Assembly: GCA_023665865.1 (NCBI GenBank)
Contig: JAMPDC010000001.1
Coordinates: 211,694-275,693, forward strand
Source of the DNA: Staphylococcus sp.
GTDB taxonomy: Bacteria > Bacteroidota > Bacteroidia > Bacteroidales > Muribaculaceae
Reading direction: 5' to 3'
DNA: 64,000 nt
Below the pieces are notes generated by a model. That model worked only from the letters and a program-made list of their open reading frames with translations. It searched no databases and was not told where the DNA came from. Within the stretch, counting starts at the first letter, position 1; every line of letters starts with the position of its first letter. The translations under genes were made by a program, and so were the position numbers. Positions 1 to 64,000 of this stretch are shown piece by piece.

Positions 1-132
1 TTGCACCTTTGCAAGCCACGCAGCCATCGCCGGAAGCTCCATGCCGAAATCAGCAAAAAGCCCGACAAGCAGCGAGAACGCTGCAACCGCAACAACTATG
101 CGCGAAATCCTGAGTATATTAGCCGGGACCAT
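1..132 (-). CDS. 4Fe-4S polyferredoxin-type membrane protein (YccM/NapH-like), N-terminal part only
   Basis: Only the first 44 codons lie in the window; the rest runs off the left edge. The visible part is an N-terminal membrane segment (RIVVAVAAFSLLVGL) followed by WLAKVQ, which resembles the start of Bacteroidales YccM-like proteins whose later part carries transmembrane helices and CxxCxxCxxxCP ferredoxin motifs. The ATG overlaps the stop codon of the upstream ferredoxin gene (TGATG), so the two are probably translationally coupled. The expected role is electron transfer at the inner membrane together with that partner. The assignment rests on a short stretch and on context, so it is moderate only. 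Confidence 0.5.
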   Translation of the reverse strand, partial: MVPANILRISRIVVAVAAFSLLVGLFADFGMELPAMAAWLAKVQ

Positions 133-599
133 CAAATCTGTTGACAACGTAAATCGCGCAACACATCCGTGAGCGCTGTAATGTTTGACATCTGTTGAGG
201 TATGTTGATTTTGACCGGACATGTAGGCACACACTGCCCACAGCTTATACAATGTTGCGACTGCACTTTATCCGGAAACTTATCCTCATAATCCAAAAGA
301 AATTTCCGTCCTTTTTCAGCGAAATCAGGATCATCGAGAGCGCCGGGCATGGCACCTTCCCGCAGAGCCCGGTCGACAAAAATAAAATTGCTCGGAATAT
401 CGATGCCATAGGGACATGGCATGCAATTATCACAAGCGACACAATCAATCTCACTGAGAGGATGGTAGGCGGAAGCAAGCCGCTCCCCCACACTCCTGAC
501 ATCGCGCGAGATATCCGGGCGACATGAACTCAGGACCGAAGGCACAAGCAGCGCGCCTCCGGCTCTCAGGAGCCATTGTCTACGGGTCATATTTTGCAT
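132..599 (-). CDS. exported 4Fe-4S dicluster ferredoxin, twin-arginine/lipoprotein-type leader
   Basis: A 155-aa protein. The start (MTRRQWLLRAGGALL...SSC) combines a twin-arginine-like RRQW motif with a possible lipobox cysteine, suggesting export of a folded cluster protein. Two cysteine groups follow: CVACDNCMPCPYGIDIP near residue 53 and CISCGQCVPTCPVKINIP near residue 117. Each is a classic [4Fe-4S] ligand set. The same two motifs form the C-terminal tail of Bacteroidales aldo/keto reductases, but no reductase domain is present here. It probably exchanges electrons with the membrane polyferredoxin encoded directly downstream (1-base overlap). The -7 box at 607-614 puts transcription start near 600, so the second ATG at 590 may be the true start. 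Confidence 0.72.
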   Translation of the reverse strand: MQNMTRRQWLLRAGGALLVPSVLSSCRPDISRDVRSVGERLASAYHPLSEIDCVACDNCMPCPYGIDIPSNFIFVDRALREGAMPGALDDPDFAEKGRKFLLDYEDKFPDKVQSQHCISCGQCVPTCPVKINIPQQMSNITALTDVLRDLRCQQI

Positions 600-606
600 A
601 CTGACG

Positions 607-614
607 CAAAATTA
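607..614 (-). promoter_or_regulatory. -7 promoter box (TAATTTTG) for the ferredoxin gene
   Basis: Exact match to the Bacteroidales -7 consensus TAnnTTTG on the minus strand. The predicted start point (about 7 bases downstream, near 600) almost coincides with the annotated ATG at 599, giving a leaderless or very short leader. Confidence 0.5.
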
Positions 615-652
615 GACAAAATTTTCCAAATGTCAAACGTAAAATCACACAG

Positions 653-687
653 GGACTCCGCCACACTCCCCTCCATGCAAGGAGTCC
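653..687 (-). terminator. weak hairpin after ispF
   Basis: GGACTCC (653-659) pairs with GGAGTCC (681-687) in the gap between ispF and the ferredoxin gene. There is no strong U run after it. It is a possible end for the porV-ispF message. Confidence 0.3.
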
Positions 688-696
688 GCCCAGCCG

Positions 697-1182
697 TCAA
701 CGGCCCATATCGGTGAGCGTGGCTACAGCCATGGCTGAGATGCCCTCACCGCGACCCTCGAAGCCAAGACGCTCTGTGGTAGTGGCCTTGACCGATACAC
801 AATCGGCCGGAATATTCAGATCAGCAGCGATATTGGCTATCATCTGCGGGATATATGTCAGCAATTTGGGGCGTTGGGCTATGATGGTCACATCAACATT
901 GTTGACAGTCATATTTTTCTCACCGATAATCTCTATCACACGGCGGAGAAGCACCCGCGAATCTGCGCCCCTATATTCTTCGGCCGTATCAGGGAAGTGA
1001 TAACCTATATCACGCATGGCAGCAGCGCCAAGCAACGCATCGGATAGCGCATGGAGCGCCACATCTGCATCGCTGTGTCCGAGCAATCCTTTCTCATAAG
1101 GGATTTTCACTCCACACAGTATCAAATCCCTGTCTTCGACAAGACGATGGACATCATAGCCCATACCGGTGCGTATCATCAT
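697..1182 (-). CDS. ispF: 2-C-methyl-D-erythritol 2,4-cyclodiphosphate synthase
   Basis: A 161-aa cytoplasmic enzyme of the MEP isoprenoid pathway. The family converts CDP-methylerythritol 2-phosphate to the cyclic diphosphate with release of CMP. Metal ligands are visible as D10-x-H12 (GYDVHR) and H44, inside the signature [19 protein letters not shown]. The late motif [14 protein letters not shown] is also present. The length is typical and the gene looks intact. It starts 22 bases after the end of porV on the same strand, so the two probably share a message. Confidence 0.96.
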
Positions 1183-1204
1183 ATCTTTATCCTTAAAACA
1201 GGTA

Positions 1205-2398
1205 TTACTTACGCCCGAAGATTTCCTTCAGGCCATCCATATCAAATGTCAGGGTGAAGCGGAGAGTCTGATCAAGAGGTGAATTCTGAGAAGTCGCTAT
1301 CATATAGCTGGCGTCGAGACGGAGGACATTGAGCGCGAATCCGGCTCCAAGGGCAAAATACTGCTGATTACCCTTCTTCGGATTCTGATAGTTGTAGCCA
1401 CCGCGGAGGAAGAACTGCTGATTGTAATTATACTCCGCACCGATGGCGACACAGACCTCTCTGAGCTCTTCGGCAAATCCACCGGGAGCATCCGAGAATG
1501 ACTTGAAGATACCGGTGATCGACGACATGTTCTGCCAATCCTCGTATGCCTTCACATATTCAATCTCGCCATCCGTATCATCCGCATAGTCTACGCGGCG
1601 AGGCATAGTCGGGACGAGGAGCTTGTTGAGATCAAGATTGAGGGCAAGGTTATGGTAGTCGGCGAGCGGGAATGTGAAAGATGTTCCCAAGCGGAGATTC
1701 GTCGGAAGGAAGGCCGGATTGTCGCCGTGATTGTAGCTTACCTTGGAACCGATATTGGAAATATCCCAACCCCATGACCACTGGCACTCATTACGTCCGA
1801 TGATCGGATATGAGGTGAAATAGCCTGAGATGTCGGCGGCAAATGCCGAAGCGCCTGTCGACTGGTCGCCGGCATAGCTCTCGCTGAAACCAAGGTCCGA
1901 ATAGATGTAGCGGAACACTACGCCCATCGAGAACTTATCGGACAGTTTGCGCGAATAACCGATATCAAAACTCATCTCGTAAGGATTGAGCGTATGGCTG
2001 AATTGTCCGTCAAGTCCTGACGAGACCTCACCAAGTGAAAAATAACGCAGCGAGGCTGAGATCGCCTGATTGTCCTCGTAGCCGAATTTCCAATAGCCGG
2101 CGAGATTGGCAAGGAATATATCATTGACAAGTTTACGGAGCCACGGGGTATAGCTCAATGCCACAGACCCCTTTGAATAAGCAAAGGCATATTTCGATGG
2201 ATTCCAAAACTGGCTGTTGGCATCAGGGTCAGTAGCCGCGCCGATGTCACCCATGCCGGCACCGCGGGCATCCGGAGCGATACCGAGCGATGTCACACCT
2301 GTCTGAATCGGGTTGAACTCGTCTTTCTGTGCAAATGAAGCGAAGGTACCGCACATTGCGATGACCACTACCGCTACTATATTTCTGATCACTGTCAT
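1205..2398 (-). CDS. porV: type IX secretion system outer membrane protein PorV (LptO)
   Basis: A 397-aa outer-membrane beta-barrel. The signal peptide ends near [10 protein letters not shown]. The family start is clear: [20 protein letters not shown] followed by [24 protein letters not shown]. The C-terminus ([19 protein letters not shown]) is a closing strand. PorV works with the PorU sortase: known members carry type IX substrates from the SprA translocon to the sortase that removes the C-terminal domain. Its presence implies the cell has a type IX system, although no substrate with an obvious C-terminal secretion domain was seen in this window. It is followed by ispF. No clear -7 box was found upstream. 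Confidence 0.93.
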
Positions 2399-2594
2399 CT
2401 ATGTAATATATAGTAAAAAAGATTTCAAGGGTATGTCTACATTCATTATAACTTGAATCTTGGCCGAATATTGCCCCGCAGCGCATATTTTACGCTCCCG
2501 TAGCGGACTCTATATAGCCTGCGGTTTCAGCATCATCACATCGGTCCCTGAAAAATCACTATTTTTAGGTATTTTAAAGATGATAAATAATTCG

Positions 2595-2602
2595 TAAGTT
2601 TG
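2595..2602 (+). promoter_or_regulatory. -7 promoter box (TAAGTTTG) for feoAB
   Basis: TAnnTTTG match 27 bases before the feoAB start codon. The rest of 2399-2594 is AT-rich with no visible Fur-type palindrome. Confidence 0.5.
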
Positions 2603-2628
2603 CGGTCCAATTTGCAATCCATTCATAT

Positions 2629-5052
2629 ATGTTTAAGAGACTATCTGAGCTACAACCGGGAGAAAGCGGCACTGTGGTTAAAATCATCGGCCACGGCGCC
2701 TTCCGCAAGAGGATGTTGGAAATGGGATTTGTCAGAGGCCGCAAAGTCAGCGTCCTGCTTGACGCACCACTCCGCGACCCGGTGAAATATGAGATCATGG
2801 GCTATGAAGTTTCGCTCCGCCGCTCGGAAGCAAAGCTCGTTGAAGTGTCGGTCGAGAACCTCGATGCCACTGCAGATCATCTTCAGACAGCTGCCGGACC
2901 GACATTCCTATCCGAGGACGGGCAGCCTGCCAAAACTCACCATGAATCCCATACCCGACATGCGATGCGCACCATCAATGTCGCGCTCATCGGCAACCCG
3001 AACTGTGGCAAGACCTCTCTCTTCAACATTGCCTCCGGCTCGCGCGAACATGTAGGCAACTACAGCGGTGTCACCGTCGACGCAAAAAGCGGAAGTCTCA
3101 TACATAAGAATTTCAGGATTAATATTGTCGACCTGCCGGGCACATATTCCCTCGCGTCCTACTCCCCGGAGGAGCTTTATGTGCGTCGCTATCTCCACGA
3201 CGAGAGCCCGGATGTTATTATTAATGTGGTCGACGGCTCAAATCTCGAGCGCAACCTCTATCTCACGACCGAGCTTATCGACATGGACCGCAGCATGGTC
3301 ATAGCGCTCAACATGGTCGACGAGCTCGACCGGGCCGGCATCAAACTTGACTGCAAGACGCTCGGCGAAATGATCGGTGTGCCAATCGTGCCTACGGCCG
3401 CCCGCACCGGACGCGGAATCGAGGAGCTGCTCGACACAGTGATCCGTGTCTATGAAGGCATCGATCCCTCAGTCCGCCATATCCACGTCAATCTCGGCTC
3501 AGATATCGAAGCCGCTGTAAGCCAGATCAAGGATGCCCTGAAAGCCGACCCGAACGTGGAGCTGCTTTTCTCGCCACGCTATCTTGCCATCAAACTCATC
3601 GAGCGTGATGCTGAGGTAGAAAAGACCATATCCATGCTTCCTGACGGGAAAAACATAATAGCTCTGCGCGATTCATTGGTCGAGCACCTGAAACCTGCCG
3701 GCGACGACATCAGCATGGCTATCGCCAATGCAAAATATGGCTTCATTGCCGGAGCTCTCGCCGAAACCATGGAACAGTCAAAGACCGAGGAGATCAATTC
3801 GACCAAAATCCTCGACACCATCGTCACCAACCGTCTATTCGGCTTCCCGATATTCATCGGCATAATGTTCTGCATATTCTGGGCGACATTCGAGCTTGGT
3901 TCCTACCCGATGGAATGGATTGAGTCGCTCGTCAGCTGGCTGGGAGACCTGTCGCGCGAATATCTCCCCGAAGGAGCGATCAAAGACCTGATAGCCGACG
4001 GTATCATAGGAGGCGTCGGAGGTGTGATAGTCTTCCTCCCGAATATCCTCATCCTCTATCTCTGCATCTCCTTCATGGAGGACTCCGGCTACATGGCGCG
4101 CGCAGCCTTCATCATGGACAAAGTGATGCACAAGCTCGGGCTTCACGGCAAATCATTCATCCCGCTCGTCATGGGCTTCGGATGCACCGTCCCGTCCATC
4201 ATGGCTTCGCGCTCCATCGAAAGCCGTTCGAGCCGACTCATCACGATACTCATCAACCCCTTTATCAGTTGCTCTGCCCGCCTACCGATCTACGTGCTGC
4301 TTATCGGGACATTTTTCCCCAACCATGCCACACTGGTATTTATGTGCATCTACCTCCTCGGAATCGCTGTAGCCGGTGTCACCGCGCGCCTGCTCCGCCG
4401 CTTCCACTTCGGCGAAGACGTCACGCCTTTCGTCATGGAGCTCCCACCCTACCGTATCCCGACCCTTAAAGCAACCCTACGCCACATGTGGGGCAAGGGT
4501 GAGCAGTATTTGAAAAAAATGGGTGGAATAATCCTCGTGGCAAGCATCATCGTATGGGCGCTCAACTATTTCCCGCTCCACGACGGCAATTCATCCCGGG
4601 AAATCTCAGCCGCGACCGTTGTCGACGACAATGCGATCGACCCGTCGCGCGACAGCTACCTTGAAATGGCCGGCAAAGCAATCAATCCGCTCATGGAACC
4701 GCTCGGCTTCCACTGGCGTGCATCGGTCGCCGCGCTCGCGGGAGTTCCAGCCAAAGAGATTGTAGTCTCGACACTCGGCGTACTCTACACCGGCAACGAA
4801 GAAGCCTCCGAACAGACTCTGTCTGCCCGCCTGACAGCTCCATCAGAAGCCACTGGCAAACCGGACTTCACAGCAGCTGCCGCGCTGAGTTTCATGGTAT
4901 TCGTCTTGCTCTACTGTCCCTGCATCGCCACGATCACAGCCATAGTCAAAGAGACCGGCAACCCCCGCTATGGATTGTTTGCCGTGGTCTACAATACACT
5001 CGTAGCGTGGATCATCGCCTTCATCGTCTATCAGATAGACATATTGTTTTAG
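2629..5052 (+). CDS. feoB: ferrous iron transporter, FeoA-FeoB fusion
   Basis: An 807-aa inner-membrane Fe(II) importer. Residues 1-75 form a FeoA-type SH3-like domain (LSELQPGESGTVVKI, MLEMGFVRG). A linker leads into the FeoB G domain: G1 GNPNCGKTS at 122-130, G3 DLPG at 168-171 and G4 NMVD at 228-231. From about residue 400 come Gate/Nucleoside-recognition membrane segments with conserved MGFGCTVPSI and a second LLYCPCIATI motif. The fusion of FeoA to FeoB is common in Bacteroidota and replaces a separate feoA gene. The family couples GTP binding to ferrous iron uptake under low oxygen. It has its own promoter, and the next gene is also separately promoted. Confidence 0.96.
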   Translation: MFKRLSELQPGESGTVVKIIGHGAFRKRMLEMGFVRGRKVSVLLDAPLRDPVKYEIMGYEVSLRRSEAKLVEVSVENLDATADHLQTAAGPTFLSEDGQPAKTHHESHTRHAMRTINVALIGNPNCGKTSLFNIASGSREHVGNYSGVTVDAKSGSLIHKNFRINIVDLPGTYSLASYSPEELYVRRYLHDESPDVIINVVDGSNLERNLYLTTELIDMDRSMVIALNMVDELDRAGIKLDCKTLGEMIGVPIVPTAARTGRGIEELLDTVIRVYEGIDPSVRHIHVNLGSDIEAAVSQIKDALKADPNVELLFSPRYLAIKLIERDAEVEKTISMLPDGKNIIALRDSLVEHLKPAGDDISMAIANAKYGFIAGALAETMEQSKTEEINSTKILDTIVTNRLFGFPIFIGIMFCIFWATFELGSYPMEWIESLVSWLGDLSREYLPEGAIKDLIADGIIGGVGGVIVFLPNILILYLCISFMEDSGYMARAAFIMDKVMHKLGLHGKSFIPLVMGFGCTVPSIMASRSIESRSSRLITILINPFISCSARLPIYVLLIGTFFPNHATLVFMCIYLLGIAVAGVTARLLRRFHFGEDVTPFVMELPPYRIPTLKATLRHMWGKGEQYLKKMGGIILVASIIVWALNYFPLHDGNSSREISAATVVDDNAIDPSRDSYLEMAGKAINPLMEPLGFHWRASVAALAGVPAKEIVVSTLGVLYTGNEEASEQTLSARLTAPSEATGKPDFTAAAALSFMVFVLLYCPCIATITAIVKETGNPRYGLFAVVYNTLVAWIIAFIVYQIDILF

Positions 5053-5096
5053 ACGGCATTTAGCGCAAAAAGGGCTGAAAAGTCAAGAAAAAGCCG

Positions 5097-5104
5097 TATC
5101 TTTG
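5097..5104 (+). promoter_or_regulatory. -7 promoter box (TATCTTTG) for the FtsX-like permease
   Basis: Exact TAnnTTTG match ending 8 bases before the ATG at 5113. The message would be nearly leaderless. Confidence 0.45.
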
Positions 5105-5112
5105 CCCCCGAC

Positions 5113-6360
5113 ATGTCACTTGCTCTTTTCATAGCCCAACGCCTCTCACTGCGATCCAACTCAGGAAAATTGCAGTCAGGCATAATGATCGCAGTCGCCG
5201 GCATAGCCCTCTCGGTGATTGTAATGCTCATATCCATAGCCGTAATGATGGGCTTCAAAGAGGAGATCCGTCATAAAATCATGGGATTTGACGCACAGCT
5301 GACAATCACGGCCCAAAACGCAGATGAAAACCGGGGCGGCAACCTCGTTGACATAAACAGCGTGAGGCCCTCCATAGATCGTCTGCCGGTCAAAGTCACG
5401 ACAGCACTGACTATCCGCCAGCCGGCGATCCTAAAGACTGAGAGCGACTTCACCGGAGCCGTCGTCAAAGGCATGAGCCGCGACTATGACTGGGAATTTG
5501 TGAAGCAGAATCTTGTCGAAGGCTCCATCCCGGACTATCAAGCCGACTCAACGCTCTATCATGTCATCATATCAAGAGCGATGGCCCGTAATCTCGCCAC
5601 AGGACTTGGCGAGAAAATCGACGCCTATTTTCTCGGCTCTGATTCCTACAAGACCCGACGGCTCAAAGTAGCCGCCATCTATGACACCCACTTCAGCGAA
5701 TATGACGAGAGTTACATCTTCGGCACACTCCCGATGCTCTCCGCCCTTGCTTCACTCGACGAGAATTATGGAACCCAACTCGAGATCTATGGGCTCAAGA
5801 GCGACAAAGACATAAGGAACTGCGCCCGCCACCTGTCGTCAAATCTAATGGACGAGCTCTACACGGGAAGGACATCGACCCTCTACACTGTCACCGACGT
5901 CCACACCTCTGCGGCGATCTACTTCAACTGGCTCGAACTGCTCGACACAAACGTAGTGGTCATACTGACACTCATGTCACTGCTGACCTGTCTGACACTC
6001 GTCTCATCATTATACATCCTTGTGCTTCGTCGCGTGAATATGATAGGAATCCTGAAAGCTCTCGGTGCCACCGACGGGCTCATCCGTCGCGCCTTTGTCT
6101 TCCTGACGATGCGGATCCTTGCCATAGGCCTCATCGCCGGCAACATCATCGGCATAGGCATAATCTTGGTCCAAAGCTCTACCCACGTCATCCCGCTGAA
6201 CCCGGAGGCCTACTATCTCGACCACGTGCCTATGCAATTCTCCCTCCCCGCAGTCGCCATCCTCAACATCGCCATCGCTGTCGTGTCATTCCTTGTACTG
6301 CTCTTACCGTCGGCCATCATCACAACCATCCCACCCTCAAAAGTCATCAAATATGATTGA
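5113..6360 (+). CDS. FtsX-like ABC transporter permease (LolC/LolE type)
   Basis: A 415-aa inner-membrane protein with the LolE/MacB arrangement. One N-terminal helix (SGIMIAVAGIALSVIVMLISIAVMMGF) is followed by a periplasmic domain of about 200 residues, then three C-terminal helices (from VVVILTLMSLLTCLTLVSSLYILVL onward). The cytoplasmic loop RRVNMIGILKALGATDGLIRRAF is the typical coupling region that touches an ATPase. The family moves lipoproteins or drives envelope remodelling with a LolD-like ATPase; no ATPase gene is adjacent, so the partner must be encoded elsewhere. The start MSLALFIAQRL matches family starts. The exact substrate cannot be told from sequence. Confidence 0.82.
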   Translation: MSLALFIAQRLSLRSNSGKLQSGIMIAVAGIALSVIVMLISIAVMMGFKEEIRHKIMGFDAQLTITAQNADENRGGNLVDINSVRPSIDRLPVKVTTALTIRQPAILKTESDFTGAVVKGMSRDYDWEFVKQNLVEGSIPDYQADSTLYHVIISRAMARNLATGLGEKIDAYFLGSDSYKTRRLKVAAIYDTHFSEYDESYIFGTLPMLSALASLDENYGTQLEIYGLKSDKDIRNCARHLSSNLMDELYTGRTSTLYTVTDVHTSAAIYFNWLELLDTNVVVILTLMSLLTCLTLVSSLYILVLRRVNMIGILKALGATDGLIRRAFVFLTMRILAIGLIAGNIIGIGIILVQSSTHVIPLNPEAYYLDHVPMQFSLPAVAILNIAIAVVSFLVLLLPSAIITTIPPSKVIKYD

Positions 6361-6449
6361 CCATACGCCCGATGAGGCTCTGACTCGTAAAACAAATATA
6401 ATTTTATGAAAGAATAGCGAAAAATAAGGGCTCGATTAAAAAAAATCAC

Positions 6450-6594
6450 TATCTTTGCATAAGCAATGCGCCCCGGCACGGTCTATGACAAAGACCCCGG
6501 CCGGCGACAGGCAATCGCTGTTGACCTTAAAAGAATCTACACTCATCCAACATCGAGAAATACAAAATTTATATTATCAATATCTAATTACAGA
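6450..6594 (+). promoter_or_regulatory. ppdK promoter and 130-base leader
   Basis: TATCTTTG at 6450-6457 is an exact -7 box. The expected start near 6464 leaves a leader of about 130 bases before the ppdK ATG at 6595, much longer than others in the window. The leader is GC-rich at 6466-6515 with short pairing segments (GGTC...GACC), then AT-rich. An in-frame upstream ATG at 6466 would add 43 residues unlike any PPDK start and is not favoured. Confidence 0.45.
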
Positions 6595-9309
6595 ATGAAA
6601 AGAGTTTATACTTTTGGAGATGGCAAAGCAGAAGGCAATGCCTCAATGCGCAATCTCCTCGGTGGCAAAGGTGCGAACCTTGCCGAAATGAACCTTCTCG
6701 GCATGCCCGTGCCTCCCGGTTTCACTATCACTACTGAAGTCTGCACCGAATACACACAGTATGGCCGTGACAAAGTAGTCAAAGACCTCAAGAGCGAAGT
6801 CGAAAAAGCTATCGCACACGTTGAGGAGCTCACCGGTAAAAAATTCAACGATCCTGAAAATCCCCTTCTCGTCTCAGTACGCTCAGGCGCACGCGCCTCT
6901 ATGCCCGGCATGATGGACACCGTCCTCAACCTCGGTATGAACGATGCAACTGTCGAATCTCTCGCCAAGAAGAGCGGCAACGCCCGCTTCGCATGGGACA
7001 GCTACCGCCGTTTCGTGCAGATGTATGGCGACGTCGTTCTCGGAATGAAGCCCAAGAGCAAAGCCGACATCGATCCCTTCGAGGAAATCATGGACAAGGT
7101 GAAGGAAGAAAAGGGCGTGAAACTCGACACCGAGCTCACTGTCGAAGATCTCCAGAACCTCGTGAAACTCTTCAAGGCAGCTGTCAAAGAATATACCGGC
7201 AAAGACTTCCCCAACGACGCATGGGAACAGCTCTGGGGCGGCATCTGCGCTGTGTTTGACAGCTGGATGAACGAACGCGCCATCATCTACCGCCGCATGA
7301 ACCAGATCCCCGAGGAATGGGGCACAGCCGTCAACGTACAGGCTATGGTCTACGGCAACATGGGCGACAACTCAGCTACTGGCGTAGCCTTCAGCCGCGA
7401 CGCCGCTACCGGCGAAAACATCTTCAACGGCGAATACCTCATCAACGCACAGGGCGAGGACGTGGTTGCCGGCATCCGCACTCCCCAGCAGATCACAGTC
7501 GAAGGCTCTCGCCGTTGGGCTGCCCTCCAGGGTATCAGCGAAGAGGTCCGCGCTGCCAAATATCCCTCTCTTGAAGAGTCTATGCCCGTCTGCGCTGCCG
7601 AGCTCATCGCTATCGCAGGCCGTCTCGAAGACTACTACAAGGATATGCAGGACATGGAATTCACCATCCAGGACGGCAAACTCTGGATGCTCCAGACCCG
7701 TAACGGCAAGCGTACTGGCGCTGCTATGGTGAAAATCGCCATGGATCTCCTCCGTGCAGGTGAGATCGACGAAAAAACAGTCCTCGCACGTATGGAGCCG
7801 CAGAAACTCGACGAGCTCCTCCACCCCGTCTTCGACAAAGCCGCTCTCAAGCGCGCCAATGTCGTAGCCAAAGGCCTTCCCGCATCTCCCGGCGCAGCAG
7901 CCGGTCAGGTTGTGTTCTCAGCTGAAGATGCAGAGGCATGGAGCGAGAAAAAACGCAAGGTAGTCCTCGTCCGCATCGAGACATCACCCGAAGACCTCCG
8001 CGGTATGGCAGTCGCCCAGGGCATCCTCACAATGCGTGGCGGTATGACCTCACACGCAGCCGTAGTTGCCCGTGGTATGGGTAAGTGCTGTGTGTCAGGC
8101 GCAGGCGAAATCCGCGTTGACTACAAGAACAAGACTGTGGAGATGAGCGGCAAAGTCTACAAAGAAGGTGACTGGATCTCACTCAACGGTTCTACAGGCG
8201 AAGTTTACGACGGTCAGGTGCCCACCACCGAGCCCGAACTCGGCGGCGACTTCGGCGCGATCATGAACCTCGCGGCAAAATATACCAAGACCCTCGTCCG
8301 CACCAACGCCGACACTCCCCGCGATGCAAAGCAGGCCCGTCACTTCGGCGCTCAGGGTATCGGTCTCTGCCGCACCGAGCACATGTTCTTCGAAGGCGAC
8401 CGTATCAAGGCCGTACGCGAAATGATCCTCGCTTCTGACGAAGAAGGCCGTCGTGCAGCACTTGCCAAACTTCTCCCCATGCAGCGCGGTGACTTCGAAG
8501 GCATCTTCGAAGCTATGGACGGCTATGGCGTGACAATCCGCCTCCTCGATCCCCCGTTGCACGAATTCGTACCCCACCAGACTGCAACCCAGAAAGAACT
8601 TGCAGAGCAGATGGGCATCACTCTCGAAGAAGTGAAAGCCAAGGTTGACTCACTCGAAGAATTCAACCCCATGCTCGGCCACCGCGGCTGCCGCCTCGGC
8701 ATCACCTATCCCGAGATCACCGAGATGCAGACTCGTGCCATCATCGAGGCAGCTCTCGCTGTCAAGGCTCGCGGAATCGACGTTCACCCCGAAATCATGA
8801 TTCCTCTCGTCGGTTCTCTCAAAGAAATCCAGAACCAGGCAGACGTCATCAACATCACCGCTGCCAAAGTATTTGAGGAAGCAGGCCACAGCGTACCCTA
8901 CAAAGTTGGTACAATGATCGAGGTTCCCCGTGCTGCTCTCGTTGCAAACCAGATTGCTGAAGTCGCAGACTTCTTCTCATTCGGTACAAACGACCTCACC
9001 CAGATGACCTTCGGATTCTCACGCGACGACGCTCCCAAATTCCTCAAGTTCTACAAGGAACACGGCATCATCAAGACCGATCCCTTTGAAGTCCTTGATC
9101 AGGAAGGTGTCGGCCAGCTCGTCAAGATGGGTGTTGAGAAAGGCCGTGCAACCAAACCCGAACTCAAAGTCGGTATTTGCGGTGAGCATGGTGGCGAACC
9201 CTCATCAGTCAAGTTCTGCGCCCGTCTCGGCATGAACTACGTGAGCTGCTCACCCTACCGTGTGCCCATCGCACGCGTAGCTGCGGCCCAGGCTGCTATC
9301 GAGGAATAA
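6595..9309 (+). CDS. ppdK: pyruvate, phosphate dikinase
   Basis: A 904-aa cytoplasmic enzyme for the reversible conversion of pyruvate, ATP and phosphate to PEP, AMP and pyrophosphate. The start MKRVYTFGDGKAEGNASMRNL is the canonical PPDK start with LGGKGANLAEM just after it. The N-terminal ATP-grasp domain contains SVRSGARASMPGMMDT. The swivelling domain carries the phosphorylated histidine H487 in GGMTSHAAVVARGMG. The C-terminal PEP/pyruvate barrel ends with the catalytic cysteine C862 in GICGEHGGEPSS. Codon choice is strongly biased (CTC, GGC, CCC), as expected for a highly expressed gene. It stands alone between its own promoter and a strong terminator. In anaerobic Bacteroidales it can serve PPi-linked glycolysis or gluconeogenesis. 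Confidence 0.97.
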   Translation: MKRVYTFGDGKAEGNASMRNLLGGKGANLAEMNLLGMPVPPGFTITTEVCTEYTQYGRDKVVKDLKSEVEKAIAHVEELTGKKFNDPENPLLVSVRSGARASMPGMMDTVLNLGMNDATVESLAKKSGNARFAWDSYRRFVQMYGDVVLGMKPKSKADIDPFEEIMDKVKEEKGVKLDTELTVEDLQNLVKLFKAAVKEYTGKDFPNDAWEQLWGGICAVFDSWMNERAIIYRRMNQIPEEWGTAVNVQAMVYGNMGDNSATGVAFSRDAATGENIFNGEYLINAQGEDVVAGIRTPQQITVEGSRRWAALQGISEEVRAAKYPSLEESMPVCAAELIAIAGRLEDYYKDMQDMEFTIQDGKLWMLQTRNGKRTGAAMVKIAMDLLRAGEIDEKTVLARMEPQKLDELLHPVFDKAALKRANVVAKGLPASPGAAAGQVVFSAEDAEAWSEKKRKVVLVRIETSPEDLRGMAVAQGILTMRGGMTSHAAVVARGMGKCCVSGAGEIRVDYKNKTVEMSGKVYKEGDWISLNGSTGEVYDGQVPTTEPELGGDFGAIMNLAAKYTKTLVRTNADTPRDAKQARHFGAQGIGLCRTEHMFFEGDRIKAVREMILASDEEGRRAALAKLLPMQRGDFEGIFEAMDGYGVTIRLLDPPLHEFVPHQTATQKELAEQMGITLEEVKAKVDSLEEFNPMLGHRGCRLGITYPEITEMQTRAIIEAALAVKARGIDVHPEIMIPLVGSLKEIQNQADVINITAAKVFEEAGHSVPYKVGTMIEVPRAALVANQIAEVADFFSFGTNDLTQMTFGFSRDDAPKFLKFYKEHGIIKTDPFEVLDQEGVGQLVKMGVEKGRATKPELKVGICGEHGGEPSSVKFCARLGMNYVSCSPYRVPIARVAAAQAAIEE

Positions 9310-9333
9310 GATTTAGCACTTAATCCATAAAAA

Positions 9334-9381
9334 TAGGTCGTAACTTTCTGAAACAAATCAGAGGTTACGACCTAATTTTTT
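9334..9381 (+). terminator. rho-independent terminator after ppdK
   Basis: taggtcgtaac (9334-9344) pairs with gttacgaccta (9364-9374), with a small nested CTG/CAG stem inside, followed by attttttat. It is 25 bases past the ppdK stop. Confidence 0.85.
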
Positions 9382-9398
9382 ATATCACTCCTGACGGT

Positions 9399-9668
9399 TC
9401 ACACTTCCATCATGTATTCACCGGCATTGCCACACCATTTTATGACAAAGGTGTTGCCGGTCTTTTCCGCATGAAAATGGATCGAGTCCTTACCTTTAGG
9501 CAGATTTGCCGCATCGGTCTCAAAGATTTTGGACTTTCCACCATGATTACATACCACTACCAAGCGGTTGAAATCAGATGAATTGCCATATCTCACACGA
9601 TATTTGCTCGAAGGTTCACGTGTAGTTGTGTCAAAATTCAGGTTTCTTGTGACTGTCTTTATTTTCAT
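9399..9668 (-). CDS. hypothetical small protein
   Basis: Not recognised. From the ATG at 9668 the product is 89 aa, beginning MKIKTVTRNLNFDTTTREP. It is soluble, with no signal peptide or membrane segment, and alternates short beta-like stretches (YRVRYG, RLVVVCN, KSKIFETD, FVIKWCG). A longer reading from 9707 exists, but the -7 box at 9722-9729 would leave it only about 7 bases of leader, so 9668 is preferred. It lies alone between ppdK and the fructan locus. Confidence 0.5.
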   Translation of the reverse strand: MKIKTVTRNLNFDTTTREPSSKYRVRYGNSSDFNRLVVVCNHGGKSKIFETDAANLPKGKDSIHFHAEKTGNTFVIKWCGNAGEYMMEV

Positions 9669-9721
9669 ATCTAATCTATTTATTGAATTGTCTTGTCTGA
9701 TATTCACATGGAGATATGCTG

Positions 9722-9729
9722 CAAAGATA
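9722..9729 (-). promoter_or_regulatory. -7 promoter box (TATCTTTG) for the small gene at 9399-9668
   Basis: Exact TAnnTTTG match on the minus strand. The predicted start near 9714 gives a 46-base leader to the ATG at 9668. Confidence 0.5.
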
Positions 9730-9805
9730 ACAATTATTAATCTAAAAACTTCTATGGTTCAGGTGGCAATAGCATTATATTTAGAGGGTGTAGGATATGG
9801 TCACC

Positions 9806-9828
9806 TGCTGCCGTTATCAACGGCAGCA
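9806..9828. repeat. perfect short hairpin
   Basis: tgctgccgtt (9806-9815) and aacggcagca (9819-9828) form a perfect 10-bp stem with a 3-base loop. There is no U run on either side. It may be a processing or bidirectional termination signal between susD and the small gene. Confidence 0.4.
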
Positions 9829-9848
9829 TAAAGTTCAATTCATATACG

Positions 9849-9887
9849 AAAACAGCCCCCGGATGTAATCAATACTCTCCGAGGGCT
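9849..9887 (-). terminator. terminator after the susCD operon
   Basis: On the minus strand AAGCCCTCGGA pairs with TCCGGGGGCT (arms 9879-9887 and 9854-9862, one mismatch), followed by GTTTTCG. It sits about 45 bases after the susD stop codon. Confidence 0.6.
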
Positions 9888-9933
9888 TGCCTATTACAAT
9901 CTTTTACCTATAAATTTCCAACCTGTTTCCGGA

Positions 9934-11670
9934 TCAGTTATACCCCTTGTTCTGTACGTAAAGACCGGGTACGTAATAGAGCTGATTGTAGGGTATGGGA
10001 TAAAATTCATTCTTTCCGGCCGTATAGTGGGCATCCTGGTAATATTGGCCATACTTAACGCCATTGTAGCTTGAATTCTTCTCTTTTTCAAAATAAGCGT
10101 TCAATACGGTTGAAGCCACGCCCCACCGGCGCAAGTCGAAATAACGGCTGCTCTCCATAGCCATTTCAAGACGGCGCTCCCAACGAAGACGGGTGCGGGC
10201 CTTATCCTTATCACTGAAATCAGCTGATGGATAGAGTGCAATCTCGCAATAATCCTTGGCATAGCCGATATGCTTGTCGATAGAATTAGCGGCACGCTGG
10301 CGGATGTCATTGATGATCTCGCGGGCATCCTCAAGCTGACCAAGCTCGATAAGAGCCTCGGCACGCATCAGCATCACGTCGGTATAGCGGAATACATAGT
10401 CGTTCATTGCAAAAGCCTGCCACGAGCCATCGAATGTTTCACCGGCACTACGTTGAGGGACATCCTTCAGCGATGTATAGAACCCGTATGTGTTCGGGGT
10501 ACGGGAATTCTCGGTGGTCATCATATACTCTGCCTCATATTTGTATGGGAATGTCGGCATACCTACAGTATGGAATAAGCGCGGATCCCATTTTTGACCG
10601 CTTGCGACACCATTTACCGGATATTCGTCGGTCTTATCATAGTCACCGAACATCGGAAGGCCATTTCTGGTCTTGTAGGCATTGACAAGGTCTTGCGACG
10701 GTTTGTGGAAGTCCCAACCGCATGACCACATGCCCCAGCAACCGTTGAGCACATTTGACCAGTTGGCACGGCCGAAGCGCGTGTTATCCTCAGTGTATTG
10801 CGAAGTCTGCACGGCAAACACAGACTCTGAACTGTTCTTGTATTCAGGCAGGAAGATATCACCGAAATCGGCGAGATAATCATAGCGGGAGTTCTTGACT
10901 ACCTCTGTATACTCAACAACCTTCTTCATATATTCCTCATTAATGAAGCCCACACCATTGGTAGCTTCATAGCCATCACCCCACGCGAGTGTCAGATAGC
11001 ATTTGGCAAGATAGGCGGCAGCGGCGATACGGTTGGCTCGGCCTCCGCCATCCTCAACTTCAGCCGGAAGTGCATCATAGGCCAGCTCAAATTCATGGAT
11101 CACCTTCTCAAACAGCTGTTCGTAAGTGTACTGGTTGTTGGGCGTCTGTTCATGAGTGCTGTTTTTGAACACCTCCTCGTCAATCCAAGGGATCTGACGG
11201 AACATCGTGAGCAATTTGAAATAGCTGTGACCACGCAAGAAGTGGACCTCACCTACTCGCTGTGCCGATGTTTTCTCGCCCAGGACATCGACGCCGGACT
11301 GTTCGAGAGCGACCAAGGCTCTGTTGCAGCGGGATATGTTGCAGTATAGGCGATACCACAGCTCGTCAAGCTCGCCGGGAGTCGAAGTCAATGTTGACCA
11401 TATTTCCATCGGATGATAGCCGGTATCAGTGGTACCGCCTCCACCTTTGAGACAGTCATCAGAACTCAGGTCACCATATGGCCATAGATTGAATGGATAG
11501 CTGTACCAGCAGTCACCAAGGGAGGCGTATGCCGCGTTTACCATCTTTTCGGGTTGAGAATAGGCAAGATCCCCGTCCACTACCCCTGTCGGTGGCACGT
11601 CGATAAAATCATCACATGCAGTCGCTCCCATTGCAATAAGGGATAAAAGAAATATTTTGATAGATTTCAT
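9934..11670 (-). CDS. SusD/RagB-family surface glycan-binding lipoprotein (fructan locus)
   Basis: A 578-aa lipoprotein. The signal MKSIKIFLLSLIAMGATAC ends in a lipobox with C19, followed by acidic DDFID, typical of surface-exposed Bacteroidales lipoproteins. The SusD TPR scaffold is visible (YRLYCNISRCNRAL, VGEVHFLRGHSYFKLL, AAAYLAKCYLTLAWGDGYEA). The C-terminal part has the family pattern YRYTDVMLMRAEALIELGQ...INDIRQRA and RWERRLEMAMESSRYFDLRRWG. It starts 18 bases after the partner susC-like gene. The family binds oligosaccharides and closes over the SusC pore. Here the ligand is inferred to be fructan from the GH32, fructokinase and BT1754-like sensor nearby. Confidence 0.95.
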   Translation of the reverse strand: MKSIKIFLLSLIAMGATACDDFIDVPPTGVVDGDLAYSQPEKMVNAAYASLGDCWYSYPFNLWPYGDLSSDDCLKGGGGTTDTGYHPMEIWSTLTSTPGELDELWYRLYCNISRCNRALVALEQSGVDVLGEKTSAQRVGEVHFLRGHSYFKLLTMFRQIPWIDEEVFKNSTHEQTPNNQYTYEQLFEKVIHEFELAYDALPAEVEDGGGRANRIAAAAYLAKCYLTLAWGDGYEATNGVGFINEEYMKKVVEYTEVVKNSRYDYLADFGDIFLPEYKNSSESVFAVQTSQYTEDNTRFGRANWSNVLNGCWGMWSCGWDFHKPSQDLVNAYKTRNGLPMFGDYDKTDEYPVNGVASGQKWDPRLFHTVGMPTFPYKYEAEYMMTTENSRTPNTYGFYTSLKDVPQRSAGETFDGSWQAFAMNDYVFRYTDVMLMRAEALIELGQLEDAREIINDIRQRAANSIDKHIGYAKDYCEIALYPSADFSDKDKARTRLRWERRLEMAMESSRYFDLRRWGVASTVLNAYFEKEKNSSYNGVKYGQYYQDAHYTAGKNEFYPIPYNQLYYVPGLYVQNKGYN

Positions 11671-11688
11671 GATTTTGGATTTTTAGAG

Positions 11689-14600
11689 TTAGAAATCAAC
11701 CTGTACACCGAATGATACCGATGTTGGAATCGGGTATGCCCAGTTTGGGTTTTCGGGATCTGTACATGTAAGGCTGCTGCTTTTGATTGTGAGGAGATTC
11801 TGTCCCGAAACATAAACACGGGCTCTGCTCATGCGCAGTTTGGACAGTATTTTTGAAGAGAGATTGTATCCGATTTGCAGTGTGCGGAGTTTAGCATACG
11901 AACCATTCTCGACAAAGTATGATGACGTACGGCCTTCGTCGCCCTTATTGTTGGTGGTGAGCATCGGGATCGTAGACGACGTATTGACATCCGGCAACCA
12001 GCCGTCAAGGACACGGATACCCTTGTTGCTACCGGCATCGGTAACACTCCAGAAGTCATTCTGGAACTTCTGGTTGTTGTAGACATCCTGCCCGAGCACT
12101 CCCTGCCAGAACATCTGCAAATCGAAGTTCTTATACGTCAGCTCCACGTTGAGTCCGAACGATAAATCCGGCACCGGATTGAAAATCCAGGTCTGGTCGT
12201 CGGGAGTAATCTTGCCATCATTGTTTAAGTCAGCATATCTCATACCTCCGACGCGGGCATTATCCTGACCGTAGGCAAGCACTTCCTCCTCCGACTGGAA
12301 CAGTCCGTCAAACACATAGCCTACGATTGAGCCATAAGGACGTTTCGCATCCACAAGATTCTCGGTAGTTGTGTGAGCGTATGAGCCTGTAGTGGTGGAG
12401 GGCAGATAAGTGACCTTGTTGCGGAAAAAGTCAAGATTCAGAGACGCCCTGTATCCAAGACCGCAGGCGAGTTCATCGCGCCATCCGATCTGAAATTCCA
12501 TACCCCAGTTGCGGAGCGATGGTCCGTTGAGCCATGAAGCGCCACCTTCACCCATTGAGCCAAGATAAGCTGGAGTGATAAGCATATCCTTCACATCCTT
12601 GATATAGGCATCAAATGAACCTGTCAACCGGTTTCTGAACAAACCAAAATCAAGACCGGCATTATACTGGATCGTTGTCTCCCATTTCAAATTGGGATTC
12701 GCAGTCTGACTCGCATAGTATCCCGAGGGGAAAATACCGCTCTGCTGGAGAAGCAGGTCGTAGGCGGTTGAGGTCACACGGTCATTACCATAGTCTGCGA
12801 CATACAGGGCATAGCGGGCCGTATTTGAAATAGCCTGGTTACCGGTCTTACCCCATGAAAGTCTGATTTTCAAATCATCCAGCCAATTCTTCTTGATATT
12901 CTCGGAAATACGGTAACCTAACGTAGCAGCCGGGAATGTGCCATAACGGTTATTGCTTCCGAAACGTGACGATCCGTCGTGGCGGAGTGTGAATGAAGCG
13001 AGAAGGAGATTTCTCCAATTATAGTCGACTTTGCCGAAAAATGACATCAATGCGTACGATGACTTGTTTCCCGTTGAGCGTTCAACACCCGACGAAGCGT
13101 CCGGATACATGTAGTCAGGCGTTTCAATGTCATAATTCTCATTATAGCCTGAGAAATCTATACGGCTCTGACGGAACATTTCCATACCGGCAAGGACAGT
13201 GAAATTATGATCTTCTTTCAAAGTGAAGTTATAGTTGGCAGTATTGGTCCATGTCCACTTTGAATCATTGGCTTGGGAAAGAGTCGTGGAGTTGGTGTCA
13301 TTGTTCACGATGTCGCTATGGAATGTATAGTTGTAAGAGTGGATGAAAGCGGCATCATAATCCAGACCGAAATTGGATCGGAGCACAAGACCCTTGATCG
13401 GTTTGATGTCTATGTAGGCATTACCAAACAAGCGCCAGACCTTAAGCGCATTATCTTTGTTGAACGCAAGCTCGCGGAGAGGATTCTGACGGTCAGCCAT
13501 ACTACCCACAGGGCCTCCGTAGGTCACGCCGTCGGTTTCAAACACCGGTACAGACGAGGGCATCTTCAACGCATTTTCCAACGGTTGCATATCGACTTGA
13601 TCCGTATATGTCAGAGTGAAATTCTCACCGACAGACACGACGGGCGAGATATTGAACGACGAATTTACACGTGCCGAGATATTCTCAAAGTTGGTATATT
13701 TCAGAATACCCTCGTTTTTACGATAGCCTAATGAAAAGAGGACTGTGCTCTTCTCGGTCGCCGATGAGACAGATGCGTCATAGTTCTGGGAGAACCCCGT
13801 ACGCGAAATCTCGTCAAGCCAGTCAGTATCCGACATCAGCATCGTTCTCTTGGAATTGATGTAGCCGTCATAATAGCCATTGACCGTGTAGTTGTTATAT
13901 TTTCCTGTCGCAATATCATATACTGAAATCGGGTAACCTGACTGAGAGTTGAGATTGAGCCCATAGCTTGAGGCATAAGCAACCGGATCAAGGCCATCGT
14001 TAAGCGCCGCCTGAGCCATAGCGGTAGCATATTCAGGTGTGTTGAGCAATTTCATCTTTGACTGTGATGAGTAGAACTGAGCCGTCAGATTGGCCGAGAA
14101 ACTGACGTTTACTTTCTTGTCCTGTGATGCTTTGCCCTTTTTGGTGGTTATGATAATGACACCGTTCGCGGCACGGGAGCCGTAGATTGAAGCCGATGCT
14201 GCATCCTTAAGCACCTGCATGCTCTCGATATCGTTCATGTTGAGAGAGTTCAGAGTAGCTGTCGTCGGGACACCGTCAATGACAAACAGCGGATCCTGCG
14301 AAGCGTTAAACGATCCGATACCACGGATTCTCACAGAACCGGTGCCGCTCGGCGAACCGTTGGCTGTCACTGTCATGCCCGGCACCTTACCTTGCAGGGC
14401 ACGCATGGGATCTGTGTCGGCTGAGGTCTCGAAGTTTTTGGTCGATACCACCGACACCGAACCTGTAAGATCAGCTTTCTTCATCGTCTGGTAGCCGACC
14501 ACCACCACTTCATCCAGAAGTTCCGTGTCCTCATCGAGCAGAATCGTCATCCGGCTCTCCGCTTTCACGGTTTTAGATTTATATCCCACATAGGAGACGA

Positions 14601-14814
14601 TAAGATTGGAACCATCGGGTACCGTTATGACGAAATTTCCATCAATATCGGTAGCGACACCGGTCGTACCCTTCGAATCAGAAATAACGCTTGCGCCGAT
14701 CAGAGGTTCGTTATCGGCCGATGAAACAACGGTCCCATGCACAGTAAGGTTCTGCGCGTGTGCGACTATTACAGCCAGTAATAGAATTAAGGCACTGAGA
14801 ATTGCTTTTTTCAT
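11689..14814 (-). CDS. SusC/RagA-family TonB-linked outer membrane transporter (fructan locus)
   Basis: A 1041-aa outer-membrane protein. The signal peptide ends at AHAQ. A carboxypeptidase-D-like regulatory domain (VHGTVVSSADNEPLIGASV ... YVGYKSKTV) is followed by the TonB box region LLDEVVVVGYQTMKKADLTG. The plug contains LQGKVPGMTV, RIRGIGSFNASQDPLFVIDGVP and SASIYGSRAANGVIIITTKKG. The barrel ends with the strand VSFGVQVDF. It forms the pore through which oligosaccharides captured by the SusD partner enter the periplasm using TonB energy. Its promoter and a TGCA-N17-TGCA element lie in the 237-base gap after the sensor gene. Confidence 0.96.
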   Translation of the reverse strand: MKKAILSALILLLAVIVAHAQNLTVHGTVVSSADNEPLIGASVISDSKGTTGVATDIDGNFVITVPDGSNLIVSYVGYKSKTVKAESRMTILLDEDTELLDEVVVVGYQTMKKADLTGSVSVVSTKNFETSADTDPMRALQGKVPGMTVTANGSPSGTGSVRIRGIGSFNASQDPLFVIDGVPTTATLNSLNMNDIESMQVLKDAASASIYGSRAANGVIIITTKKGKASQDKKVNVSFSANLTAQFYSSQSKMKLLNTPEYATAMAQAALNDGLDPVAYASSYGLNLNSQSGYPISVYDIATGKYNNYTVNGYYDGYINSKRTMLMSDTDWLDEISRTGFSQNYDASVSSATEKSTVLFSLGYRKNEGILKYTNFENISARVNSSFNISPVVSVGENFTLTYTDQVDMQPLENALKMPSSVPVFETDGVTYGGPVGSMADRQNPLRELAFNKDNALKVWRLFGNAYIDIKPIKGLVLRSNFGLDYDAAFIHSYNYTFHSDIVNNDTNSTTLSQANDSKWTWTNTANYNFTLKEDHNFTVLAGMEMFRQSRIDFSGYNENYDIETPDYMYPDASSGVERSTGNKSSYALMSFFGKVDYNWRNLLLASFTLRHDGSSRFGSNNRYGTFPAATLGYRISENIKKNWLDDLKIRLSWGKTGNQAISNTARYALYVADYGNDRVTSTAYDLLLQQSGIFPSGYYASQTANPNLKWETTIQYNAGLDFGLFRNRLTGSFDAYIKDVKDMLITPAYLGSMGEGGASWLNGPSLRNWGMEFQIGWRDELACGLGYRASLNLDFFRNKVTYLPSTTTGSYAHTTTENLVDAKRPYGSIVGYVFDGLFQSEEEVLAYGQDNARVGGMRYADLNNDGKITPDDQTWIFNPVPDLSFGLNVELTYKNFDLQMFWQGVLGQDVYNNQKFQNDFWSVTDAGSNKGIRVLDGWLPDVNTSSTIPMLTTNNKGDEGRTSSYFVENGSYAKLRTLQIGYNLSSKILSKLRMSRARVYVSGQNLLTIKSSSLTCTDPENPNWAYPIPTSVSFGVQVDF

Positions 14815-14844
14815 GCTATTTAATTATTGGTTTTAATTCTGACG

Positions 14845-14852
14845 CAAAATTA
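14845..14852 (-). promoter_or_regulatory. -7 promoter box (TAATTTTG) of the susCD operon
   Basis: Exact TAnnTTTG match 31 bases upstream of the susC start codon. The putative activator element lies 35-85 bases further upstream. Confidence 0.55.
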
Positions 14853-14886
14853 TTGAAGATCAGCATAAGCGTGGTAGCACACTTGT

Positions 14887-14938
14887 TGCATTGACTATCA
14901 ATTTTTGGCCCATGCACAAAAATTCTTACTCATTGCAC
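14887..14938. promoter_or_regulatory. probable HTCS operator upstream of susC
   Basis: TGCA at 14913-14916 and TGCA at 14934-14937 start exactly 21 bases apart, with shared flank TTACTCATTGCAC. The block aligns closely with the one upstream of the GH32 gene (17886-17912). A third TGCA at 14887-14890 lies nearer the promoter, with 26-base spacing. Two half-sites two helical turns apart suit a dimeric AraC-type output domain such as that of the adjacent sensor. Confidence 0.55.
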
Positions 14939-15051
14939 ATTTTTTATCATATCCTCCACCCTCATACCAAAAACATAGCATCGGACACACCTCCTCTCTC
15001 CATAGTGCAGGTCCGATGCCATGAGCGCGGATTTTAGAATTATCCTTATTC

Positions 15052-17799
15052 CTAATCCTTGAATCCTAATCTTGATCTCATCTCCGATGGTGATTCATCA
15101 AACATTTCACGGAACACCCTTGTGAAATAGGCCGGAGCTGAAAATCCCACCTCATACGCGATCTCACTGATGGATTTATCCGTAGCCGAAAGCATCTCCC
15201 GGGCTTTGGTCAATCTCATCTTACGCAAAAGCTCAACCGGAGAATAGTTTGTCAGAGCCTTGATCTTACGATAGAACTGTGACCGTCCCAGACCCATCTT
15301 GGCCGCAAGTGTGTCGATATTCAGATCCGGATTGCCCATCTCCTCACTGACGAGCGAGACGAAACGACCGTAGAACTCATTGTCTATATCAAGTTGCGGG
15401 GCAGATGTGGCGACAGTCACCTTTTTCAGCTCTGGCTTGAGCGTATTGAGTTCTTCTTTGGAACCCCACAGATTCCTGACACGCTTACGGTTTTCAATCA
15501 GATTTCCGCAACGCATCCTGAGCATAATGCTGTTGAATGGCTTTGACAGATAGCCGTCCGCGCCGCTTTCATAGCCCTGGATACGCTGCTCATCCATACT
15601 GCATGCTGTCAGCATCAACACCGGAATATGGGAAGTCGTGATTTCATTCTTGATACGCCTGCAACACTCCAGCCCATCCATGACAGGCATCATGACGTCG
15701 CTGATGATCAGATCCGGGACATATTTTGACGCAAGCCTTATGCCTTCTTTACCATTCTGCGCCTCGATGATCCGATATTCGTCAGAAAGCAGCTCCCAGA
15801 TCATTTTTCTGATATCCTGATTATCATCAATGATAAGGAGCAATGGCTTGCCATCACTGTCCCCACTCGTTTCCAGCTCGATGTCACCAAGTTCGATATT
15901 GACATCGCTATCTGTGATGACCCTGGCCACATTTTCATCCACAGCACTGCTGACATGACGGATCGGCAGCCGCACCGTAAACTTACTTCCCTTCCCCAAC
16001 ACACTCTCGACATCTATGGAACCGCCATGAAGCTCGACAAATGCCTTGGCAAGCGAAAGCCCGATCCCTGAACCGTTAGGATGTATCTTATCCACCTGAT
16101 AAAAACGGTCAAATATATTCCCGAGATCCTCGACGGCTATCCCCTGGCCGGTATCTTCAACCGAGAAGGTCAGACTCGAGTCATCGCACATACACACAAA
16201 ATGGATCCTTCCATTGTCGGCGGTATATTTAAAGGCGTTTGACATCAGATTGAAAAACACGCGCTCGATTTTTTCAGCATCAATCGCCATTGTGACCGAC
16301 GGTTCAATCATGATATCGATCGTCAGCTTGATCTCCCGCTTACGGGCAATGGCTGTGAACGATTCTGTCCAGTCGCGTATAAGTTCAGCTATGCGGACTT
16401 CCGTAAGATTAACCTGCAACTTCCCGTTTTCATATTTTCTGAAATCAAGGATCTGATTGATCAGTCTGCGGAGTATCTTGACATTCTTGCTGGCAATCTT
16501 AATCAGCGCATGGTGCTGAGGAGTCAGATAGTCGGCTGCCTCAAGCTGCTCCACAGGTTCCGCTATGAGGGTCAGCGGAGTCCTGAGATCATGGGAGACG
16601 TTGGTAAAGAATACCAGCTTTGACTGCGTCGCTATGTTGAGCTGCTCATTCAGCTTCTTTTCTGTATCACGCTGCTGCGCAAGAAGTCTGTTTTGCTCCA
16701 CAAGGATTTTTTGGTGGCGCTTATGCTGCCAGAACGCCCTGAGAAGCATGAATATGAAACCAAACAGCAGTGCCACGATAGCTATCGCAGCATAAAACAG
16801 TGTTGTCTGCGCCGAATGTTTGTTCCAGTAGTCATCGACCTGCGACTTCAGCAATTTGATTTTTGAAGTCTCCTCCTTGAGCGATTCATTCTGAAGAAGC
16901 AGGATGTCGGCATTTGATTTGTCGACTGCCGATGCCAGAGGCAGGCGCACCTCTTTCATATACGGTTTTCCCTCCAATATGGCCAGAGCCGTGCGGATCA
17001 ATCCATATCCTTCAGTCGGATAGAGAAATGTAGCGTCAATTATCCCGTCGGCCACAGCCTTGATACCGATCTCAGGGGCCGCGTCGATACCTATGACTTT
17101 AACGGAAAGACCGTGGCTTTTGGCTACCTCCGACGCGGCTATGGCCATGCGGTCATTGTGCGCGAATATCAGATCGGTGTCAGGATGCAGTCTCAGCAAC
17201 GAATCGGTCACCGGAGCGGCATCCTCATAATTCCAGTTACCGTAACCGGAGCCGATTATGTCAAGATGCAATTCCTTTGATTCATCGACAAATCCGTTGT
17301 GTCGCTCAATGGCCGGGGTGGAGCCTGTCAGACCATATATCTCGATAATTTTACCATTGTCACCCACAAGATTATGGGCATATCGGGCTGCGGCCTTACC
17401 TATGCCATAGTTGTCCACACCCCGCATGGCCGTGTAGGTGTCGCCATTGATATTTCTGTCAAACACTATGACCGGCGTGCCGGAATCGTAGACTTCCTTG
17501 ATAACCGGCGTTATGGCATCAGCCTCATTAGGGGCGGCGATGATGATGTCAAATCCATTTTCTACAAAGTAACGGATATCTTCAATCTGCTTTTCATTAC
17601 TGTCGTCAGCCGAGCGAATCTCCACTTCGGCTTCAGGATGGAACATTATTTCACGATAGATCTCATCGTTCATTTTCTTGCGCCAGTCATCCTGGCTGCA
17701 CTGTGAGATTCCGATGCGATAATGCCGTTCCTCACGACAGCCATATAACGGCAGCATAAGGAGCAAAACCATAAGACAGAGTGTCACCTTATTGTTCAT
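15052..17799 (-). CDS. hybrid two-component system sensor/regulator with periplasmic-binding-protein sensor domain (BT1754-like fructose sensor)
   Basis: A 915-aa inner-membrane one-protein signalling system. The signal/anchor MNNKVTLCLMVLLLMLPLYGC is followed by a periplasmic LacI/ribose-binding-type domain (about residues 28-310; RIGISQCSQDDWRKKMNDE, VIVFDRNINGDTYTAMRGVDN, TDLIFAHNDRMAIAASEVAK). A membrane helix lies near 335-355. Then come HisKA with H403 (NVSHDLRTPL), HATPase, a receiver domain with phospho-acceptor D701 (IISDVMMPVMDG) and a C-terminal AraC HTH. Most HTCS proteins use beta-propeller sensors; the PBP type is the class known in BT1754, which binds fructose. The start at 17799 was chosen because the -7 box at 17831-17838 lies inside the longer reading frame (to 17865). 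Confidence 0.93.
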   Translation of the reverse strand: MNNKVTLCLMVLLLMLPLYGCREERHYRIGISQCSQDDWRKKMNDEIYREIMFHPEAEVEIRSADDSNEKQIEDIRYFVENGFDIIIAAPNEADAITPVIKEVYDSGTPVIVFDRNINGDTYTAMRGVDNYGIGKAAARYAHNLVGDNGKIIEIYGLTGSTPAIERHNGFVDESKELHLDIIGSGYGNWNYEDAAPVTDSLLRLHPDTDLIFAHNDRMAIAASEVAKSHGLSVKVIGIDAAPEIGIKAVADGIIDATFLYPTEGYGLIRTALAILEGKPYMKEVRLPLASAVDKSNADILLLQNESLKEETSKIKLLKSQVDDYWNKHSAQTTLFYAAIAIVALLFGFIFMLLRAFWQHKRHQKILVEQNRLLAQQRDTEKKLNEQLNIATQSKLVFFTNVSHDLRTPLTLIAEPVEQLEAADYLTPQHHALIKIASKNVKILRRLINQILDFRKYENGKLQVNLTEVRIAELIRDWTESFTAIARKREIKLTIDIMIEPSVTMAIDAEKIERVFFNLMSNAFKYTADNGRIHFVCMCDDSSLTFSVEDTGQGIAVEDLGNIFDRFYQVDKIHPNGSGIGLSLAKAFVELHGGSIDVESVLGKGSKFTVRLPIRHVSSAVDENVARVITDSDVNIELGDIELETSGDSDGKPLLLIIDDNQDIRKMIWELLSDEYRIIEAQNGKEGIRLASKYVPDLIISDVMMPVMDGLECCRRIKNEITTSHIPVLMLTACSMDEQRIQGYESGADGYLSKPFNSIMLRMRCGNLIENRKRVRNLWGSKEELNTLKPELKKVTVATSAPQLDIDNEFYGRFVSLVSEEMGNPDLNIDTLAAKMGLGRSQFYRKIKALTNYSPVELLRKMRLTKAREMLSATDKSISEIAYEVGFSAPAYFTRVFREMFDESPSEMRSRLGFKD

Positions 17800-17830
17800 A
17801 TCCTTTAAAGATTTCTTCCCTAAATTTTCG

Positions 17831-17838
17831 CAAAGATA
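17831..17838 (-). promoter_or_regulatory. -7 promoter box (TATCTTTG) for the sensor gene
   Basis: Exact TAnnTTTG on the minus strand, 32 bases before the chosen ATG at 17799. It fixes the start choice. Confidence 0.5.
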
Positions 17839-17885
17839 AATATAATCTAATGAAAAACAGTGCATTTACTATGATTTTTTGTGCG

Positions 17886-17912
17886 ATGCAACATATTTGC
17901 TACTCAATGCAC
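17886..17912. promoter_or_regulatory. probable HTCS operator upstream of the GH32 operon
   Basis: ATGCA at 17886-17890 and TGCAC at 17908-17912, with TGCA to TGCA spacing of exactly 21 bases and flank CTACTCAATGCAC. It matches the susC-side element in spacing and flanks and sits just upstream of the expected -33 region of the GH32 promoter, the position for an activator. Confidence 0.6.
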
Positions 17913-17944
17913 GATTTTTAATAGTGCCTATCTGCATTAAATCG

Positions 17945-17952
17945 TATTTTTG
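17945..17952 (+). promoter_or_regulatory. -7 promoter box (TATTTTTG) of the GH32-MFS-fructokinase operon
   Basis: TAnnTTTG match 42 bases before the GH32 ATG, 33 bases after the operator. No good -33 TTG is seen, which suits an activator-dependent promoter. Confidence 0.5.
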
Positions 17953-17994
17953 CGTCATAAATCTCTACCGACAAACAAAACACCTTAAATTAAT

Positions 17995-19842
17995 ATGAAA
18001 TCAATCTCCAAATTTGCGATGGCTATTGCAGCTTTTCCACTTGCCTGCATGATGAGTGTGGAAGTCAACGCCGGCGACGGTGTCAAAGTTGAACATCTGA
18101 GTACCAACAACACTCTTGTCCGCATCGATGGCGATTCGCGCTATCTGATGCTGCCGGTACAGGAAGCTTTCGATGATGCCACTGTAAATGTAGTGGTCGA
18201 CGGAAAACTCGACCGTACTATATATGTCCGGTTGGCCAAATCAAAGGTTGACTACTCGATGCCTTTTGATCTGTCTCCATATAAAGGCCACGATGTGGTC
18301 CTGAACATTATCACTTCTCAAAACCGTTCGACCGTGCGCGAGGCAAAAGAAGATGCCTGTTGGAATAATTTCCGTCTCTCAGACACCATCGACGTGAGCA
18401 ATCAAGAGAAGTATCGTCCCGTCTTTCACCATACCCCGCTCTATGGATGGATGAACGACCCTAACGGCATGTTCTACAAAGACGGTGAATGGCATCTGTA
18501 TTACCAATGGAATCCCTATGGATCAAAGTGGCAGAACATGACCTGGGGCCACTCGTCGTCAGCTGACCTCGTCAACTGGAAGCACCATTCCGCAGCGATA
18601 GAGCCCAACGGCCTTGGATCAGTGTTTAGCGGAAGTTCCGCTATCGACTCCGAAAACAGCTCGGGTTTCGGCAAGGATGCGGTTGTCGCAATGTACACCT
18701 CGGCCGGGGTAAGCCAGATCCAGAGCCTCGCATATAGCCTTGACAATGGGCAGACATTCACAATCTACCCCGGCAATCCGGTGATCACACTCGAAAGTGA
18801 GGCCCGTGACCCCAACATGTTCTGGAACCCTGAGACAAAACTGTGGACTCTTATCCTGGCCCACGCACTCGACCATGAAATGTTGATCTTCACCTCACCC
18901 GACATGCGTGAATGGACACTCCAGAGTAGTTTCGGCAAGGGACTTGGCGCCCAGGACGGAGTCTGGGAATGTCCCGATCTCTTTGAACTACCCGTCGACG
19001 GCACCGGCCTGAAAAAGTGGGTGTTGCTCTGCAACATCAATCCCGGCGGCCCCTTCGGAGGCAGCGGTATCCAATATTTTGTCGGGGACTTCGATGGGAA
19101 GACTTTCACCGCTGATACGGATGCCAACGGTAAAGTCCCGACCAAATGGCTTGACTATGGCAAAGACAACTATGCTATTGTCAGCTGGAGCGACGCCCCC
19201 GACAACCGCCGTACGGCCATCGGATGGATGAGCAACTGGCAATATGCGGCTGAAGTCCCGACCAAACAATTCCGCTCGGCCAACACTCTCCCACGTGAAA
19301 TCAGTCTGTTCACAGGTGCCGACGGACAGATCTATGCCGCCTCCACTCCCTCGCCCGAGCTCACAGCGCTCCGCGGCAAAGAGACTGTAAGCGCAAAGTC
19401 ATTCAATGTAAACAAAAAAGGCCGGACCATTCTCCTTCCCGTTGAAAATGATGGAGCCTGCGAAATCCTTATGAATATTGATCCCGGCAAGGTCGGTTCG
19501 CTGTCGTTGACATTCAGCAACGATAAGGGCGAAAAGTCAGTCCTGACCTATGCTCCGAACTACGAGACCTTGTCGTTTGACCGCCGTGAAAGCGGAATCG
19601 TTGACTTCAGCCAGGATTTTCCTGCTGTCACCCTGACTCCGACATTCAACGGAGGCCGGATTCTCCCTCTCCGCATCTTCATCGACCGTGCGAGCATTGA
19701 GGTATTTGCCAACGAGGGGAAAGGAGTCATGACCAATCTCGTCTTCCCGACCACTCCATATACAAAACTTACAATCAATACCGATGGAAGCAATGCCAAG
19801 GTCAAGAATCTGAAGATATATTCAATCAACACTGAAAAATAA
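17995..19842 (+). CDS. GH32 fructan hydrolase (levanase/inulinase type)
   Basis: A 615-aa exported glycosidase. An N-terminal beta domain (residues about 28-130, DUF4980-like, seen in Bacteroidota GH32 enzymes) precedes the five-bladed catalytic domain. The three GH32 catalytic residues are visible: nucleophile D155 in WMNDPNG, stabiliser D272 in EARDPN and acid/base E325 in WECPD. A C-terminal beta-sandwich ends with FIDRASIEVFANEGKG. The family releases fructose from levan, inulin or sucrose; the preferred linkage cannot be read from sequence. The leader contains both a signal peptidase I-like site (VEVNA/GDG) and a poor lipobox (FPLAC), so periplasmic and lipid-anchored placement are both possible. 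It is first in an operon with the importer and fructokinase. Confidence 0.95.
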   Translation: MKSISKFAMAIAAFPLACMMSVEVNAGDGVKVEHLSTNNTLVRIDGDSRYLMLPVQEAFDDATVNVVVDGKLDRTIYVRLAKSKVDYSMPFDLSPYKGHDVVLNIITSQNRSTVREAKEDACWNNFRLSDTIDVSNQEKYRPVFHHTPLYGWMNDPNGMFYKDGEWHLYYQWNPYGSKWQNMTWGHSSSADLVNWKHHSAAIEPNGLGSVFSGSSAIDSENSSGFGKDAVVAMYTSAGVSQIQSLAYSLDNGQTFTIYPGNPVITLESEARDPNMFWNPETKLWTLILAHALDHEMLIFTSPDMREWTLQSSFGKGLGAQDGVWECPDLFELPVDGTGLKKWVLLCNINPGGPFGGSGIQYFVGDFDGKTFTADTDANGKVPTKWLDYGKDNYAIVSWSDAPDNRRTAIGWMSNWQYAAEVPTKQFRSANTLPREISLFTGADGQIYAASTPSPELTALRGKETVSAKSFNVNKKGRTILLPVENDGACEILMNIDPGKVGSLSLTFSNDKGEKSVLTYAPNYETLSFDRRESGIVDFSQDFPAVTLTPTFNGGRILPLRIFIDRASIEVFANEGKGVMTNLVFPTTPYTKLTINTDGSNAKVKNLKIYSINTEK

Positions 19843-19853
19843 TACATTTCACA

Positions 19854-21041
19854 ATGGAAAACAATTATAACCTCGCAACCGACAAAAAGGGACAGATAAT
19901 GCAGATGATTCCCGTCATGCTCTGTTTCTTTGCCATGGGATTCGTGGATCTTGTCGGCACGGCGTCAAATTATGTTCAGAAAGATTTAGGTCTGACTGAC
20001 TCCCAGGCCAACCTCTTCCCCTCGTTGGTTTTCTTCTGGTTTCTGATATTCTCAGTCCCGACCGGTATGCTGATGAACAAGATCGGCCGCAAGAAAACCG
20101 TGATGATGAGTCTCGTCGTCACAGCCATATCTCTCGTCCTCCCCTTGACAGGCGACAGCTATATGACCATGCTGATGGCTTTCTCTCTGCTCGGTATCGG
20201 CAATGCCATTATGCAGACCTCGCTCAATCCGCTCGTAACCAATCTGATCAGCAGCGACAAACTCGCATCCACACTGACTTTCGGGCAGTTTGTTAAAGCG
20301 ATCGCCTCCTTTCTCGCCCCCATCCTCGCAGCCTGGGGTGCCACTACCTATTTCCCGACATTTGGCCTCGGGTGGCGTGCATTGTTTGCCGTCTATGCCG
20401 TTTTCAGCCTGTTCTCAATCACCATGCTTGGGGCCACACCCATCGTAGAGGAACGTCCCGACAAGGCTTCTGGAGTAAAAGAATGTCTCAAACTGCTTGG
20501 CAGACCGTTCATCCTCCTCTGCTTCCTCGGCATCATGTGTCATGTCGGTATTGATGTCGGCACCAACACAACAGCTCCGAAAATCATAATGGAGCGTCTG
20601 GGTCTCCCCCTTGAGGAAGCAGGTTTCGCCACAAGCATCTATTTCATTTTCCGCACCATAGGTTGCTTCTTGGGCGCCTTCCTCCTCCGGTCTATGTCGC
20701 CCAGACTTTTCTTCGGCATAAGCGTGGCGATGATGCTGATAGCCATGTGCATACTGTTTGTCAGCCATACACTGACACCTATCTACATAGGCATCGCGCT
20801 CATCGGCTTCGGCAACTCTAACATCTTTTCCGTAGTCTTCTCACAGGCACTTGTCAATGCGCCAAATGAAAAGAATGAAGTATCTGGACTGATGATCATG
20901 GGACTGTTTGGCGGGACGGTGTTTCCTCTCGCAATGGGATTTGCCGCAGACGCCGTCGGGCAGATCGGAGCGATCATAATCATGATGCTGGGCGTTATAT
21001 ATCTTGCATACTATACATTGAAAATTAAAAACATCAAATAG
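19854..21041 (+). CDS. MFS monosaccharide/H+ symporter, FucP-like (probable fructose importer)
   Basis: A 395-aa inner-membrane protein with about 12 transmembrane segments. The family loop GMLMNKIGRKKTVMMSL between TM2 and TM3 and the pattern LGIGNAIMQTSLNPLVTNL are typical of the fucose/glucose/galactose permease subgroup in Bacteroidota. It begins 11 bases after the GH32 stop and ends 11 bases before the fructokinase. In the comparable B. thetaiotaomicron fructan locus an inner-membrane importer occupies this place. It probably moves the fructose freed in the periplasm into the cytoplasm. Confidence 0.9.
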   Translation: MENNYNLATDKKGQIMQMIPVMLCFFAMGFVDLVGTASNYVQKDLGLTDSQANLFPSLVFFWFLIFSVPTGMLMNKIGRKKTVMMSLVVTAISLVLPLTGDSYMTMLMAFSLLGIGNAIMQTSLNPLVTNLISSDKLASTLTFGQFVKAIASFLAPILAAWGATTYFPTFGLGWRALFAVYAVFSLFSITMLGATPIVEERPDKASGVKECLKLLGRPFILLCFLGIMCHVGIDVGTNTTAPKIIMERLGLPLEEAGFATSIYFIFRTIGCFLGAFLLRSMSPRLFFGISVAMMLIAMCILFVSHTLTPIYIGIALIGFGNSNIFSVVFSQALVNAPNEKNEVSGLMIMGLFGGTVFPLAMGFAADAVGQIGAIIIMMLGVIYLAYYTLKIKNIK

Positions 21042-21052
21042 AATCACATATC

Positions 21053-21931
21053 ATGAAAGGAATCGTAATCGGAATGGGCGAAGCTCTTTGGGACGTCCTT
21101 CCTGAAGGAAAAAAAATCGGTGGCGCACCTGCCAACTTTGCCTACCACGTATCACAATTCGGTCTCCCGAGCTGTGTCGTAAGCGCCGTCGGCGACGATG
21201 CTCTCGGAAAAGAGATCATCGAAAACTTTGTATCGAAAGGTCTGACCCATCAGATCGAAACCGTTCCCTACCCGACCGGAACCGTCCAGGTTGAGATTGA
21301 TCAAGCCGGGGTGCCTCAATATGAGATAAAGGAGAATGTCGCATGGGATAATATACCCTACACTGCCAAACTCGAACAGCTTGCTGAGAAAACGACCGCC
21401 GTATGCTTCGGCTCCCTCGCACAGCGCAACGTGGTGTCAAGAAACACTATCAACCGCTTTCTCGATGCAATCCCTGCCGACAACAATCCCCTCATTGTCT
21501 TCGACGTGAATCTCCGCCAGGGATTCTACAACAAGGAGATCCTGTGCAACTCGATGAAACGCTGCAATATTCTTAAGATCAATGACGAGGAGTTGGTCAC
21601 CGTCAGCCGTATGTTCGGCTATCCCGGCATCGATCTTCAGGACAAGTGCTGGATTCTGCTCGGTAAATATAACCTCAAGATGCTCATCCTGACCTGTGGC
21701 ATCAACGGCAGCTATGTTTTCACTCCCGGAAACGTGTCTTTCCAACCGACGCCCAAGGTGGAGGTTGCCGACACTGTCGGAGCAGGCGACTCGTTTACAG
21801 CCGCCTTCATCGCCAGCATTTTGAAAGGGAAATCAGTCAATGACGCACACTCCCGCGCCGTACAGACATCTGCCTTTGTATGTACGAAAAAGGGTGCCAT
21901 GCCGATTCTTCCGCCGGAGCTGACTGAATAA
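21053..21931 (+). CDS. fructokinase, PfkB/ribokinase family
   Basis: A 292-aa cytoplasmic sugar kinase. The N-terminal PfkB signature is visible as GEALWDVLPEGKKIGGAPANFAYH. The C-terminal signature DTVGAGDSFTAAFIASIL carries the catalytic base D246 in GAGDS. VFDVNLRQGFYNKE is the usual mid-protein motif. The length is normal for fructokinase. As last gene of the GH32-importer-kinase operon it most likely phosphorylates imported fructose to fructose 6-phosphate. Other PfkB substrates cannot be excluded from sequence alone, but the context is strong. Confidence 0.92.
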   Translation: MKGIVIGMGEALWDVLPEGKKIGGAPANFAYHVSQFGLPSCVVSAVGDDALGKEIIENFVSKGLTHQIETVPYPTGTVQVEIDQAGVPQYEIKENVAWDNIPYTAKLEQLAEKTTAVCFGSLAQRNVVSRNTINRFLDAIPADNNPLIVFDVNLRQGFYNKEILCNSMKRCNILKINDEELVTVSRMFGYPGIDLQDKCWILLGKYNLKMLILTCGINGSYVFTPGNVSFQPTPKVEVADTVGAGDSFTAAFIASILKGKSVNDAHSRAVQTSAFVCTKKGAMPILPPELTE

Positions 21932-21965
21932 CCGACAAAACACACGACACATACTCTATCCGCAA

Positions 21966-22009
21966 AATATTGCTCCAGACGTCGGTCCCCCGGCTTCTGG
22001 AGCAATATT
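21966..22009 (+). terminator. strong hairpin after the fructokinase gene
   Basis: aatattgctccaga (21966-21979) and tctggagcaatatt (21996-22009) are perfect 14-bp arms around a 16-base loop, starting 34 bases after the stop codon. It ends the GH32 operon. Confidence 0.75.
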
Positions 22010-22134
22010 CATTGTATGCAATCTGATTCATCCGCAGGATATTACACATACGGATGGGATGCTTAACCGTTTATGGTAAATATTTCCTTTATATTGGTAA
22101 GTCAGGTATGCCGGTTTTATTGTTACTTTGCGAT

Positions 22135-23226
22135 ATGAAAAAAATCACAGTTTCAATAGCCCTGCTTTTAGCGGCTTTTACAGTCAATGCCCAAAACAAC
22201 AACAACAACAACAACAACAATCGTATGTCAATGAATACAAACACATCTATTGCTCCGGCAGAAACTCTGGAGTTGACACAGGACTGGGATAAGGTTTTCC
22301 CGCAAAGTGAGAAGGTGATCCACCGCAAGGTCACATTTGTCAACCGCTATGGCATCACCCTTGCCGCCGATATGTATGTCCCCCGGAATGTTAAAGGCAA
22401 ACTACCGGCAATCGCCGTGAGCGGCCCCTTTGGTGCAGTCAAGGAGCAGTCAAGCGGCCTGTATGCCCAGCAGCTTGCCGAACGTGGATTTCTGACTGTC
22501 GCATTTGACCCGTCGTTCACAGGCGAGAGCGGGGGCATGCCTCGCCGCGTAGCATCGCCCGACATTAATACAGAGGATTTCTCGGCTGCCATTGATTTCC
22601 TTTCCATACAGCCTGAGGTCGATGCCGAACACATCGGCATCCTTGGTATATGCGGCTGGGGCGGCATAGCTATACAGGCTGCTATCAACGACCCGCGAAT
22701 CAAAGCCACCGTGGCCTCGACAATGTATGATATGACTCGTGTGACAGCCAACGGCTATTTTGACGCCGACAACTCAGCCGAGAAACGCAACGCCAGCCGC
22801 CGGGCGCTTGCCTCACAGCGGACTGAAGACTACCGCAACGGTTCATATAAGCGTGCGGGAGGTGTCGTCGACCCACTCCCGGCAGATGCGCCTCAGTTTG
22901 TCAAGGACTACTATACCTACTATAAAACTCCGAGAGGCTTCCATCCTCGCAGCGGCAACTCAACAGACGGATGGAATGTCACCTCAGCTCTTCCGTTTAT
23001 GAATTTCAGGTTTTTCCAATATGCCGCTGAACTTGAAAACGCTGTCCTGATAGTTCACGGCGATAAAGCCCACTCCTACTATTTCGGAAAAGATACGTTT
23101 GCTCTGCTCAATGGCGATAACAAGCAGATGCTGACCGTGAAAGACGCTACCCACTGCGACCTTTATGATCAGCTCGACAAAATCCCCTTCGACGAAATCG
23201 CCGCTTTCTATAACGAGTATCTGTAA
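22135..23226 (+). CDS. exported alpha/beta hydrolase with cysteine nucleophile (dienelactone-hydrolase-like)
   Basis: A 363-aa protein. The start MKKITVSIALLLAAFTVNAQ is a clean signal peptide; the longer reading from 22054 has no such start. A run of nine asparagines follows the predicted cleavage site. The hydrolase core has VSGPFGAVKEQSSGLYAQQLAERGF, FDPSFTGESGG and the nucleophile elbow GICGWGG, where cysteine takes the place of the usual serine, as in dienelactone hydrolases. HGDKAHSYYF and the late DATHCDLYD supply the acid and histidine. Close relatives are broadly annotated as alpha/beta hydrolases of unknown substrate. It is monocistronic, with a terminator on each side. Confidence 0.8.
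   Translation: MKKITVSIALLLAAFTVNAQNNNNNNNNNRMSMNTNTSIAPAETLELTQDWDKVFPQSEKVIHRKVTFVNRYGITLAADMYVPRNVKGKLPAIAVSGPFGAVKEQSSGLYAQQLAERGFLTVAFDPSFTGESGGMPRRVASPDINTEDFSAAIDFLSIQPEVDAEHIGILGICGWGGIAIQAAINDPRIKATVASTMYDMTRVTANGYFDADNSAEKRNASRRALASQRTEDYRNGSYKRAGGVVDPLPADAPQFVKDYYTYYKTPRGFHPRSGNSTDGWNVTSALPFMNFRFFQYAAELENAVLIVHGDKAHSYYFGKDTFALLNGDNKQMLTVKDATHCDLYDQLDKIPFDEIAAFYNEYL
22195..22221 (+). repeat. in-frame AAC trinucleotide repeat
   Basis: Eight AAC units plus AAT directly after the signal-peptide region of the hydrolase gene encode Asn21-Asn29. Length change in steps of three would alter the linker without breaking the frame. Confidence 0.85.
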
Positions 23227-23251
23227 TTGTCCGGATAATGACAATAAAAAA

Positions 23252-23312
23252 ACGCCCGCAGCCACCCGCCCCAATCTCCATGAGGGATTCCCGGTGACTG
23301 CGGGCGTCTTTC
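23252..23312 (+). terminator. terminator after the hydrolase gene
   Basis: acgcccgcag (23252-23261) pairs with ctgcgggcgt (23298-23307), followed by CTTT. A preceding A-run makes it usable in both directions. A small nested stem (AATC/GATT) lies in the loop. Confidence 0.75.
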
Positions 23313-23417
23313 CATCAATCCGGGGGGGGACACTGACTCCGCTCTTACAAATCTATCCCTCGCCTGCGCCACAAACTAAAAGCACAGTTTGCATTATCGC
23401 ACCATTTCGGGGTTCCC

Positions 23418-23446
23418 GTGTGATTAAATTTGCATCATAATCACAC
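23418..23446 (+). promoter_or_regulatory. palindromic operator over the -7 box of the arginine-rich gene
   Basis: GTGTGATTA (23418-23426) is mirrored by TAATCACAC (23438-23446), with an 11-base spacer. The -7 box TAAATTTG is at 23425-23432, inside the palindrome. A protein bound here would cover the promoter, so repression is the likely mode. Confidence 0.5.
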
Positions 23447-23465
23447 AAACAGAAATACCCCATCC

Positions 23466-23990
23466 ATGAAACAAAAAAACACTCACGGTGACACACGGAG
23501 AAAAAATTGCCGACCCGTTTCCGAAAAATTCTATCAGTCGCTCAACGATCGCGCCATTGCCGCCGCAAACGTGACAGGCCACCCACTGCTCGGCGTCGAC
23601 GTGATGATGGCCGTCGATGCCTACATCAACGAGGGAATCCAACCTACCGGCCGCAACGTAGAGCTGCTGCTGATCTTCACCCTCCTGAAGCCTGAAATCG
23701 ATAAGGCATTGGTGCGTTCGGCCGCCGCGCGAAGTCGCCGCAAACGCCAATGCGCCGCCAAAGCGACTGTAGCCGAGACCAAGTGCTCCGCGCCTGAAAG
23801 CAGCGGCGAAAACACGACTGAAAAATCGAACGTGGAAGTGACACCCGAACCCGGCCAACCGACATCAACCAATGCCTTCACCAGCAACCGGCGTGAGCGC
23901 CGTCGCCTGGAGCAGGAGCAGCGCCGTCGGGAGCGCCGACGTCTCGTCCCTCTCTCAGGCAAGCCAGTCAAAACATTCTCCCGGAAATAA
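23466..23990 (+). CDS. hypothetical protein with arginine-rich C-terminal helix
   Basis: Not assigned to a characterised family. From ATG 23466 it is 174 aa, starting MKQKNTHGDTRRKNCRPVSE. The longer start at 23430 lies upstream of the predicted transcription start. Residues 15-95 look helical and folded (FYQSLNDRAIAAANVTGHPL, VDVMMAVDAYINEG, LLLIFTLLKPEIDKALVRSAAARS). A low-complexity linker with E/T/P follows, and the tail (SNRRERRRLEQEQRRRERRR) is strongly basic and probably a charged helix that could bind nucleic acid. There is no signal peptide or membrane segment. Antisense frames across it are shadows of its arginine codons. Confidence 0.6.
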   Translation: MKQKNTHGDTRRKNCRPVSEKFYQSLNDRAIAAANVTGHPLLGVDVMMAVDAYINEGIQPTGRNVELLLIFTLLKPEIDKALVRSAAARSRRKRQCAAKATVAETKCSAPESSGENTTEKSNVEVTPEPGQPTSTNAFTSNRRERRRLEQEQRRRERRRLVPLSGKPVKTFSRK

Positions 23991-24031
23991 ATCCATCCTT
24001 GACTTTTTAAGATGCTGTTAAAAAAACAAAT

Positions 24032-24044
24032 GTTGGACACCAAC
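24032..24044 (+). repeat. small hairpin upstream of the adenylation gene
   Basis: GTTGG and CCAAC arms around a 3-base loop. No TAnnTTTG box was found in 23991-24091, so the promoter of the adenylation operon is not located. Confidence 0.25.
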
Positions 24045-24091
24045 CAAGTGAACAATATATTCTCCGAGAGCCTTAATACTTCAAAGACTCA

Positions 24092-25537
24092 ATGATTATG
24101 AACTCAAAGACGATATATTCCAAATTCAAAGAAATAGCAGCCAAAAGCCCCGATGCTCCGGCAATTATTGAGGATGACCGGAGACTGACCTATGCAGAAC
24201 TTGACCGGCTTGCCGACAGTATCATGGCTAAATTCTATGATCTGAAACCTCAGTATGTCGGAATCGTGATGCACCACGGCGCAGAGCAGATAGCTGCGAT
24301 GCTCGCTGTGTTGAAGAGCGGAGCCGCATACGTGCCGGCTGAGCCGACTCTGCCACAGGAACGCATTGACTACATGATGGAGACCGCAGGTGTCGACCTC
24401 ATCATAACAGACAATTATTGCCGTCACACACAAGTTCCCGTCGGAGAAATGCCCGACCGTTCCCGACCGGACGGTGTGGCCTATGTCCTCTACACGTCGG
24501 GCACTACCGGCAAACCCAAAGGTGTTGTGGTGGAAAATCATTCGGTTGTCAATTATGCTCACGCATTTGAATCGGAATTCCACACCGGCCCGGGCGACAT
24601 AATGCTTCAATATTCCGTCTGCTCATTTGATATATTTGTCGAAGAAGTTTTCACCACCTTGCTCAACGGGGCTGCCATCTGCATCCCATCGGCATCAATC
24701 CATAATGGATCACTCGGCGGACTCATGAAGTTCATCGGACGTCACGGTGTGACCATTATCGACGGCTTCCCCTATCTTATCGCCGAGATCAACAAGCTTC
24801 CCGAACTGCCATCCTCAGTCAAACTCATCATCAGCGGCGGTGATGTGATCAGAGGAAGCTACATAACCAATCTCCGCGACCGTGGAATAAAGATCTACAA
24901 CACCTACGGCCCGTCGGAAACTACAGTCTGCTCAAACTACTATCGTGTTGACAACGCTGAGCCCCTGGCTGACGGCACCTTTCCCATCGGCAAGGCCGTG
25001 AGTGGCGTGCAGGTCAAGATTCTCGACAAGAATCTGCGTGAGGTCCCCCGAGGGGTGACCGGCGAGATCTGTATTTTCGGCGAGGGAGTCAGCCGCGGCT
25101 ACCTCGGCAATCCTCCTGAACAGAAAAACTTCGTGACGATGGACGACGGAACGCGCCTGTATCGCAGCGGTGACCTCGGCTATGAGATGGCTGACGGAAA
25201 CATCGCTTTCCTGCACCGTCGTGACGATCAGGTGATGATCCTCGGCAAGCGAGTTGAACCGGAGGAGGTGGAAAATGTGCTCAACACCTGCCCTGGGGTT
25301 GAGCGTGGCATTGTCAGGGCTTTCATTGATGAAAACGGGCTCCATTATCTCGTGGCCTATCTTGTGGCCGGTGATAACTGTACCCTCCATAAAATCCGCG
25401 GCTACCTTGCGTCGAAACTCACCGACTTCATGATTCCGGAATTTTTCGTGAAAGTGAATCATATTCCACTCACCCGGCGCGGGAAAGTGGACATCGACGC
25501 CCTGCCCGTAGTAATGAAGGAAGGAGAAGCGATATGA
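24092..25537 (+). CDS. stand-alone amino-acid adenylation enzyme (NRPS A-domain type)
   Basis: A 481-aa ANL-superfamily enzyme that activates a carboxylate as an adenylate. Core motifs are complete: A3 YTSGTTGKPKG at 134-144, A5 YGPSETT near 272, A7 YRSGDLG near 357, A8 RRDDQVMILGKRVEPEEVE, and the A10 lysine K465 in RRGKVD. D180 in SFDIFVEE matches the aspartate that holds the alpha-amino group of amino-acid substrates, so an amino acid is the likely substrate. The chain ends after A10: no carrier protein, condensation or thioesterase domain follows, and no carrier gene is nearby. The start could also be the third codon (24098). The downstream GNAT overlaps by 4 bases (ATGA), showing tight coupling. 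Confidence 0.88.
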   Translation: MIMNSKTIYSKFKEIAAKSPDAPAIIEDDRRLTYAELDRLADSIMAKFYDLKPQYVGIVMHHGAEQIAAMLAVLKSGAAYVPAEPTLPQERIDYMMETAGVDLIITDNYCRHTQVPVGEMPDRSRPDGVAYVLYTSGTTGKPKGVVVENHSVVNYAHAFESEFHTGPGDIMLQYSVCSFDIFVEEVFTTLLNGAAICIPSASIHNGSLGGLMKFIGRHGVTIIDGFPYLIAEINKLPELPSSVKLIISGGDVIRGSYITNLRDRGIKIYNTYGPSETTVCSNYYRVDNAEPLADGTFPIGKAVSGVQVKILDKNLREVPRGVTGEICIFGEGVSRGYLGNPPEQKNFVTMDDGTRLYRSGDLGYEMADGNIAFLHRRDDQVMILGKRVEPEEVENVLNTCPGVERGIVRAFIDENGLHYLVAYLVAGDNCTLHKIRGYLASKLTDFMIPEFFVKVNHIPLTRRGKVDIDALPVVMKEGEAI

Positions 25538-25992
25538 TCGGGCTGCGCCGGCTCACATCCATTGACCGGCTGATGCTCTGGCGGAGGGAAGTCATCGAAA
25601 ATGTTTTCGGCATATCGCCCGACGCGTCATTGCTTGAGGCAAACCGGAGGTACTATGAAGAGCACATCCCCGATGGCAGCCATATAGCGCTTGTAGCATC
25701 GGTCGATGGCATAGATTGCGGCTGCGGTGCTGTCTGCTTTACCGCAGAACTCCCGTCGCCCGACAATCCGCGGGGGAAATGTGCCTATCTGATGAACATA
25801 TATGTCCGCAAAGAGTATCGTGAGATGGGGATTGCCCACCGGATAGTCAGGATGCTCATTGATGAGGCCATCAAACATGGATGCGGTAAAATCTATCTTG
25901 AGACCACTGCCGACGGCCGGCCGGTGTATCACTCGCTTGGATTCCGCAACATGCAAGGCATGATGAAATATTGTAATAATGAGACTCGCTAA
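25534..25992 (+). CDS. GNAT family N-acetyltransferase
   Basis: A 152-aa cytoplasmic acyl-CoA-dependent transferase. The GNAT core is visible: beta4 AYLMNIYVRKEYREMGIAHRIV with the acetyl-CoA pyrophosphate loop (here R-E-M-G-I-A), then ARMLIDEA-like helix, KIYLETTADGRPVYHSLGF. It begins inside the last codons of the adenylation gene and is followed at once by an esterase, so the three proteins are probably made together. The acceptor is unknown; in this setting it may be the amino acid activated by the upstream enzyme or a product built from it, which is inference. Confidence 0.85.
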   Translation: MIGLRRLTSIDRLMLWRREVIENVFGISPDASLLEANRRYYEEHIPDGSHIALVASVDGIDCGCGAVCFTAELPSPDNPRGKCAYLMNIYVRKEYREMGIAHRIVRMLIDEAIKHGCGKIYLETTADGRPVYHSLGFRNMQGMMKYCNNETR

Positions 25993-26677
25993 ATATATGA
26001 TGTATCGTATAAATATCGACAACCTTCATTGCCTCTGCTGCAATGGGACTGTAAATAACAGGGAAATTGCATATATCCTATATCCCGTGAACGATATGCT
26101 TGACAACTGGATAGGCCACGCGGCTGAAAAATATGGGACAGCCATAATAGTCATCACCGGAATGGACTGGCAGAATGTATTCAGCCCATGGCCGGCCAAA
26201 GGTGTGCCTGACGGAAGCCCGGATTTCAAAGGTGAATCACCCGAATTTCTATCGAAACTCCGCAATAGAATCATTCCGGAAATAGAGAAGACTCTTGGCA
26301 TAATTGATGTCACAGAGAGAACACTTGTCGGTGTCTCCATGTCCGGGCTTTTCGCACTTTGGCAGTGGCTGGAGTGCGATACGTTCAGAAACATAGCTTC
26401 CCTATCCGGATCATTTTGGTATGAAGGCTTCATGGAGTGGATTGTAGCCAGAGGCATCCCACATAAAGACGGTGTTGCATTTTTCCTGCTGGGAGAGCAA
26501 GAATCAAAGTCGCGCATCAAAGCTTTCAATACAGTAAACGACAACACTTCAGCCATCGTGGACTTGCTTGAGAAGGATGGTATAGAAGTGAGATTTGAAT
26601 CTGTCCCCGGCAATCACTACTCCAATCCCATCCAAAGACTCGAGACAGCCTTCTCCACTCTCTATGCTCACCACTGA
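25979..26677 (+). CDS. esterase-like alpha/beta hydrolase (esterase D/IroE-type)
   Basis: A 232-aa protein (226 if started at 25997, which follows the GNAT stop by 4 bases; the ATG at 26000 is also possible). There is no signal peptide. The nucleophile elbow is GVSMSGLFALWQW, with the serine codon at 26336; the final glycine of the usual G-x-S-x-G is serine here. LSGSFWYEGFMEW and the late PGNHYSNPIQRL provide the neighbouring family motif and the probable catalytic histidine. Relatives include the enterobactin-esterase-like and esterase D families, which cleave ester or thioester bonds. Together with the adenylation enzyme and GNAT it could release or edit a small acylated amino-acid product. 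Confidence 0.75.
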   Translation: MRLAKYMMYRINIDNLHCLCCNGTVNNREIAYILYPVNDMLDNWIGHAAEKYGTAIIVITGMDWQNVFSPWPAKGVPDGSPDFKGESPEFLSKLRNRIIPEIEKTLGIIDVTERTLVGVSMSGLFALWQWLECDTFRNIASLSGSFWYEGFMEWIVARGIPHKDGVAFFLLGEQESKSRIKAFNTVNDNTSAIVDLLEKDGIEVRFESVPGNHYSNPIQRLETAFSTLYAHH

Positions 26678-26737
26678 CAGTTCCAGTAGACGCTCAGGAG
26701 GAGAGCAAATTTCGCTAAAAAAACATGTAGGCAGCCA

Positions 26738-26766
26738 TTGGTTAACCGGAATTTATCGTATATTTG
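26738..26766 (+). promoter_or_regulatory. promoter for the GH105-DUF2264 gene
   Basis: TTG at 26738-26740, 18 bases, then TATATTTG at 26759-26766, close to the Bacteroidales -33/-7 pattern. The coding start at 26802 is 35 bases downstream. Confidence 0.55.
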
Positions 26767-26801
26767 CGACATAGAAACCATCTGTCACATATTGAACACA
26801 T

Positions 26802-29138
26802 TTGACCATGATAAACAAGCATTTAAACTGCAGACTGCTTATAAACTCATTGATAGTCCTCTTATCATCATTTCATTCTATCGCCGCATCTAAGAATGAC
26901 ACTCCACGGAACGTCAGAGAGATAATCACAAAGGTCAATGGCAAATGGCAAACCGAACATTCACCGGAAACGAACGCTTTTTGGGACAATGCAGCCTATC
27001 ACACCGGGAATATGGAGGCATACTTGCTTACAGGCAACCGGGATTGGCAGAACTATTCCCTACGTTGGGCCGAACATAATGATTGGAAAGGAGCTAAAAG
27101 CGATGACCGAAACAGCTGGCGGCTTGATTACGGTGAAACCGACGACCATGTGCTTTTCGGTGACTGGCAGATATGCTTTCAGACCTATGCAGATCTTTAT
27201 AACATGCTCCCCGATGACATCCGCATCCGACGTGCGCGGGAGGTCATGGAGTATGAGATGTCAACTATCCGTAGTGATTACTGGTGGTGGGCCGACGGTC
27301 TGTATATGGTGATGCCCGTTATGACAAAGCTCCACAGGATTACCGGAGACCACCGTTATCTCGACAAACTATATGAATATGTTTGTTACAGCGATTCCAT
27401 CATGCTTGATAAGGAAACAGGCTTATACTACCGTGATGCGAAATATGTCTATCCGAAACATAAAAGCGTCAACGGTAAAAAAGATTTTTGGGCGCGTGGC
27501 GATGGTTGGGTACTTGCCGGACTCGCCAAAGTCCTTAAAGATTTGCCCAAAGACTATCAGCACAGGGACTTTTTCATCAACAAATACAAACGTCTTGCCG
27601 ATGCAGTCGTTGCATCACAACAGCCTGAGGGCCATTGGACACGTTCAATGCTTGACCCCCGACATGCACCGGGCTATGAAACCAGCGGAACAGCATTTTT
27701 CACCTATGGATTGCTATGGGGCGTTAATAACGGCTATCTCAATGAAGAAAAATACCTTGATGCAGCGTTGAAAGGATGGGGCTATCTCCGTGACATTGCG
27801 TTGCAGAAAGATGGCTCGGTCGGCTACGTCCAGCCTATCGGCGAAAAGGCTATTCCGGGACAAACGGTTGATGCAAAATCCACTTCAAATTTCGGTACGG
27901 GGGCTTTCTTATCAGCTGCATGTGAGTATGTGCGTTATCTTGAATCAAATGCAACAGACAATGACCGGGCCTATTGGGTTGCACTTGCTGAGAAAATGGC
28001 TCGACCTGTACTATCCAAAATGTCTGAAGGTCGCCTTCAGACAGAAATGCTTATCGAAGTGAGTCCCAACTGGGACGGACGCGATAAACGGGTGACTTAT
28101 ATGGAGACTTTTGGCCGGCTCATGGCCGGAATTGCGCCATGGCTTGCATTAGCTGACGATGATACGGACGAAGGGAAAAAACGCAAAGAGCTAAGGGATA
28201 TGGCCTTGAAAAGCTATGCAAACGCTGTTGATCCCAATAGTCCCGACTATCTTTTGTGGCAAGGACAAGGTCAGGCTCTTGTTGATGCCGCTTACGTTGC
28301 CGAATCATTTCTGCGGGCTTACGATGCTCTATGGATACCTCTCGATGATGTGACCAAGCAACGCTATATCAAGGAGTTCACAGGGATGAGAAACGTTGAT
28401 CCACCATACACAAACTGGGTGCTGTTCTCGTCAACCATCGAAAGTTTTCTTGCCAAAACCGGAGCGAGCTATGACCAATATCGCGTAAACTCTGCCATAC
28501 GTAAGGTAGAGGAATGGTACACAGGTGACGGATGGTATGCCGACGGGCCGGAATTTGCCTTCGACTATTACAGTAGCTATGTGTTTCACCCCATGTATCT
28601 TGAAACCCTTCAAGCTATGAAGGACTCAAAGGCATATACCCGCATCCACTATCAAAATTATTATGGTCGGGCGCTGAAACGCGCGCAAAAATATTCTCTC
28701 GTATTGGAACGATTGATTTCTCCCGAAGGCACATTCCCTGTTTTCGGACGCTCAATCCCATATCGTATGGCTACCATGCAACCGCTCGCGCTCATGGCAT
28801 GGTATGAGAAACTTCCGGCCGGTATCACAAACGGACAGGTCAGAGCCGCACTGACGGCAGTCATGCACCGCATGTTTGACGACAAAGAAAATTTCAACGA
28901 GGAAGGTTTCCTGACCATAGGATTTGCCGGGCGTCAACCCAACGTTGCGGACTGGTACACCAATAATGGCTCTCTTTACATGACCTCACTCGCATTTCTC
29001 CCATTGGGACTACCCGCGACACATCCCTTTTGGACCGACGCCCCTCAACCCTGGACTTCATGCAAAGCATGGGGAGGAGAGCCGTTCCCGAAAGACCATC
29101 ATTGGAGCGACGGTGGAAAATTTCATGATCTGTTCTAA
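26802..29138 (+). CDS. exported GH105-type unsaturated glycuronyl hydrolase fused to DUF2264
   Basis: A 778-aa two-domain glycan enzyme with an N-terminal signal (LLINSLIVLLSSFHSIAA). Residues about 35-385 resemble GH88/GH105 (alpha6/alpha6) enzymes: WRLDYGETDDHVLFGDWQ, YWWWADGLYMVMPVM with the probable catalytic aspartate, WARGDGWVLAGLAKVL and SGTAFFTYGLLWGV. Residues about 400-775 match the DUF2264 pattern (TYMETFGRLMAGIAPWLAL, NWVLFSSTIESFLAK, GDGWYADGPEFAFDYYSSYVFHP, FGRSIPYRM), a domain I recall as linked to glucuronidase family GH154. The pair would act on acidic polysaccharides, taking 4,5-unsaturated or glucuronic residues in turn. The neighbouring GH2 enzyme fits side-chain trimming of pectin or arabinogalactan; this target is inferred. 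Confidence 0.85.
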   Translation: MTMINKHLNCRLLINSLIVLLSSFHSIAASKNDTPRNVREIITKVNGKWQTEHSPETNAFWDNAAYHTGNMEAYLLTGNRDWQNYSLRWAEHNDWKGAKSDDRNSWRLDYGETDDHVLFGDWQICFQTYADLYNMLPDDIRIRRAREVMEYEMSTIRSDYWWWADGLYMVMPVMTKLHRITGDHRYLDKLYEYVCYSDSIMLDKETGLYYRDAKYVYPKHKSVNGKKDFWARGDGWVLAGLAKVLKDLPKDYQHRDFFINKYKRLADAVVASQQPEGHWTRSMLDPRHAPGYETSGTAFFTYGLLWGVNNGYLNEEKYLDAALKGWGYLRDIALQKDGSVGYVQPIGEKAIPGQTVDAKSTSNFGTGAFLSAACEYVRYLESNATDNDRAYWVALAEKMARPVLSKMSEGRLQTEMLIEVSPNWDGRDKRVTYMETFGRLMAGIAPWLALADDDTDEGKKRKELRDMALKSYANAVDPNSPDYLLWQGQGQALVDAAYVAESFLRAYDALWIPLDDVTKQRYIKEFTGMRNVDPPYTNWVLFSSTIESFLAKTGASYDQYRVNSAIRKVEEWYTGDGWYADGPEFAFDYYSSYVFHPMYLETLQAMKDSKAYTRIHYQNYYGRALKRAQKYSLVLERLISPEGTFPVFGRSIPYRMATMQPLALMAWYEKLPAGITNGQVRAALTAVMHRMFDDKENFNEEGFLTIGFAGRQPNVADWYTNNGSLYMTSLAFLPLGLPATHPFWTDAPQPWTSCKAWGGEPFPKDHHWSDGGKFHDLF

Positions 29139-29219
29139 TTCCAACCAAATGTCACTCTAAATTAATATGAGGATATTTAATGACAGCACCCTCTGATAAA
29201 AATACATCTTATATAATAA

Positions 29220-32342
<3,123 letters not shown>

Positions 32343-32359
32343 TCTGACTACACACATAG

Positions 32360-32400
32360 CTTAGAGGCTGTTTAACAAAAAGTGTTAAACAGCCTCTAAG
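32360..32400. repeat. perfect 18-bp palindrome between convergent genes
   Basis: cttagaggctgtttaaca (32360-32377) and its exact reverse complement (32383-32400) around a 5-base loop. It sits between the ends of the GH2 gene and the fimbrial operon, so it probably terminates both, but neither side has a U run. It may instead be the residue of a small mobile repeat. Confidence 0.7.
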
Positions 32401-32443
32401 CATTCATCGGAATTTGATATTTTAACAATTAGAATTAGCGGTG

Positions 32444-34114
32444 TCAATCCTTGACAGCCCTGACAGATGCACCCAATTTTTTAGTCCTACCACTGTTATT
32501 ATCTGTATATCCAAGGTAGTAACCATCAGCTTCGCGGATGCAAAACATCATCGTTACATCGCCTTTGTTGTTCTTTGAACTTGATGTATTGTAAAACGCT
32601 CTTGTCGAGGCTCCCACACCAGAAGAATTCTGCAAATTGCCGGCGATGTGTATATATATATATTTGTCATTGACCTTTGACTTGACAAGGGCCACTCTGA
32701 CACCATTGATATTACGATTGTTGGGATTCTCTTTAAAATAATAGATGCGCTCTTCTGTTGTCAATTCTGATTTCCATCTTGCTTTGCCTGGAGATGCCTC
32801 TGAGTCATCGGCCTCAAGCCACGTTGCATAATGCGCGAGATCAAGAAACTCATTAAAAGTGGGAGTTCTCCATTCATTCCCCCAATGAAAAGAAGCGGCA
32901 TCATGCTCCGGATTACCTGAATCCCACTCACTACCATATACATCGGGCAGATTGCCTCCTGTCGAAAACAGGTTGGTATGCCCCCATACAACATAGAGTC
33001 CATATTCATCAATCTTTTTGGCGCCGAGGTTGAAGGCTGCCCACTTGAGGGGAAGCCCCAGGTCGACCGCGACTTTCGGATATGCGTAATCATTGGATGT
33101 GTCGGTAAGGTCGGCCACTACAAAATCGCCTGCCTTGTATTCGATATTTTTGGTTGCCGTCACATCCCATGTATATTCGTCGCCCCAGGGGAGATTGGTG
33201 AGATAGTTCGGGCCATAAGCCGGATTATCATTTCTCATCGTGTCGTCGGGATCGAGCGGCATCACGGTGCCGTCGAGTTCGTCGTAGGTGAGAAGCTCAA
33301 ACTTCAGCTTTCCCCCTGTGGCTATCGAGCCGTCGACATTGCCGGCCACCTGGCGGATAATGTAGGCAGTCAGCACATTGTCTTCATAATCGGACTGACC
33401 ATACTCACCCACCTTGACAAAGGGCTCCACGTCGTCCTCGGAGCCGAGGGTGAGAGTGGTCACGTCGCCCCACGCGTCGCCGCTCATCCTCAACTGCGAT
33501 CCGCCGGGAATGTCGAAGATGAAACCGCGCAGCATCACCTTGTAGACCACGGTATGCGGGTGCGAGAAGGTCATCTGATGGTCATGCTTCAGATTGGCAT
33601 CGACGAGATTCTGTGACCAATATTCGGTGTATTGTTTCCCGTCGTCGCCCAACACATGCTCGGCATATTTGAGATGCTCAGTGTCGCCATTTTTCTTCTG
33701 CACGTAGGCTTTGGCAAGAAACTCTTCGGAATTGTGGTCTACATCGATATTGTCGCCCTCGGGGAAGAGATAGATCGCTTTGCCGGACCAGTGTTCCCAG
33801 TTAAGGATGTAGCCCTGGTGGACAAACACGGTGTGGGATGTTCCCATTCCGGTATTGGCGATGAATTCATAGTATTCATTCTTGTCTCCCATTGACTCGT
33901 CGGGATAGAGGCGGATGATGTCGCCGTCGTCCCACACCATTTTCAGGTCACTATCATCCACATAGCTCACCCTCGATTTGCCACCGTCGAGCACGGCCGT
34001 GAATGAGTAGACAGGCTCTTCATCAATGCCGCCGGGGACAGGTTCACTCTTCTCGGAACAGGAGGCGAGAAGCGACACCGACGTGAATAATAACAGGATA
34101 TGTTTAAGTCTCAT
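32444..34114 (-). CDS. large fimbrillin-like lipoprotein with FISUMP/DUF1566-like C-terminal domain (probable fimbrial tip)
   Basis: A 556-aa lipoprotein; the start MRLKHILLLFTSVSLLASC at 34114 gives the lipobox, while the longer frame does not. Residues about 20-350 look like fimbrillin/Mfa-like beta domains (YSFTAVLDGGKSRVSYVD, VWDDGDIIRLYP). Around residue 360 begins a domain close to the VDLGLPSGLKWA... family: VDLGLPLKWAAFNLGAKKIDEYGLYVVWG and HWGNEWRTPTFNEFLDL. It ends in GASVRAVKD. Such C-terminal modules sit on surface proteins of Bacteroidales and could be the adhesive end. It is the last gene of the seven-gene fimbrial operon, a usual place for tip or accessory subunits. Its binding partner is unknown. 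Confidence 0.7.
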   Translation of the reverse strand: MRLKHILLLFTSVSLLASCSEKSEPVPGGIDEEPVYSFTAVLDGGKSRVSYVDDSDLKMVWDDGDIIRLYPDESMGDKNEYYEFIANTGMGTSHTVFVHQGYILNWEHWSGKAIYLFPEGDNIDVDHNSEEFLAKAYVQKKNGDTEHLKYAEHVLGDDGKQYTEYWSQNLVDANLKHDHQMTFSHPHTVVYKVMLRGFIFDIPGGSQLRMSGDAWGDVTTLTLGSEDDVEPFVKVGEYGQSDYEDNVLTAYIIRQVAGNVDGSIATGGKLKFELLTYDELDGTVMPLDPDDTMRNDNPAYGPNYLTNLPWGDEYTWDVTATKNIEYKAGDFVVADLTDTSNDYAYPKVAVDLGLPLKWAAFNLGAKKIDEYGLYVVWGHTNLFSTGGNLPDVYGSEWDSGNPEHDAASFHWGNEWRTPTFNEFLDLAHYATWLEADDSEASPGKARWKSELTTEERIYYFKENPNNRNINGVRVALVKSKVNDKYIYIHIAGNLQNSSGVGASTRAFYNTSSSKNNKGDVTMMFCIREADGYYLGYTDNNSGRTKKLGASVRAVKD

Positions 34115-34118
34115 AAGT

Positions 34119-35240
34119 TTAAAACATAGGTTTATAGATATAGTCCTCGAGGTCGCGGGTGACGGTGACACCGTCGACAGAAAACTCGAGGTTTATGTGG
34201 ATGGTCTTTTTGATGAGGCCGGTATGGCCGGCGAAGATCTCGCGCAGGCTTCCGGAGCGGGTCACTATGCCCGACTCTTTATAGTCAGTCTCATCGGCAG
34301 TGTTGGTCAGCACCACATAGACCACCTCAAATCCGGGTTCGTTGCTGGAAACCACACCATTCATCGGAATGAAATAGGCCGATTTGCCAAGGATGTTTTT
34401 CTGCTGCTCGCCCTCTTTGAGCACCACAGCCTCCTTGGTGCAATAGCCTGCGGACTCATCAAACTTATAGCCGGGGACAACTGTCTCGATATCCTCAAGA
34501 TCCAGTAGAAGATCGAGGGGGGTTTCCCGGGTGAACATATTTCTATACGAGCCCCACTTGTCGGTCGACATAGTGTACTTTCCCTGGCGGTAGAATCCCC
34601 AGACGCGGAACTCCTTTATCAGGAAGCGGCAGTCCTTGTATTGGTCGCTCTCCACTTCGTCAAAAAGATCGGGGTCGGCATTGGCCGTGAAATTCACCTT
34701 ATTGAGCAGAGGGGTGAAACTCAGGCTCAGGTTGCCGTTGTCGCCGACACCGTCGCCCGACAGAGAGCCGTTGTCAGCGTTGACCGTGCATTGTGCCGCA
34801 TACAGGGGTTCGAGAGCGGTCTTACACTCATGGGTGATGGTGAGCATTCCGTCATCGGATTTATCGTAGGTCTTACTGTAGGGGAAATATGCGCGAAACT
34901 CGACAGAGCCGTTCACCGGCCAGTATTTTACTGGAGAATATGACCATACAGACCCGTCGAACGATACGGGCTGGTTGTGCATGAAGTTGGAGGTGAAAGA
35001 GGCTGTCGGAGCGTCGCTGAAACAGGCAAACACACCGATCGCATCGCCCGGGCCGAATACTTCGGGCGATGTCGCCGATGTCGCCGCCCTTGAGCCGGCC
35101 GGAGCGCCGGGCCAGGCGCAGCCACCGTCGGCCGAAAAGCTTATGGCCCGCGAAGGTGCGATCCCGTCATCGGTCTCCGTACAGCTGAAGAACAAGGTGG
35201 CCACTGAGAGCCCTGCAAATATATGTCTGAATTTTTTCAT
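34119..35240 (-). CDS. fimbrillin family protein (FimA/Mfa1-like pilin subunit)
   Basis: A 373-aa lipoprotein with signal MKKFRHIFAGLSVATLFFSC. Type V pilin precursors are lipidated, carried across the outer membrane and then cut by a trypsin-like protease so that strands exchange between subunits. The family pattern is visible: GVFACFSDAPTASFTSNFMHNQPVSFDGSVWSYSPVKYWPVNGSVEFRAYFPYS-like stretches, then LSFTPLLNKVNFTANADPD. Arginine residues near position 30-50 could serve as the processing site. It is separated from the tip-like gene by 4 bases and from the preceding fimbrillin by 30 bases. Confidence 0.85.
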   Translation of the reverse strand: MKKFRHIFAGLSVATLFFSCTETDDGIAPSRAISFSADGGCAWPGAPAGSRAATSATSPEVFGPGDAIGVFACFSDAPTASFTSNFMHNQPVSFDGSVWSYSPVKYWPVNGSVEFRAYFPYSKTYDKSDDGMLTITHECKTALEPLYAAQCTVNADNGSLSGDGVGDNGNLSLSFTPLLNKVNFTANADPDLFDEVESDQYKDCRFLIKEFRVWGFYRQGKYTMSTDKWGSYRNMFTRETPLDLLLDLEDIETVVPGYKFDESAGYCTKEAVVLKEGEQQKNILGKSAYFIPMNGVVSSNEPGFEVVYVVLTNTADETDYKESGIVTRSGSLREIFAGHTGLIKKTIHINLEFSVDGVTVTRDLEDYIYKPMF

Positions 35241-35270
35241 GTCAAATCACTGTGTTATTAAGCGCCCACA

Positions 35271-36323
35271 CTATTCCTTTGGTTTCCAATCCGTCTCATC
35301 GTCATCCCAATCGGCGACCCCGATATTGACGTCGACCGTCTTGAGGCTCAGACGCAAAGTGAAGTAATATGCTTTTCCGGTTTCAAAATTGTGGTTGAAA
35401 GAGGTGGAGATGCTGTTGTGGACCGTGAGGCTCCCACCGGCAAGTTTGTCGTCGGTGGTCGTGACATCATAGTCAACGGTTATCTCGACCGGCACCTCGG
35501 CATCCGAGGGAATGATCATAAGATATTTTCCATCGGCCGAGGAGATCCCGTCGTCAGTGTCGACGAAGTCAGCTCCGGCTACTGAAAGAGTGTAGGCCAT
35601 CTCCCGTTTCGACAGATTTTCCCACTTGCCGGTGCAGAGATCAAGATCGCCGGTCACTCCAAGCTCCGATGATCTGAAAGTCAGACTGTTGATCGTGAGA
35701 GTTGAATTCGCGTCGACCGACTCGTCGATGGTGCAACTGAAACCGATGCGCGACAGGGCATGGCAGAACAGCAGCTGCACACGGTCTTCATTGAAAAGAT
35801 TGACTGTGGAGGTGGCATCGGAATAAAGGAGATCGATCTGGGAGTCAACATCGCTGTTCACCCTGAACGACAGCTTCGGGCTGCCGGCGTCCTGCGGGCC
35901 GGTCATGCCGACGATTCCCGTCTTGCCACCCGCTTCGGTGTAGGGGGCGTAGGCGAAAAACGAGAGTTTTGATCCGGGCCAGTTCTTCACCGGACTGTAG
36001 GCCCAGGCACCGGAAAGCCACTCGACCTTCTGATTGTACATGAAATCCGGGGTGAAACCCGCGGAGGCATCCGGATTGAAGTCGTCATTCCCGGTCTGCG
36101 AGGCAAACACGGCGAAGCCGGTCTGCTTCAGCGACTCGATATCGGCCACGAAAGCACGCGATCCGGCGGCCTTGGTGATATAGGCCCCGAAGGTTACGGA
36201 GTCATGGCTGCCGGGACCGGCCACGGGATCGTCGGACTGCCCGCAGCTCCACAAGGGAAGGGCCGCGAGCGCCGCGAGGGTCATGCGGGCAATGGCTTTA
36301 TGGTGATAATTCGGTTTATTCAT
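35271..36323 (-). CDS. fimbrillin family protein (Mfa-like)
   Basis: A 350-aa lipoprotein with signal MNKPNYHHKAIARMTLAALAALPLWSC. It shares the fimbrillin core with the next gene: GFAVFASQTGNDDFNPDASAGF, FMYNQKVEWLSGAWAYSPVKNWPGSKLSFFAYAPYTEAGG, QLLFCHALSRIGFSCTIDES and a C-terminal VNIGVADWDDDETDW. The last strand pattern (xWxxD) is typical of Mfa1-like stalk or accessory subunits. A hairpin at 36355-36380 lies in the 116-base gap upstream and could lower expression relative to earlier genes. Confidence 0.83.
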   Translation of the reverse strand: MNKPNYHHKAIARMTLAALAALPLWSCGQSDDPVAGPGSHDSVTFGAYITKAAGSRAFVADIESLKQTGFAVFASQTGNDDFNPDASAGFTPDFMYNQKVEWLSGAWAYSPVKNWPGSKLSFFAYAPYTEAGGKTGIVGMTGPQDAGSPKLSFRVNSDVDSQIDLLYSDATSTVNLFNEDRVQLLFCHALSRIGFSCTIDESVDANSTLTINSLTFRSSELGVTGDLDLCTGKWENLSKREMAYTLSVAGADFVDTDDGISSADGKYLMIIPSDAEVPVEITVDYDVTTTDDKLAGGSLTVHNSISTSFNHNFETGKAYYFTLRLSLKTVDVNIGVADWDDDETDWKPKE

Positions 36324-36354
36324 ACTCTGTGTCTTCAGAAAAAGTTTTTTCAGG

Positions 36355-36380
36355 CCGTTCCGGTCATGAGACGGGAACGG
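36355..36380 (-). terminator. possible attenuator hairpin within the fimbrial operon
   Basis: CCGTTCC (36355-36361) pairs with GGAACGG (36374-36380). On the minus strand the stem is followed at a distance by CTTTTTCT. It lies between the second DUF5119 gene and the two distal fimbrillins. Confidence 0.35.
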
Positions 36381-36439
36381 ATATGTCGTGCCTTGTCGGT
36401 CAAGGCGTTGTCAATGTCTATTGTAGTTGGCTCCATGCG

Positions 36440-37471
36440 CTATAGAGTCACGTTGAAATCGATGTTTTCGTCCCAGTCTTGAAACCAGACGTCGATTCCA
36501 CCTTCGCCACCGCTACAGGGGGGCAGTTGGGGTTCGAGCGTAAGCTCGAGGAGGAGTTCGGGAGAGCCGGCAGTGAGTCCCGACGGGGAGACGGCTTCCC
36601 GGATGAGATGTCCGACCGGAATCCGGTAGCTCCTGACGGTTTTCCCGTCGGCAAGCAGGGCCTGGAAGGTCAGGAAGTTCTCGCCGGGGGTTCCGCGATG
36701 GTTTGCGGGTAGTCCGAAACAGTTGATATCGGCCTCGACCGTCCCCATGTCGGGCGATGTGCGCCGACATGTCCAACTGTTTGATTCGATGAGATGAGTG
36801 ACGGTCACCGAATTGTCATTCGGAGCGTCAGCCGCGAGCCTATGGCCTGCGGCAAGTCCGCTCAAGGCACCACGGGCAGCCCGCAGATTGCCGATGTTGC
36901 CTACATGGATGAGCAGATGGAGAGTGCGGGTCACTTTTCGGGGGTGGAGTGTCCCTGCCACCTGAGTTGCGGAAGCCGGAGCCTCGACGGGGGCTGTCAT
37001 TATCGTGTCGACAGCAAGCCATTCAGGTTGACCGGCCACGTAGCCGCCATCTTCGGGATGGGCGGTGTACCATTTTGAAGGAGTTGATTCGCTGAGATAT
37101 GCTTCGGCTGTCGCGGGTGATTCAAGTCCGCGGAAACGGATGATGTCAAACTCATTTTCGGTGAGATTGAACACCGTGGCCCAATGGCGGCCGGATGAAA
37201 GGCGGGGGGTGACGTGAGTGACATTGTTGTCGATCACCGTGGTCTTTGCTCCGCCGCTGACAGGATGAAACAGTATTGTCATTCCCGTCGGCACAGGCGC
37301 TCCACAGGCGCTCCAGTCGACATCGATGCGCACAGGCGCGGTGTCGGCAGCGGGAGTAGCCGTGTCGCCACACGATGAGGCGGATACGGCAAGAAAAGCA
37401 ACAAACAGGGTGCGCAACAATCTGTCGCGCAGCCCTGCTTGATGCGTGTATGGAGAACCCGGGATCAGCAT
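36440..37471 (-). CDS. DUF5119-like fimbrial accessory lipoprotein (second copy)
   Basis: A 343-aa lipoprotein with signal ending FVAFLAVSASSC. The mature start VRIDVDWSACGAPVPTGMTILFHPVSGG resembles the DUF5119 pattern (x-W-x-x-A-P-x-x-x-P-T-x-M-x-x-x-F-x-P-x-x-G) also present in the gene at 38820. The C-terminus ends in GGIDVWFQDWDENIDFNVTL. Proteins of this type accompany fimbrillins in Bacteroidales and are thought to act as anchors or minor subunits. It is GC-richer than its neighbours and its sequence is more diverged from the family, so the domain call is less certain than for the upstream copy. Confidence 0.68.
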   Translation of the reverse strand: MLIPGSPYTHQAGLRDRLLRTLFVAFLAVSASSCGDTATPAADTAPVRIDVDWSACGAPVPTGMTILFHPVSGGAKTTVIDNNVTHVTPRLSSGRHWATVFNLTENEFDIIRFRGLESPATAEAYLSESTPSKWYTAHPEDGGYVAGQPEWLAVDTIMTAPVEAPASATQVAGTLHPRKVTRTLHLLIHVGNIGNLRAARGALSGLAAGHRLAADAPNDNSVTVTHLIESNSWTCRRTSPDMGTVEADINCFGLPANHRGTPGENFLTFQALLADGKTVRSYRIPVGHLIREAVSPSGLTAGSPELLLELTLEPQLPPCSGGEGGIDVWFQDWDENIDFNVTL

Positions 37472-37510
37472 TTGGAGAGGTGTAGGTGTGTCTGTCTGAC
37501 CGACAGGGTT

Positions 37511-38782
37511 TTATTGTACAGTGGGTGATACGTTTTCGGTAGACCAGTCAGAGACTACAACGCTGAACGAGATGGCGCTGTCGAGAACGGGAGTACCGGG
37601 TTCTTTGTCCTCAGGACGCGGAGTCTCTGGATCAAGTCCATCAGGCACACCAGGAGGATATACACCTGCGCCGCTGTTCTTGCCGCAGAATTCGAGGGTG
37701 TAAACATATTTCTTGCCGGGGAGCCACTTGCCACTGATGGGAACACAGGTGTAGCCATAGGCATCGGCTTTGAAAATGAGGTTACCGCTGGAATCCTTAG
37801 TGACGGGGAAGAGCTGATGAGAATGGCCCGGTTTGCCATCATCTCTATCGCCGACGGCAGGATTCTCGGTAGTACCAGCGGCATTAACATCATAGTCATG
37901 GAATGTCTCCACTCGACAAAGCACCAGGATGTAGGTGCCGGAAGTATTGACACCGATACCATCTCTTGTTTCCAGATCTTCAACCGCATTTGTAGCGGAC
38001 TTAAAGGGATATTCGATAAAAGTCTGCGGGAGTACCATGAGACCGGATTTGTTTCCACCGATATCCTCGTTGCTTATCACATTGTGGGTGGCACTTCCCA
38101 ACTTTGTCGGGCTTGCCAGCTTACGGCCATAGGCAACAGGAGCACTTGTCTCCCAGTCTATATAGTTATTGGCCACTGATGATGAAAACTGGAAGTCACC
38201 CTTGGAATGGACATTGACAACCCATGCGCCCTTGATCTTCACGACACGGCCTTCCTCAGCACCTGCACCTTTCTTGATACGGACCTCGACCTGCGACAAG
38301 GCATGATTGAATGTGAGGGGAACCTGTACCTGACGGTCGGCAGCTGTGTAGGCCACGACAAGATCTGTGTGGTCCTTGCCGCCATTTTCCATGTCGGACG
38401 CTACGGTGAAACCTTTCAGCGAATGTCCGGTAGTTGTAAATTCAGCTGAGACATTGTCCATTTGCTTGAGCGGACCAAAGGCCCAGAAATGGATTCTGTT
38501 GACATCGATAGGCCAAGTGACTTTATTCTCAAGAGAGTAATCGCCTTCTTTCTCCTTTGTGGCTTTCATACCGTTGATGAGGAGGTTGGAATAGCCTTCG
38601 GCGTGAGCATAGACGTAGAATCCGTCAAGATTCTCCAGAGTGGTCGGCGTAGAGCGCGACACTCTCGTGGTGAAGCTGATTTCCTCTCCTGCATAAACCT
38701 CTTTCAGCTCATCATTTGCACATGAAGCAAGACCAAGAGCCGCTACAGAAGCGAGACCAAACAGTTTTGTTTTTGATTTCAT
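37511..38782 (-). CDS. fimbrillin family protein, probable major subunit
   Basis: A 423-aa lipoprotein with signal MKSKTKLFGLASVAALGLASC followed by ANDELKEVYAGEEISFTTRVSRSTPTTLENL. The arginine in VSRSTP or TTRV is a likely processing site. The family core appears as GFYVYAHAEGYSNLLINGMKA, VTWPIDVNRIHFWAFGPLKQ, VPLTFNHALSQVEVRIKKG and a closing AISFSVVVSDWSTENVSPTVQ. It is the first fimbrillin of the operon, directly after the DUF3575 and DUF5119 genes, which is where the main stalk pilin usually sits. Polarity in the operon would also favour high expression. Confidence 0.86.
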   Translation of the reverse strand: MKSKTKLFGLASVAALGLASCANDELKEVYAGEEISFTTRVSRSTPTTLENLDGFYVYAHAEGYSNLLINGMKATKEKEGDYSLENKVTWPIDVNRIHFWAFGPLKQMDNVSAEFTTTGHSLKGFTVASDMENGGKDHTDLVVAYTAADRQVQVPLTFNHALSQVEVRIKKGAGAEEGRVVKIKGAWVVNVHSKGDFQFSSSVANNYIDWETSAPVAYGRKLASPTKLGSATHNVISNEDIGGNKSGLMVLPQTFIEYPFKSATNAVEDLETRDGIGVNTSGTYILVLCRVETFHDYDVNAAGTTENPAVGDRDDGKPGHSHQLFPVTKDSSGNLIFKADAYGYTCVPISGKWLPGKKYVYTLEFCGKNSGAGVYPPGVPDGLDPETPRPEDKEPGTPVLDSAISFSVVVSDWSTENVSPTVQ

Positions 38783-38819
38783 GATTTCTATATTGGTTTA
38801 AGAATTAATAATTTCGATG

Positions 38820-39752
38820 TCACATTTTAATCTCTATATTTTCCACTTCATCCCAATCGTTGATCGAAGGGGTTAGACCATCCGCTTCTTCGGGTAAGGT
38901 AAGGCCGTCGATCCGGATGTAGATATTCTTGTCGTCAGGAGCAGTGTGGACCTGGTCGGTCACATCAAAATTGAAGTATTTCTTGCTCGAGGTGTAGATC
39001 GACATGATGTGCCGGACATTATTGTCGTCGGGGCAATGGCCGAAGGTCACGAAAGCGGCTTCGAGAGTGGAGCTGTCCTTGCGTCTCACCTCAAACGGGA
39101 CTGTCACCGGCACACCTGCTGCCGATACGCTGCTGATGTTCAATCGCTCCGACAGGCCTGAGAGGGCCGCGCTGATGTCGATGTTGTCGCGCAGGTTCTT
39201 GACGTTGACCACCTCGACGGTGTAGCTTGCAGTGACCTCCTCGGGATAGAGCTCGATGAACTGCCCGGGCTTGTTGCGCTCGACCAAAACATAGTCATGC
39301 CTTCCGGCCCATATAGTCTCGGCCTTTGATCTCACCGGCTCCTTTGAGGAAACTGAAGGTCGCGGCGGCATGTCGACACGCGACATCGGCGCCAAAAGCG
39401 CCTCTTCGATGGTCTGGAGGCTGTAATAGTCAAAATTGTCGACAAGCTCACGGACAGACTCCATCTCGCCATTATGGAAGAGGATTCTATATTCACCGGC
39501 CTCGATCTTTACCACACCTCCATCGCGCGATGAGAACTCACGGACTGCAACATGCTTTCCGTCGAGCGAAAAAAAGTTGACGACCATCGTGTTCGGCTCG
39601 GCATCGGGAGCCTGTTCCCATCTGAAACGTATCTCTATCTCAGCACTGTGACTGTGGTCATAGCATAGATCCTTGTGCTCGCATCCGGTAAGGACAACTG
39701 TCATTACGCAGGCGACGGCCATTGCGGCAAGACGGGTGACTATTCCGGTCAT
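38820..39752 (-). CDS. DUF5119 domain fimbrial accessory lipoprotein
   Basis: A 310-aa lipoprotein from ATG 39752 (MTGIVTRLAAMAVACVMTVVLTGC, a clear lipobox). The start overlaps the stop of the DUF3575 gene by 4 bases (ATGA), which rules out the longer frame to 39863. The mature part CEHKDLCYDHSHSAEIEIRFRWEQAPDAEPNTMVVNFFSLDGK is typical of DUF5119, as are EAGEYRILFHNGEME and VDMPPRPSV. The family is found beside FimA/Mfa1-type pilins and is thought to act in anchoring or length control like Mfa2/FimB; that role is inferred for this copy. Confidence 0.82.
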   Translation of the reverse strand: MTGIVTRLAAMAVACVMTVVLTGCEHKDLCYDHSHSAEIEIRFRWEQAPDAEPNTMVVNFFSLDGKHVAVREFSSRDGGVVKIEAGEYRILFHNGEMESVRELVDNFDYYSLQTIEEALLAPMSRVDMPPRPSVSSKEPVRSKAETIWAGRHDYVLVERNKPGQFIELYPEEVTASYTVEVVNVKNLRDNIDISAALSGLSERLNISSVSAAGVPVTVPFEVRRKDSSTLEAAFVTFGHCPDDNNVRHIMSIYTSSKKYFNFDVTDQVHTAPDDKNIYIRIDGLTLPEEADGLTPSINDWDEVENIEIKM

Positions 39753-41044
39753 CTCACACCTCCCATCTTTTTTGAGCATCCGTCGATAAGCCATACGAGC
39801 GACACTTCGGCTTTTGTCGGGCCGAACCAGTTGAGACGGTGAGTCGACTCCCATACATAGCAACCGTCCTCGGGATTATATTTTTTGTACTCGCCTCCTG
39901 CATATCCGAATCCGACGGTGAAATCAATGTTGAAATGGCGGCTCACCGGCATGGAATATCCATAGGCCAGGCCGACTCCCCAGGTCCAGCGGTCGCACAT
40001 ATAGCCTTTGCCCCCGAGCTCGAAATCGTAGGTCAGAGCGTGGCCGTAGAGTCCGACATGATGGCCGGTCAGCGGCTTCGCATGTGCGGCCTTGCCAAAC
40101 CAGTAACGTGTGTTGATCTCTCCTCCGTAGGTGCGCCAGTAGCGGTGACGCCTGTCGCAACTCCACCAGGCGTACATCCAGTTGGCACCAATACTCCAAT
40201 TTTTACCGAGATAGAATTCGACGCCGATATTCGGGATGGCCAATGCGTCAAAGAGCATGTTGGTGTAGATGTCCATGTGGAACAGGCGTTCACATTCCGG
40301 CTGACTTTGCTCCTCAACAGGTGTGGGCTCGGGCTCCGGCACCGTTTCGATCTCCGGCTCAGGGATGACCTCGGCCGTCGGTTCAGGAAGTGCCGGCTGT
40401 TCCGGAGGGGTGACAGGGATGATCTCCTCTTTTTTGTCTTCCCTATAAGTTGTGACCACTACGCTTGCATTTCGCATCTTGTCGAAGTAGAGATGATAGA
40501 GTTCGTCCCAGACGCGGGCATTGTCGAGCTGGCGGAGCCTGACGATGCGGCGGTCGACCGGCTGTCCGTTCCACGGGGCATTCACAAGCACCGGCTCCTC
40601 GTCGATGATGGAGACAACTGCCTCTTTATATGGAAGATCGGACTCGGCGACGCGCTGACGAAGATATTCCCAAGGAATGTAGCAGTCGTCGCGTGAGATG
40701 ATACTGTCAGGGATATTGACTCTCTCACGTATGAATCTTTCAAGGGAGGCCAAACGCTCCGCCGCAAGATGACGGTTAAGATCGTAGGAGCCTTCGGGGG
40801 ATGCCGTGCCACAGAATAGGACTGAAGTCACGGTCTGTGTCGTGTCGGTGTCAAGATTATTGATCAAACTGATAATCTGCTCTATCCTTGTGGCGTTAGA
40901 GGAATAGCCGGGATCTATACGCGTGACGTTAGCGCGGAAGTCGACCATGACTTCCGTGCGATTCTCCCCGGCAGATACGGATAAGTTAAAAATAGAGAGA
41001 ATCAACAATATGCGAAATATATTTTGAATCCCATAATGATACAT
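39749..41044 (-). CDS. DUF3575 outer membrane protein with OmpA-like N-terminal domain
   Basis: A 431-aa protein, first gene of the fimbrial operon. It has a signal peptide (ILLILSIFNLSVSA), then an OmpA-like periplasmic region (FCGTASPEGSYDLNRHLAAERLASLERFI). A Pro/Glu-rich linker spans about residues 212-250 (repeated PEP/EPE). The C-terminal half is a beta-barrel-like DUF3575 domain (VEFYLGKNWSIGANWMYAWWS, GGEINTRYWFGKAA, GYMCDRWTWGVGLAYGYSMPVSRHFNIDFTVGFGYAGGEYKKY). It probably resides in the outer membrane and helps pilus export or anchoring; family members recur at the head of such operons. The reverse domain order compared with usual OmpA proteins is notable. Confidence 0.82.
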   Translation of the reverse strand: MYHYGIQNIFRILLILSIFNLSVSAGENRTEVMVDFRANVTRIDPGYSSNATRIEQIISLINNLDTDTTQTVTSVLFCGTASPEGSYDLNRHLAAERLASLERFIRERVNIPDSIISRDDCYIPWEYLRQRVAESDLPYKEAVVSIIDEEPVLVNAPWNGQPVDRRIVRLRQLDNARVWDELYHLYFDKMRNASVVVTTYREDKKEEIIPVTPPEQPALPEPTAEVIPEPEIETVPEPEPTPVEEQSQPECERLFHMDIYTNMLFDALAIPNIGVEFYLGKNWSIGANWMYAWWSCDRRHRYWRTYGGEINTRYWFGKAAHAKPLTGHHVGLYGHALTYDFELGGKGYMCDRWTWGVGLAYGYSMPVSRHFNIDFTVGFGYAGGEYKKYNPEDGCYVWESTHRLNWFGPTKAEVSLVWLIDGCSKKMGGVR

Positions 41045-41081
41045 AACTACGGATACTTAGCAAGGTATTACTTGTGCGGTG

Positions 41082-41089
41082 CAAAGTTA
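41082..41089 (-). promoter_or_regulatory. -7 promoter box (TAACTTTG) of the fimbrial operon
   Basis: Exact TAnnTTTG on the minus strand, 37 bases before the DUF3575 start codon. No inverted repeats that would suggest an invertible promoter were seen in 41045-41175. Confidence 0.55.
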
Positions 41090-41175
41090 CTAAAAATTTT
41101 CTATATATAATTCATTTTAGGTTAATAAATGCGAAAAATATTTAGAAAAAGTTATCTTACCACAACCGGCACATC

Positions 41176-44100
41176 TCATTTCCTTGACTTAGGAAGGACA
41201 AAGATAGGAAAGATGATAAGAATGGCGATGATTGACATCACGAGTCCTCCCATTGTCCCGATTGCAAGAGGATACCAGAAGGATTCGCGGGTCTCGCCGA
41301 TGATGAAGGGGATGAATCCGAGAATGGTCGAGAGGACTGTCAGCATTATCGGCACAATCTTCACACGGAAAGCTTTCATGTAGAGCCGCAGTGAATTGAG
41401 GTGCGGGTGACATCGTCGCAGCAGGTTGTATTCGTTAAGCAGATAGATGGCGGCATTGACGGTTATTCCCGCAAGAAGTATGAATGAAGCGAAGCCCCCC
41501 TGATCGAAATTGAGCCGGAGAAGGTAGAATATGCTGAAGACACCGATAAACGAGACCGGTATTATGAGTATGATCGCAAATGGCTGACGCAGTGAGTTGA
41601 ACAGGATTGAAGTCGTGAAAAATATTATGGCGATCACCAGAAGCAACAACCAGTATTTGCCCGACTCATCCTCCCGTTTCCATTGCCTTTTCTCACTTTC
41701 GGCCTTGTAGCCTACAGGCATGAGAGAGTTGATGGTCTCCAGGTCACGTTCGAGTACCTTCTCGCCCTGCACATCCGACCCTATGTATTCATATTGCAGG
41801 CACAGGACATACTCCTGATTCTTCTTGACGATATCCTGCGGGGCCTGCCGCTTCTCGATGTGTGCCACATCCGAGAGCTTAAATCTCCTTTCGCCGATGG
41901 TGAAGGGTTGGTTAAGCAGTGTGAAAATGTCATAGGTCTCTCCTTGCTTGGAATAGAGCCTTATATTCTCCATGCGGTTGTCGACGGTCACCTGTCCGCA
42001 GGTGATCTCACGTCCGAATGTCGGCTCGATCGCAGCATAGAGCTCAGTGGCTGTGAGCCCGTGTTTGGCAAGCATATCGCGGTCGATCGCAAGATGAAAC
42101 TCCGTGTAGTCATCTTTCCAGAATGAAAACTCCGAGGCAACGGTGACCTCCTTGATGCGGCGATGGGTCAGGAGAGTGTCGCGCATACGGTAGGCCCAGT
42201 CCGACAGCTCATCATAGTTGTAACCGGTCAGTTTCACCCGGTAGCTTCCGGCATTCTCACGCACATCATTGCTGAATCCCTGGTCTTCGAGACCGTAGAC
42301 GCTCCATGCCCCCCCTCCGAGCGTGAGGGCCTTCGATATCACTTCTCCCTTGAGCCGGTATGGGAAACCGTCATATCGGTGCTCTTTGGTGAAAAACACC
42401 GATATCGAAGCCCGACGTGCGGACGTGACAGAGGTCTGGAACTGGCGTATCTCTGAGAATCCGCCGAGGTAGCGCTCCATCTTCTGAATGAGGGTGTTCA
42501 TCTGCTCAAGCGTCGCGCCATTCGGGAGCGTAGCATTGATAGAGAGAACCGGCTCACCCGGATCACGGTCCCAGTATGAACCGTTGTAGACTTTCTCGAC
42601 AAACAGTCTCAGCGTTCCACCAAGAGCCACATCTGTAATCGGCCTGACAGTTTCCTTATATGTCGATGAACCGAATATGTCATTGTAGGCCTGCGCCACT
42701 CTCCCCTCTCCTTCCACTTTCTCAGGGATCATGAATACCGGCAAGCCGAAGGCAAGCAGGGCTATCAGCAGGAAAGCTACACGAAACCTGACGATAAAGC
42801 TGACGATTCTCCCATATATTCCCGACAGGAACAGAACGACACGCCGGCGCAGACGGCTGAAGCGGCCCCCCCTCCCCCGAGTGCGATGTATGCCCAGGCG
42901 CTCCACAAGCGCCGGAACGAGAAACAGGGCGACTGCAAGAGACACGGACAGATTGATGATCACTACCGTGACGAAATCCTGAAGACTCAGCCGGGTCCTT
43001 TCGTCCATGAAGAATACGACGGAGAGCGCGCCCATCGTTGTCAGAGTCGCAGCGAGGATCGCTGTGAACGCGCCGATGTTATGTCTGCGCGTATAGTGAT
43101 CGGTCATGACTATGAGATTGTCGATGACAAGATTGAGCGAGATCGTTATGCCAGCAAGCGAATAGAGCTGGATCTCAATTTTAGTAAAATAGTAGAACAC
43201 AACGGCCACTGCAATATTGATGGCCAGGCCGATACTTATCAGCAGGACATACTTTAAATTGAGCGACACAAGCCCCACGAAAAGCAGAAGGATCAACACT
43301 GTGAGACCGGTGCGGAAATAGATCTTGTCGAGCTCGGAGCTAATCTCTTCGGTCGCATCGTAGGCTGTATCAATCATGTAGCCGTAGGGCATCGACGGCC
43401 TGAAGGCCTCCAGCGCGGCTCTGATCTCGCCGGCGAGCCGCAGTTGGTTGGCGTCCTCCTCCGAGGTTATATTGACATAAATGGAATTGAGACCGTTGAT
43501 GCGGAAATAGCCGGTAGGCGCGGCGTCGGCATGGGTGACTGTCACAATCTTGTCAAGAGTCACACTATTCCCACGACCACCCGTCACGGTGATCTCTTCG
43601 GGCCTAAATGAATCTGCATCTCCCTCCGCCCGCATCGAGAGCCTGAACCACTCGCTGCCTCCGGCTCCGTCGTCGACGGAGGCTATCCCGAGGAATTCCG
43701 AGCCATAACGCTCGCTGACGGCACGGCGGATATCTGCCGGTGTCAGGCCGAGCGCCCCAAGACGGTCTATGTCATATTGCAGCTTCCATTCCATAGGCTG
43801 CGCACCGCTCAATTCCACTTTATTCACTCCCGTGATGCGCGACAATGCGGGTTTCAGATTCTCCTCACCAAACGCCTGGATCTCCGACGGATTAGCAGGT
43901 GCATTGAGCGTGAGAGTCATGAACGGACGGGCGCCTTCCTTCTCCACCTGACGCAGAGATATGGTCGGATAGCTGACTCCCTCGGGCATGTCGCTCCATG
44001 CCTGACGCACAAGAGCCGAGACTTCAAAGCGCGTATTCTCCATGTCGGCATGCCGGTCAAGACTGATTGTGACACGGCCTTTGCCATTGTATGATTTAGA

Positions 44101-44325
44101 GTCTATCTCTTTCACTCCCCTGACCCTTGCAAGAACAGATTCAAGCCGCGACGTAACCTCGGTCTCTACTGTGCGTGCAGAGTTGCCGGGCATAGCGAAA
44201 TTGACCGTAAGACTCGGAAGCGTCTGCGATGGCGCGAGCTTTACGGGCAATAAGGGCACAAGAGCGCAACCGACTATCGCCAAGGCTATGAATGTGACTA
44301 TGACTGTAAAGGAACTTGCCTTCAT
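41176..44325 (-). CDS. RND efflux transporter permease, second of the operon
   Basis: A 1049-aa inner-membrane HAE1-type pump. TM1 (FTVIVTFIALAIVGCALVPLLPV) precedes the porter domain (NSARTVETEVTSRLESVLARVRGVKEID). TM2-TM6 include SLNLVIDNLIVMTDHYT, where the AcrB Asp-Asp pair of TM4 is Asp-Asn. The C-terminal half has GEKVLERDLETINSLMPVGYKAE, IILIIPVSFIGVFSIFYLLRLNFDQGGFASFILLAGITVNAAIYLLNEYNLL and VPIMLTVLSTILGFIPFIIGE. It is last in the operon, 37 bases after tolC. It is clearly diverged from the other permease here, so a heterotrimer like MdtB/MdtC is possible but not shown. Confidence 0.9.
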   Translation of the reverse strand: MKASSFTVIVTFIALAIVGCALVPLLPVKLAPSQTLPSLTVNFAMPGNSARTVETEVTSRLESVLARVRGVKEIDSKSYNGKGRVTISLDRHADMENTRFEVSALVRQAWSDMPEGVSYPTISLRQVEKEGARPFMTLTLNAPANPSEIQAFGEENLKPALSRITGVNKVELSGAQPMEWKLQYDIDRLGALGLTPADIRRAVSERYGSEFLGIASVDDGAGGSEWFRLSMRAEGDADSFRPEEITVTGGRGNSVTLDKIVTVTHADAAPTGYFRINGLNSIYVNITSEEDANQLRLAGEIRAALEAFRPSMPYGYMIDTAYDATEEISSELDKIYFRTGLTVLILLLFVGLVSLNLKYVLLISIGLAINIAVAVVFYYFTKIEIQLYSLAGITISLNLVIDNLIVMTDHYTRRHNIGAFTAILAATLTTMGALSVVFFMDERTRLSLQDFVTVVIINLSVSLAVALFLVPALVERLGIHRTRGRGGRFSRLRRRVVLFLSGIYGRIVSFIVRFRVAFLLIALLAFGLPVFMIPEKVEGEGRVAQAYNDIFGSSTYKETVRPITDVALGGTLRLFVEKVYNGSYWDRDPGEPVLSINATLPNGATLEQMNTLIQKMERYLGGFSEIRQFQTSVTSARRASISVFFTKEHRYDGFPYRLKGEVISKALTLGGGAWSVYGLEDQGFSNDVRENAGSYRVKLTGYNYDELSDWAYRMRDTLLTHRRIKEVTVASEFSFWKDDYTEFHLAIDRDMLAKHGLTATELYAAIEPTFGREITCGQVTVDNRMENIRLYSKQGETYDIFTLLNQPFTIGERRFKLSDVAHIEKRQAPQDIVKKNQEYVLCLQYEYIGSDVQGEKVLERDLETINSLMPVGYKAESEKRQWKREDESGKYWLLLLVIAIIFFTTSILFNSLRQPFAIILIIPVSFIGVFSIFYLLRLNFDQGGFASFILLAGITVNAAIYLLNEYNLLRRCHPHLNSLRLYMKAFRVKIVPIMLTVLSTILGFIPFIIGETRESFWYPLAIGTMGGLVMSIIAILIIFPIFVLPKSRK

Positions 44326-44362
44326 ATATTTATATCTGCCGGAGGGAGACCGGGCTGGGGTG

Positions 44363-45835
44363 TCAGTTCATGAAATCAAATTGCTCCGAAAGAGACAATC
44401 CGGTCTCGAAATCATGGAGCGTGAGACGGCGGATCTTATAGTGGCTCAACCAAAAATTCTGGAGCGCCGAGATATAGTTTTTCGAGGCCTCCTGACGGCG
44501 GTTGAGCGACAATGTCAGAGAGTTTATGTCGGCCTTACCGATGATAAATCTCTGCTGTGTCTGGAGATAGGCCATGTCAGCGAGATCGAGAGCCTCGGAG
44601 GCCGACGAGATGAGTCGCTGACGCACATCATAGTCACTGATGGTCATGATTATATCCTCCTCGATCGACAGTTCGTCTTGCCGGGCGGCGATGCGCGAGA
44701 CATTAAGATTGTTTTTTGCCATATTGACCTTGCCCTTGCGCACGCCCCAGTCAATCAAAGGCACTGAAATGGACACCGAGACGAGATCCTGGCGCAATGG
44801 GGAGCGATAGGCTCCTGAAAAGTTATCGGCAACCTGGTTGAAGCCGACTGAAGCGTTGACCGAGGCATTGAACATCGACTCAGCCTTGGTGCGGCTCACC
44901 TCGCGTTCTCCTTCGAGTATGGTCTGACGGTGGGCGAGGAGCGTTGGATTGTTTTCCTTGGCATATTCAAGCGCGAGATCGGCGGGTATAGCCACTGAGC
45001 GAGGCCTTCCGGGCATCCTCACCTCTATCTCGGTGTTCTTGTCCATCCCGAGGAAGGAGGCAAGCGAAAACATGGCCCTCTTGAGGGCTATGCGGGAGTT
45101 TTCGAGAGTATTGCGGGCGTTCACTCTGTCAAGTTCGAGCGTCAGAAGATCGGCATGAGAGATGGCAGCGATCTTATATCGACGTTGCCCGATGGTGTAG
45201 AGCGTGTCGCACGAAGCCACGTTTTCCTCCGCGAGTTTATATTCTGCCTGGGCAAGCGCGAGAGCAAAGAAATAGGTGACAGCCTGCTCGCTGACGGTCT
45301 CCATATTGTAGATAAGCTCTTTTTTAGCCTTTTCATATCGCAGCGGCTCGATCTTGCGCTCCCATTTGAAGGCATTGAAGCCGACAAGACTCTGACGGTA
45401 GCCGATACGCACGGGAACCGACGAATACTGCGTGTACTTATTGGCCCCAAAGTTGCGCATGTATTCGAGGTCCGTCTCCAGATAGAAAGTACCGCCGAGA
45501 AGATCGAAGTTCTGCTCGATTTCAAGCCCGACAGAGGCGGTGTACATCTGCTGCTGACGAAACACGTCGATATTCTCCTGTGAGTCGTAGCGCTGGGTCA
45601 TGTATCTGTAATACTGCGCCGGCAGAAGCGACAGCGACAGGCTCGGCAGTCGGCCTGCCCGATAAGTCACATATTGCCAGTAGCCCGACTGATACATGTT
45701 GCGGTATCTGAACGCCATGAGCGATGAGTCGTTGGCAAGCCCGATGGTTTGCTCAAGCGTCAGCGTCACGGCCGACATCCCGGCAGGGAGTAAGAACAGA
45801 GCGATGAGAAGTGTATATATCCTATTTCGTTTCAT
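44363..45835 (-). CDS. TolC-family outer membrane efflux channel
   Basis: A 490-aa protein with signal peptide MKRNRIYTLLIALFLLPAGMSA. Two long helical repeats typical of TolC are visible, for example ALALAQAEYKLAEENVASCDTLYTIGQRRYKIAAISHADLLTLELDRVNARNTLENSRIALKRA-type heptads and, in the second half, DLADMAYLQTQQRFIIGKADINSLTLSLNRRQEASKNYI. It overlaps the end of the first permease gene by 14 bases, so the genes are translated together. It would form the outer-membrane exit for both permeases, since no other channel gene is present. Confidence 0.9.
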   Translation of the reverse strand: MKRNRIYTLLIALFLLPAGMSAVTLTLEQTIGLANDSSLMAFRYRNMYQSGYWQYVTYRAGRLPSLSLSLLPAQYYRYMTQRYDSQENIDVFRQQQMYTASVGLEIEQNFDLLGGTFYLETDLEYMRNFGANKYTQYSSVPVRIGYRQSLVGFNAFKWERKIEPLRYEKAKKELIYNMETVSEQAVTYFFALALAQAEYKLAEENVASCDTLYTIGQRRYKIAAISHADLLTLELDRVNARNTLENSRIALKRAMFSLASFLGMDKNTEIEVRMPGRPRSVAIPADLALEYAKENNPTLLAHRQTILEGEREVSRTKAESMFNASVNASVGFNQVADNFSGAYRSPLRQDLVSVSISVPLIDWGVRKGKVNMAKNNLNVSRIAARQDELSIEEDIIMTISDYDVRQRLISSASEALDLADMAYLQTQQRFIIGKADINSLTLSLNRRQEASKNYISALQNFWLSHYKIRRLTLHDFETGLSLSEQFDFMN

Positions 45836-48800
45836 CTCTATGATATATTAGCCAATAAAACAACGGAATTATGAAAATACTCACAGCGGTACCGATGATC
45901 ATGGATCCGATCATGGCTATGGCAAGCGGACGCTGAAGTTCCGAACCCATATCAGACGTGAACAGCACCGGCACCATGGCAAATATCGTCGTGAGCGAGG
46001 TCATGATGATGGCTCTCAGGCGGCGCCGGCCAGCTGTGTGGATGGCTTCGGCCAGAGGCACCCCCCCTTTGCGGAGCTCATTGATGGCATCAAGTTTGAG
46101 GATAGAATCATTGACGACAATACCGCACGTCACGATTATGCCAATGGCTGACATCAGATTGAGGCTCTGGCCGAACATCATCAACGCAAGCAGTGCGAAT
46201 GTCGTGTCGACCGGAATCTCCAACAGGACTATCAGCGGCTGGGTGAAACTCTCAAACTGCGCACACAGGATGAAGTACATCAGCATGACCGACACAAGAA
46301 GAATCACTATCAGTTCCTTCATCATCCTCGCATTGCTGAAATAGCTTCCTACAAAGTCCACATCATGCGTATCATCGCCACGGACAATCTCAGAGATTTT
46401 CTGCATGGTCTCGTTCTCGCGCCCGCGGGCATCGAACTCCATCGGGACATACTCTCCGGCTCCACCGGCTATGATGGTCTTCAGATCGCTGCTTCCGGAG
46501 GTCTTGACGAGACGGCGCAAAGGGATCTCTGTCTGCTGCCCGTTTTTGTCAGGACGGGATTTCACAAAGCTATGGTTGATGACATCGTCAACACTCTGTT
46601 CTCTCCCGGCGATTTCAATCGGTGTATATTCCTGGAATGAACGCAGAGTAGATATGGCATTGCCTTTGAAAGCGGTGCGCAACACCCGCTCAGCCTCCGA
46701 GTAGTCGACGCCGTAGAGGGCGAGCAGATCCCGGTTTATTGAAATGTCAATCTGGCTACGCAGCGGGATTTGCGCCAGCTCCATGCCGGTCCCGGACTGC
46801 AGACGCTCCCGCAAGAGCAAGAGAGACTCCACTCCTGAGACTGAATTCCGGGCTGATGAATGTATGCGGGCCTCGATGTCGGCCTCATCACTTGAAAATA
46901 TCTTTTCGAAAATATTCTCCGGCTTCGAAAAGCGGACCGTGGCAGCAGGATATTCTTTGGCAAGGCGGTTGGCTATGCGTTTCTGAAGCGGGATGACTTC
47001 TGCCGGATCGTCGGTGAGGAAGTATAGCTCCGATTCAGCAGACGACAGGTCGATGTCGGATGACAGGAGATAGTCCTGAGGTCCGATATAGGCCGAGCAG
47101 GTCATGACGGCAGTGTCGGTGATCGCAGTGGTCCTCCGGCGGTTCTCGTCAAGATTGATATTCTCGTTCCAATCAATCCTGACAATCGTCTCCGAACTGT
47201 CAATCTCAGGCATCCTTTCCTGAGGCATCACCATGAAGAGTATCACGCAGGCCGGAACCATGAGTAAGGTGAGAATAATGAACGCCCATTTGTGACGGAA
47301 ACAGAAGTCCATACCCTTGTCATAGGCGGCGAGGTAGTGTGATGATTTCCCCTCGGCAACAACTGACTCCCGAGGAGCTTCCCATTTCTTATCTTTCTTT
47401 GAGAATATATAGTATAATACCGGCAGCAGGGTGATACCTACTATATAGCTTGATGCCAGTCCGGCAGTGATTGAAAACGCCTGATCGGAAAAAATGGCTC
47501 CGGCGATACCGCTCATGAACACCAATGGCACGAAAACGGCGATTGTGGTGAGCGAGGAGGAGAGCATAGGTGTGATCATCTCGGATGTGCCGCTCACACA
47601 GGCCGGCAGCAGACCGGCGCCACGATGCCGGTATTGCGTGATGTTTTCAGTCACGATCACAGAATTGTCAATCATCATTCCGACAGCCAGTATCAGACCT
47701 GCCATTGAGATGATGTTGATCGAGACATGGAAGAGATAAAACAGCAGGAATGTGAGGATGACACCGACGATGATGCTCAGTCCAATTATGAACGACGAGC
47801 GGATGCCACCCATGAATAGCGCGCAGACGATAAACACCAGGAGCAGACCGAGTATGAGATTCTGCTCAAGATTCGAGATTGTGAAGTCGAGCAGTTCAGT
47901 CTGACTCCTCGTCACGGAAAACTCAATGTCGGGATAGCGCTCAGAAAAGTAGTCGACTGTGGATTTCAACGCATCCTTCATGGCATCCATGCTCTCCTCG
48001 CTGTGTTTGATGACAGCAAGAGTCACCGCCCGCTTACCATCATGGAACGAGTAGCCCGCGGGGGTACGGGAGGTCAACTCCACATTGGCAAAGTCGCCGA
48101 ATGTCATCACCCTCTCCCCTTTGCGGAGACGGATCTGCCTGACATCATCGGCCGAGCGCAGCAGATTGGTGACATGGATATTGTATTCATAATAGCCATC
48201 GCGGACAGTCATGGAACCGGGCTCGACATTGTTGGCCGTCAATGCTGATTCAAGATCTTCGACAGTCACACCTATCTGCGACATGCGGTCGAGGTCAGGG
48301 GTGATCCTCAGCAGCCGCCCCGGGACTCCCGTGATATCCACCATCGCAATCTCAGGCAGTTGCTCGAGACGTCGGCGCACTATATTGTCAGCAATACTCG
48401 ACATGTCATTGAATGTCGCCTCGTCGTCGCTGCGCGAAGTGAGCTGAATATACACGACCGGTATGTCAGTCGCACTGGCCTTGACGGCTTTAGGACGGCG
48501 GACGCTCTTAGGCAACGAGTTCATGGCTCCGTCGATCTTCTCATTTACCTCTATGAAGGCAAGATCTGTGTTGACGCCATAGTCCATTGTCAGCGTCACA
48601 ACTGCCGAACCGTCGCGTGTCTCACTTCTGATCTCATTGAGTCCTCCCACCTGCATGAGCTGCCGGCGGAGTGGAGCCACAACGGTGTTCTCAAGCTCCC
48701 TGGCAGAAACATTTTCCTCTGTCACCTGCACGGTGATATGTGGAATCGCAATGTCCGGCAACAATGACACCGGAAGCGTGACATAAGTGACACACCCGAG

Positions 48801-48863
48801 TATGACCAAAGCCAGAAAAGCCATGATCACTGCTATGCGGTGGTTCAGGAGATATTTTATCAT
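45822..48863 (-). CDS. RND efflux transporter permease, first of the operon
   Basis: A 1013-aa inner-membrane pump of the HAE1/AcrB type. TM1 is HRIAVIMAFLALVILGCVTYVTLPVSLLPDI, with the porter domain starting ENVSARELENTVVAPLRRQLMQVGGLNEI. TM4 carries LAVGMMIDNSVIVTENITQYR, again Asp-Asn in place of the AcrB Asp-Asp pair. The second half has VDTTFALLALMMFGQSLNLMSAIGIIVTCGIVVNDSILKLDAINELR. Its substrate is unknown; lipophilic toxins or bile salts would be typical. It is separated from the adaptor by a 194-bp MITE-like insert. Confidence 0.92.
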   Translation of the reverse strand: MIKYLLNHRIAVIMAFLALVILGCVTYVTLPVSLLPDIAIPHITVQVTEENVSARELENTVVAPLRRQLMQVGGLNEIRSETRDGSAVVTLTMDYGVNTDLAFIEVNEKIDGAMNSLPKSVRRPKAVKASATDIPVVYIQLTSRSDDEATFNDMSSIADNIVRRRLEQLPEIAMVDITGVPGRLLRITPDLDRMSQIGVTVEDLESALTANNVEPGSMTVRDGYYEYNIHVTNLLRSADDVRQIRLRKGERVMTFGDFANVELTSRTPAGYSFHDGKRAVTLAVIKHSEESMDAMKDALKSTVDYFSERYPDIEFSVTRSQTELLDFTISNLEQNLILGLLLVFIVCALFMGGIRSSFIIGLSIIVGVILTFLLFYLFHVSINIISMAGLILAVGMMIDNSVIVTENITQYRHRGAGLLPACVSGTSEMITPMLSSSLTTIAVFVPLVFMSGIAGAIFSDQAFSITAGLASSYIVGITLLPVLYYIFSKKDKKWEAPRESVVAEGKSSHYLAAYDKGMDFCFRHKWAFIILTLLMVPACVILFMVMPQERMPEIDSSETIVRIDWNENINLDENRRRTTAITDTAVMTCSAYIGPQDYLLSSDIDLSSAESELYFLTDDPAEVIPLQKRIANRLAKEYPAATVRFSKPENIFEKIFSSDEADIEARIHSSARNSVSGVESLLLLRERLQSGTGMELAQIPLRSQIDISINRDLLALYGVDYSEAERVLRTAFKGNAISTLRSFQEYTPIEIAGREQSVDDVINHSFVKSRPDKNGQQTEIPLRRLVKTSGSSDLKTIIAGGAGEYVPMEFDARGRENETMQKISEIVRGDDTHDVDFVGSYFSNARMMKELIVILLVSVMLMYFILCAQFESFTQPLIVLLEIPVDTTFALLALMMFGQSLNLMSAIGIIVTCGIVVNDSILKLDAINELRKGGVPLAEAIHTAGRRRLRAIIMTSLTTIFAMVPVLFTSDMGSELQRPLAIAMIGSMIIGTAVSIFIIPLFYWLIYHRDETK

Positions 48864-48874
48864 GGATTTGAATG

Positions 48875-49068
48875 GAGAATTGAGAATGGAGAATTAGCGT
48901 TTTGATGGCAGTGTTTTGATGCTGCTTGATAATATCGCGTATATTTCTGAGCAATCAGCATAAAGCGATTTAAACATTTCTTCAGTCATAATCTCTGACT
49001 CATAAAGAATTTCGAGCCAATATTTCGTTTCTGCACATTTGTTCAAAGCTTTTCCATTCTCAATTCTC
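48875..49068. mobile_element. MITE-like unit with 16-bp terminal inverted repeats
   Basis: gagaattgagaatgga at 48875-48890 recurs exactly as its reverse complement at 49053-49068, framing a 194-bp unit between the adaptor and permease genes. The inside carries the tail of a four-helix-bundle gene. The right repeat supplies the last codons and stop of the adaptor gene (GTC GAG AAT TGA). No transposase is present, so any movement would need help in trans. Confidence 0.6.
48894..49055 (-). pseudogene. remnant of a four-helix-bundle (S23/23S rRNA-intervening-sequence) protein gene
   Basis: Translation of the minus strand gives, without a start codon, ALNKCAETKYWLEILYESE then IMTEEMFKSLYADCSEIY and a short tail before TAA at 48894. 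The pattern E-T-x-Y-W-L-E-x-L-x-E-x-x-x-(I/L)-T-E-E-x-(F/Y)-x-x-(L/I)-Y-x-D-C-x-E-I is the C-terminal end of S23 proteins, which are usually about 120 aa. Only about 53 codons remain, so the first half is gone. These genes are often found as movable units in Bacteroidota. The call rests on my reading of the family pattern. Confidence 0.6.
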
Positions 49069-50121
49069 GACTCTAACGGGTGCTTCGTGGGCGAGGTTTA
49101 CATTGCCCGAAGTGATCACTGTCATGCCGGGTTTGAGGCCGTCGGTGACGGTGTATTCATTGAGATTTTCAAGACCGGTGGTGACATAATTCCAGATAGC
49201 TTTGTCATCACGGAGGGTAAAAACGACCTGACGCCCGGAGCGGAGCACGACGGCACTCTTCGGGACAACCAAGGCTTCGGCGACGGCGCGCCTGACGCTG
49301 ACCCTGACATTCATTCCGTCGATCAAGCCATTGCCGCCATTGACAGATGCCCACACTTTGACCATGCCGTTTTCATCGACCATAGGATTGATCTCTGTCA
49401 CCCGTCCCTGGCGGGTATCACCACCCGAAAACGGCGTGACTGAAATATGATCGCCTGTTTTCACCATAGGCAACTCGCTCTCGAGAATGGAAAATTCGAC
49501 ATCCATCCCTCCTTCGTTGATGATACGACACAGAGGTTCTGAAGCCGAGGAAATATTATGAGGTTTTGCAGAAAGATTTGCTATTGTACCGCTGATCGGT
49601 GCCACCAAGGTGGCATCGTCAATGTCGCGCTGAGTGGCCGCAAGTGAAAGCTCGGCCTGATCAAGACCGCTACGCAGACGGGCGAGCCTCATCACTTCGT
49701 CGGGGACATTCTCAAGATGCTCCGGGTCATATCCCTGCCCGATTATCACATCCTGCAACTCAAGCCGTGCCGATGCGACGGCATTGCGGTCTTTTGACAA
49801 CTGATTTTCGAGTTTATACGCATCGAGAGAGGCGATCTTCTGGCCTTTAGCCACATGCTGACCGTTTCTGACATAGATGGCCGAAATCAAACCGGGTGTC
49901 TGGAAATTGATATCGACACGTTCGCGGGCTGTAAGGCGCCCGTTGCTTACGATCTCATGGTTGAACATCTTCGGTTGCAGATCCATCACCGTAACTTCTG
50001 CCACCTTGTCGGCCACAGGATCGGAGACCATGACGGTCGCTGTGTCGGTATTCTCATCCTTGGTATTGCCACATGCCGCAGTCAACAATGCTACTGAAAA
50101 TAATATGGTCAGTTGTCTCAT
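49060..50121 (-). CDS. RND efflux periplasmic adaptor (membrane fusion protein)
   Basis: A 353-aa lipoprotein (MRQLTILFSVALLTAAC lipobox at C17). It has the adaptor layout: a first beta-barrel/lipoyl half (VNFQTPGLISAIYVRNGQHVAKGQKIASLDAYKLENQL), a coiled-coil hairpin (about 95-155), the second lipoyl half (DDATLVAPISGTIANLSAKPHN) and the membrane-proximal domain (TVTDGLKPGMTVITSGNVNLAHEAPVRVEN). It bridges the permeases and TolC. It heads the operon and its last codons lie within the terminal repeat of the MITE-like unit, but the length and end look complete. No clear -7 box was found in 50122-50243. Confidence 0.92.
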   Translation of the reverse strand: MRQLTILFSVALLTAACGNTKDENTDTATVMVSDPVADKVAEVTVMDLQPKMFNHEIVSNGRLTARERVDINFQTPGLISAIYVRNGQHVAKGQKIASLDAYKLENQLSKDRNAVASARLELQDVIIGQGYDPEHLENVPDEVMRLARLRSGLDQAELSLAATQRDIDDATLVAPISGTIANLSAKPHNISSASEPLCRIINEGGMDVEFSILESELPMVKTGDHISVTPFSGGDTRQGRVTEINPMVDENGMVKVWASVNGGNGLIDGMNVRVSVRRAVAEALVVPKSAVVLRSGRQVVFTLRDDKAIWNYVTTGLENLNEYTVTDGLKPGMTVITSGNVNLAHEAPVRVEN

Positions 50122-50243
50122 GATTGGTCAATAATTGGTTTGTCTTCGCTGATACTTTACTTATCAATTAAGGGCGCTGACTCTAAAATGAATATTTCGT
50201 AAAGTTATGAAATATAATTGGATTATCACTAAGAAATCGAGTG

Positions 50244-51125
50244 TTAATGCTTGTTAAGGATGGTGAATATGCGGTCATTGTCCCGCGAACGCCATAGGAT
50301 GCCGGCAGTCCCGACGATAAACTTTTCAGGTACAAGACCGAAATAGCGCGAGTCTCTTGAATCGACCACATGGTCGCCGGCGGTAAAGCAATAATCTTCC
50401 TTAAAAGTATAATTCTCCACCGCTTTCCCATCCATAAGGGCTATCGAATCCTGCCACACGAGTTTTCGCTTGGTCTCCCACTCGATATACTTACGGTAGA
50501 GCATCCAATTTTTCAAATCCAACCGGATCTTCATACCTCTGGAGGGAATCACGAGCGGCCCCATCTCTTTCACAGTCCATCCGAAGATAGAATCCTTGGG
50601 ATGACACCTCATCCATCCGGGCCACTTGCTGCTGTCGGGCTCCACGCGGCTATGATCGGCCACGAGCCTGCGAAGCATCATCTGTTCGCTCGCAACACCG
50701 AGAGTATCACGGCAGCCTCTCACCCGATAAAAACAATCCTTTATCTCAAGCGTGTCGCCGGCCACCGCGACAGCACGTTTGCAATAATATGTGGCAAGGT
50801 TCATCGCTATGCTGTCACGCTTCTTGTCACTGTCGAGATAGGGATAATTGAAGATGATTACGTCGCCACGCTCGAGCCTCCCGTATCCCGGCAGCCGTCT
50901 GATCTCATAAGGCTTCCCCTCTATCGCATCGAAAATGTCAAAGATCCTCGCCCCAAGCTTCCACTTGTTGACAAGTCCACTCTCGTCGGGACGCAAAGTC
51001 GGCTGCATCGAGCCCGATGGGGTATGAAACGAACAAGTCGTGGTAACCTGAACCATGGTATAGATAACTACCAAGGCGGCCACGACAATTATCAAGTTCA
51101 GCAGTACATCAATGAATCGTTGCAT
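50244..51125 (-). CDS. lepB: signal peptidase I, dedicated copy in the NVEALA cluster
   Basis: A 293-aa inner-membrane serine protease that removes signal peptides. One N-terminal helix (LLNLIIVVAALVVIYTMVQV) is followed by box B with nucleophile S39 in PSGSMQPTL, box C/D GYGRLERGDVIIF, the general base K116 in YYCKRAVAVAGDTLE, and box E AGDHVVDSRDSRYFGLVPEKFIVG. All catalytic elements are present, so it should be active. It is last in a same-strand group with the NVEALA peptide gene, 105 bases after the O-antigen-ligase-like gene. A housekeeping copy is expected elsewhere; this one may serve the cluster's own substrates, which is inference. Confidence 0.92.
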   Translation of the reverse strand: MQRFIDVLLNLIIVVAALVVIYTMVQVTTTCSFHTPSGSMQPTLRPDESGLVNKWKLGARIFDIFDAIEGKPYEIRRLPGYGRLERGDVIIFNYPYLDSDKKRDSIAMNLATYYCKRAVAVAGDTLEIKDCFYRVRGCRDTLGVASEQMMLRRLVADHSRVEPDSSKWPGWMRCHPKDSIFGWTVKEMGPLVIPSRGMKIRLDLKNWMLYRKYIEWETKRKLVWQDSIALMDGKAVENYTFKEDYCFTAGDHVVDSRDSRYFGLVPEKFIVGTAGILWRSRDNDRIFTILNKH

Positions 51126-51230
51126 TGTCTAAACATTAATTCAAACATCATAAAAAAGAGTATCGCAATAAGATTCTATCATTATCTTTATATTCTTATA
51201 ATACTTAAGATTTTCACAATATATATAGTT

Positions 51231-52547
51231 TCATTTCATACATGAATCAGAGGTTTCATTACTAAGTATCTCGCGGGCTTTTTGCTGCATTTCTTCTACG
51301 GCCGGGGAAGCGATCTTTTCTTTTTTAGTAATCAGAATTTCAGCTTCCTTAATCATCTTGTTTCTGTCACGGTTTATTGAATCACTGTAAAGCAGCATCA
51401 ATAGATAGTGGGGATAGAGACGGTTGGGGCAACGATTGACCGATTTCCGGAAATAATACTCCGCACTGTCAGGCATACCGAGTGCCTGATAGTTTTTGCC
51501 TATGATATTAAGAATCATCGGGTCACTTGATTTAGACAACAAATCGAGGAGCATATCATTTGACTGACGGTAGCATTGCTGACGATGCTGAGCATGGCCG
51601 ACAGAGAACCTCGCGCCGACATCCTCCCGATGACTGTTGGTCAGAAACATCGCTCCACACACCACAACCACACTGCAACCGGCCATCCGCAGCCACTTTG
51701 AGGGAGATTGCAGACAGCACCCCGCGAGGATAAGACAAATGATGGCTGTGAAAAAGGGAAATTGGAGGGGATAGGACGCAAACATCACTATTGCGACCGC
51801 TGCCACACTACCGGCATAGCCATAAGCTCTGCCCCGCAGCGCCGTAAGGAATCCGCCGGCCAAGAGGACTACCAATACCACTCCCGCAAGCGGCCCGAAT
51901 GATAGCATGACTTGTAAATACTCATTGAATACATATTCAGGGGCATCAGCTACCATCATTTCCTGCTCCGAACCATTGCCGGCTGCAAAATATCGCTCCT
52001 GCGCTTCTCCGTAGGCCCCTGCAACATTATCCCATCCGACTCCGGTCAACGGGACTTCCCCCACGGCTTCGGCTGCGACTTTCCAGATCAGCAGACGTCC
52101 GTCGGCCGAATCTTTTTTCACCGCATAGAGACCCACTACCAAAACCACAGCCAGGCCCACGGCCGCAAGCGCCCATATCAGGTTAAACTTCCGCAGATAT
52201 TCCCGGATGCAATCACTCATCGCCACAGCCGAGCCGACGACTACAGCCAACAAAGCCGTACGGCTGAGGGTCGCAGGGATAAGTACCGCGCCCAACAGGA
52301 CAATTCCGGTTGCCGCATATCGGATGACTCTGCCCTCGGCCTCTCTCATCATAAACACAGCCAACGGGACGACGACAGCCAGAAAACAAGCGTATGGCCC
52401 CGGATTATAAAATGTCCCGGTGAAGACATAGCCGCGATGGTGGCTGTGCATAACACCCATCCACTGAAGAATACCAATCCCAGCCTCCACATATCCGAGA
52501 GCAAGAATGATATACAAGACAATATTACCCGAAAATCTGCCGGCCAT
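51231..52547 (-). CDS. O-antigen ligase/polymerase-like membrane protein with C-terminal TPR-like region
   Basis: A 438-aa inner-membrane protein from ATG 52547; the longer frame starts with TTG at 52571. About ten transmembrane helices occupy residues 10-320. The Wzy/WaaL-type loop is visible (GWDNVAGAYGEAQERYFAAGNGSEQEMMVADAPEYVFNEYLQVMLSFGPLAGV), including the usual H/E-rich periplasmic stretch. The last 110 residues are helical and TPR-like (IIGKNYQALGMPDSAEYYFRKSVNRCPNRLYPHYLLMLLY). The family joins glycans to lipid or protein, or polymerises them. In this type of Bacteroidales cluster it recurs beside NVEALA genes; whether it glycosylates the peptide is not known. Confidence 0.8.
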   Translation of the reverse strand: MAGRFSGNIVLYIILALGYVEAGIGILQWMGVMHSHHRGYVFTGTFYNPGPYACFLAVVVPLAVFMMREAEGRVIRYAATGIVLLGAVLIPATLSRTALLAVVVGSAVAMSDCIREYLRKFNLIWALAAVGLAVVLVVGLYAVKKDSADGRLLIWKVAAEAVGEVPLTGVGWDNVAGAYGEAQERYFAAGNGSEQEMMVADAPEYVFNEYLQVMLSFGPLAGVVLVVLLAGGFLTALRGRAYGYAGSVAAVAIVMFASYPLQFPFFTAIICLILAGCCLQSPSKWLRMAGCSVVVVCGAMFLTNSHREDVGARFSVGHAQHRQQCYRQSNDMLLDLLSKSSDPMILNIIGKNYQALGMPDSAEYYFRKSVNRCPNRLYPHYLLMLLYSDSINRDRNKMIKEAEILITKKEKIASPAVEEMQQKAREILSNETSDSCMK

Positions 52548-52726
52548 CTCGTGTGTATTTAATCGTATCAATCTATCTATAATAGCATTGATATTCCAGA
52601 GTGAAATTGAAATTCCGTATCAATTTCTCTCTGAAATATCTAAGGCAACGGCATAGCTTAAAAAGTCATACAATTTAATCGTTGTTTTACAATTATCTCA
52701 AAGCGATTTTTTGCTACAGTAAAGAC

Positions 52727-53056
52727 CTATTTACCCGTTTTCTTTCCTTTGGATTTTCTGGTCGACCGTTTTGTTGCCGCTTTGGGGCTCTCATAGTTGG
52801 CAGAATTCTTGTCGAGCCGCTTCAACACGTCTTCTTTAATAGTTATGAAGACCGAGTCTTTCTTGACAAATACCATTGTCAGATCAGAATGGTAGAGCGA
52901 CTCATAGGCAGTCTTTGCAAGTACCTTGCCATTGTTTGTGATTTTGACCGGGAGTTTTGAATCAAATTTTGCATCTTCAGGGATTTCCACATAGGCCTGC
53001 CCAAACATATTTAAGCTTGCGCATATTAATGCCGCGCAAAGAAATAAAGATTTCAT
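52727..53056 (-). CDS. small secreted protein with lysine-rich tail
   Basis: A 109-aa protein of unknown family. It has a signal peptide (MKSLFLCAALICASLNMFG/QAY). The mature part starts VEIPEDAKFDSKLPVKITNNGKVLAK and is predicted soluble; the tail ATKRSTRKSKGKKTGK is strongly basic and could bind an acidic surface or polymer. It lies 33 bases after the propeller lipoprotein and upstream of the O-antigen-ligase-like gene on the same strand. Confidence 0.6.
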   Translation of the reverse strand: MKSLFLCAALICASLNMFGQAYVEIPEDAKFDSKLPVKITNNGKVLAKTAYESLYHSDLTMVFVKKDSVFITIKEDVLKRLDKNSANYESPKAATKRSTRKSKGKKTGK

Positions 53057-53089
53057 GATATTCTATTGAATTAAAAGATTGGTTAGTTG

Positions 53090-54145
53090 TCAAAGTTTAT
53101 ATCTCATTAGTATCGGATCCGGATTATTCTCGACGGTATAGAGATAGCCGTTCTGAAAATCGGCATCAAAAGCTATGGCCTCATTGCCGAATACATATTG
53201 CTTCACCGGCTGCCCTTTCCAGTCAAATTCCAGCACTTTGCCTATTCCGCGGTTAAAATCCTCATCTTTCTCTGCCTTTACTCCAATATAGCCGACTAAA
53301 AATGACTTGTCGCCGGCGGATACTCTTGAAAACATAAACCACATCGGACGTGGATTATATGAGACACCAATACCTCTCTCGGATTTCTCAATCTTTATGC
53401 CATCGTCGACAGGCGCTCTCAATGCAATCCGACTGCCATCGGCAAGAGAATAGACATCTATTTCATTCCACGATTTGCAAGCGATCGCCATCATGCCATT
53501 TGAAGGACACAATGCCATATCGGACTGGAAGATAAAATTGCTTGGCTGAATCGAATCGGGCATCTCCGTGTTCGGGAAACCGCCTAACGAGTCGACCGCG
53601 ACACCACTCGCGTCGACCCTAATCACTCTTGTATCATACTTTGTAGCCGGGAGCCCATACACATCACCTTTGCCGTCCGTCACTCCTCTCAACAAATCCA
53701 CAGGCGACTTGATCTTCAATTCAGTGACAGCCTCATCACCATCCGGATTCCATCGTGTCGTCATGATCTTACGGTCCATCAATCCCGACATCCACAAGCG
53801 GCCATCCGCGTCACAGCTTAAAGTCGTGACACGGAGCATTTCGTCGGGCCCCTCACCTCTTTTCACAGCAATCTGAGTCTGACCGGTGTTAAGATTATAT
53901 AATGTGACATGCGCTTCTCTTGCATTTTGGCAGATGGCAATGATTGAGTCATCCACGACCTTGATATTTGTCACGATGCCGAGCACATCCGGGTCATCAG
54001 AGATCTGCTCGCCCGTAGCTGAAAGATCTACTTCCTGGAAGTCATTGAAATCAAAGGTTGCGACATTCGAAGATGTCTCTTCCTTGCCTTCTCCGCATCC
54101 GGTCAGACACAGAGCGGCTACGGCATATAAAAAGCTGTTCCGCAT
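53090..54145 (-). CDS. six-bladed beta-propeller lipoprotein (BF3164/TolB-like)
   Basis: A 351-aa lipoprotein. The start MRNSFLYAVAALCLTGC at 54145 gives a proper lipobox; the longer frame to 54241 does not start with a signal. Propeller repeats are visible (KVVDDSIIAICQNAREAHVTLYNLNTGQ, RGEGPDEMLRVTTLSCDADGRLWMSGLMDRKI, GKVLEFDWKGQPVKQYVFGNEAIAFDADFQNGYLYTVENNPDP). RGxGPxEML is a hallmark of the BF3164-like family, which recurs in NVEALA clusters. The propeller probably faces the periplasm or surface and may bind the peptide or a receptor; no enzyme activity is indicated. Confidence 0.8.
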   Translation of the reverse strand: MRNSFLYAVAALCLTGCGEGKEETSSNVATFDFNDFQEVDLSATGEQISDDPDVLGIVTNIKVVDDSIIAICQNAREAHVTLYNLNTGQTQIAVKRGEGPDEMLRVTTLSCDADGRLWMSGLMDRKIMTTRWNPDGDEAVTELKIKSPVDLLRGVTDGKGDVYGLPATKYDTRVIRVDASGVAVDSLGGFPNTEMPDSIQPSNFIFQSDMALCPSNGMMAIACKSWNEIDVYSLADGSRIALRAPVDDGIKIEKSERGIGVSYNPRPMWFMFSRVSAGDKSFLVGYIGVKAEKDEDFNRGIGKVLEFDWKGQPVKQYVFGNEAIAFDADFQNGYLYTVENNPDPILMRYKL

Positions 54146-54246
54146 GCACAACTTGAAACTATCTATAAATTTTAAAATACTCATATAATTACTGATTGTA
54201 GCCTCATATGCTATTTTTATGATACATGAGGCTTTATACAAGCTAC

Positions 54247-54501
54247 CTATTCATAATAATTCCAAGCAACCATTTCATCACAATAGACTGTATAAGCTGA
54301 AGTCTTCACCCAACATACATAACCATTGCGGTTTTTACAATACGAATAACAATAATCACTCACTTCTTCAATTTGAGTTAAGGCTTCTACATTTGCCAAG
54401 GTCAGCATATTAACATCCGAAGATTCTGTTTGTGATTGGTATGCAAGGATACCACTGAGACCTGCAATAGCTACAAGAGTAGCGAAAACTAATTTATTCA
54501 T
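54247..54501 (-). CDS. NVEALA family secreted cysteine-containing peptide
   Basis: An 84-aa precursor. An N-terminal signal segment (MNKLVFATLVAIAGLSGILAY) leads to the family motif NVEALT at 37-42. The region after the motif (about 42 residues) is rich in aromatic residues and has four cysteines at 51, 55, 63 and 74 (C-x3-C-x7-C-x10-C), enough for two disulfides. No lipobox is present. The NVEALA motif resembles a leader boundary: a conserved leader followed by a variable cysteine core, as in bacteriocin and signal-peptide precursors. It sits 14 bases after the thioredoxin-DUF1573 gene. Its processing and function are not established. Confidence 0.85.
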   Translation of the reverse strand: MNKLVFATLVAIAGLSGILAYQSQTESSDVNMLTLANVEALTQIEEVSDYCYSYCKNRNGYVCWVKTSAYTVYCDEMVAWNYYE

Positions 54502-54515
54502 GATTTAATATGGTT

Positions 54516-55379
54516 TTAATTAATTATATTTCCTGAAATTTTCAGGATTGTTGGTTTATCGAAATCTTTATAATAAATATGGACGGTGTTCATGAATTCT
54601 CCCACTATTGAGTCTTCTTTAAAAACCACATTAATGGGCAGAGACGATGCCGGTGGTATGAAAGAAGACTTTGTGTGGGCCTCCGTACAATGACATGATG
54701 GTATAATCTTACGTATAAACACAGTGTCAAGGCCTTGATTCTGAAGCAGGAAGTCGACCGAATATGATTTTCCGACTATGATTTCACCTAACGGACGTTG
54801 AGATTCTTCAACACTCACGGCAAGACGGCCGGAGGTGCTGTAGGTCTTGTCTCCCGAAATTATAGTCTTATACATGTCTGCCACAGAATTGTTGTAGACC
54901 GGATTTCCTATAGCTATGACCCGTCTGTTGCTGTCGAGGAGGAAAGACCGGAACATAAACTCTTCAGGAAATCCATTAGCAGCGCCGATCCCATGGTCAA
55001 GATCGTTTATCACAGGAAATTGGAAATTATCTCTCTTGATGAGATAAGCGAGTTCATCCTTATCGGGTGAGCTGACAATTATGAGCGACGCCACAGAGTA
55101 GTCTGTCGTCAACTCATCGATTGAGTTCAAGAATTCCTTCCATACCGGCAGTTTCATCTTGCAACCAGTGCAGCCGGCGCTGTCGACATAGGTCAGTATT
55201 GTGAAATCGGCGTTCGAGAGATCGATGGTGTCGCCCGTGAGGGCGTCGGTCATGACATCGGGCAGCTTGATTTCCTTACCCTGCCACTCCTCAACGATAG
55301 CCGCATAACGCTCAGCCTCCGACGGACGGGAGCATGCGCAGAACACTAATAACAATAGTGGATATAAGACGCGGGACAT
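54516..55379 (-). CDS. thioredoxin-like/DUF1573 lipoprotein
   Basis: A 287-aa lipoprotein (lipobox LLLVFCAC). Residues 30-165 form a thioredoxin/AhpC-like domain: FTILTYVDSAGCTGCKMKLPVWKEFLN holds a C-x-x-C, then VIVSSPDKDEL and FLLDSNRRVIAIGNPV. Residues 185-287 form a DUF1573-like Ig fold (GEIIVGKSYSVDFLLQNQGLDTVFIRKIIPSCHCTEA...PINVVFKE). The usual place of such proteins is the periplasm or surface. A redox-active Cys pair beside a four-cysteine peptide gene suggests a role in its disulfide handling, which is inference. It begins 22 bases after the small gene at 55402. Confidence 0.8.
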   Translation of the reverse strand: MSRVLYPLLLLVFCACSRPSEAERYAAIVEEWQGKEIKLPDVMTDALTGDTIDLSNADFTILTYVDSAGCTGCKMKLPVWKEFLNSIDELTTDYSVASLIIVSSPDKDELAYLIKRDNFQFPVINDLDHGIGAANGFPEEFMFRSFLLDSNRRVIAIGNPVYNNSVADMYKTIISGDKTYSTSGRLAVSVEESQRPLGEIIVGKSYSVDFLLQNQGLDTVFIRKIIPSCHCTEAHTKSSFIPPASSLPINVVFKEDSIVGEFMNTVHIYYKDFDKPTILKISGNIIN

Positions 55380-55401
55380 GGTGGAATTATCAACGTAGTT
55401 A

Positions 55402-55779
55402 TTAGAGATCTATATAGCCTGTATAGACATACGAGCAGGTAGTAAACCGAATAATATGCTCTCCTTTCAAGCCCTCCAGAAACTCAATGAAATCCTCTTC
55501 ATCTGAGAATGTGACGCCGACTGAACCCTCCTCGGTATCACAAACCTCATATATAATTATGTCATAGGAGATTCCGTCGACGGTTCGCTGGCTGAAGTCG
55601 ATGGTACACATCACCGGCCTAGGAGGAGTCCGTCGGCCAGTGGCAGGCTCATCGTAATTATCAGGAATATCCCATTCTATTGGTGTCCCATTCATTGCCA
55701 CAGTATGCACTCCGTCACTTGCCAACATAATGATGTTGGAAACAAAAAAGGTAATTAGAATTATAAGGTATCTTTTCAT
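55402..55779 (-). CDS. small secreted protein, possibly DUF3244-like
   Basis: A 125-aa exported protein, first gene after the promoter at 55802. The start MKRYLIILITFFVSNIIMLAS at 55779 is a signal peptide; the longer frame to 55866 begins upstream of the promoter. The mature part has TPPRPVMCTIDFSQ, DIIIYEVCDTEEGSVGVTFSDEEDF and the end HIIRFTTCSYVYTGYIDL, an alternating beta pattern reminiscent of DUF3244 beta-sandwich proteins. Three cysteines are present. The family call is tentative. It probably belongs to the same message as the NVEALA peptide. Confidence 0.6.
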   Translation of the reverse strand: MKRYLIILITFFVSNIIMLASDGVHTVAMNGTPIEWDIPDNYDEPATGRRTPPRPVMCTIDFSQRTVDGISYDIIIYEVCDTEEGSVGVTFSDEEDFIEFLEGLKGEHIIRFTTCSYVYTGYIDL

Positions 55780-55801
55780 ATTGAGAATGATTTTTTCCCA
55801 A

Positions 55802-55832
55802 CAAAAGTAGACAACCCTCCTTTGGTACACAA
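55802..55832 (-). promoter_or_regulatory. promoter of the NVEALA operon
   Basis: -7 box TACTTTTG at 55802-55809 (minus strand), with TTG at 55830-55832 as the -33 element, separated by 20 bases, the preferred Bacteroidales spacing. Start near 55795 gives a 16-base leader to the ATG at 55779. Confidence 0.65.
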
Positions 55833-55839
55833 GTTTTTT

Positions 55840-55938
55840 GGAGCGGGAAAAGAGCGGAATTTTCAATCTTCTAAATTTCAGATATTTGCATCCGCTTTCC
55901 GTTTCTTTATATTCCTTTTTCCGCTCTAATTCCGCTCC
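55840..55938. repeat. inverted pairs of GAGCGG repeats flanking the NVEALA promoter
   Basis: GAGCGG at 55841-55846 and 55852-55857 are spaced 11 bases apart just upstream of the -33 TTG. CCGCTC at 55921-55926 and 55932-55937, also 11 apart, form the inverse pair 63 bases further on. The arms (18 bases, 3 mismatches) could form a stem, but no U run follows, so a protein-binding site is more likely than a terminator. Confidence 0.5.
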
Positions 55939-55954
55939 ATTACATAGTGGTTTT

Positions 55955-57655
55955 CTATAAAAAATGTATAAGCCTGTCGACTGTGGTTATCCCAACATTC
56001 TCTCCGAATATCTTTTGTCCGAGATAAGCACGGCGCGACGATATTGAACCTTTGACTTTGAAGAGAAGAGTGGCCATATCTTTTGGGGGAATACCACACT
56101 TGATAAGAAGCGCGATCTGAAAATCAGTCTCACTAAGGCGTCCGGAAGTGAGAGCTTCAAGCTTGGGTCTCAACTCCGGCGACGACAACGAAACGGTCTC
56201 GGAAAGTTTCACCCACAAAGATGGAGAAGACACGCCGCTTCCGGATGAGATCAATCGTTTCAACTCGGCATACACGTCCGATCTGAGGATTGACTCAGGC
56301 ACATCATAAGGCGCCGGACTCTCCTCGAGATTACGGACTTTGGCTAATAGCAGTTTTTTGGCGTTAGGCAAATCGTATTGATTATTAAGTTCCATACTCC
56401 CACACGCGGCGGAACTCTGTAATTCCTGTTGCAACACACCAGAGCGAGTCCTGAGAATGTCAATCAGATCCATCGCCCGGCGGACTTTGTGTAACCTCAC
56501 TGAACTTTTATATTTAAAATAGAAGGTTGAGACAGCCAAAACCAAGCCCGTCAGGAGTGTTATTATAAGAATCCATATGATCTTGTCTCTCGAAGCTTTG
56601 ATTTGATCACGCTCACTGACATGCCTCTGATAGTTGTAATATGAATTCTGTATCAGTGCGCCCTGAGCTTCGTGAGTATCAAGATACTTTTTTAGGACAT
56701 CGGCATATTCAAGAGCATAGATTCTAACAGAATCATCAGGGAGGAAACCACAAAGGTCAGGAGACAAGACCATATTATAGCCTATCCTGCGATTGTTGAA
56801 ATTCCGGCTTTTTGCTAATTCGTGGGCATACATATAAGCTGTATCCATAATCCCTGCCGAATAATATATCGAGGCGGCGCTGCTCAAAGCCCTATTGCGA
56901 TCAAGAGGCAAAACGATGTCAGGAAGCTTTCTCACCAGGCTCAGTGCAGAATCAATATTACCTTTCCCATGTTGAATATCTGCCAAATACATGACAACAC
57001 CAGCACTATCGGCAGGCGATAGCATCGGTGCATATCTAATAGCCTCCCGGATGCATCTAGAGGCTTTATCATAGTCTTTTAGATGCAGATAGACGGCACC
57101 AAGCAAACGGTTGTCATAAACGATACCGAATGTATCGGGCAATTCATAATCGATACTGAGACATTCTTCCAGATATGGGATAGCCTGGTCATTGAGCCGA
57201 ATGGCGTTCAGCAATCTTCCTGTCTGACTTAATATATTTGCCCGAAAATCGAGCAGATCCTTGTCCTCCGGGAGCTTCTCGAGAGCCTGTTGGAAATAGC
57301 GGAGGGCTGTCGGTGCGTCGCCGAGGTCAGAGTAGACGCGGCCGGCATAGTAGAGCGCCTCGGCATAGTGGTCGTCGCTGCCGTGGTCGGCATAGTAGTC
57401 AACCACAGAGAGGATGAGGCTGTCGGAGGGATGAGCGGCGTATGACTTGTCGGCCGCCTTGATCCGGAGCAGGCCATAACGGTTACGGTCGCGGTCTGAG
57501 AACGCCGACGGGTCGATGCTGTCGAGCCGTGCCATGGCCAGTCCGGGGTTGACGGGGATGATGGAGTCGATCTCCATGAAAAGCGCATCGTGGGCTCCGC
57601 CGCCACACGAGCACAGCAGGGAGAGCAGGAGAAGGATATGCAGGAGCTGTCGCAT
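55955..57655 (-). CDS. membrane-anchored TPR regulator with C-terminal LuxR-like HTH
   Basis: A 566-aa one-component signalling protein. The N-terminus MRQLLHILLLLSLLCSC is a lipoprotein-type signal. Residues about 25-340 hold TPR repeats (AEALYYAGRVYSDLGDAPTALRYFQQALEKL, DNRLLGAVYLHLKDYDKASRCIREAIRYAP). A transmembrane helix at about 355-378 (IIWILIITLLTGLVLAVSTFYF) passes the chain to the cytoplasm. The C-terminus has the HTH-like LSETDFQIALLIKCGIPPKDMATLLFKVKGSISSRRAYLGQKIFG. Similar TPR-TM-HTH proteins precede NVEALA-type operons in Bacteroidales. It probably senses an envelope cue and acts on the downstream promoter at 55802-55832. Confidence 0.78.
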   Translation of the reverse strand: MRQLLHILLLLSLLCSCGGGAHDALFMEIDSIIPVNPGLAMARLDSIDPSAFSDRDRNRYGLLRIKAADKSYAAHPSDSLILSVVDYYADHGSDDHYAEALYYAGRVYSDLGDAPTALRYFQQALEKLPEDKDLLDFRANILSQTGRLLNAIRLNDQAIPYLEECLSIDYELPDTFGIVYDNRLLGAVYLHLKDYDKASRCIREAIRYAPMLSPADSAGVVMYLADIQHGKGNIDSALSLVRKLPDIVLPLDRNRALSSAASIYYSAGIMDTAYMYAHELAKSRNFNNRRIGYNMVLSPDLCGFLPDDSVRIYALEYADVLKKYLDTHEAQGALIQNSYYNYQRHVSERDQIKASRDKIIWILIITLLTGLVLAVSTFYFKYKSSVRLHKVRRAMDLIDILRTRSGVLQQELQSSAACGSMELNNQYDLPNAKKLLLAKVRNLEESPAPYDVPESILRSDVYAELKRLISSGSGVSSPSLWVKLSETVSLSSPELRPKLEALTSGRLSETDFQIALLIKCGIPPKDMATLLFKVKGSISSRRAYLGQKIFGENVGITTVDRLIHFL

Positions 57656-57714
57656 AGAGTAAGTTCAATGTATGTGCTGGATACGAAACTAAAGCAACTA
57701 TATGATTGCAGTTG

Positions 57715-57722
57715 CAAAGATA
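57715..57722 (-). promoter_or_regulatory. -7 promoter box (TATCTTTG) of the TPR regulator
   Basis: Exact TAnnTTTG on the minus strand, 60 bases upstream of the ATG at 57655. No GAGCGG repeat is nearby, so self-regulation is not indicated. Confidence 0.5.
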
Positions 57723-57843
57723 CGAATAAGAATTTAAAGAGAAAATCGACCACAGGTGATGATCCCGCGGGAAAAAATGTCCAAAACAGTAATGATGGTT
57801 ATGAGTTCCGTATTTATGGTTAATTATTTTGGAAATCATATAT

Positions 57844-57851
57844 TAATTTTG
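57844..57851 (+). promoter_or_regulatory. -7 promoter box (TAATTTTG) of the TonB-dependent receptor gene
   Basis: Exact TAnnTTTG match 49 bases before the ATG at 57901, divergent from the TPR regulator promoter. An upstream ATG at 57882 is out of frame with the receptor. Confidence 0.55.
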
Positions 57852-57900
57852 CACTATCCAAGATACTTTTATGAATAAGATATGAAAAAAACGATTACTG

Positions 57901-59763
57901 ATGAGAAAGATAATCTGCATGGCCGTTATGGCTGTCGCATCGGCAGTATCATTGCCGGTATTTGCGGCTGTGGAAACGGCCGATAGCATCCTGCGATTGA
58001 ATGAAGTGGTGGTGACCGGCACAAACTCGCATGTGGAAAACCGGCTGCTGCCCTACTCTGTCTCAGTCGTCGGGCAGGAAAGGCTTGAGTCCACAGGCCA
58101 GACTCAGGTTCTGTCCGCCATATCGGGAATGGTTCCCAGTCTGTTTGTCTCCGAACGGAGTATTTTCGGCTTCGGTGTGAGCAATGGAGGTTCTGGCCAT
58201 ATCAAGTTGCGCGGTGTTGGCGGCGACAGAGCCTCTGCCATATTGATGATGGTCGACGGGCAACCGCAATTTGCCGGAATCTACTCCCATCACATAGCGG
58301 ATTTCTACGACAAGGAATATGTCGAACGTGTGGAGGTGCTCCGTGGGCCCGGCTCTGTGCTTTACGGGTCAAACGCTATGGCGGGAGCTATCAATGTGAT
58401 TACAAAGAATCCGCATGAACGCGGTGTGCGGACAACCATCTCATCGCAATATGGCTCCTATAACACATGGCTCTCGTCAGTGACCAACACCACCCGTTTA
58501 GGCAAGTTTTCATCATTGGTTTCCGCATCCTACAACCGGACGGACGGCAATGTGAAAGATTTTGATTTCAATCAGGCCGACGGTTATGTGAAGATAGGAT
58601 ATGACTTTTCTACGGTATGGAAAGCGACTGCCGACTATACGCTCATGCACTTCAAAGGCAATGACCCGATTTATCCCAAGCTGTCAGATCCGGAGTCGAC
58701 CGACATTTACCGTCAGAGTATCACACGTGGCGAGGCTTCTCTTAGCGCTGCAAACCGCTACGCATCGACAAATGGTCTGATAAGGGCATATTACAGTTAT
58801 GGCAACCATTTCGTCGATGACCCCCGCCATTTCCATAGCAAGGATGACCGTTTCGGCTTAATGGCTTATCAGAATTTCAGCCCATGGAGCGGGGCCTCGG
58901 CAACGGTGGGTTTTGATTTCGATACTTATTCCGGTGAGATTCCTGTTTCCGGAGGGAATAACCATACGGAAGGCTCCATGAGCACCATAGGGCGAAAGAA
59001 AATCACGGAATATTCCCCATATATCACTTTGTCGCAAAGTCTGGCAGAAGAATTGCTCAATCTGAACGGCGGCCTGAGGATGGCTAACAGTGATATGTTT
59101 GACACACATTGGATACCACAATTCGGCTTCGCCCTCAATCCCGGAAAAGGTTTTACTGTCAAGGGCACTCTTGCAATGGGTTACCGCAACCCGTCGTTCC
59201 GAGAGCTGTATCTCTACCGCATGGCCAATCACGAGCTTCAGCCGGAGAAGATGATGAACTATGAAGTATCTGTCGGGAAATATTTTTCCCGATATTTCTA
59301 CGGCGACATCACAGCCTATTTCAGTCGTGGAACAGATATGATCCAGGTGGTTGACAACAAAAATGTCAATACAGGGCGATTCATCAACAAAGGCATCGAG
59401 ATTACTGCAAAGAGCAATCCGCTCGATAATCTGTGGCTGTTTGCATCATACAGTTATATGCACACATCGCTGGATAATCTCGTCGGCGCACCAAAAAATC
59501 AGTATTACTTCGGTACGGAACTCACATTGTGGGAAAGGTTAAAGATTGCCGCAGATGTGAAGGGTGTGGGTGGGCTGTATGTAGCCAATGATGTGAAGCA
59601 TCAGAATTACACATTGTTTAATCTTAAACTTACTTACAGCATCTGCCGCTATGTCGATATTTTCACACGTCTTGAGAATATTACTGATGCCCGCTACATG
59701 ATAAACCGCGGATATGAGATGCCCGGATTTACAGCTTTAGGTGGATTTAAGGTCAATTTATAA
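57901..59763 (+). CDS. TonB-dependent outer membrane receptor (BtuB/FepA-like, non-SusC)
   Basis: A 620-aa outer-membrane receptor with signal peptide MRKIICMAVMAVASAVSLPVFA. The TonB box is LNEVVVTGTNSHVENRLLP. The plug has GHIKLRGVGGDRASAILMMVDGQPQFAGI and VEVLRGPGSVLYGSNAMAGAINVITKNPHERG. The 22-strand barrel ends with RLENITDARYMINRGYEMPGFTALGGFKVNL. Unlike the SusC protein here it lacks the carboxypeptidase-D-like N-terminal domain and has no SusD partner, so a metal chelate, vitamin or peptide is more likely than a glycan. No biosynthesis or uptake partner lies next to it, so the ligand is unknown. Confidence 0.9.
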   Translation: MRKIICMAVMAVASAVSLPVFAAVETADSILRLNEVVVTGTNSHVENRLLPYSVSVVGQERLESTGQTQVLSAISGMVPSLFVSERSIFGFGVSNGGSGHIKLRGVGGDRASAILMMVDGQPQFAGIYSHHIADFYDKEYVERVEVLRGPGSVLYGSNAMAGAINVITKNPHERGVRTTISSQYGSYNTWLSSVTNTTRLGKFSSLVSASYNRTDGNVKDFDFNQADGYVKIGYDFSTVWKATADYTLMHFKGNDPIYPKLSDPESTDIYRQSITRGEASLSAANRYASTNGLIRAYYSYGNHFVDDPRHFHSKDDRFGLMAYQNFSPWSGASATVGFDFDTYSGEIPVSGGNNHTEGSMSTIGRKKITEYSPYITLSQSLAEELLNLNGGLRMANSDMFDTHWIPQFGFALNPGKGFTVKGTLAMGYRNPSFRELYLYRMANHELQPEKMMNYEVSVGKYFSRYFYGDITAYFSRGTDMIQVVDNKNVNTGRFINKGIEITAKSNPLDNLWLFASYSYMHTSLDNLVGAPKNQYYFGTELTLWERLKIAADVKGVGGLYVANDVKHQNYTLFNLKLTYSICRYVDIFTRLENITDARYMINRGYEMPGFTALGGFKVNL

Positions 59764-59766
59764 AAA

Positions 59767-59804
59767 CAGCCTTTCAACGGGTTTTGTACCTGCTGAAAAG
59801 GCTG
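59767..59804 (+). terminator. hairpin after the TonB-dependent receptor
   Basis: CAGCCTTTCA (59767-59776) pairs with TGAAAAGGCTG (59794-59804), one base bulged, starting 4 bases after the stop codon. On the minus strand the following A-run of the plus strand gives a U tract, so it can serve the flavin-reductase operon as well. Confidence 0.6.
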
Positions 59805-59886
59805 GAATGCAATACGGATAGGATGCTCCCATCTCATTTGCAAAACGGACAAGCGGCTATGTCCGCCCATCTGAACACGCTACATT

Positions 59887-60912
59887 TCAGAGCTTTATAT
59901 AATTCCTTATCTCGTTGTCGGGGTTCAGGACATTCTGGTCGGAAAGCACGAGGCTTTTGACCATGTGCAGGGTTCCCTGCTTGTATTTCTGGAAATGAGG
60001 CGAGGCTATGTGTGATTTATAGGCTGCTTCGCTGGCGTATGTCTCAAGTATCGTGATGTTACACGGATTCTCTTTCTCGGCGACGGCATACATTGTCAGC
60101 ACACCGGGTTCGGTGCGCAATGACACATCTCCCACCTCCGTGGCATACCTGAGATATTCGTCGCGGTATTCCGGATAGACCTCTATCTTTGAGAGCCGGA
60201 TTATGCCGTCGGGCTGCATTGGCAGCTTATGGCACATCGCGGGCGCATCCTCAAATCGCCGGCATCGCCCTATGATCTCCCCGGTCGCAAGATAGGAATA
60301 TGTCGGGAACTCAAACAGCACTGGTTTAAGAACATTATAGTCGATATTGCCATCGCTGTCAAGAATTTCCGGAGATGCGTAGGTATTGGCTATGGTGCAG
60401 ATGAAATTGTCGAATCCTTCGGATTTGTACACATCCACCACATCAAGCTCCATCGTGAGCGGAGCCTCGTCTATAACGGGAGAACCGTTTTCGCCCCGTT
60501 GCCATCTGAATACATCCGATTTATCGGTCTGCGCACCACTGACTGTGCCTGCATAATCGGCCTTCGGAAGCATGGCTCGGTCAACAATATTTACTGACAG
60601 TTTTTTAGATTCCGATATGCCTTGGTTGGTATGGTGCCGGTCGCTCATGCTGACGAGTATATGGTCATGTCCGATGATCCCGACATGTGATACCACAAGC
60701 CAGTTGACCGAACCGTTGACATCCGCACCGACTACTGTGACAGGCATTGGATAAAGAGCGAGTTTCTTACCAATGTTGATTCTTTTCATGTCTGTATTGG
60801 TTTCTATATTACTTCTTATTCCATCTGTTGTATGTTCCTGCCCGTTAACACCCGGTGTAATGGCTGAGAACAAAACCGGTAAAAGGATATGGTATAATTT
60901 CATGATATTCAT
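59887..60912 (-). CDS. exported flavin-reductase-like domain fused to antibiotic biosynthesis monooxygenase (ABM) domain
   Basis: A 341-aa two-domain protein. The N-terminus MNIMKLYHILLPVLFSAITPGVNGQ is a signal peptide, unusual for a flavin enzyme. Residues about 42-225 match flavin-reductase-like FMN-binding domains (LYPMPVTVVGADVNGSVNWLVVSHVGIIGHDHILVSMSDRHHTNQGI, KKLSVNIVDRAM). Residues about 240-325 match ABM/quinol monooxygenase folds (RLSKIEVYPEYRDEYLRYATEVGDVSLRTEPGVLTMYAVAEKENPCNITILETYASEAAYKSH). A likely role is periplasmic flavin- or quinone-dependent redox chemistry. It overlaps the small upstream gene by 4 bases (ATGA). Confidence 0.8.
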   Translation of the reverse strand: MNIMKLYHILLPVLFSAITPGVNGQEHTTDGIRSNIETNTDMKRINIGKKLALYPMPVTVVGADVNGSVNWLVVSHVGIIGHDHILVSMSDRHHTNQGISESKKLSVNIVDRAMLPKADYAGTVSGAQTDKSDVFRWQRGENGSPVIDEAPLTMELDVVDVYKSEGFDNFICTIANTYASPEILDSDGNIDYNVLKPVLFEFPTYSYLATGEIIGRCRRFEDAPAMCHKLPMQPDGIIRLSKIEVYPEYRDEYLRYATEVGDVSLRTEPGVLTMYAVAEKENPCNITILETYASEAAYKSHIASPHFQKYKQGTLHMVKSLVLSDQNVLNPDNEIRNYIKL

Positions 60913-61136
60913 ATAAATTCTATTGTCGTAGGGCGCAGACCCATGTCGCGCAGTATTTCCATCTCGTTTTCTTCAAGTGATACAAATTCCTCTTTCTCTG
61001 AATTCTGCCGGATTATCTCATCCTGCAACAGAAAACGCAATATTATCTCCTGCGGGCGGCAATGATGCCGTGTCGCCATGTATACGATAACTTCATCATC
61101 GCATGCTTCCTGTGGTATTATTATCTTACTGTTCAT
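60909..61136 (-). CDS. hypothetical 75-aa protein, upstream partner of the flavin-reductase/ABM gene
   Basis: A 75-aa acidic cytoplasmic protein with no signal or membrane segment (MNSKIIIPQEACDDEVIVYM, then ATRHHCRPQEIILRFLLQDE). It has no recognised family. It has a clean promoter box at 61160-61167 and its stop overlaps the start of the downstream gene (ATGA), indicating translational coupling. The helical C-terminal half (EEFVSLEENEMEILRDMGLRP) may mediate binding. A role as a partner or regulator of the redox protein is only inferred from position. Confidence 0.6.
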   Translation of the reverse strand: MNSKIIIPQEACDDEVIVYMATRHHCRPQEIILRFLLQDEIIRQNSEKEEFVSLEENEMEILRDMGLRPTTIEFI

Positions 61137-61159
61137 TTCCGGTTTATTTTTTCACAATG

Positions 61160-61167
61160 CAAAATTA
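61160..61167 (-). promoter_or_regulatory. -7 promoter box (TAATTTTG) of the flavin-reductase operon
   Basis: Exact TAnnTTTG on the minus strand, 24 bases before the ATG at 61136. The -33 region falls within the GATGTATCA repeat. Confidence 0.55.
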
Positions 61168-61185
61168 GGGAGTAGAAACGAGGGC

Positions 61186-61215
61186 GATGTATCAATCATC
61201 CATATAGATGTATCA
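61186..61215. promoter_or_regulatory. probable AraC-type operator (GATGTATCA direct repeat)
   Basis: GATGTATCA at 61186-61194 and again at 61207-61215, start to start 21 bases, two helical turns. It overlaps the -33 region of the divergent flavin-reductase promoter and lies about 50 bases upstream of the AraC gene's -7 box, the expected place for a regulator that controls its neighbour and itself. Confidence 0.6.
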
Positions 61216-61263
61216 CTTTTACTGATTCTGCATTGTAACGTTTAAAAATCAGAATATTATTGC

Positions 61264-61271
61264 TAATTTTG
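61264..61271 (+). promoter_or_regulatory. -7 promoter box (TAATTTTG) of the AraC regulator
   Basis: Exact TAnnTTTG match. The predicted start near 61278 leaves an 85-base leader before the ATG at 61363. Confidence 0.5.
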
Positions 61272-61283
61272 CGCAAAAATCCA

Positions 61284-61342
61284 GATGCCCTTCGGGCGCC
61301 GCGCAACAGGCCTTTGGCCGACATGCGCTTCCGATTTACGCG
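61284..61342 (+). repeat. GC-rich structured leader of the AraC gene
   Basis: The leader has two short perfect hairpins (GCCC-TTC-GGGC at 61287-61297 and GGCC-TTT-GGCC at 61309-61319) in otherwise AT-rich surroundings. An ATG at 61285 is in frame with the regulator and would add 26 residues with no similarity to AraC proteins. Confidence 0.4.
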
Positions 61343-61362
61343 CTAAATTAAAATTTTGCTGT

Positions 61363-62262
61363 ATGGGTAAGATTCTGAAAGTTGACAATACCGGAGATTA
61401 CAGCTCCTATCTCGGTCAGACAGACCGCCATCGCCTTGTCAGTGTGATTGACTATGACGCGGTGTCGCCTATACGCCATAGTCTGAACAGCTACGGGGTT
61501 TATGCATTATTCCTCCGCGACGACGCGACTGTTGACCTTACTTACGGTTGCGGACGCTATGACTACAAGGAATCGACACTGCTGTGTGTATCTCCCGGAC
61601 AGATCGGAGGCAAGGAAGATAACGGAGAGACAGTATCCATTTCCGGCTGGGCAGTGCTTTTCCATCCTGACCTCCTGCACGGGACGTCACTTGAAAAATC
61701 AATCAGGGAATATTCCTTTTTTGACTATCACAGCAATGAAGCCCTGCACATGAGCCGCGAAGAAAGGGGGACAATAGTATCCTTGATAAAAGAAATCAAA
61801 AAAGAAGTAGACAACAACCACGATGATATGCAGGACAGCATCATCGTCGGGTATCTTGATGTCCTTCTCCGCTTCTGTCAGCGTTTCTATAACCGTCAGT
61901 TCCTTACACGACGCATCGAGAACAATGATGTTCTTGCCCGCTTTGAAAGTGCGCTTTTGGATTATTACAAAAAGAACTTGCAGGCAGAAAAGGGATTGCC
62001 TAATATCCAATATCTTGCCGATGTGTTGTGCATGTCGCCCAACTATCTCGGAGATTTGATAAAGCGTATGACCGGAGAAACGGCAGGCAGCCACATCCGC
62101 CGATTCATTATAAGAGTGATTAAAAACAACCTTGCATCAGGACTGACCGTTTCTGAAGTGGCATATAAAACAGGTTTTGACTATACACAGCATCTGAGCC
62201 GTTTCTTCAAGAAACAGACCGGCATGACTCCATCGGAATATCTACGGCAAATCAGACAATAA
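61363..62262 (+). CDS. AraC family transcriptional regulator
   Basis: A 299-aa cytoplasmic protein. From ATG 61363 it starts MGKILKVDNTGDYSSYLGQ. The N-terminal half is a cupin-like sensing domain (LDLTYGCGRYDYKESTLLCVSPGQIGG, GWAVLFHPDLLHGTSLEKSIREYSFFDY). The C-terminus carries the double HTH: LADVLCMSPNYLGDLIKRMTGET and VSEVAYKTGFDYTQHLSRFFKKQTGMTPSEYLRQIRQ. Bacteroidales regulators of this type often sit beside flavin- and quinone-linked redox genes. The 21-bp direct repeat in the divergent promoter region is a likely operator. The effector cannot be told from sequence. Confidence 0.88.
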   Translation: MGKILKVDNTGDYSSYLGQTDRHRLVSVIDYDAVSPIRHSLNSYGVYALFLRDDATVDLTYGCGRYDYKESTLLCVSPGQIGGKEDNGETVSISGWAVLFHPDLLHGTSLEKSIREYSFFDYHSNEALHMSREERGTIVSLIKEIKKEVDNNHDDMQDSIIVGYLDVLLRFCQRFYNRQFLTRRIENNDVLARFESALLDYYKKNLQAEKGLPNIQYLADVLCMSPNYLGDLIKRMTGETAGSHIRRFIIRVIKNNLASGLTVSEVAYKTGFDYTQHLSRFFKKQTGMTPSEYLRQIRQ

Positions 62263-62350
62263 AATCAAGCCTGAACATGACTGTCTGTAGCGTATCTGAC
62301 AGTGATATCAGATTAATAAATGGATAAGTAGAATAAACGAATAAGCAGCA

Positions 62351-63631
62351 ATGAGCGACAGAACGAACAAGTCAACTCTTTTTCCCACATCAACCTCGAA
62401 GCGGCATATATTCCTTGATGCCCTGCGGGGTTTCGCCCTGTTAGGCGTGTGCCTCGCCAACTATCCGGAATTCTCACTCTATACATTCCAGCCTGACAAG
62501 GTGGTTGAATCAATGCCGGATGCCGGAATTGACCGAATTGTGAAATTTTTGCAGTATCTCTTTATCGACGGAAAATTCTATACTCTATTCTCGTTGCTTT
62601 TCGGGATCGGTTTTTCAATCATTATCTCCCACGCTGCCGAACGGGGAGCCAACGGGTTCCGGATATTCTACCGTCGAATGATAATACTTGCATTGATTGG
62701 TTGTACACACCTTATGTTGATATGGAGCGGAGATATATTGCTTCTCTACGCAGTGTTGGGAATGTTGCTGCCATTGTTCCGGAATATGTCGGACAGGAAG
62801 ATCCTTACAGTGGCTACCGTCCTGCTTGTCATCCCTGTAGTGATTGATGCCATGTGCGAGGCCGGCGGGGTGTTTCTTGCAAAATATCCATACGACCAAT
62901 GGTGGCGCACAGCCGGATTATATGGCATTACCGAAGAAAACTTCGGCACATGGCTCCGTGATGCGCAGTGTTATCGAGAGGTTTCGCAGTTTCTCATGCA
63001 GGGAGCGTGGGAGCGTATGTATGAATTTGTTGACGGCAACCGCTATTTCAAGGTCATGGGATTGTTTCTGATCGGGTTTGAAATAGGCCGGCAGAAAATA
63101 TACGCTGACCTTGACAGCCATAAAATGTTGCTGCGTCGGGTTGCCCAATGGGGTTGCATCATAGGTGTTCCGATGTCTATTGTATATGCCTTCAGTGGAG
63201 TTAATTCGCACCCGATGGGCAATGCCGTCCATTCACTGCTTTACGCGGTAAGCGTATATCCTTTAGGCTTTGCCTACGCCGCTCTGCTCGGATTGTTCTG
63301 CATCCGTCATCGTGATTTAATAGTCTGGAAAATGTTTGCCGCTCCCGGGCGGATGGCTCTGACCAACTACATCAGCCAGTCTGTCATCGGAATGTTGCTG
63401 TTCTATGGCATCGGATTTGGCTTGGGGGCATCCATCGGTCTTGCTGTGACTGAACTCGTGGCTTTGGGAGTATTCGCGTTTCAAATCATGTTCAGTTTCG
63501 CGTGGCTGTCGGTGTTCCGCTTCGGTCCGCTTGAATGGATGTGGCGTATGCTCACTTACGGGCGATGGCTCAATCCTGTCGCTACTCGGCAGAGCAACCA
63601 TGACATGGATATAATCCATAAAATTGGTTAG
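62351..63631 (+). CDS. DUF418 family polytopic membrane protein
   Basis: A 426-aa inner-membrane protein with about ten helices. It starts with the pattern RHIFLDALRGFALLGVCLANY near residue 18, a hallmark of the acyltransferase-3/DUF418 group. Later parts match DUF418 (MALTNYISQSVIGMLLFYGIGFGLG, FSFAWLSVFRFGPLEWMWRMLTYG). The family is of unknown function; a link to transport or acyl transfer has been proposed from fold only. It follows the AraC gene by 88 bases on the same strand, with a short CTGTC/GACAG stem between, so it may be co-transcribed. Confidence 0.85.
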   Translation: MSDRTNKSTLFPTSTSKRHIFLDALRGFALLGVCLANYPEFSLYTFQPDKVVESMPDAGIDRIVKFLQYLFIDGKFYTLFSLLFGIGFSIIISHAAERGANGFRIFYRRMIILALIGCTHLMLIWSGDILLLYAVLGMLLPLFRNMSDRKILTVATVLLVIPVVIDAMCEAGGVFLAKYPYDQWWRTAGLYGITEENFGTWLRDAQCYREVSQFLMQGAWERMYEFVDGNRYFKVMGLFLIGFEIGRQKIYADLDSHKMLLRRVAQWGCIIGVPMSIVYAFSGVNSHPMGNAVHSLLYAVSVYPLGFAYAALLGLFCIRHRDLIVWKMFAAPGRMALTNYISQSVIGMLLFYGIGFGLGASIGLAVTELVALGVFAFQIMFSFAWLSVFRFGPLEWMWRMLTYGRWLNPVATRQSNHDMDIIHKIG

Positions 63632-63673
63632 TAATCCAATAATTTGTATCCAAAGTATGTGTGTCATTTGAGA

Positions 63674-63681
63674 TAACTTTG
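63674..63681 (+). promoter_or_regulatory. -7 promoter box (TAACTTTG) of the cyclophilin-like gene
   Basis: Exact TAnnTTTG match 46 bases before the ATG at 63727. No copy of the GATGTATCA repeat is present here. Confidence 0.5.
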
Positions 63682-63726
63682 CATATTAAAAATAAGATGC
63701 AACACATAATGGAATAAGAAACAAAT

Positions 63727-64000
63727 ATGGTTACACAAACAATCTCAATCAATGTCGGCAGTCAGACACTTACAATGACTCTTGCCGACAACAGTTCGGC
63801 CCGTGCCTTAGCTGACAAACTCAAAGAGGGCGACCTGACCGTGAACATGCAGGATTATTCCAACTTTGAGAAGGTCGGGCCTCTCGGTTTCTCTCTGCCC
63901 ACCAACGATACACAGATCACAACCGGTCCCGGCGATGTGATTCTTTATCAGGGCAGAAATCTCGTGATTTACTATGACCGTAATTCATGGTCGTTCACAC
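63727..64000 (+). CDS. cyclophilin-like fold protein, 3' end outside the window
   Basis: The first 91 codons are in the window. It begins MVTQTISINVGSQTLTMTLAD, then NSSARALADKLKEGDLTVNMQDYSNFEKVGPLGFSLP and ITTGPGDVILYQGRNLVIYYDRNSWSFT. The pattern (T-x-T-L-x-D-N-x-(S/T)-A, G-D-V-x-L-Y-x-G-x-x-(L/I)-V-I-(F/Y)-Y) is that of the cyclophilin-like (PF18050-type) family, small cytoplasmic proteins common beside AraC and flavin-linked redox genes in Bacteroidales. It has no signal peptide. The function of the family is not known. Confidence 0.75.
   Translation, partial: MVTQTISINVGSQTLTMTLADNSSARALADKLKEGDLTVNMQDYSNFEKVGPLGFSLPTNDTQITTGPGDVILYQGRNLVIYYDRNSWSFT

Follow-up and report, generated by a model that had tools for sequence, protein, structure and literature searches.

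Layout of the gene run

The window, i.e., the whole stretch of 64,000 nucleotides that was analyzed, carries a run of 12 genes on the same strand, reaching from position 57655 down to 41176 (Table 1). An ORF check placed the eight genes described in an earlier note on the minus strand, and their families and positions agreed with that description; as to extent, however, the eight are only the upper part of the run, and an RND exporter follows directly after the signal peptidase gene. The earlier inventory contained neither this tripartite exporter with its two pump proteins nor the pairing of the NVEALA core with its propeller, which are the two strongest clues.

Table 1. Features of the minus-strand gene run and of the boxes preceding it (positions in the window).
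Feature	Position	Strand	Basis
Bacteroidetes-type -7 box TATCTTTG, upstream of TPR gene	57714..57722	-	Pattern match
TPR regulator-like protein, 566 aa, two TM-like segments	55955..57655	-	Family scan, TM-like segments; relatives head several Muribaculaceae loci
Bacteroidetes-type -7 box TACTTTTG, ahead of 11-gene run	55801..55809	-	Pattern match; putative transcript start
sm125, small secreted protein	55402..55779	-	No family match
Thioredoxin-like + DUF1573 lipoprotein (Trx-DUF1573), CxxC	54516..55379	-	Pfam, motif
NVEALA precursor, 84 aa: helix, leader motif, four-cysteine core	54247..54501	-	Pfam
NVEALT motif, residues 37-42; proposed signal peptidase cut at motif end	54376..54393	-	Predicted cleavage
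Variable core peptide, residues 43-84, four Cys	54250..54375	-	Sequence
TolB_like six-bladed propeller lipoprotein, cognate partner of core	53090..54184	-	Pfam, co-variation
sm109, small secreted protein	52727..53056	-	No family match
Wzy_C membrane protein, C-terminal TPR-like part, TTG ORF start	51231..52571	-	Pfam; true start uncertain
Dedicated short signal peptidase I (S26), Ser39 and Lys116 present	50244..51125	-	Pfam/NCBIfam, residue check
Membrane fusion (adaptor) protein (MFP) of RND exporter	49060..50121	-	Pfam
RND pump 1 (RND1; ACR_tran)	45822..48863	-	Pfam
TolC-like outer membrane factor (OMF; OEP)	44363..45835	-	Pfam
RND pump 2 (RND2; ACR_tran)	41176..44325	-	Pfam

Named loci for comparison were selected with the Wzy_C protein as sole query: from 154 relatives the best 80 were kept, which correspond to 79 distinct loci, 26 of them shorter than 15 kb, and some belong to genomes that also bear a G handle (e.g., L193 = G090). 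The TPR protein scored 59.2 bits against the NCBIfam BT3442 family, for which the cut-off is 940, and thus appears to be only a distant relative. Its TM-like segments at residues 4-22 and 359-377 fit the membrane anchor of the previously described TPR-HTH regulator, and TPR repeats were matched; no family match was obtained for a helix-turn-helix. That the cluster has its own regulator holds loosely: the gene has its own promoter-like box and its relatives lead the cluster in several Muribaculaceae loci, but only 10 of the 79 loci (best 80 of 154) have a labelled relative. Nowhere in the cluster was the strict Bacteroides promoter pattern matched, which includes a -33 box; the -7 box alone, in what we take to be its Bacteroidetes-type consensus, was matched at both places listed, and it is frequent in the window (33 observed as compared to 11.4 expected). 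Beyond 55801-55809, the box is next matched on the minus strand within RND1 and RND2 and then at 41081-41089.

No family above the Pfam or NCBIfam cut-off was found for sm125 and sm109. Relatives of sm125 follow the TPR gene in three loci (L032, L059, L144), while those of sm109 adjoin propellers in L039/L134 and L192. In other loci (L043), a different small protein occupies the place of sm125, weakly DUF3244-like and below the cut-off. Rfam gave nothing above gathering scores between 41000 and 58000, PADLOC detected no defence family in the nine proteins other than pumps and OMF, and a scan of viral contigs with the Wzy_C protein revealed no relative. PDB sequence searches with the Trx-DUF1573, propeller, sm125 and Wzy_C proteins yielded nothing informative.

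Precursor, propeller and processing proteins

The NVEALA protein was recognized by PF14055 (28.9 bits, cut-off 27), a family for which one search of open papers turned up no article. Its description as a four-cysteine precursor proved accurate, all four cysteines lying C-terminal of the motif, which here reads NVEALT. From 204 labelled copies, 159 remained after dropping duplicates, proteins shorter than 55 aa and unreadable motifs. The motif residues N, E, A and L are 94-97% conserved in this set, the core has a median length of 42 aa and an even cysteine number in 124 of 159 cases, and the motif closes with A/S-x-A/G/S/T in 152 of the 159, as compared to 19 of 159 with any AxA in the roughly 20 residues preceding this signal-peptidase-like site; the A-L-T of the window is a weaker site. 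NVEALA proteins thus look like precursors in which a conserved helix and LANVEALA, ending in the putative cleavage site, precede a hypervariable cysteine-rich core, i.e., the conserved leader and variable core of peptide bacteriocin clusters.

The core is inherited together with its partner gene, the propeller (TolB_like, 41.0 bits, Pfam cut-off 29.2), which is located directly downstream of 137 of the 159 NVEALA genes. Similarities were compared in 133 pairs, after removal of identical pairs and of 26 of the 159 copies lacking a directly adjacent propeller of at least 250 aa. Core similarity correlated with that of the adjacent propeller at r 0.66, leader similarity at 0.05; the former value was 0.49 after the strictest dereplication (111 pairs), and none of 1000 within-genome shuffles reached the observed correlation. 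The rank correlation of the two similarities amounted to only 0.11, as the pairs are mostly of unrelated cores. The best matches of core and propeller come from the same pair in 32 of 56 cases. Moreover, Duncaniella muris L032 and its congener L035 have in common a block of 1375 bp with 97.2% identity that comprises core and propeller and begins at NVEALA codon 35, at the motif, while the leaders do not align.

The signal peptidase I matched PF10502 (78.1 bits, cut-off 22.9) and TIGR02227 (68.3 bits, cut-off 47), and its Ser and Lys are kept in all 75 non-identical proteins of at least 240 aa. In the DUF1573 lipoprotein (59.2 bits, cut-off 26.1) a thioredoxin-like part with CTGC stands in front, scoring 23.6 bits for Redoxin, below the cut-off of 26.6; CxxC occurs in 65 of 65 such proteins. 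Of 149 NVEALA genes with a Trx-DUF1573 gene in view, only 44 have it immediately upstream. The view that the cluster makes, oxidizes and processes a secreted peptide fits this anatomy of CxxC, catalytic residues and motif-end site, with cleavage as the predicted step. A MauE fusion protein adjoins S26 in G168; its relative in G176 is without the MauE part and starts at the contig end.

The Wzy_C-TPR protein is part of the unit. Its O-antigen-ligase domain, the domain of O-antigen ligases and O-OTases, scored 57.4 bits (cut-off 31.7). For most relatives the alignment begins near residue 12-29, for a few named ones at residue 1, and given the TTG ORF start the true start is uncertain; since its close relatives have much the same length (about 420-460 aa), the protein does not look truncated. 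A profile search against PDB gave TPR proteins as leading matches, to the C-terminal part.

Co-occurrence in Bacteroidales

Among the 79 loci (best 80 of 154), which depend in part on the family set since the labelling models came from family loci, propellers were present in 66, the signal peptidase in 60, NVEALA in 53 and the RND adaptor in 46. In the 53 loci of at least 15 kb within the same selection, the counts were 50 for the propeller, 45 for NVEALA, 44 for S26, 41 for MFP and 39 for Trx-DUF1573. Transglutaminase-like lipoproteins were seen in 52 of the 79 loci (best 80 of 154) and in 10 of 13 NVEALA genomes as compared to 23 of 185 others; the genome of the window has none at E <= 1e-10, so that they are not essential to the cluster. 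Adaptor, RND pump and outer membrane factor are encoded together, the order MFP-RND1-OMF-RND2 being found for 53 of 71 adaptor genes tallied, with eight more showing RND1 only in view, and the Asp that we take to be the proton-relay residue is kept in 64 of 64 and 44 of 44 RND proteins. Frames overlap in named species, e.g., S26/Wzy_C in Bacteroides fragilis L230 and Wzy_C/MFP in Parabacteroides distasonis L269.

At the family level, NVEALA-positive genomes carried the short S26, Wzy_C and MFP in 11 of 13 cases each, whereas the frequencies in negative genomes were 8/185, 20/185 (negatives at 1e-10) and 13/185, respectively. The order sample consisted of 66 of 295 genomes, i.e., every NVEALA-positive genome from outside the family (16) plus the first 50 negatives; here S26 was found in 8/16 versus 0/50, Wzy_C in 11/16 versus 2/50 and MFP in 10/16 versus 7/50. 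Within the genus, four of five positive and none of 12 negative genomes had the signal peptidase. For S26, thresholds of 1e-24 at the family level and of 1e-37 at the order level (applied to a search at 1e-10) were used, for Wzy_C one of 1e-40; they were chosen once the gap separating the short enzyme or closer relatives from all others was visible. In addition, the genomes share ancestry, so that Fisher values overstate independence. The earlier note had made its reading depend on a conserved co-occurrence of signal peptidase, O-antigen-ligase-like protein and NVEALA; this association was found in family and order, and for the signal peptidase also in the genus. Because of these counts, the cluster lies far beyond chance.

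The association has exceptions. At the cut-offs used, NVEALA-positive family genomes lack S26, Wzy_C and MFP (G034), S26 (G185), Wzy_C (G161) or MFP (G162), and in the order 8, 5 and 6 of the 16 are without short S26, Wzy_C and MFP, respectively. No NVEALA or propeller is labelled beside S26/Wzy_C of G055 (L135) or the pumps of G074 (L154), G185 (L159) and G143 (L156). That the genes are unrelated neighbours in a gene-rich accessory region would suit their accessory, patchy distribution, but is hardly tenable and largely refuted by the recurrence of the parts in loci picked by one part in several Bacteroidales families and by their co-occurrence even in genomes where some are unlinked. Cultured carriers are D. 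muris DSM 103720, Phocaeicola vulgatus ATCC 8482 and Bacteroides faecis MAJ27. For the BT0662-BT0669 stretch of Bacteroides thetaiotaomicron, tabulated annotations point in the same direction (PMC10434189).

Proposed export route and alternatives

Taken together, the cluster probably makes and exports a small secreted peptide accompanied by a cognate lipoprotein. Following this, we propose that Sec inserts the NVEALA precursor via its N-terminal helix, which as judged from sequence would leave LANVEALA leader and cysteine-rich core in the periplasm, where the thioredoxin-like DUF1573 lipoprotein would act on the core cysteines, most likely making or correcting disulfides. The short signal peptidase, whose catalytic residues and site are in place, would then cut after the A-L-A/S/T motif end and release the core, and the adaptor, two RND pumps and TolC-like channel, all present and linked, would move it from the periplasm to the outside. 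The best-known substrates of RND pumps are small molecules, which counts against peptide export. In the last step, the co-inherited propeller would serve as specific partner of its own core, presumably by binding it. Immunity against an antagonistic peptide is its most likely role, although at somewhat less than even confidence; a receptor for a signal comes next and is distinctly less likely, and otherwise it may be a carrier or surface part.

Signalling, i.e., a pheromone sensed by the propeller lipoprotein and relayed towards the TPR regulator, with the hypervariable cores as pherotypes, would likewise explain a hypervariable core with a co-inherited partner and the regulator-like gene at the head of several Muribaculaceae loci. 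It appears rather unlikely, given the scarcity of labelled regulator relatives, the absence of a sensor kinase match among the 12 genes, and stretches with several propellers but no peptide gene (L035, L242), which suit immunity at least equally well.

The pump may also have another cargo, as RND clusters without recognized NVEALA exist (the adaptor occurs in 13 of the 185 family genomes negative for NVEALA). RND exporter, Wzy_C and S26 would then build or ship a glycan, lipid or surface polymer with NVEALA and propellers as structural or accessory parts, in line with a Wzy_C domain typical of glycan ligases and polymerases and with propellers adjoining RND clusters without a labelled NVEALA gene (L163, L164, L165). 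However, profile A1 detected precursors in eight of 15 genomes with system parts but no Pfam NVEALA match and in only two of 15 controls lacking the system, no glycosyltransferase family besides Wzy_C was matched in the 12 genes (Pfam/NCBIfam; the four exporter proteins by Pfam), and hypervariable cysteine-rich cores are unlike a structural subunit, which renders this explanation clearly unlikely.

Even less probable is O-glycosylation of the NVEALA core by Wzy_C as oligosaccharyltransferase, a possibility raised in the earlier note. The domain score and the presence of Arg104 and Arg159 in 95 of 95 relatives would agree with it. By contrast, all 95 proteins have Phe where a weak, non-significant alignment to Escherichia coli WaaL (probability 0.5%) places the ligase histidine, and no further glycan genes were matched in the cluster, leaving glycosylation of the peptide unsupported. 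For the O-OTase PglS, His324Ala serves as inactive control, and this histidine is matched to that of WaaL (PMC12800693).

The peptide export reading preferred here resembles known systems in parts. Export of E. coli heat-stable enterotoxin II (STII) via MacAB-TolC proceeds by Sec, periplasmic cutting and disulfide formation and a tripartite pump across the outer membrane (PMC8277102), steps that are presumed here. The comparison concerns the route; here the pumps are two ACR_tran RND proteins and not the ABC pump MacB, the cluster has its own linked signal peptidase, Trx-DUF1573 and Wzy_C, and the peptides are hypervariable with a co-inherited propeller partner. Clusters of class II bacteriocins and microcins (double-glycine leader, C39-ABC exporter) share with this one a conserved leader, variable core, dedicated exporter, a cognate gene beside the precursor and partners without precursor (in part PMC8277102). 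Here, however, a membrane helix and LANVEALA make up the leader, the partner is a propeller lipoprotein, and no C39 peptidase/ABC exporter was matched among the 12 genes (four exporter proteins by Pfam). PEP-CTERM/exosortase systems likewise combine a membrane protease, a Wzy_C-type membrane protein and TPR proteins, but in the window S26 replaces the exosortase, an N-terminal leader stands instead of a C-terminal sorting signal, and the Wzy_C protein reached 19.1 bits against the PEP-CTERM-related NCBIfam with a cut-off of 188.1. The B. thetaiotaomicron MACPF cluster BT_3442-BT_3433 has a TPR gene and a gene for a small Ig-like protein at one end of a lipoprotein run (PMC2954219); it differs in its cargo and in its TPR protein, to which that of the window is only distantly related.

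It is possible, if somewhat short of probable, that these genes represent a separate peptide secretion class of Bacteroidales, with Sec-inserted LANVEALA precursors, a dedicated signal peptidase, a two-pump RND exporter and exchangeable core-plus-propeller cassettes as toxin/immunity (or signal/receptor) pairs, in gut commensals such as P. vulgatus, B. faecis, P. distasonis and D. muris. The gene set is shared by many common gut Bacteroidales and apparently unstudied. If the proposal is true, an RND pump would gain a peptide cargo encoded beside it, and unexplained Pfam families (NVEALA, the TolB_like propeller and DUF1573-thioredoxin) would be joined in one pathway. Common gut Bacteroidales would then have in common a so far unnoticed set of peptide weapons or signals that leaves the cell by a route of its own, and as cores differ from copy to copy, the peptides could set tolerance or sensing among close gut relatives.

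Extent of the NVEALA gene run

All eight genes that an earlier note had assembled into an NVEALA peptide cluster were recovered from the sequence, all in minus-strand orientation, and Pfam and NCBIfam searches agreed with the families given in that note. The NVEALA match lies narrowly above the Pfam cut-off (28.9 bits against 27), and no other occurs in this genome at E ≤ 0.001. The cluster extends beyond the short signal peptidase I (S26), the last gene listed in the note: the same-strand run continues to position 41176 with an adaptor of the HlyD families, an AcrB-type RND pump (RND1), a TolC-type outer membrane factor (OMF) and a second RND pump (RND2). Intergenic gaps in this 12-gene run measure 14 to 196 bases, with RND1 and OMF overlapping. 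Behind the Bacteroidetes-type −7 box preceding sm125, a small secreted protein gene, the following minus-strand boxes are placed within RND1, within the end of RND2 and behind RND2; these positions are consistent with a single transcript from sm125 to RND2, which is an inference. Relatives of the O-antigen-ligase-like/TPR membrane protein (Wzy_C) in the family genomes begin to align only at about residue 12-29 of the window's frame. The TPR gene and the small secreted protein gene behind it are reminiscent of BT_3442/BT_3441, which are located at one end of the MACPF cluster of B. thetaiotaomicron (PMC2954219). Directly behind RND2 stands a gene run that, by names given from reading the translations, looks like a fimbriae cluster.

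Features of the NVEALA run, its surroundings and related loci (L, locus; G, genome)
Feature	Position	Strand	Remark
−7 box, Bacteroidetes-type	57714-57722	minus	upstream of TPR gene
−7 box, Bacteroidetes-type	55801-55809	minus	upstream of sm125
TPR and small secreted protein genes	55402-57655	minus	
Wzy_C frame	51231-52571	minus	TTG start
Fimbrillin-like and DUF3575/lipoprotein-like genes	35271-41044		own −7 box 41081-41089
Transglutaminase-like lipoprotein	L059:13165-15024		
MauE domain fused to further domains	L142:11543-13627		G168; adjoins S26
DUF4221 protein	L230:5796-6962		B. fragilis; within cluster
DUF4221 protein	L142:15097-16335		G168; within cluster
Glutaminase-A-like protein	L223:7021-8901		B. 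faecis; between transglutaminase-like gene and S26
Shared block	L032:11146-12519		D. muris
Shared block	L035:10262-11636		congener of D. muris

Recurrence of the system across Bacteroidales

The co-occurrence of these parts across Bacteroidales, proposed in the earlier note as a check, was borne out in both the family and the order. NVEALA was detected at E ≤ 0.001 in 13 of 198 Muribaculaceae genomes, 11 of which exceed the Pfam cut-off. The short signal peptidase (E ≤ 1e-24) was present in 11/13 NVEALA genomes vs 8/185 others, Wzy_C in 11/13 vs 20/185 at E ≤ 1e-10 and vs 5/185 at E ≤ 1e-40, and the adaptor (E ≤ 1e-30) in 11/13 vs 13/185; Fisher tests of these associations serve as a guide only, the compared genomes being interrelated. 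Among 17 genomes of the genus searched for both, 4/5 with NVEALA and 0/12 others carry the signal peptidase. Across the order NVEALA was found in 17 of 295 genomes, and a comparison of 16 NVEALA genomes outside the family with 50 of the negative genomes gave 8/16 vs 0/50 for the signal peptidase (E < 1e-37), 11/16 vs 2/50 for Wzy_C and 10/16 vs 7/50 for the adaptor. Moreover, a profile built from 24 NVEALA precursors matched a precursor in 8/15 family genomes having system parts but no Pfam NVEALA match, as compared to 2/15 controls (G117, G142).

Named genomes were scanned with the Wzy_C alignment alone, and the best 80 of 154 relatives, which include Phocaeicola vulgatus ATCC 8482, two Bacteroides fragilis, B. 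faecis, Parabacteroides distasonis, Dysgonomonas and Odoribacter, gave 79 distinct loci, labelled by models made from family loci. These 79 (in brackets, the 53 of at least 15 kb) hold the propeller in 66 (50), the signal peptidase in 60 (44), NVEALA in 53 (45), a transglutaminase-like lipoprotein in 52 (38), Trx-DUF1573 in 49 (39) and the adaptor in 46 (41). A frequent order is Trx-DUF1573/NVEALA/propeller, varying in copy number and order, followed by the transglutaminase-like gene, S26, Wzy_C, adaptor, RND1, OMF and RND2. S26 directly precedes 37 and the adaptor directly follows 23 of 78 full Wzy_C genes, and RND1-OMF-RND2 stand behind 53 of 71 adaptor genes, with RND1 only in view for 8 more. 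Overlapping reading frames are seen for S26 with Wzy_C (L230), for Wzy_C with the adaptor (L269) and among the pump genes, and propeller genes are inserted among the exporter genes in L155, L160 and L165. The recurring transglutaminase-like lipoprotein (about 600-700 aa) was not found in the window's genome by sequence search. Among the less common neighbours, the MauE fusion has a relative in G176 (L166) in which the MauE part is absent but which starts at a contig end; the DUF4221 protein is possibly another propeller-type partner; and ORFs similar to the Glutaminase-A-like gene, by size alone, occupy its position in B. congonensis (L214) and others.

Catalytic residues are conserved: the CxxC in 65/65 Trx-DUF1573 proteins (at least 250 aa), Ser and Lys in 75/75 signal peptidases (at least 240 aa) and the pump Asp in 64/64 RND1 and 44/44 RND2 proteins (at least 900 aa). 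All 95 Wzy_C relatives of at least 400 aa keep Arg104 and Arg159, and all have Phe at the position that a weak alignment assigns to a His of E. coli WaaL. As this alignment lacks significance, the Phe hints at lost ligase chemistry but does not establish it.

Precursor, propeller and proposed export route

In 159 non-redundant NVEALA proteins the motif residues N, E, A and L are kept in 94-97%, and the core behind them (median 42 residues) is strongly variable, with an even cysteine count in 124 and an odd one in 35. Signal peptidase I sites carry small residues at −3 and −1. The motif ends in A/S, any residue, A/G/S/T in 152/159 (A-L-T in the window) and in strict AxA in 121/159; any AxA in the roughly 20 preceding residues occurs in 19/159. 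The motif end thus resembles a signal peptidase I site, at which the dedicated peptidase may cut, farther from the membrane helix than the cleavage sites of ordinary signal peptides.

The propeller gene lies directly downstream of NVEALA in 137/159, and Trx-DUF1573 directly upstream in 44 of 149 with such a neighbour in view. In the family loci, the three NVEALAs closest to that of the window directly adjoin the three propellers closest to the window's propeller. Across 133 pairs, with comparisons restricted to copies from separate genomes or loci, the similarity of cores tracked that of propellers (r = 0.66) and the similarity of leaders did not (0.05); the rank correlation of cores and propellers was no more than 0.11, most cores being unrelated. 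Shuffling partners within genomes (1000 trials) gave a mean r of 0.20 and a maximum of 0.43, and dereplication to 129, 119 and 111 pairs left r at 0.61, 0.58 and 0.49, each matched by 0/1000 shuffles. A close core exists elsewhere for 56 cores; the propeller that goes with it ranked first in 32 of these cases and among the first three in 47. Furthermore, two Duncaniella genomes share 1375 bp at 97.2% identity, from codon 35 of the NVEALA gene to near the propeller end, with unalignable leaders, an apparent cassette exchange. Core and propeller, inherited together, therefore behave as one exchangeable cassette.

Following this, we propose that Sec would insert the precursor, that disulfides would form in the core, that the precursor would be cut at the motif and that the RND exporter would carry the peptide out, the propeller binding the core. 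A close working parallel to this conjectural route is STII, which undergoes periplasmic cleavage and disulfide formation before export via MacAB-TolC (PMC8277102). A receptor role of the propeller fits nearly as well as immunity; we lean to immunity because runs of several propellers that lack peptide genes, six in succession in each of L035 and L242, resemble surplus immunity genes.

Among 5.39 million open papers, a body with few subscription journals and no bioRxiv preprints, none contains the name NVEALA, a single one names BF3164, and the searches made showed no description of the system. Only PMC10434189 among these papers names any of BT0664 and BT0667-BT0671: its iron-response tables annotate the B. 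thetaiotaomicron genes BT0662 as an O-antigen ligase, BT0664 as a propeller, BT0667 as a signal peptidase and BT0669 as an RND adaptor, a likeness by annotation, with significance-column values of 0.11 to 0.35, and the parts consulted do not treat these genes as a cluster. Taken together, the NVEALA cluster is a real, conserved gene system of gut Bacteroidales, as far as searched undescribed so far; we rate it as belonging with dedicated peptide export having a matched partner gene, and it stands a fair chance of turning out to be a separate class.
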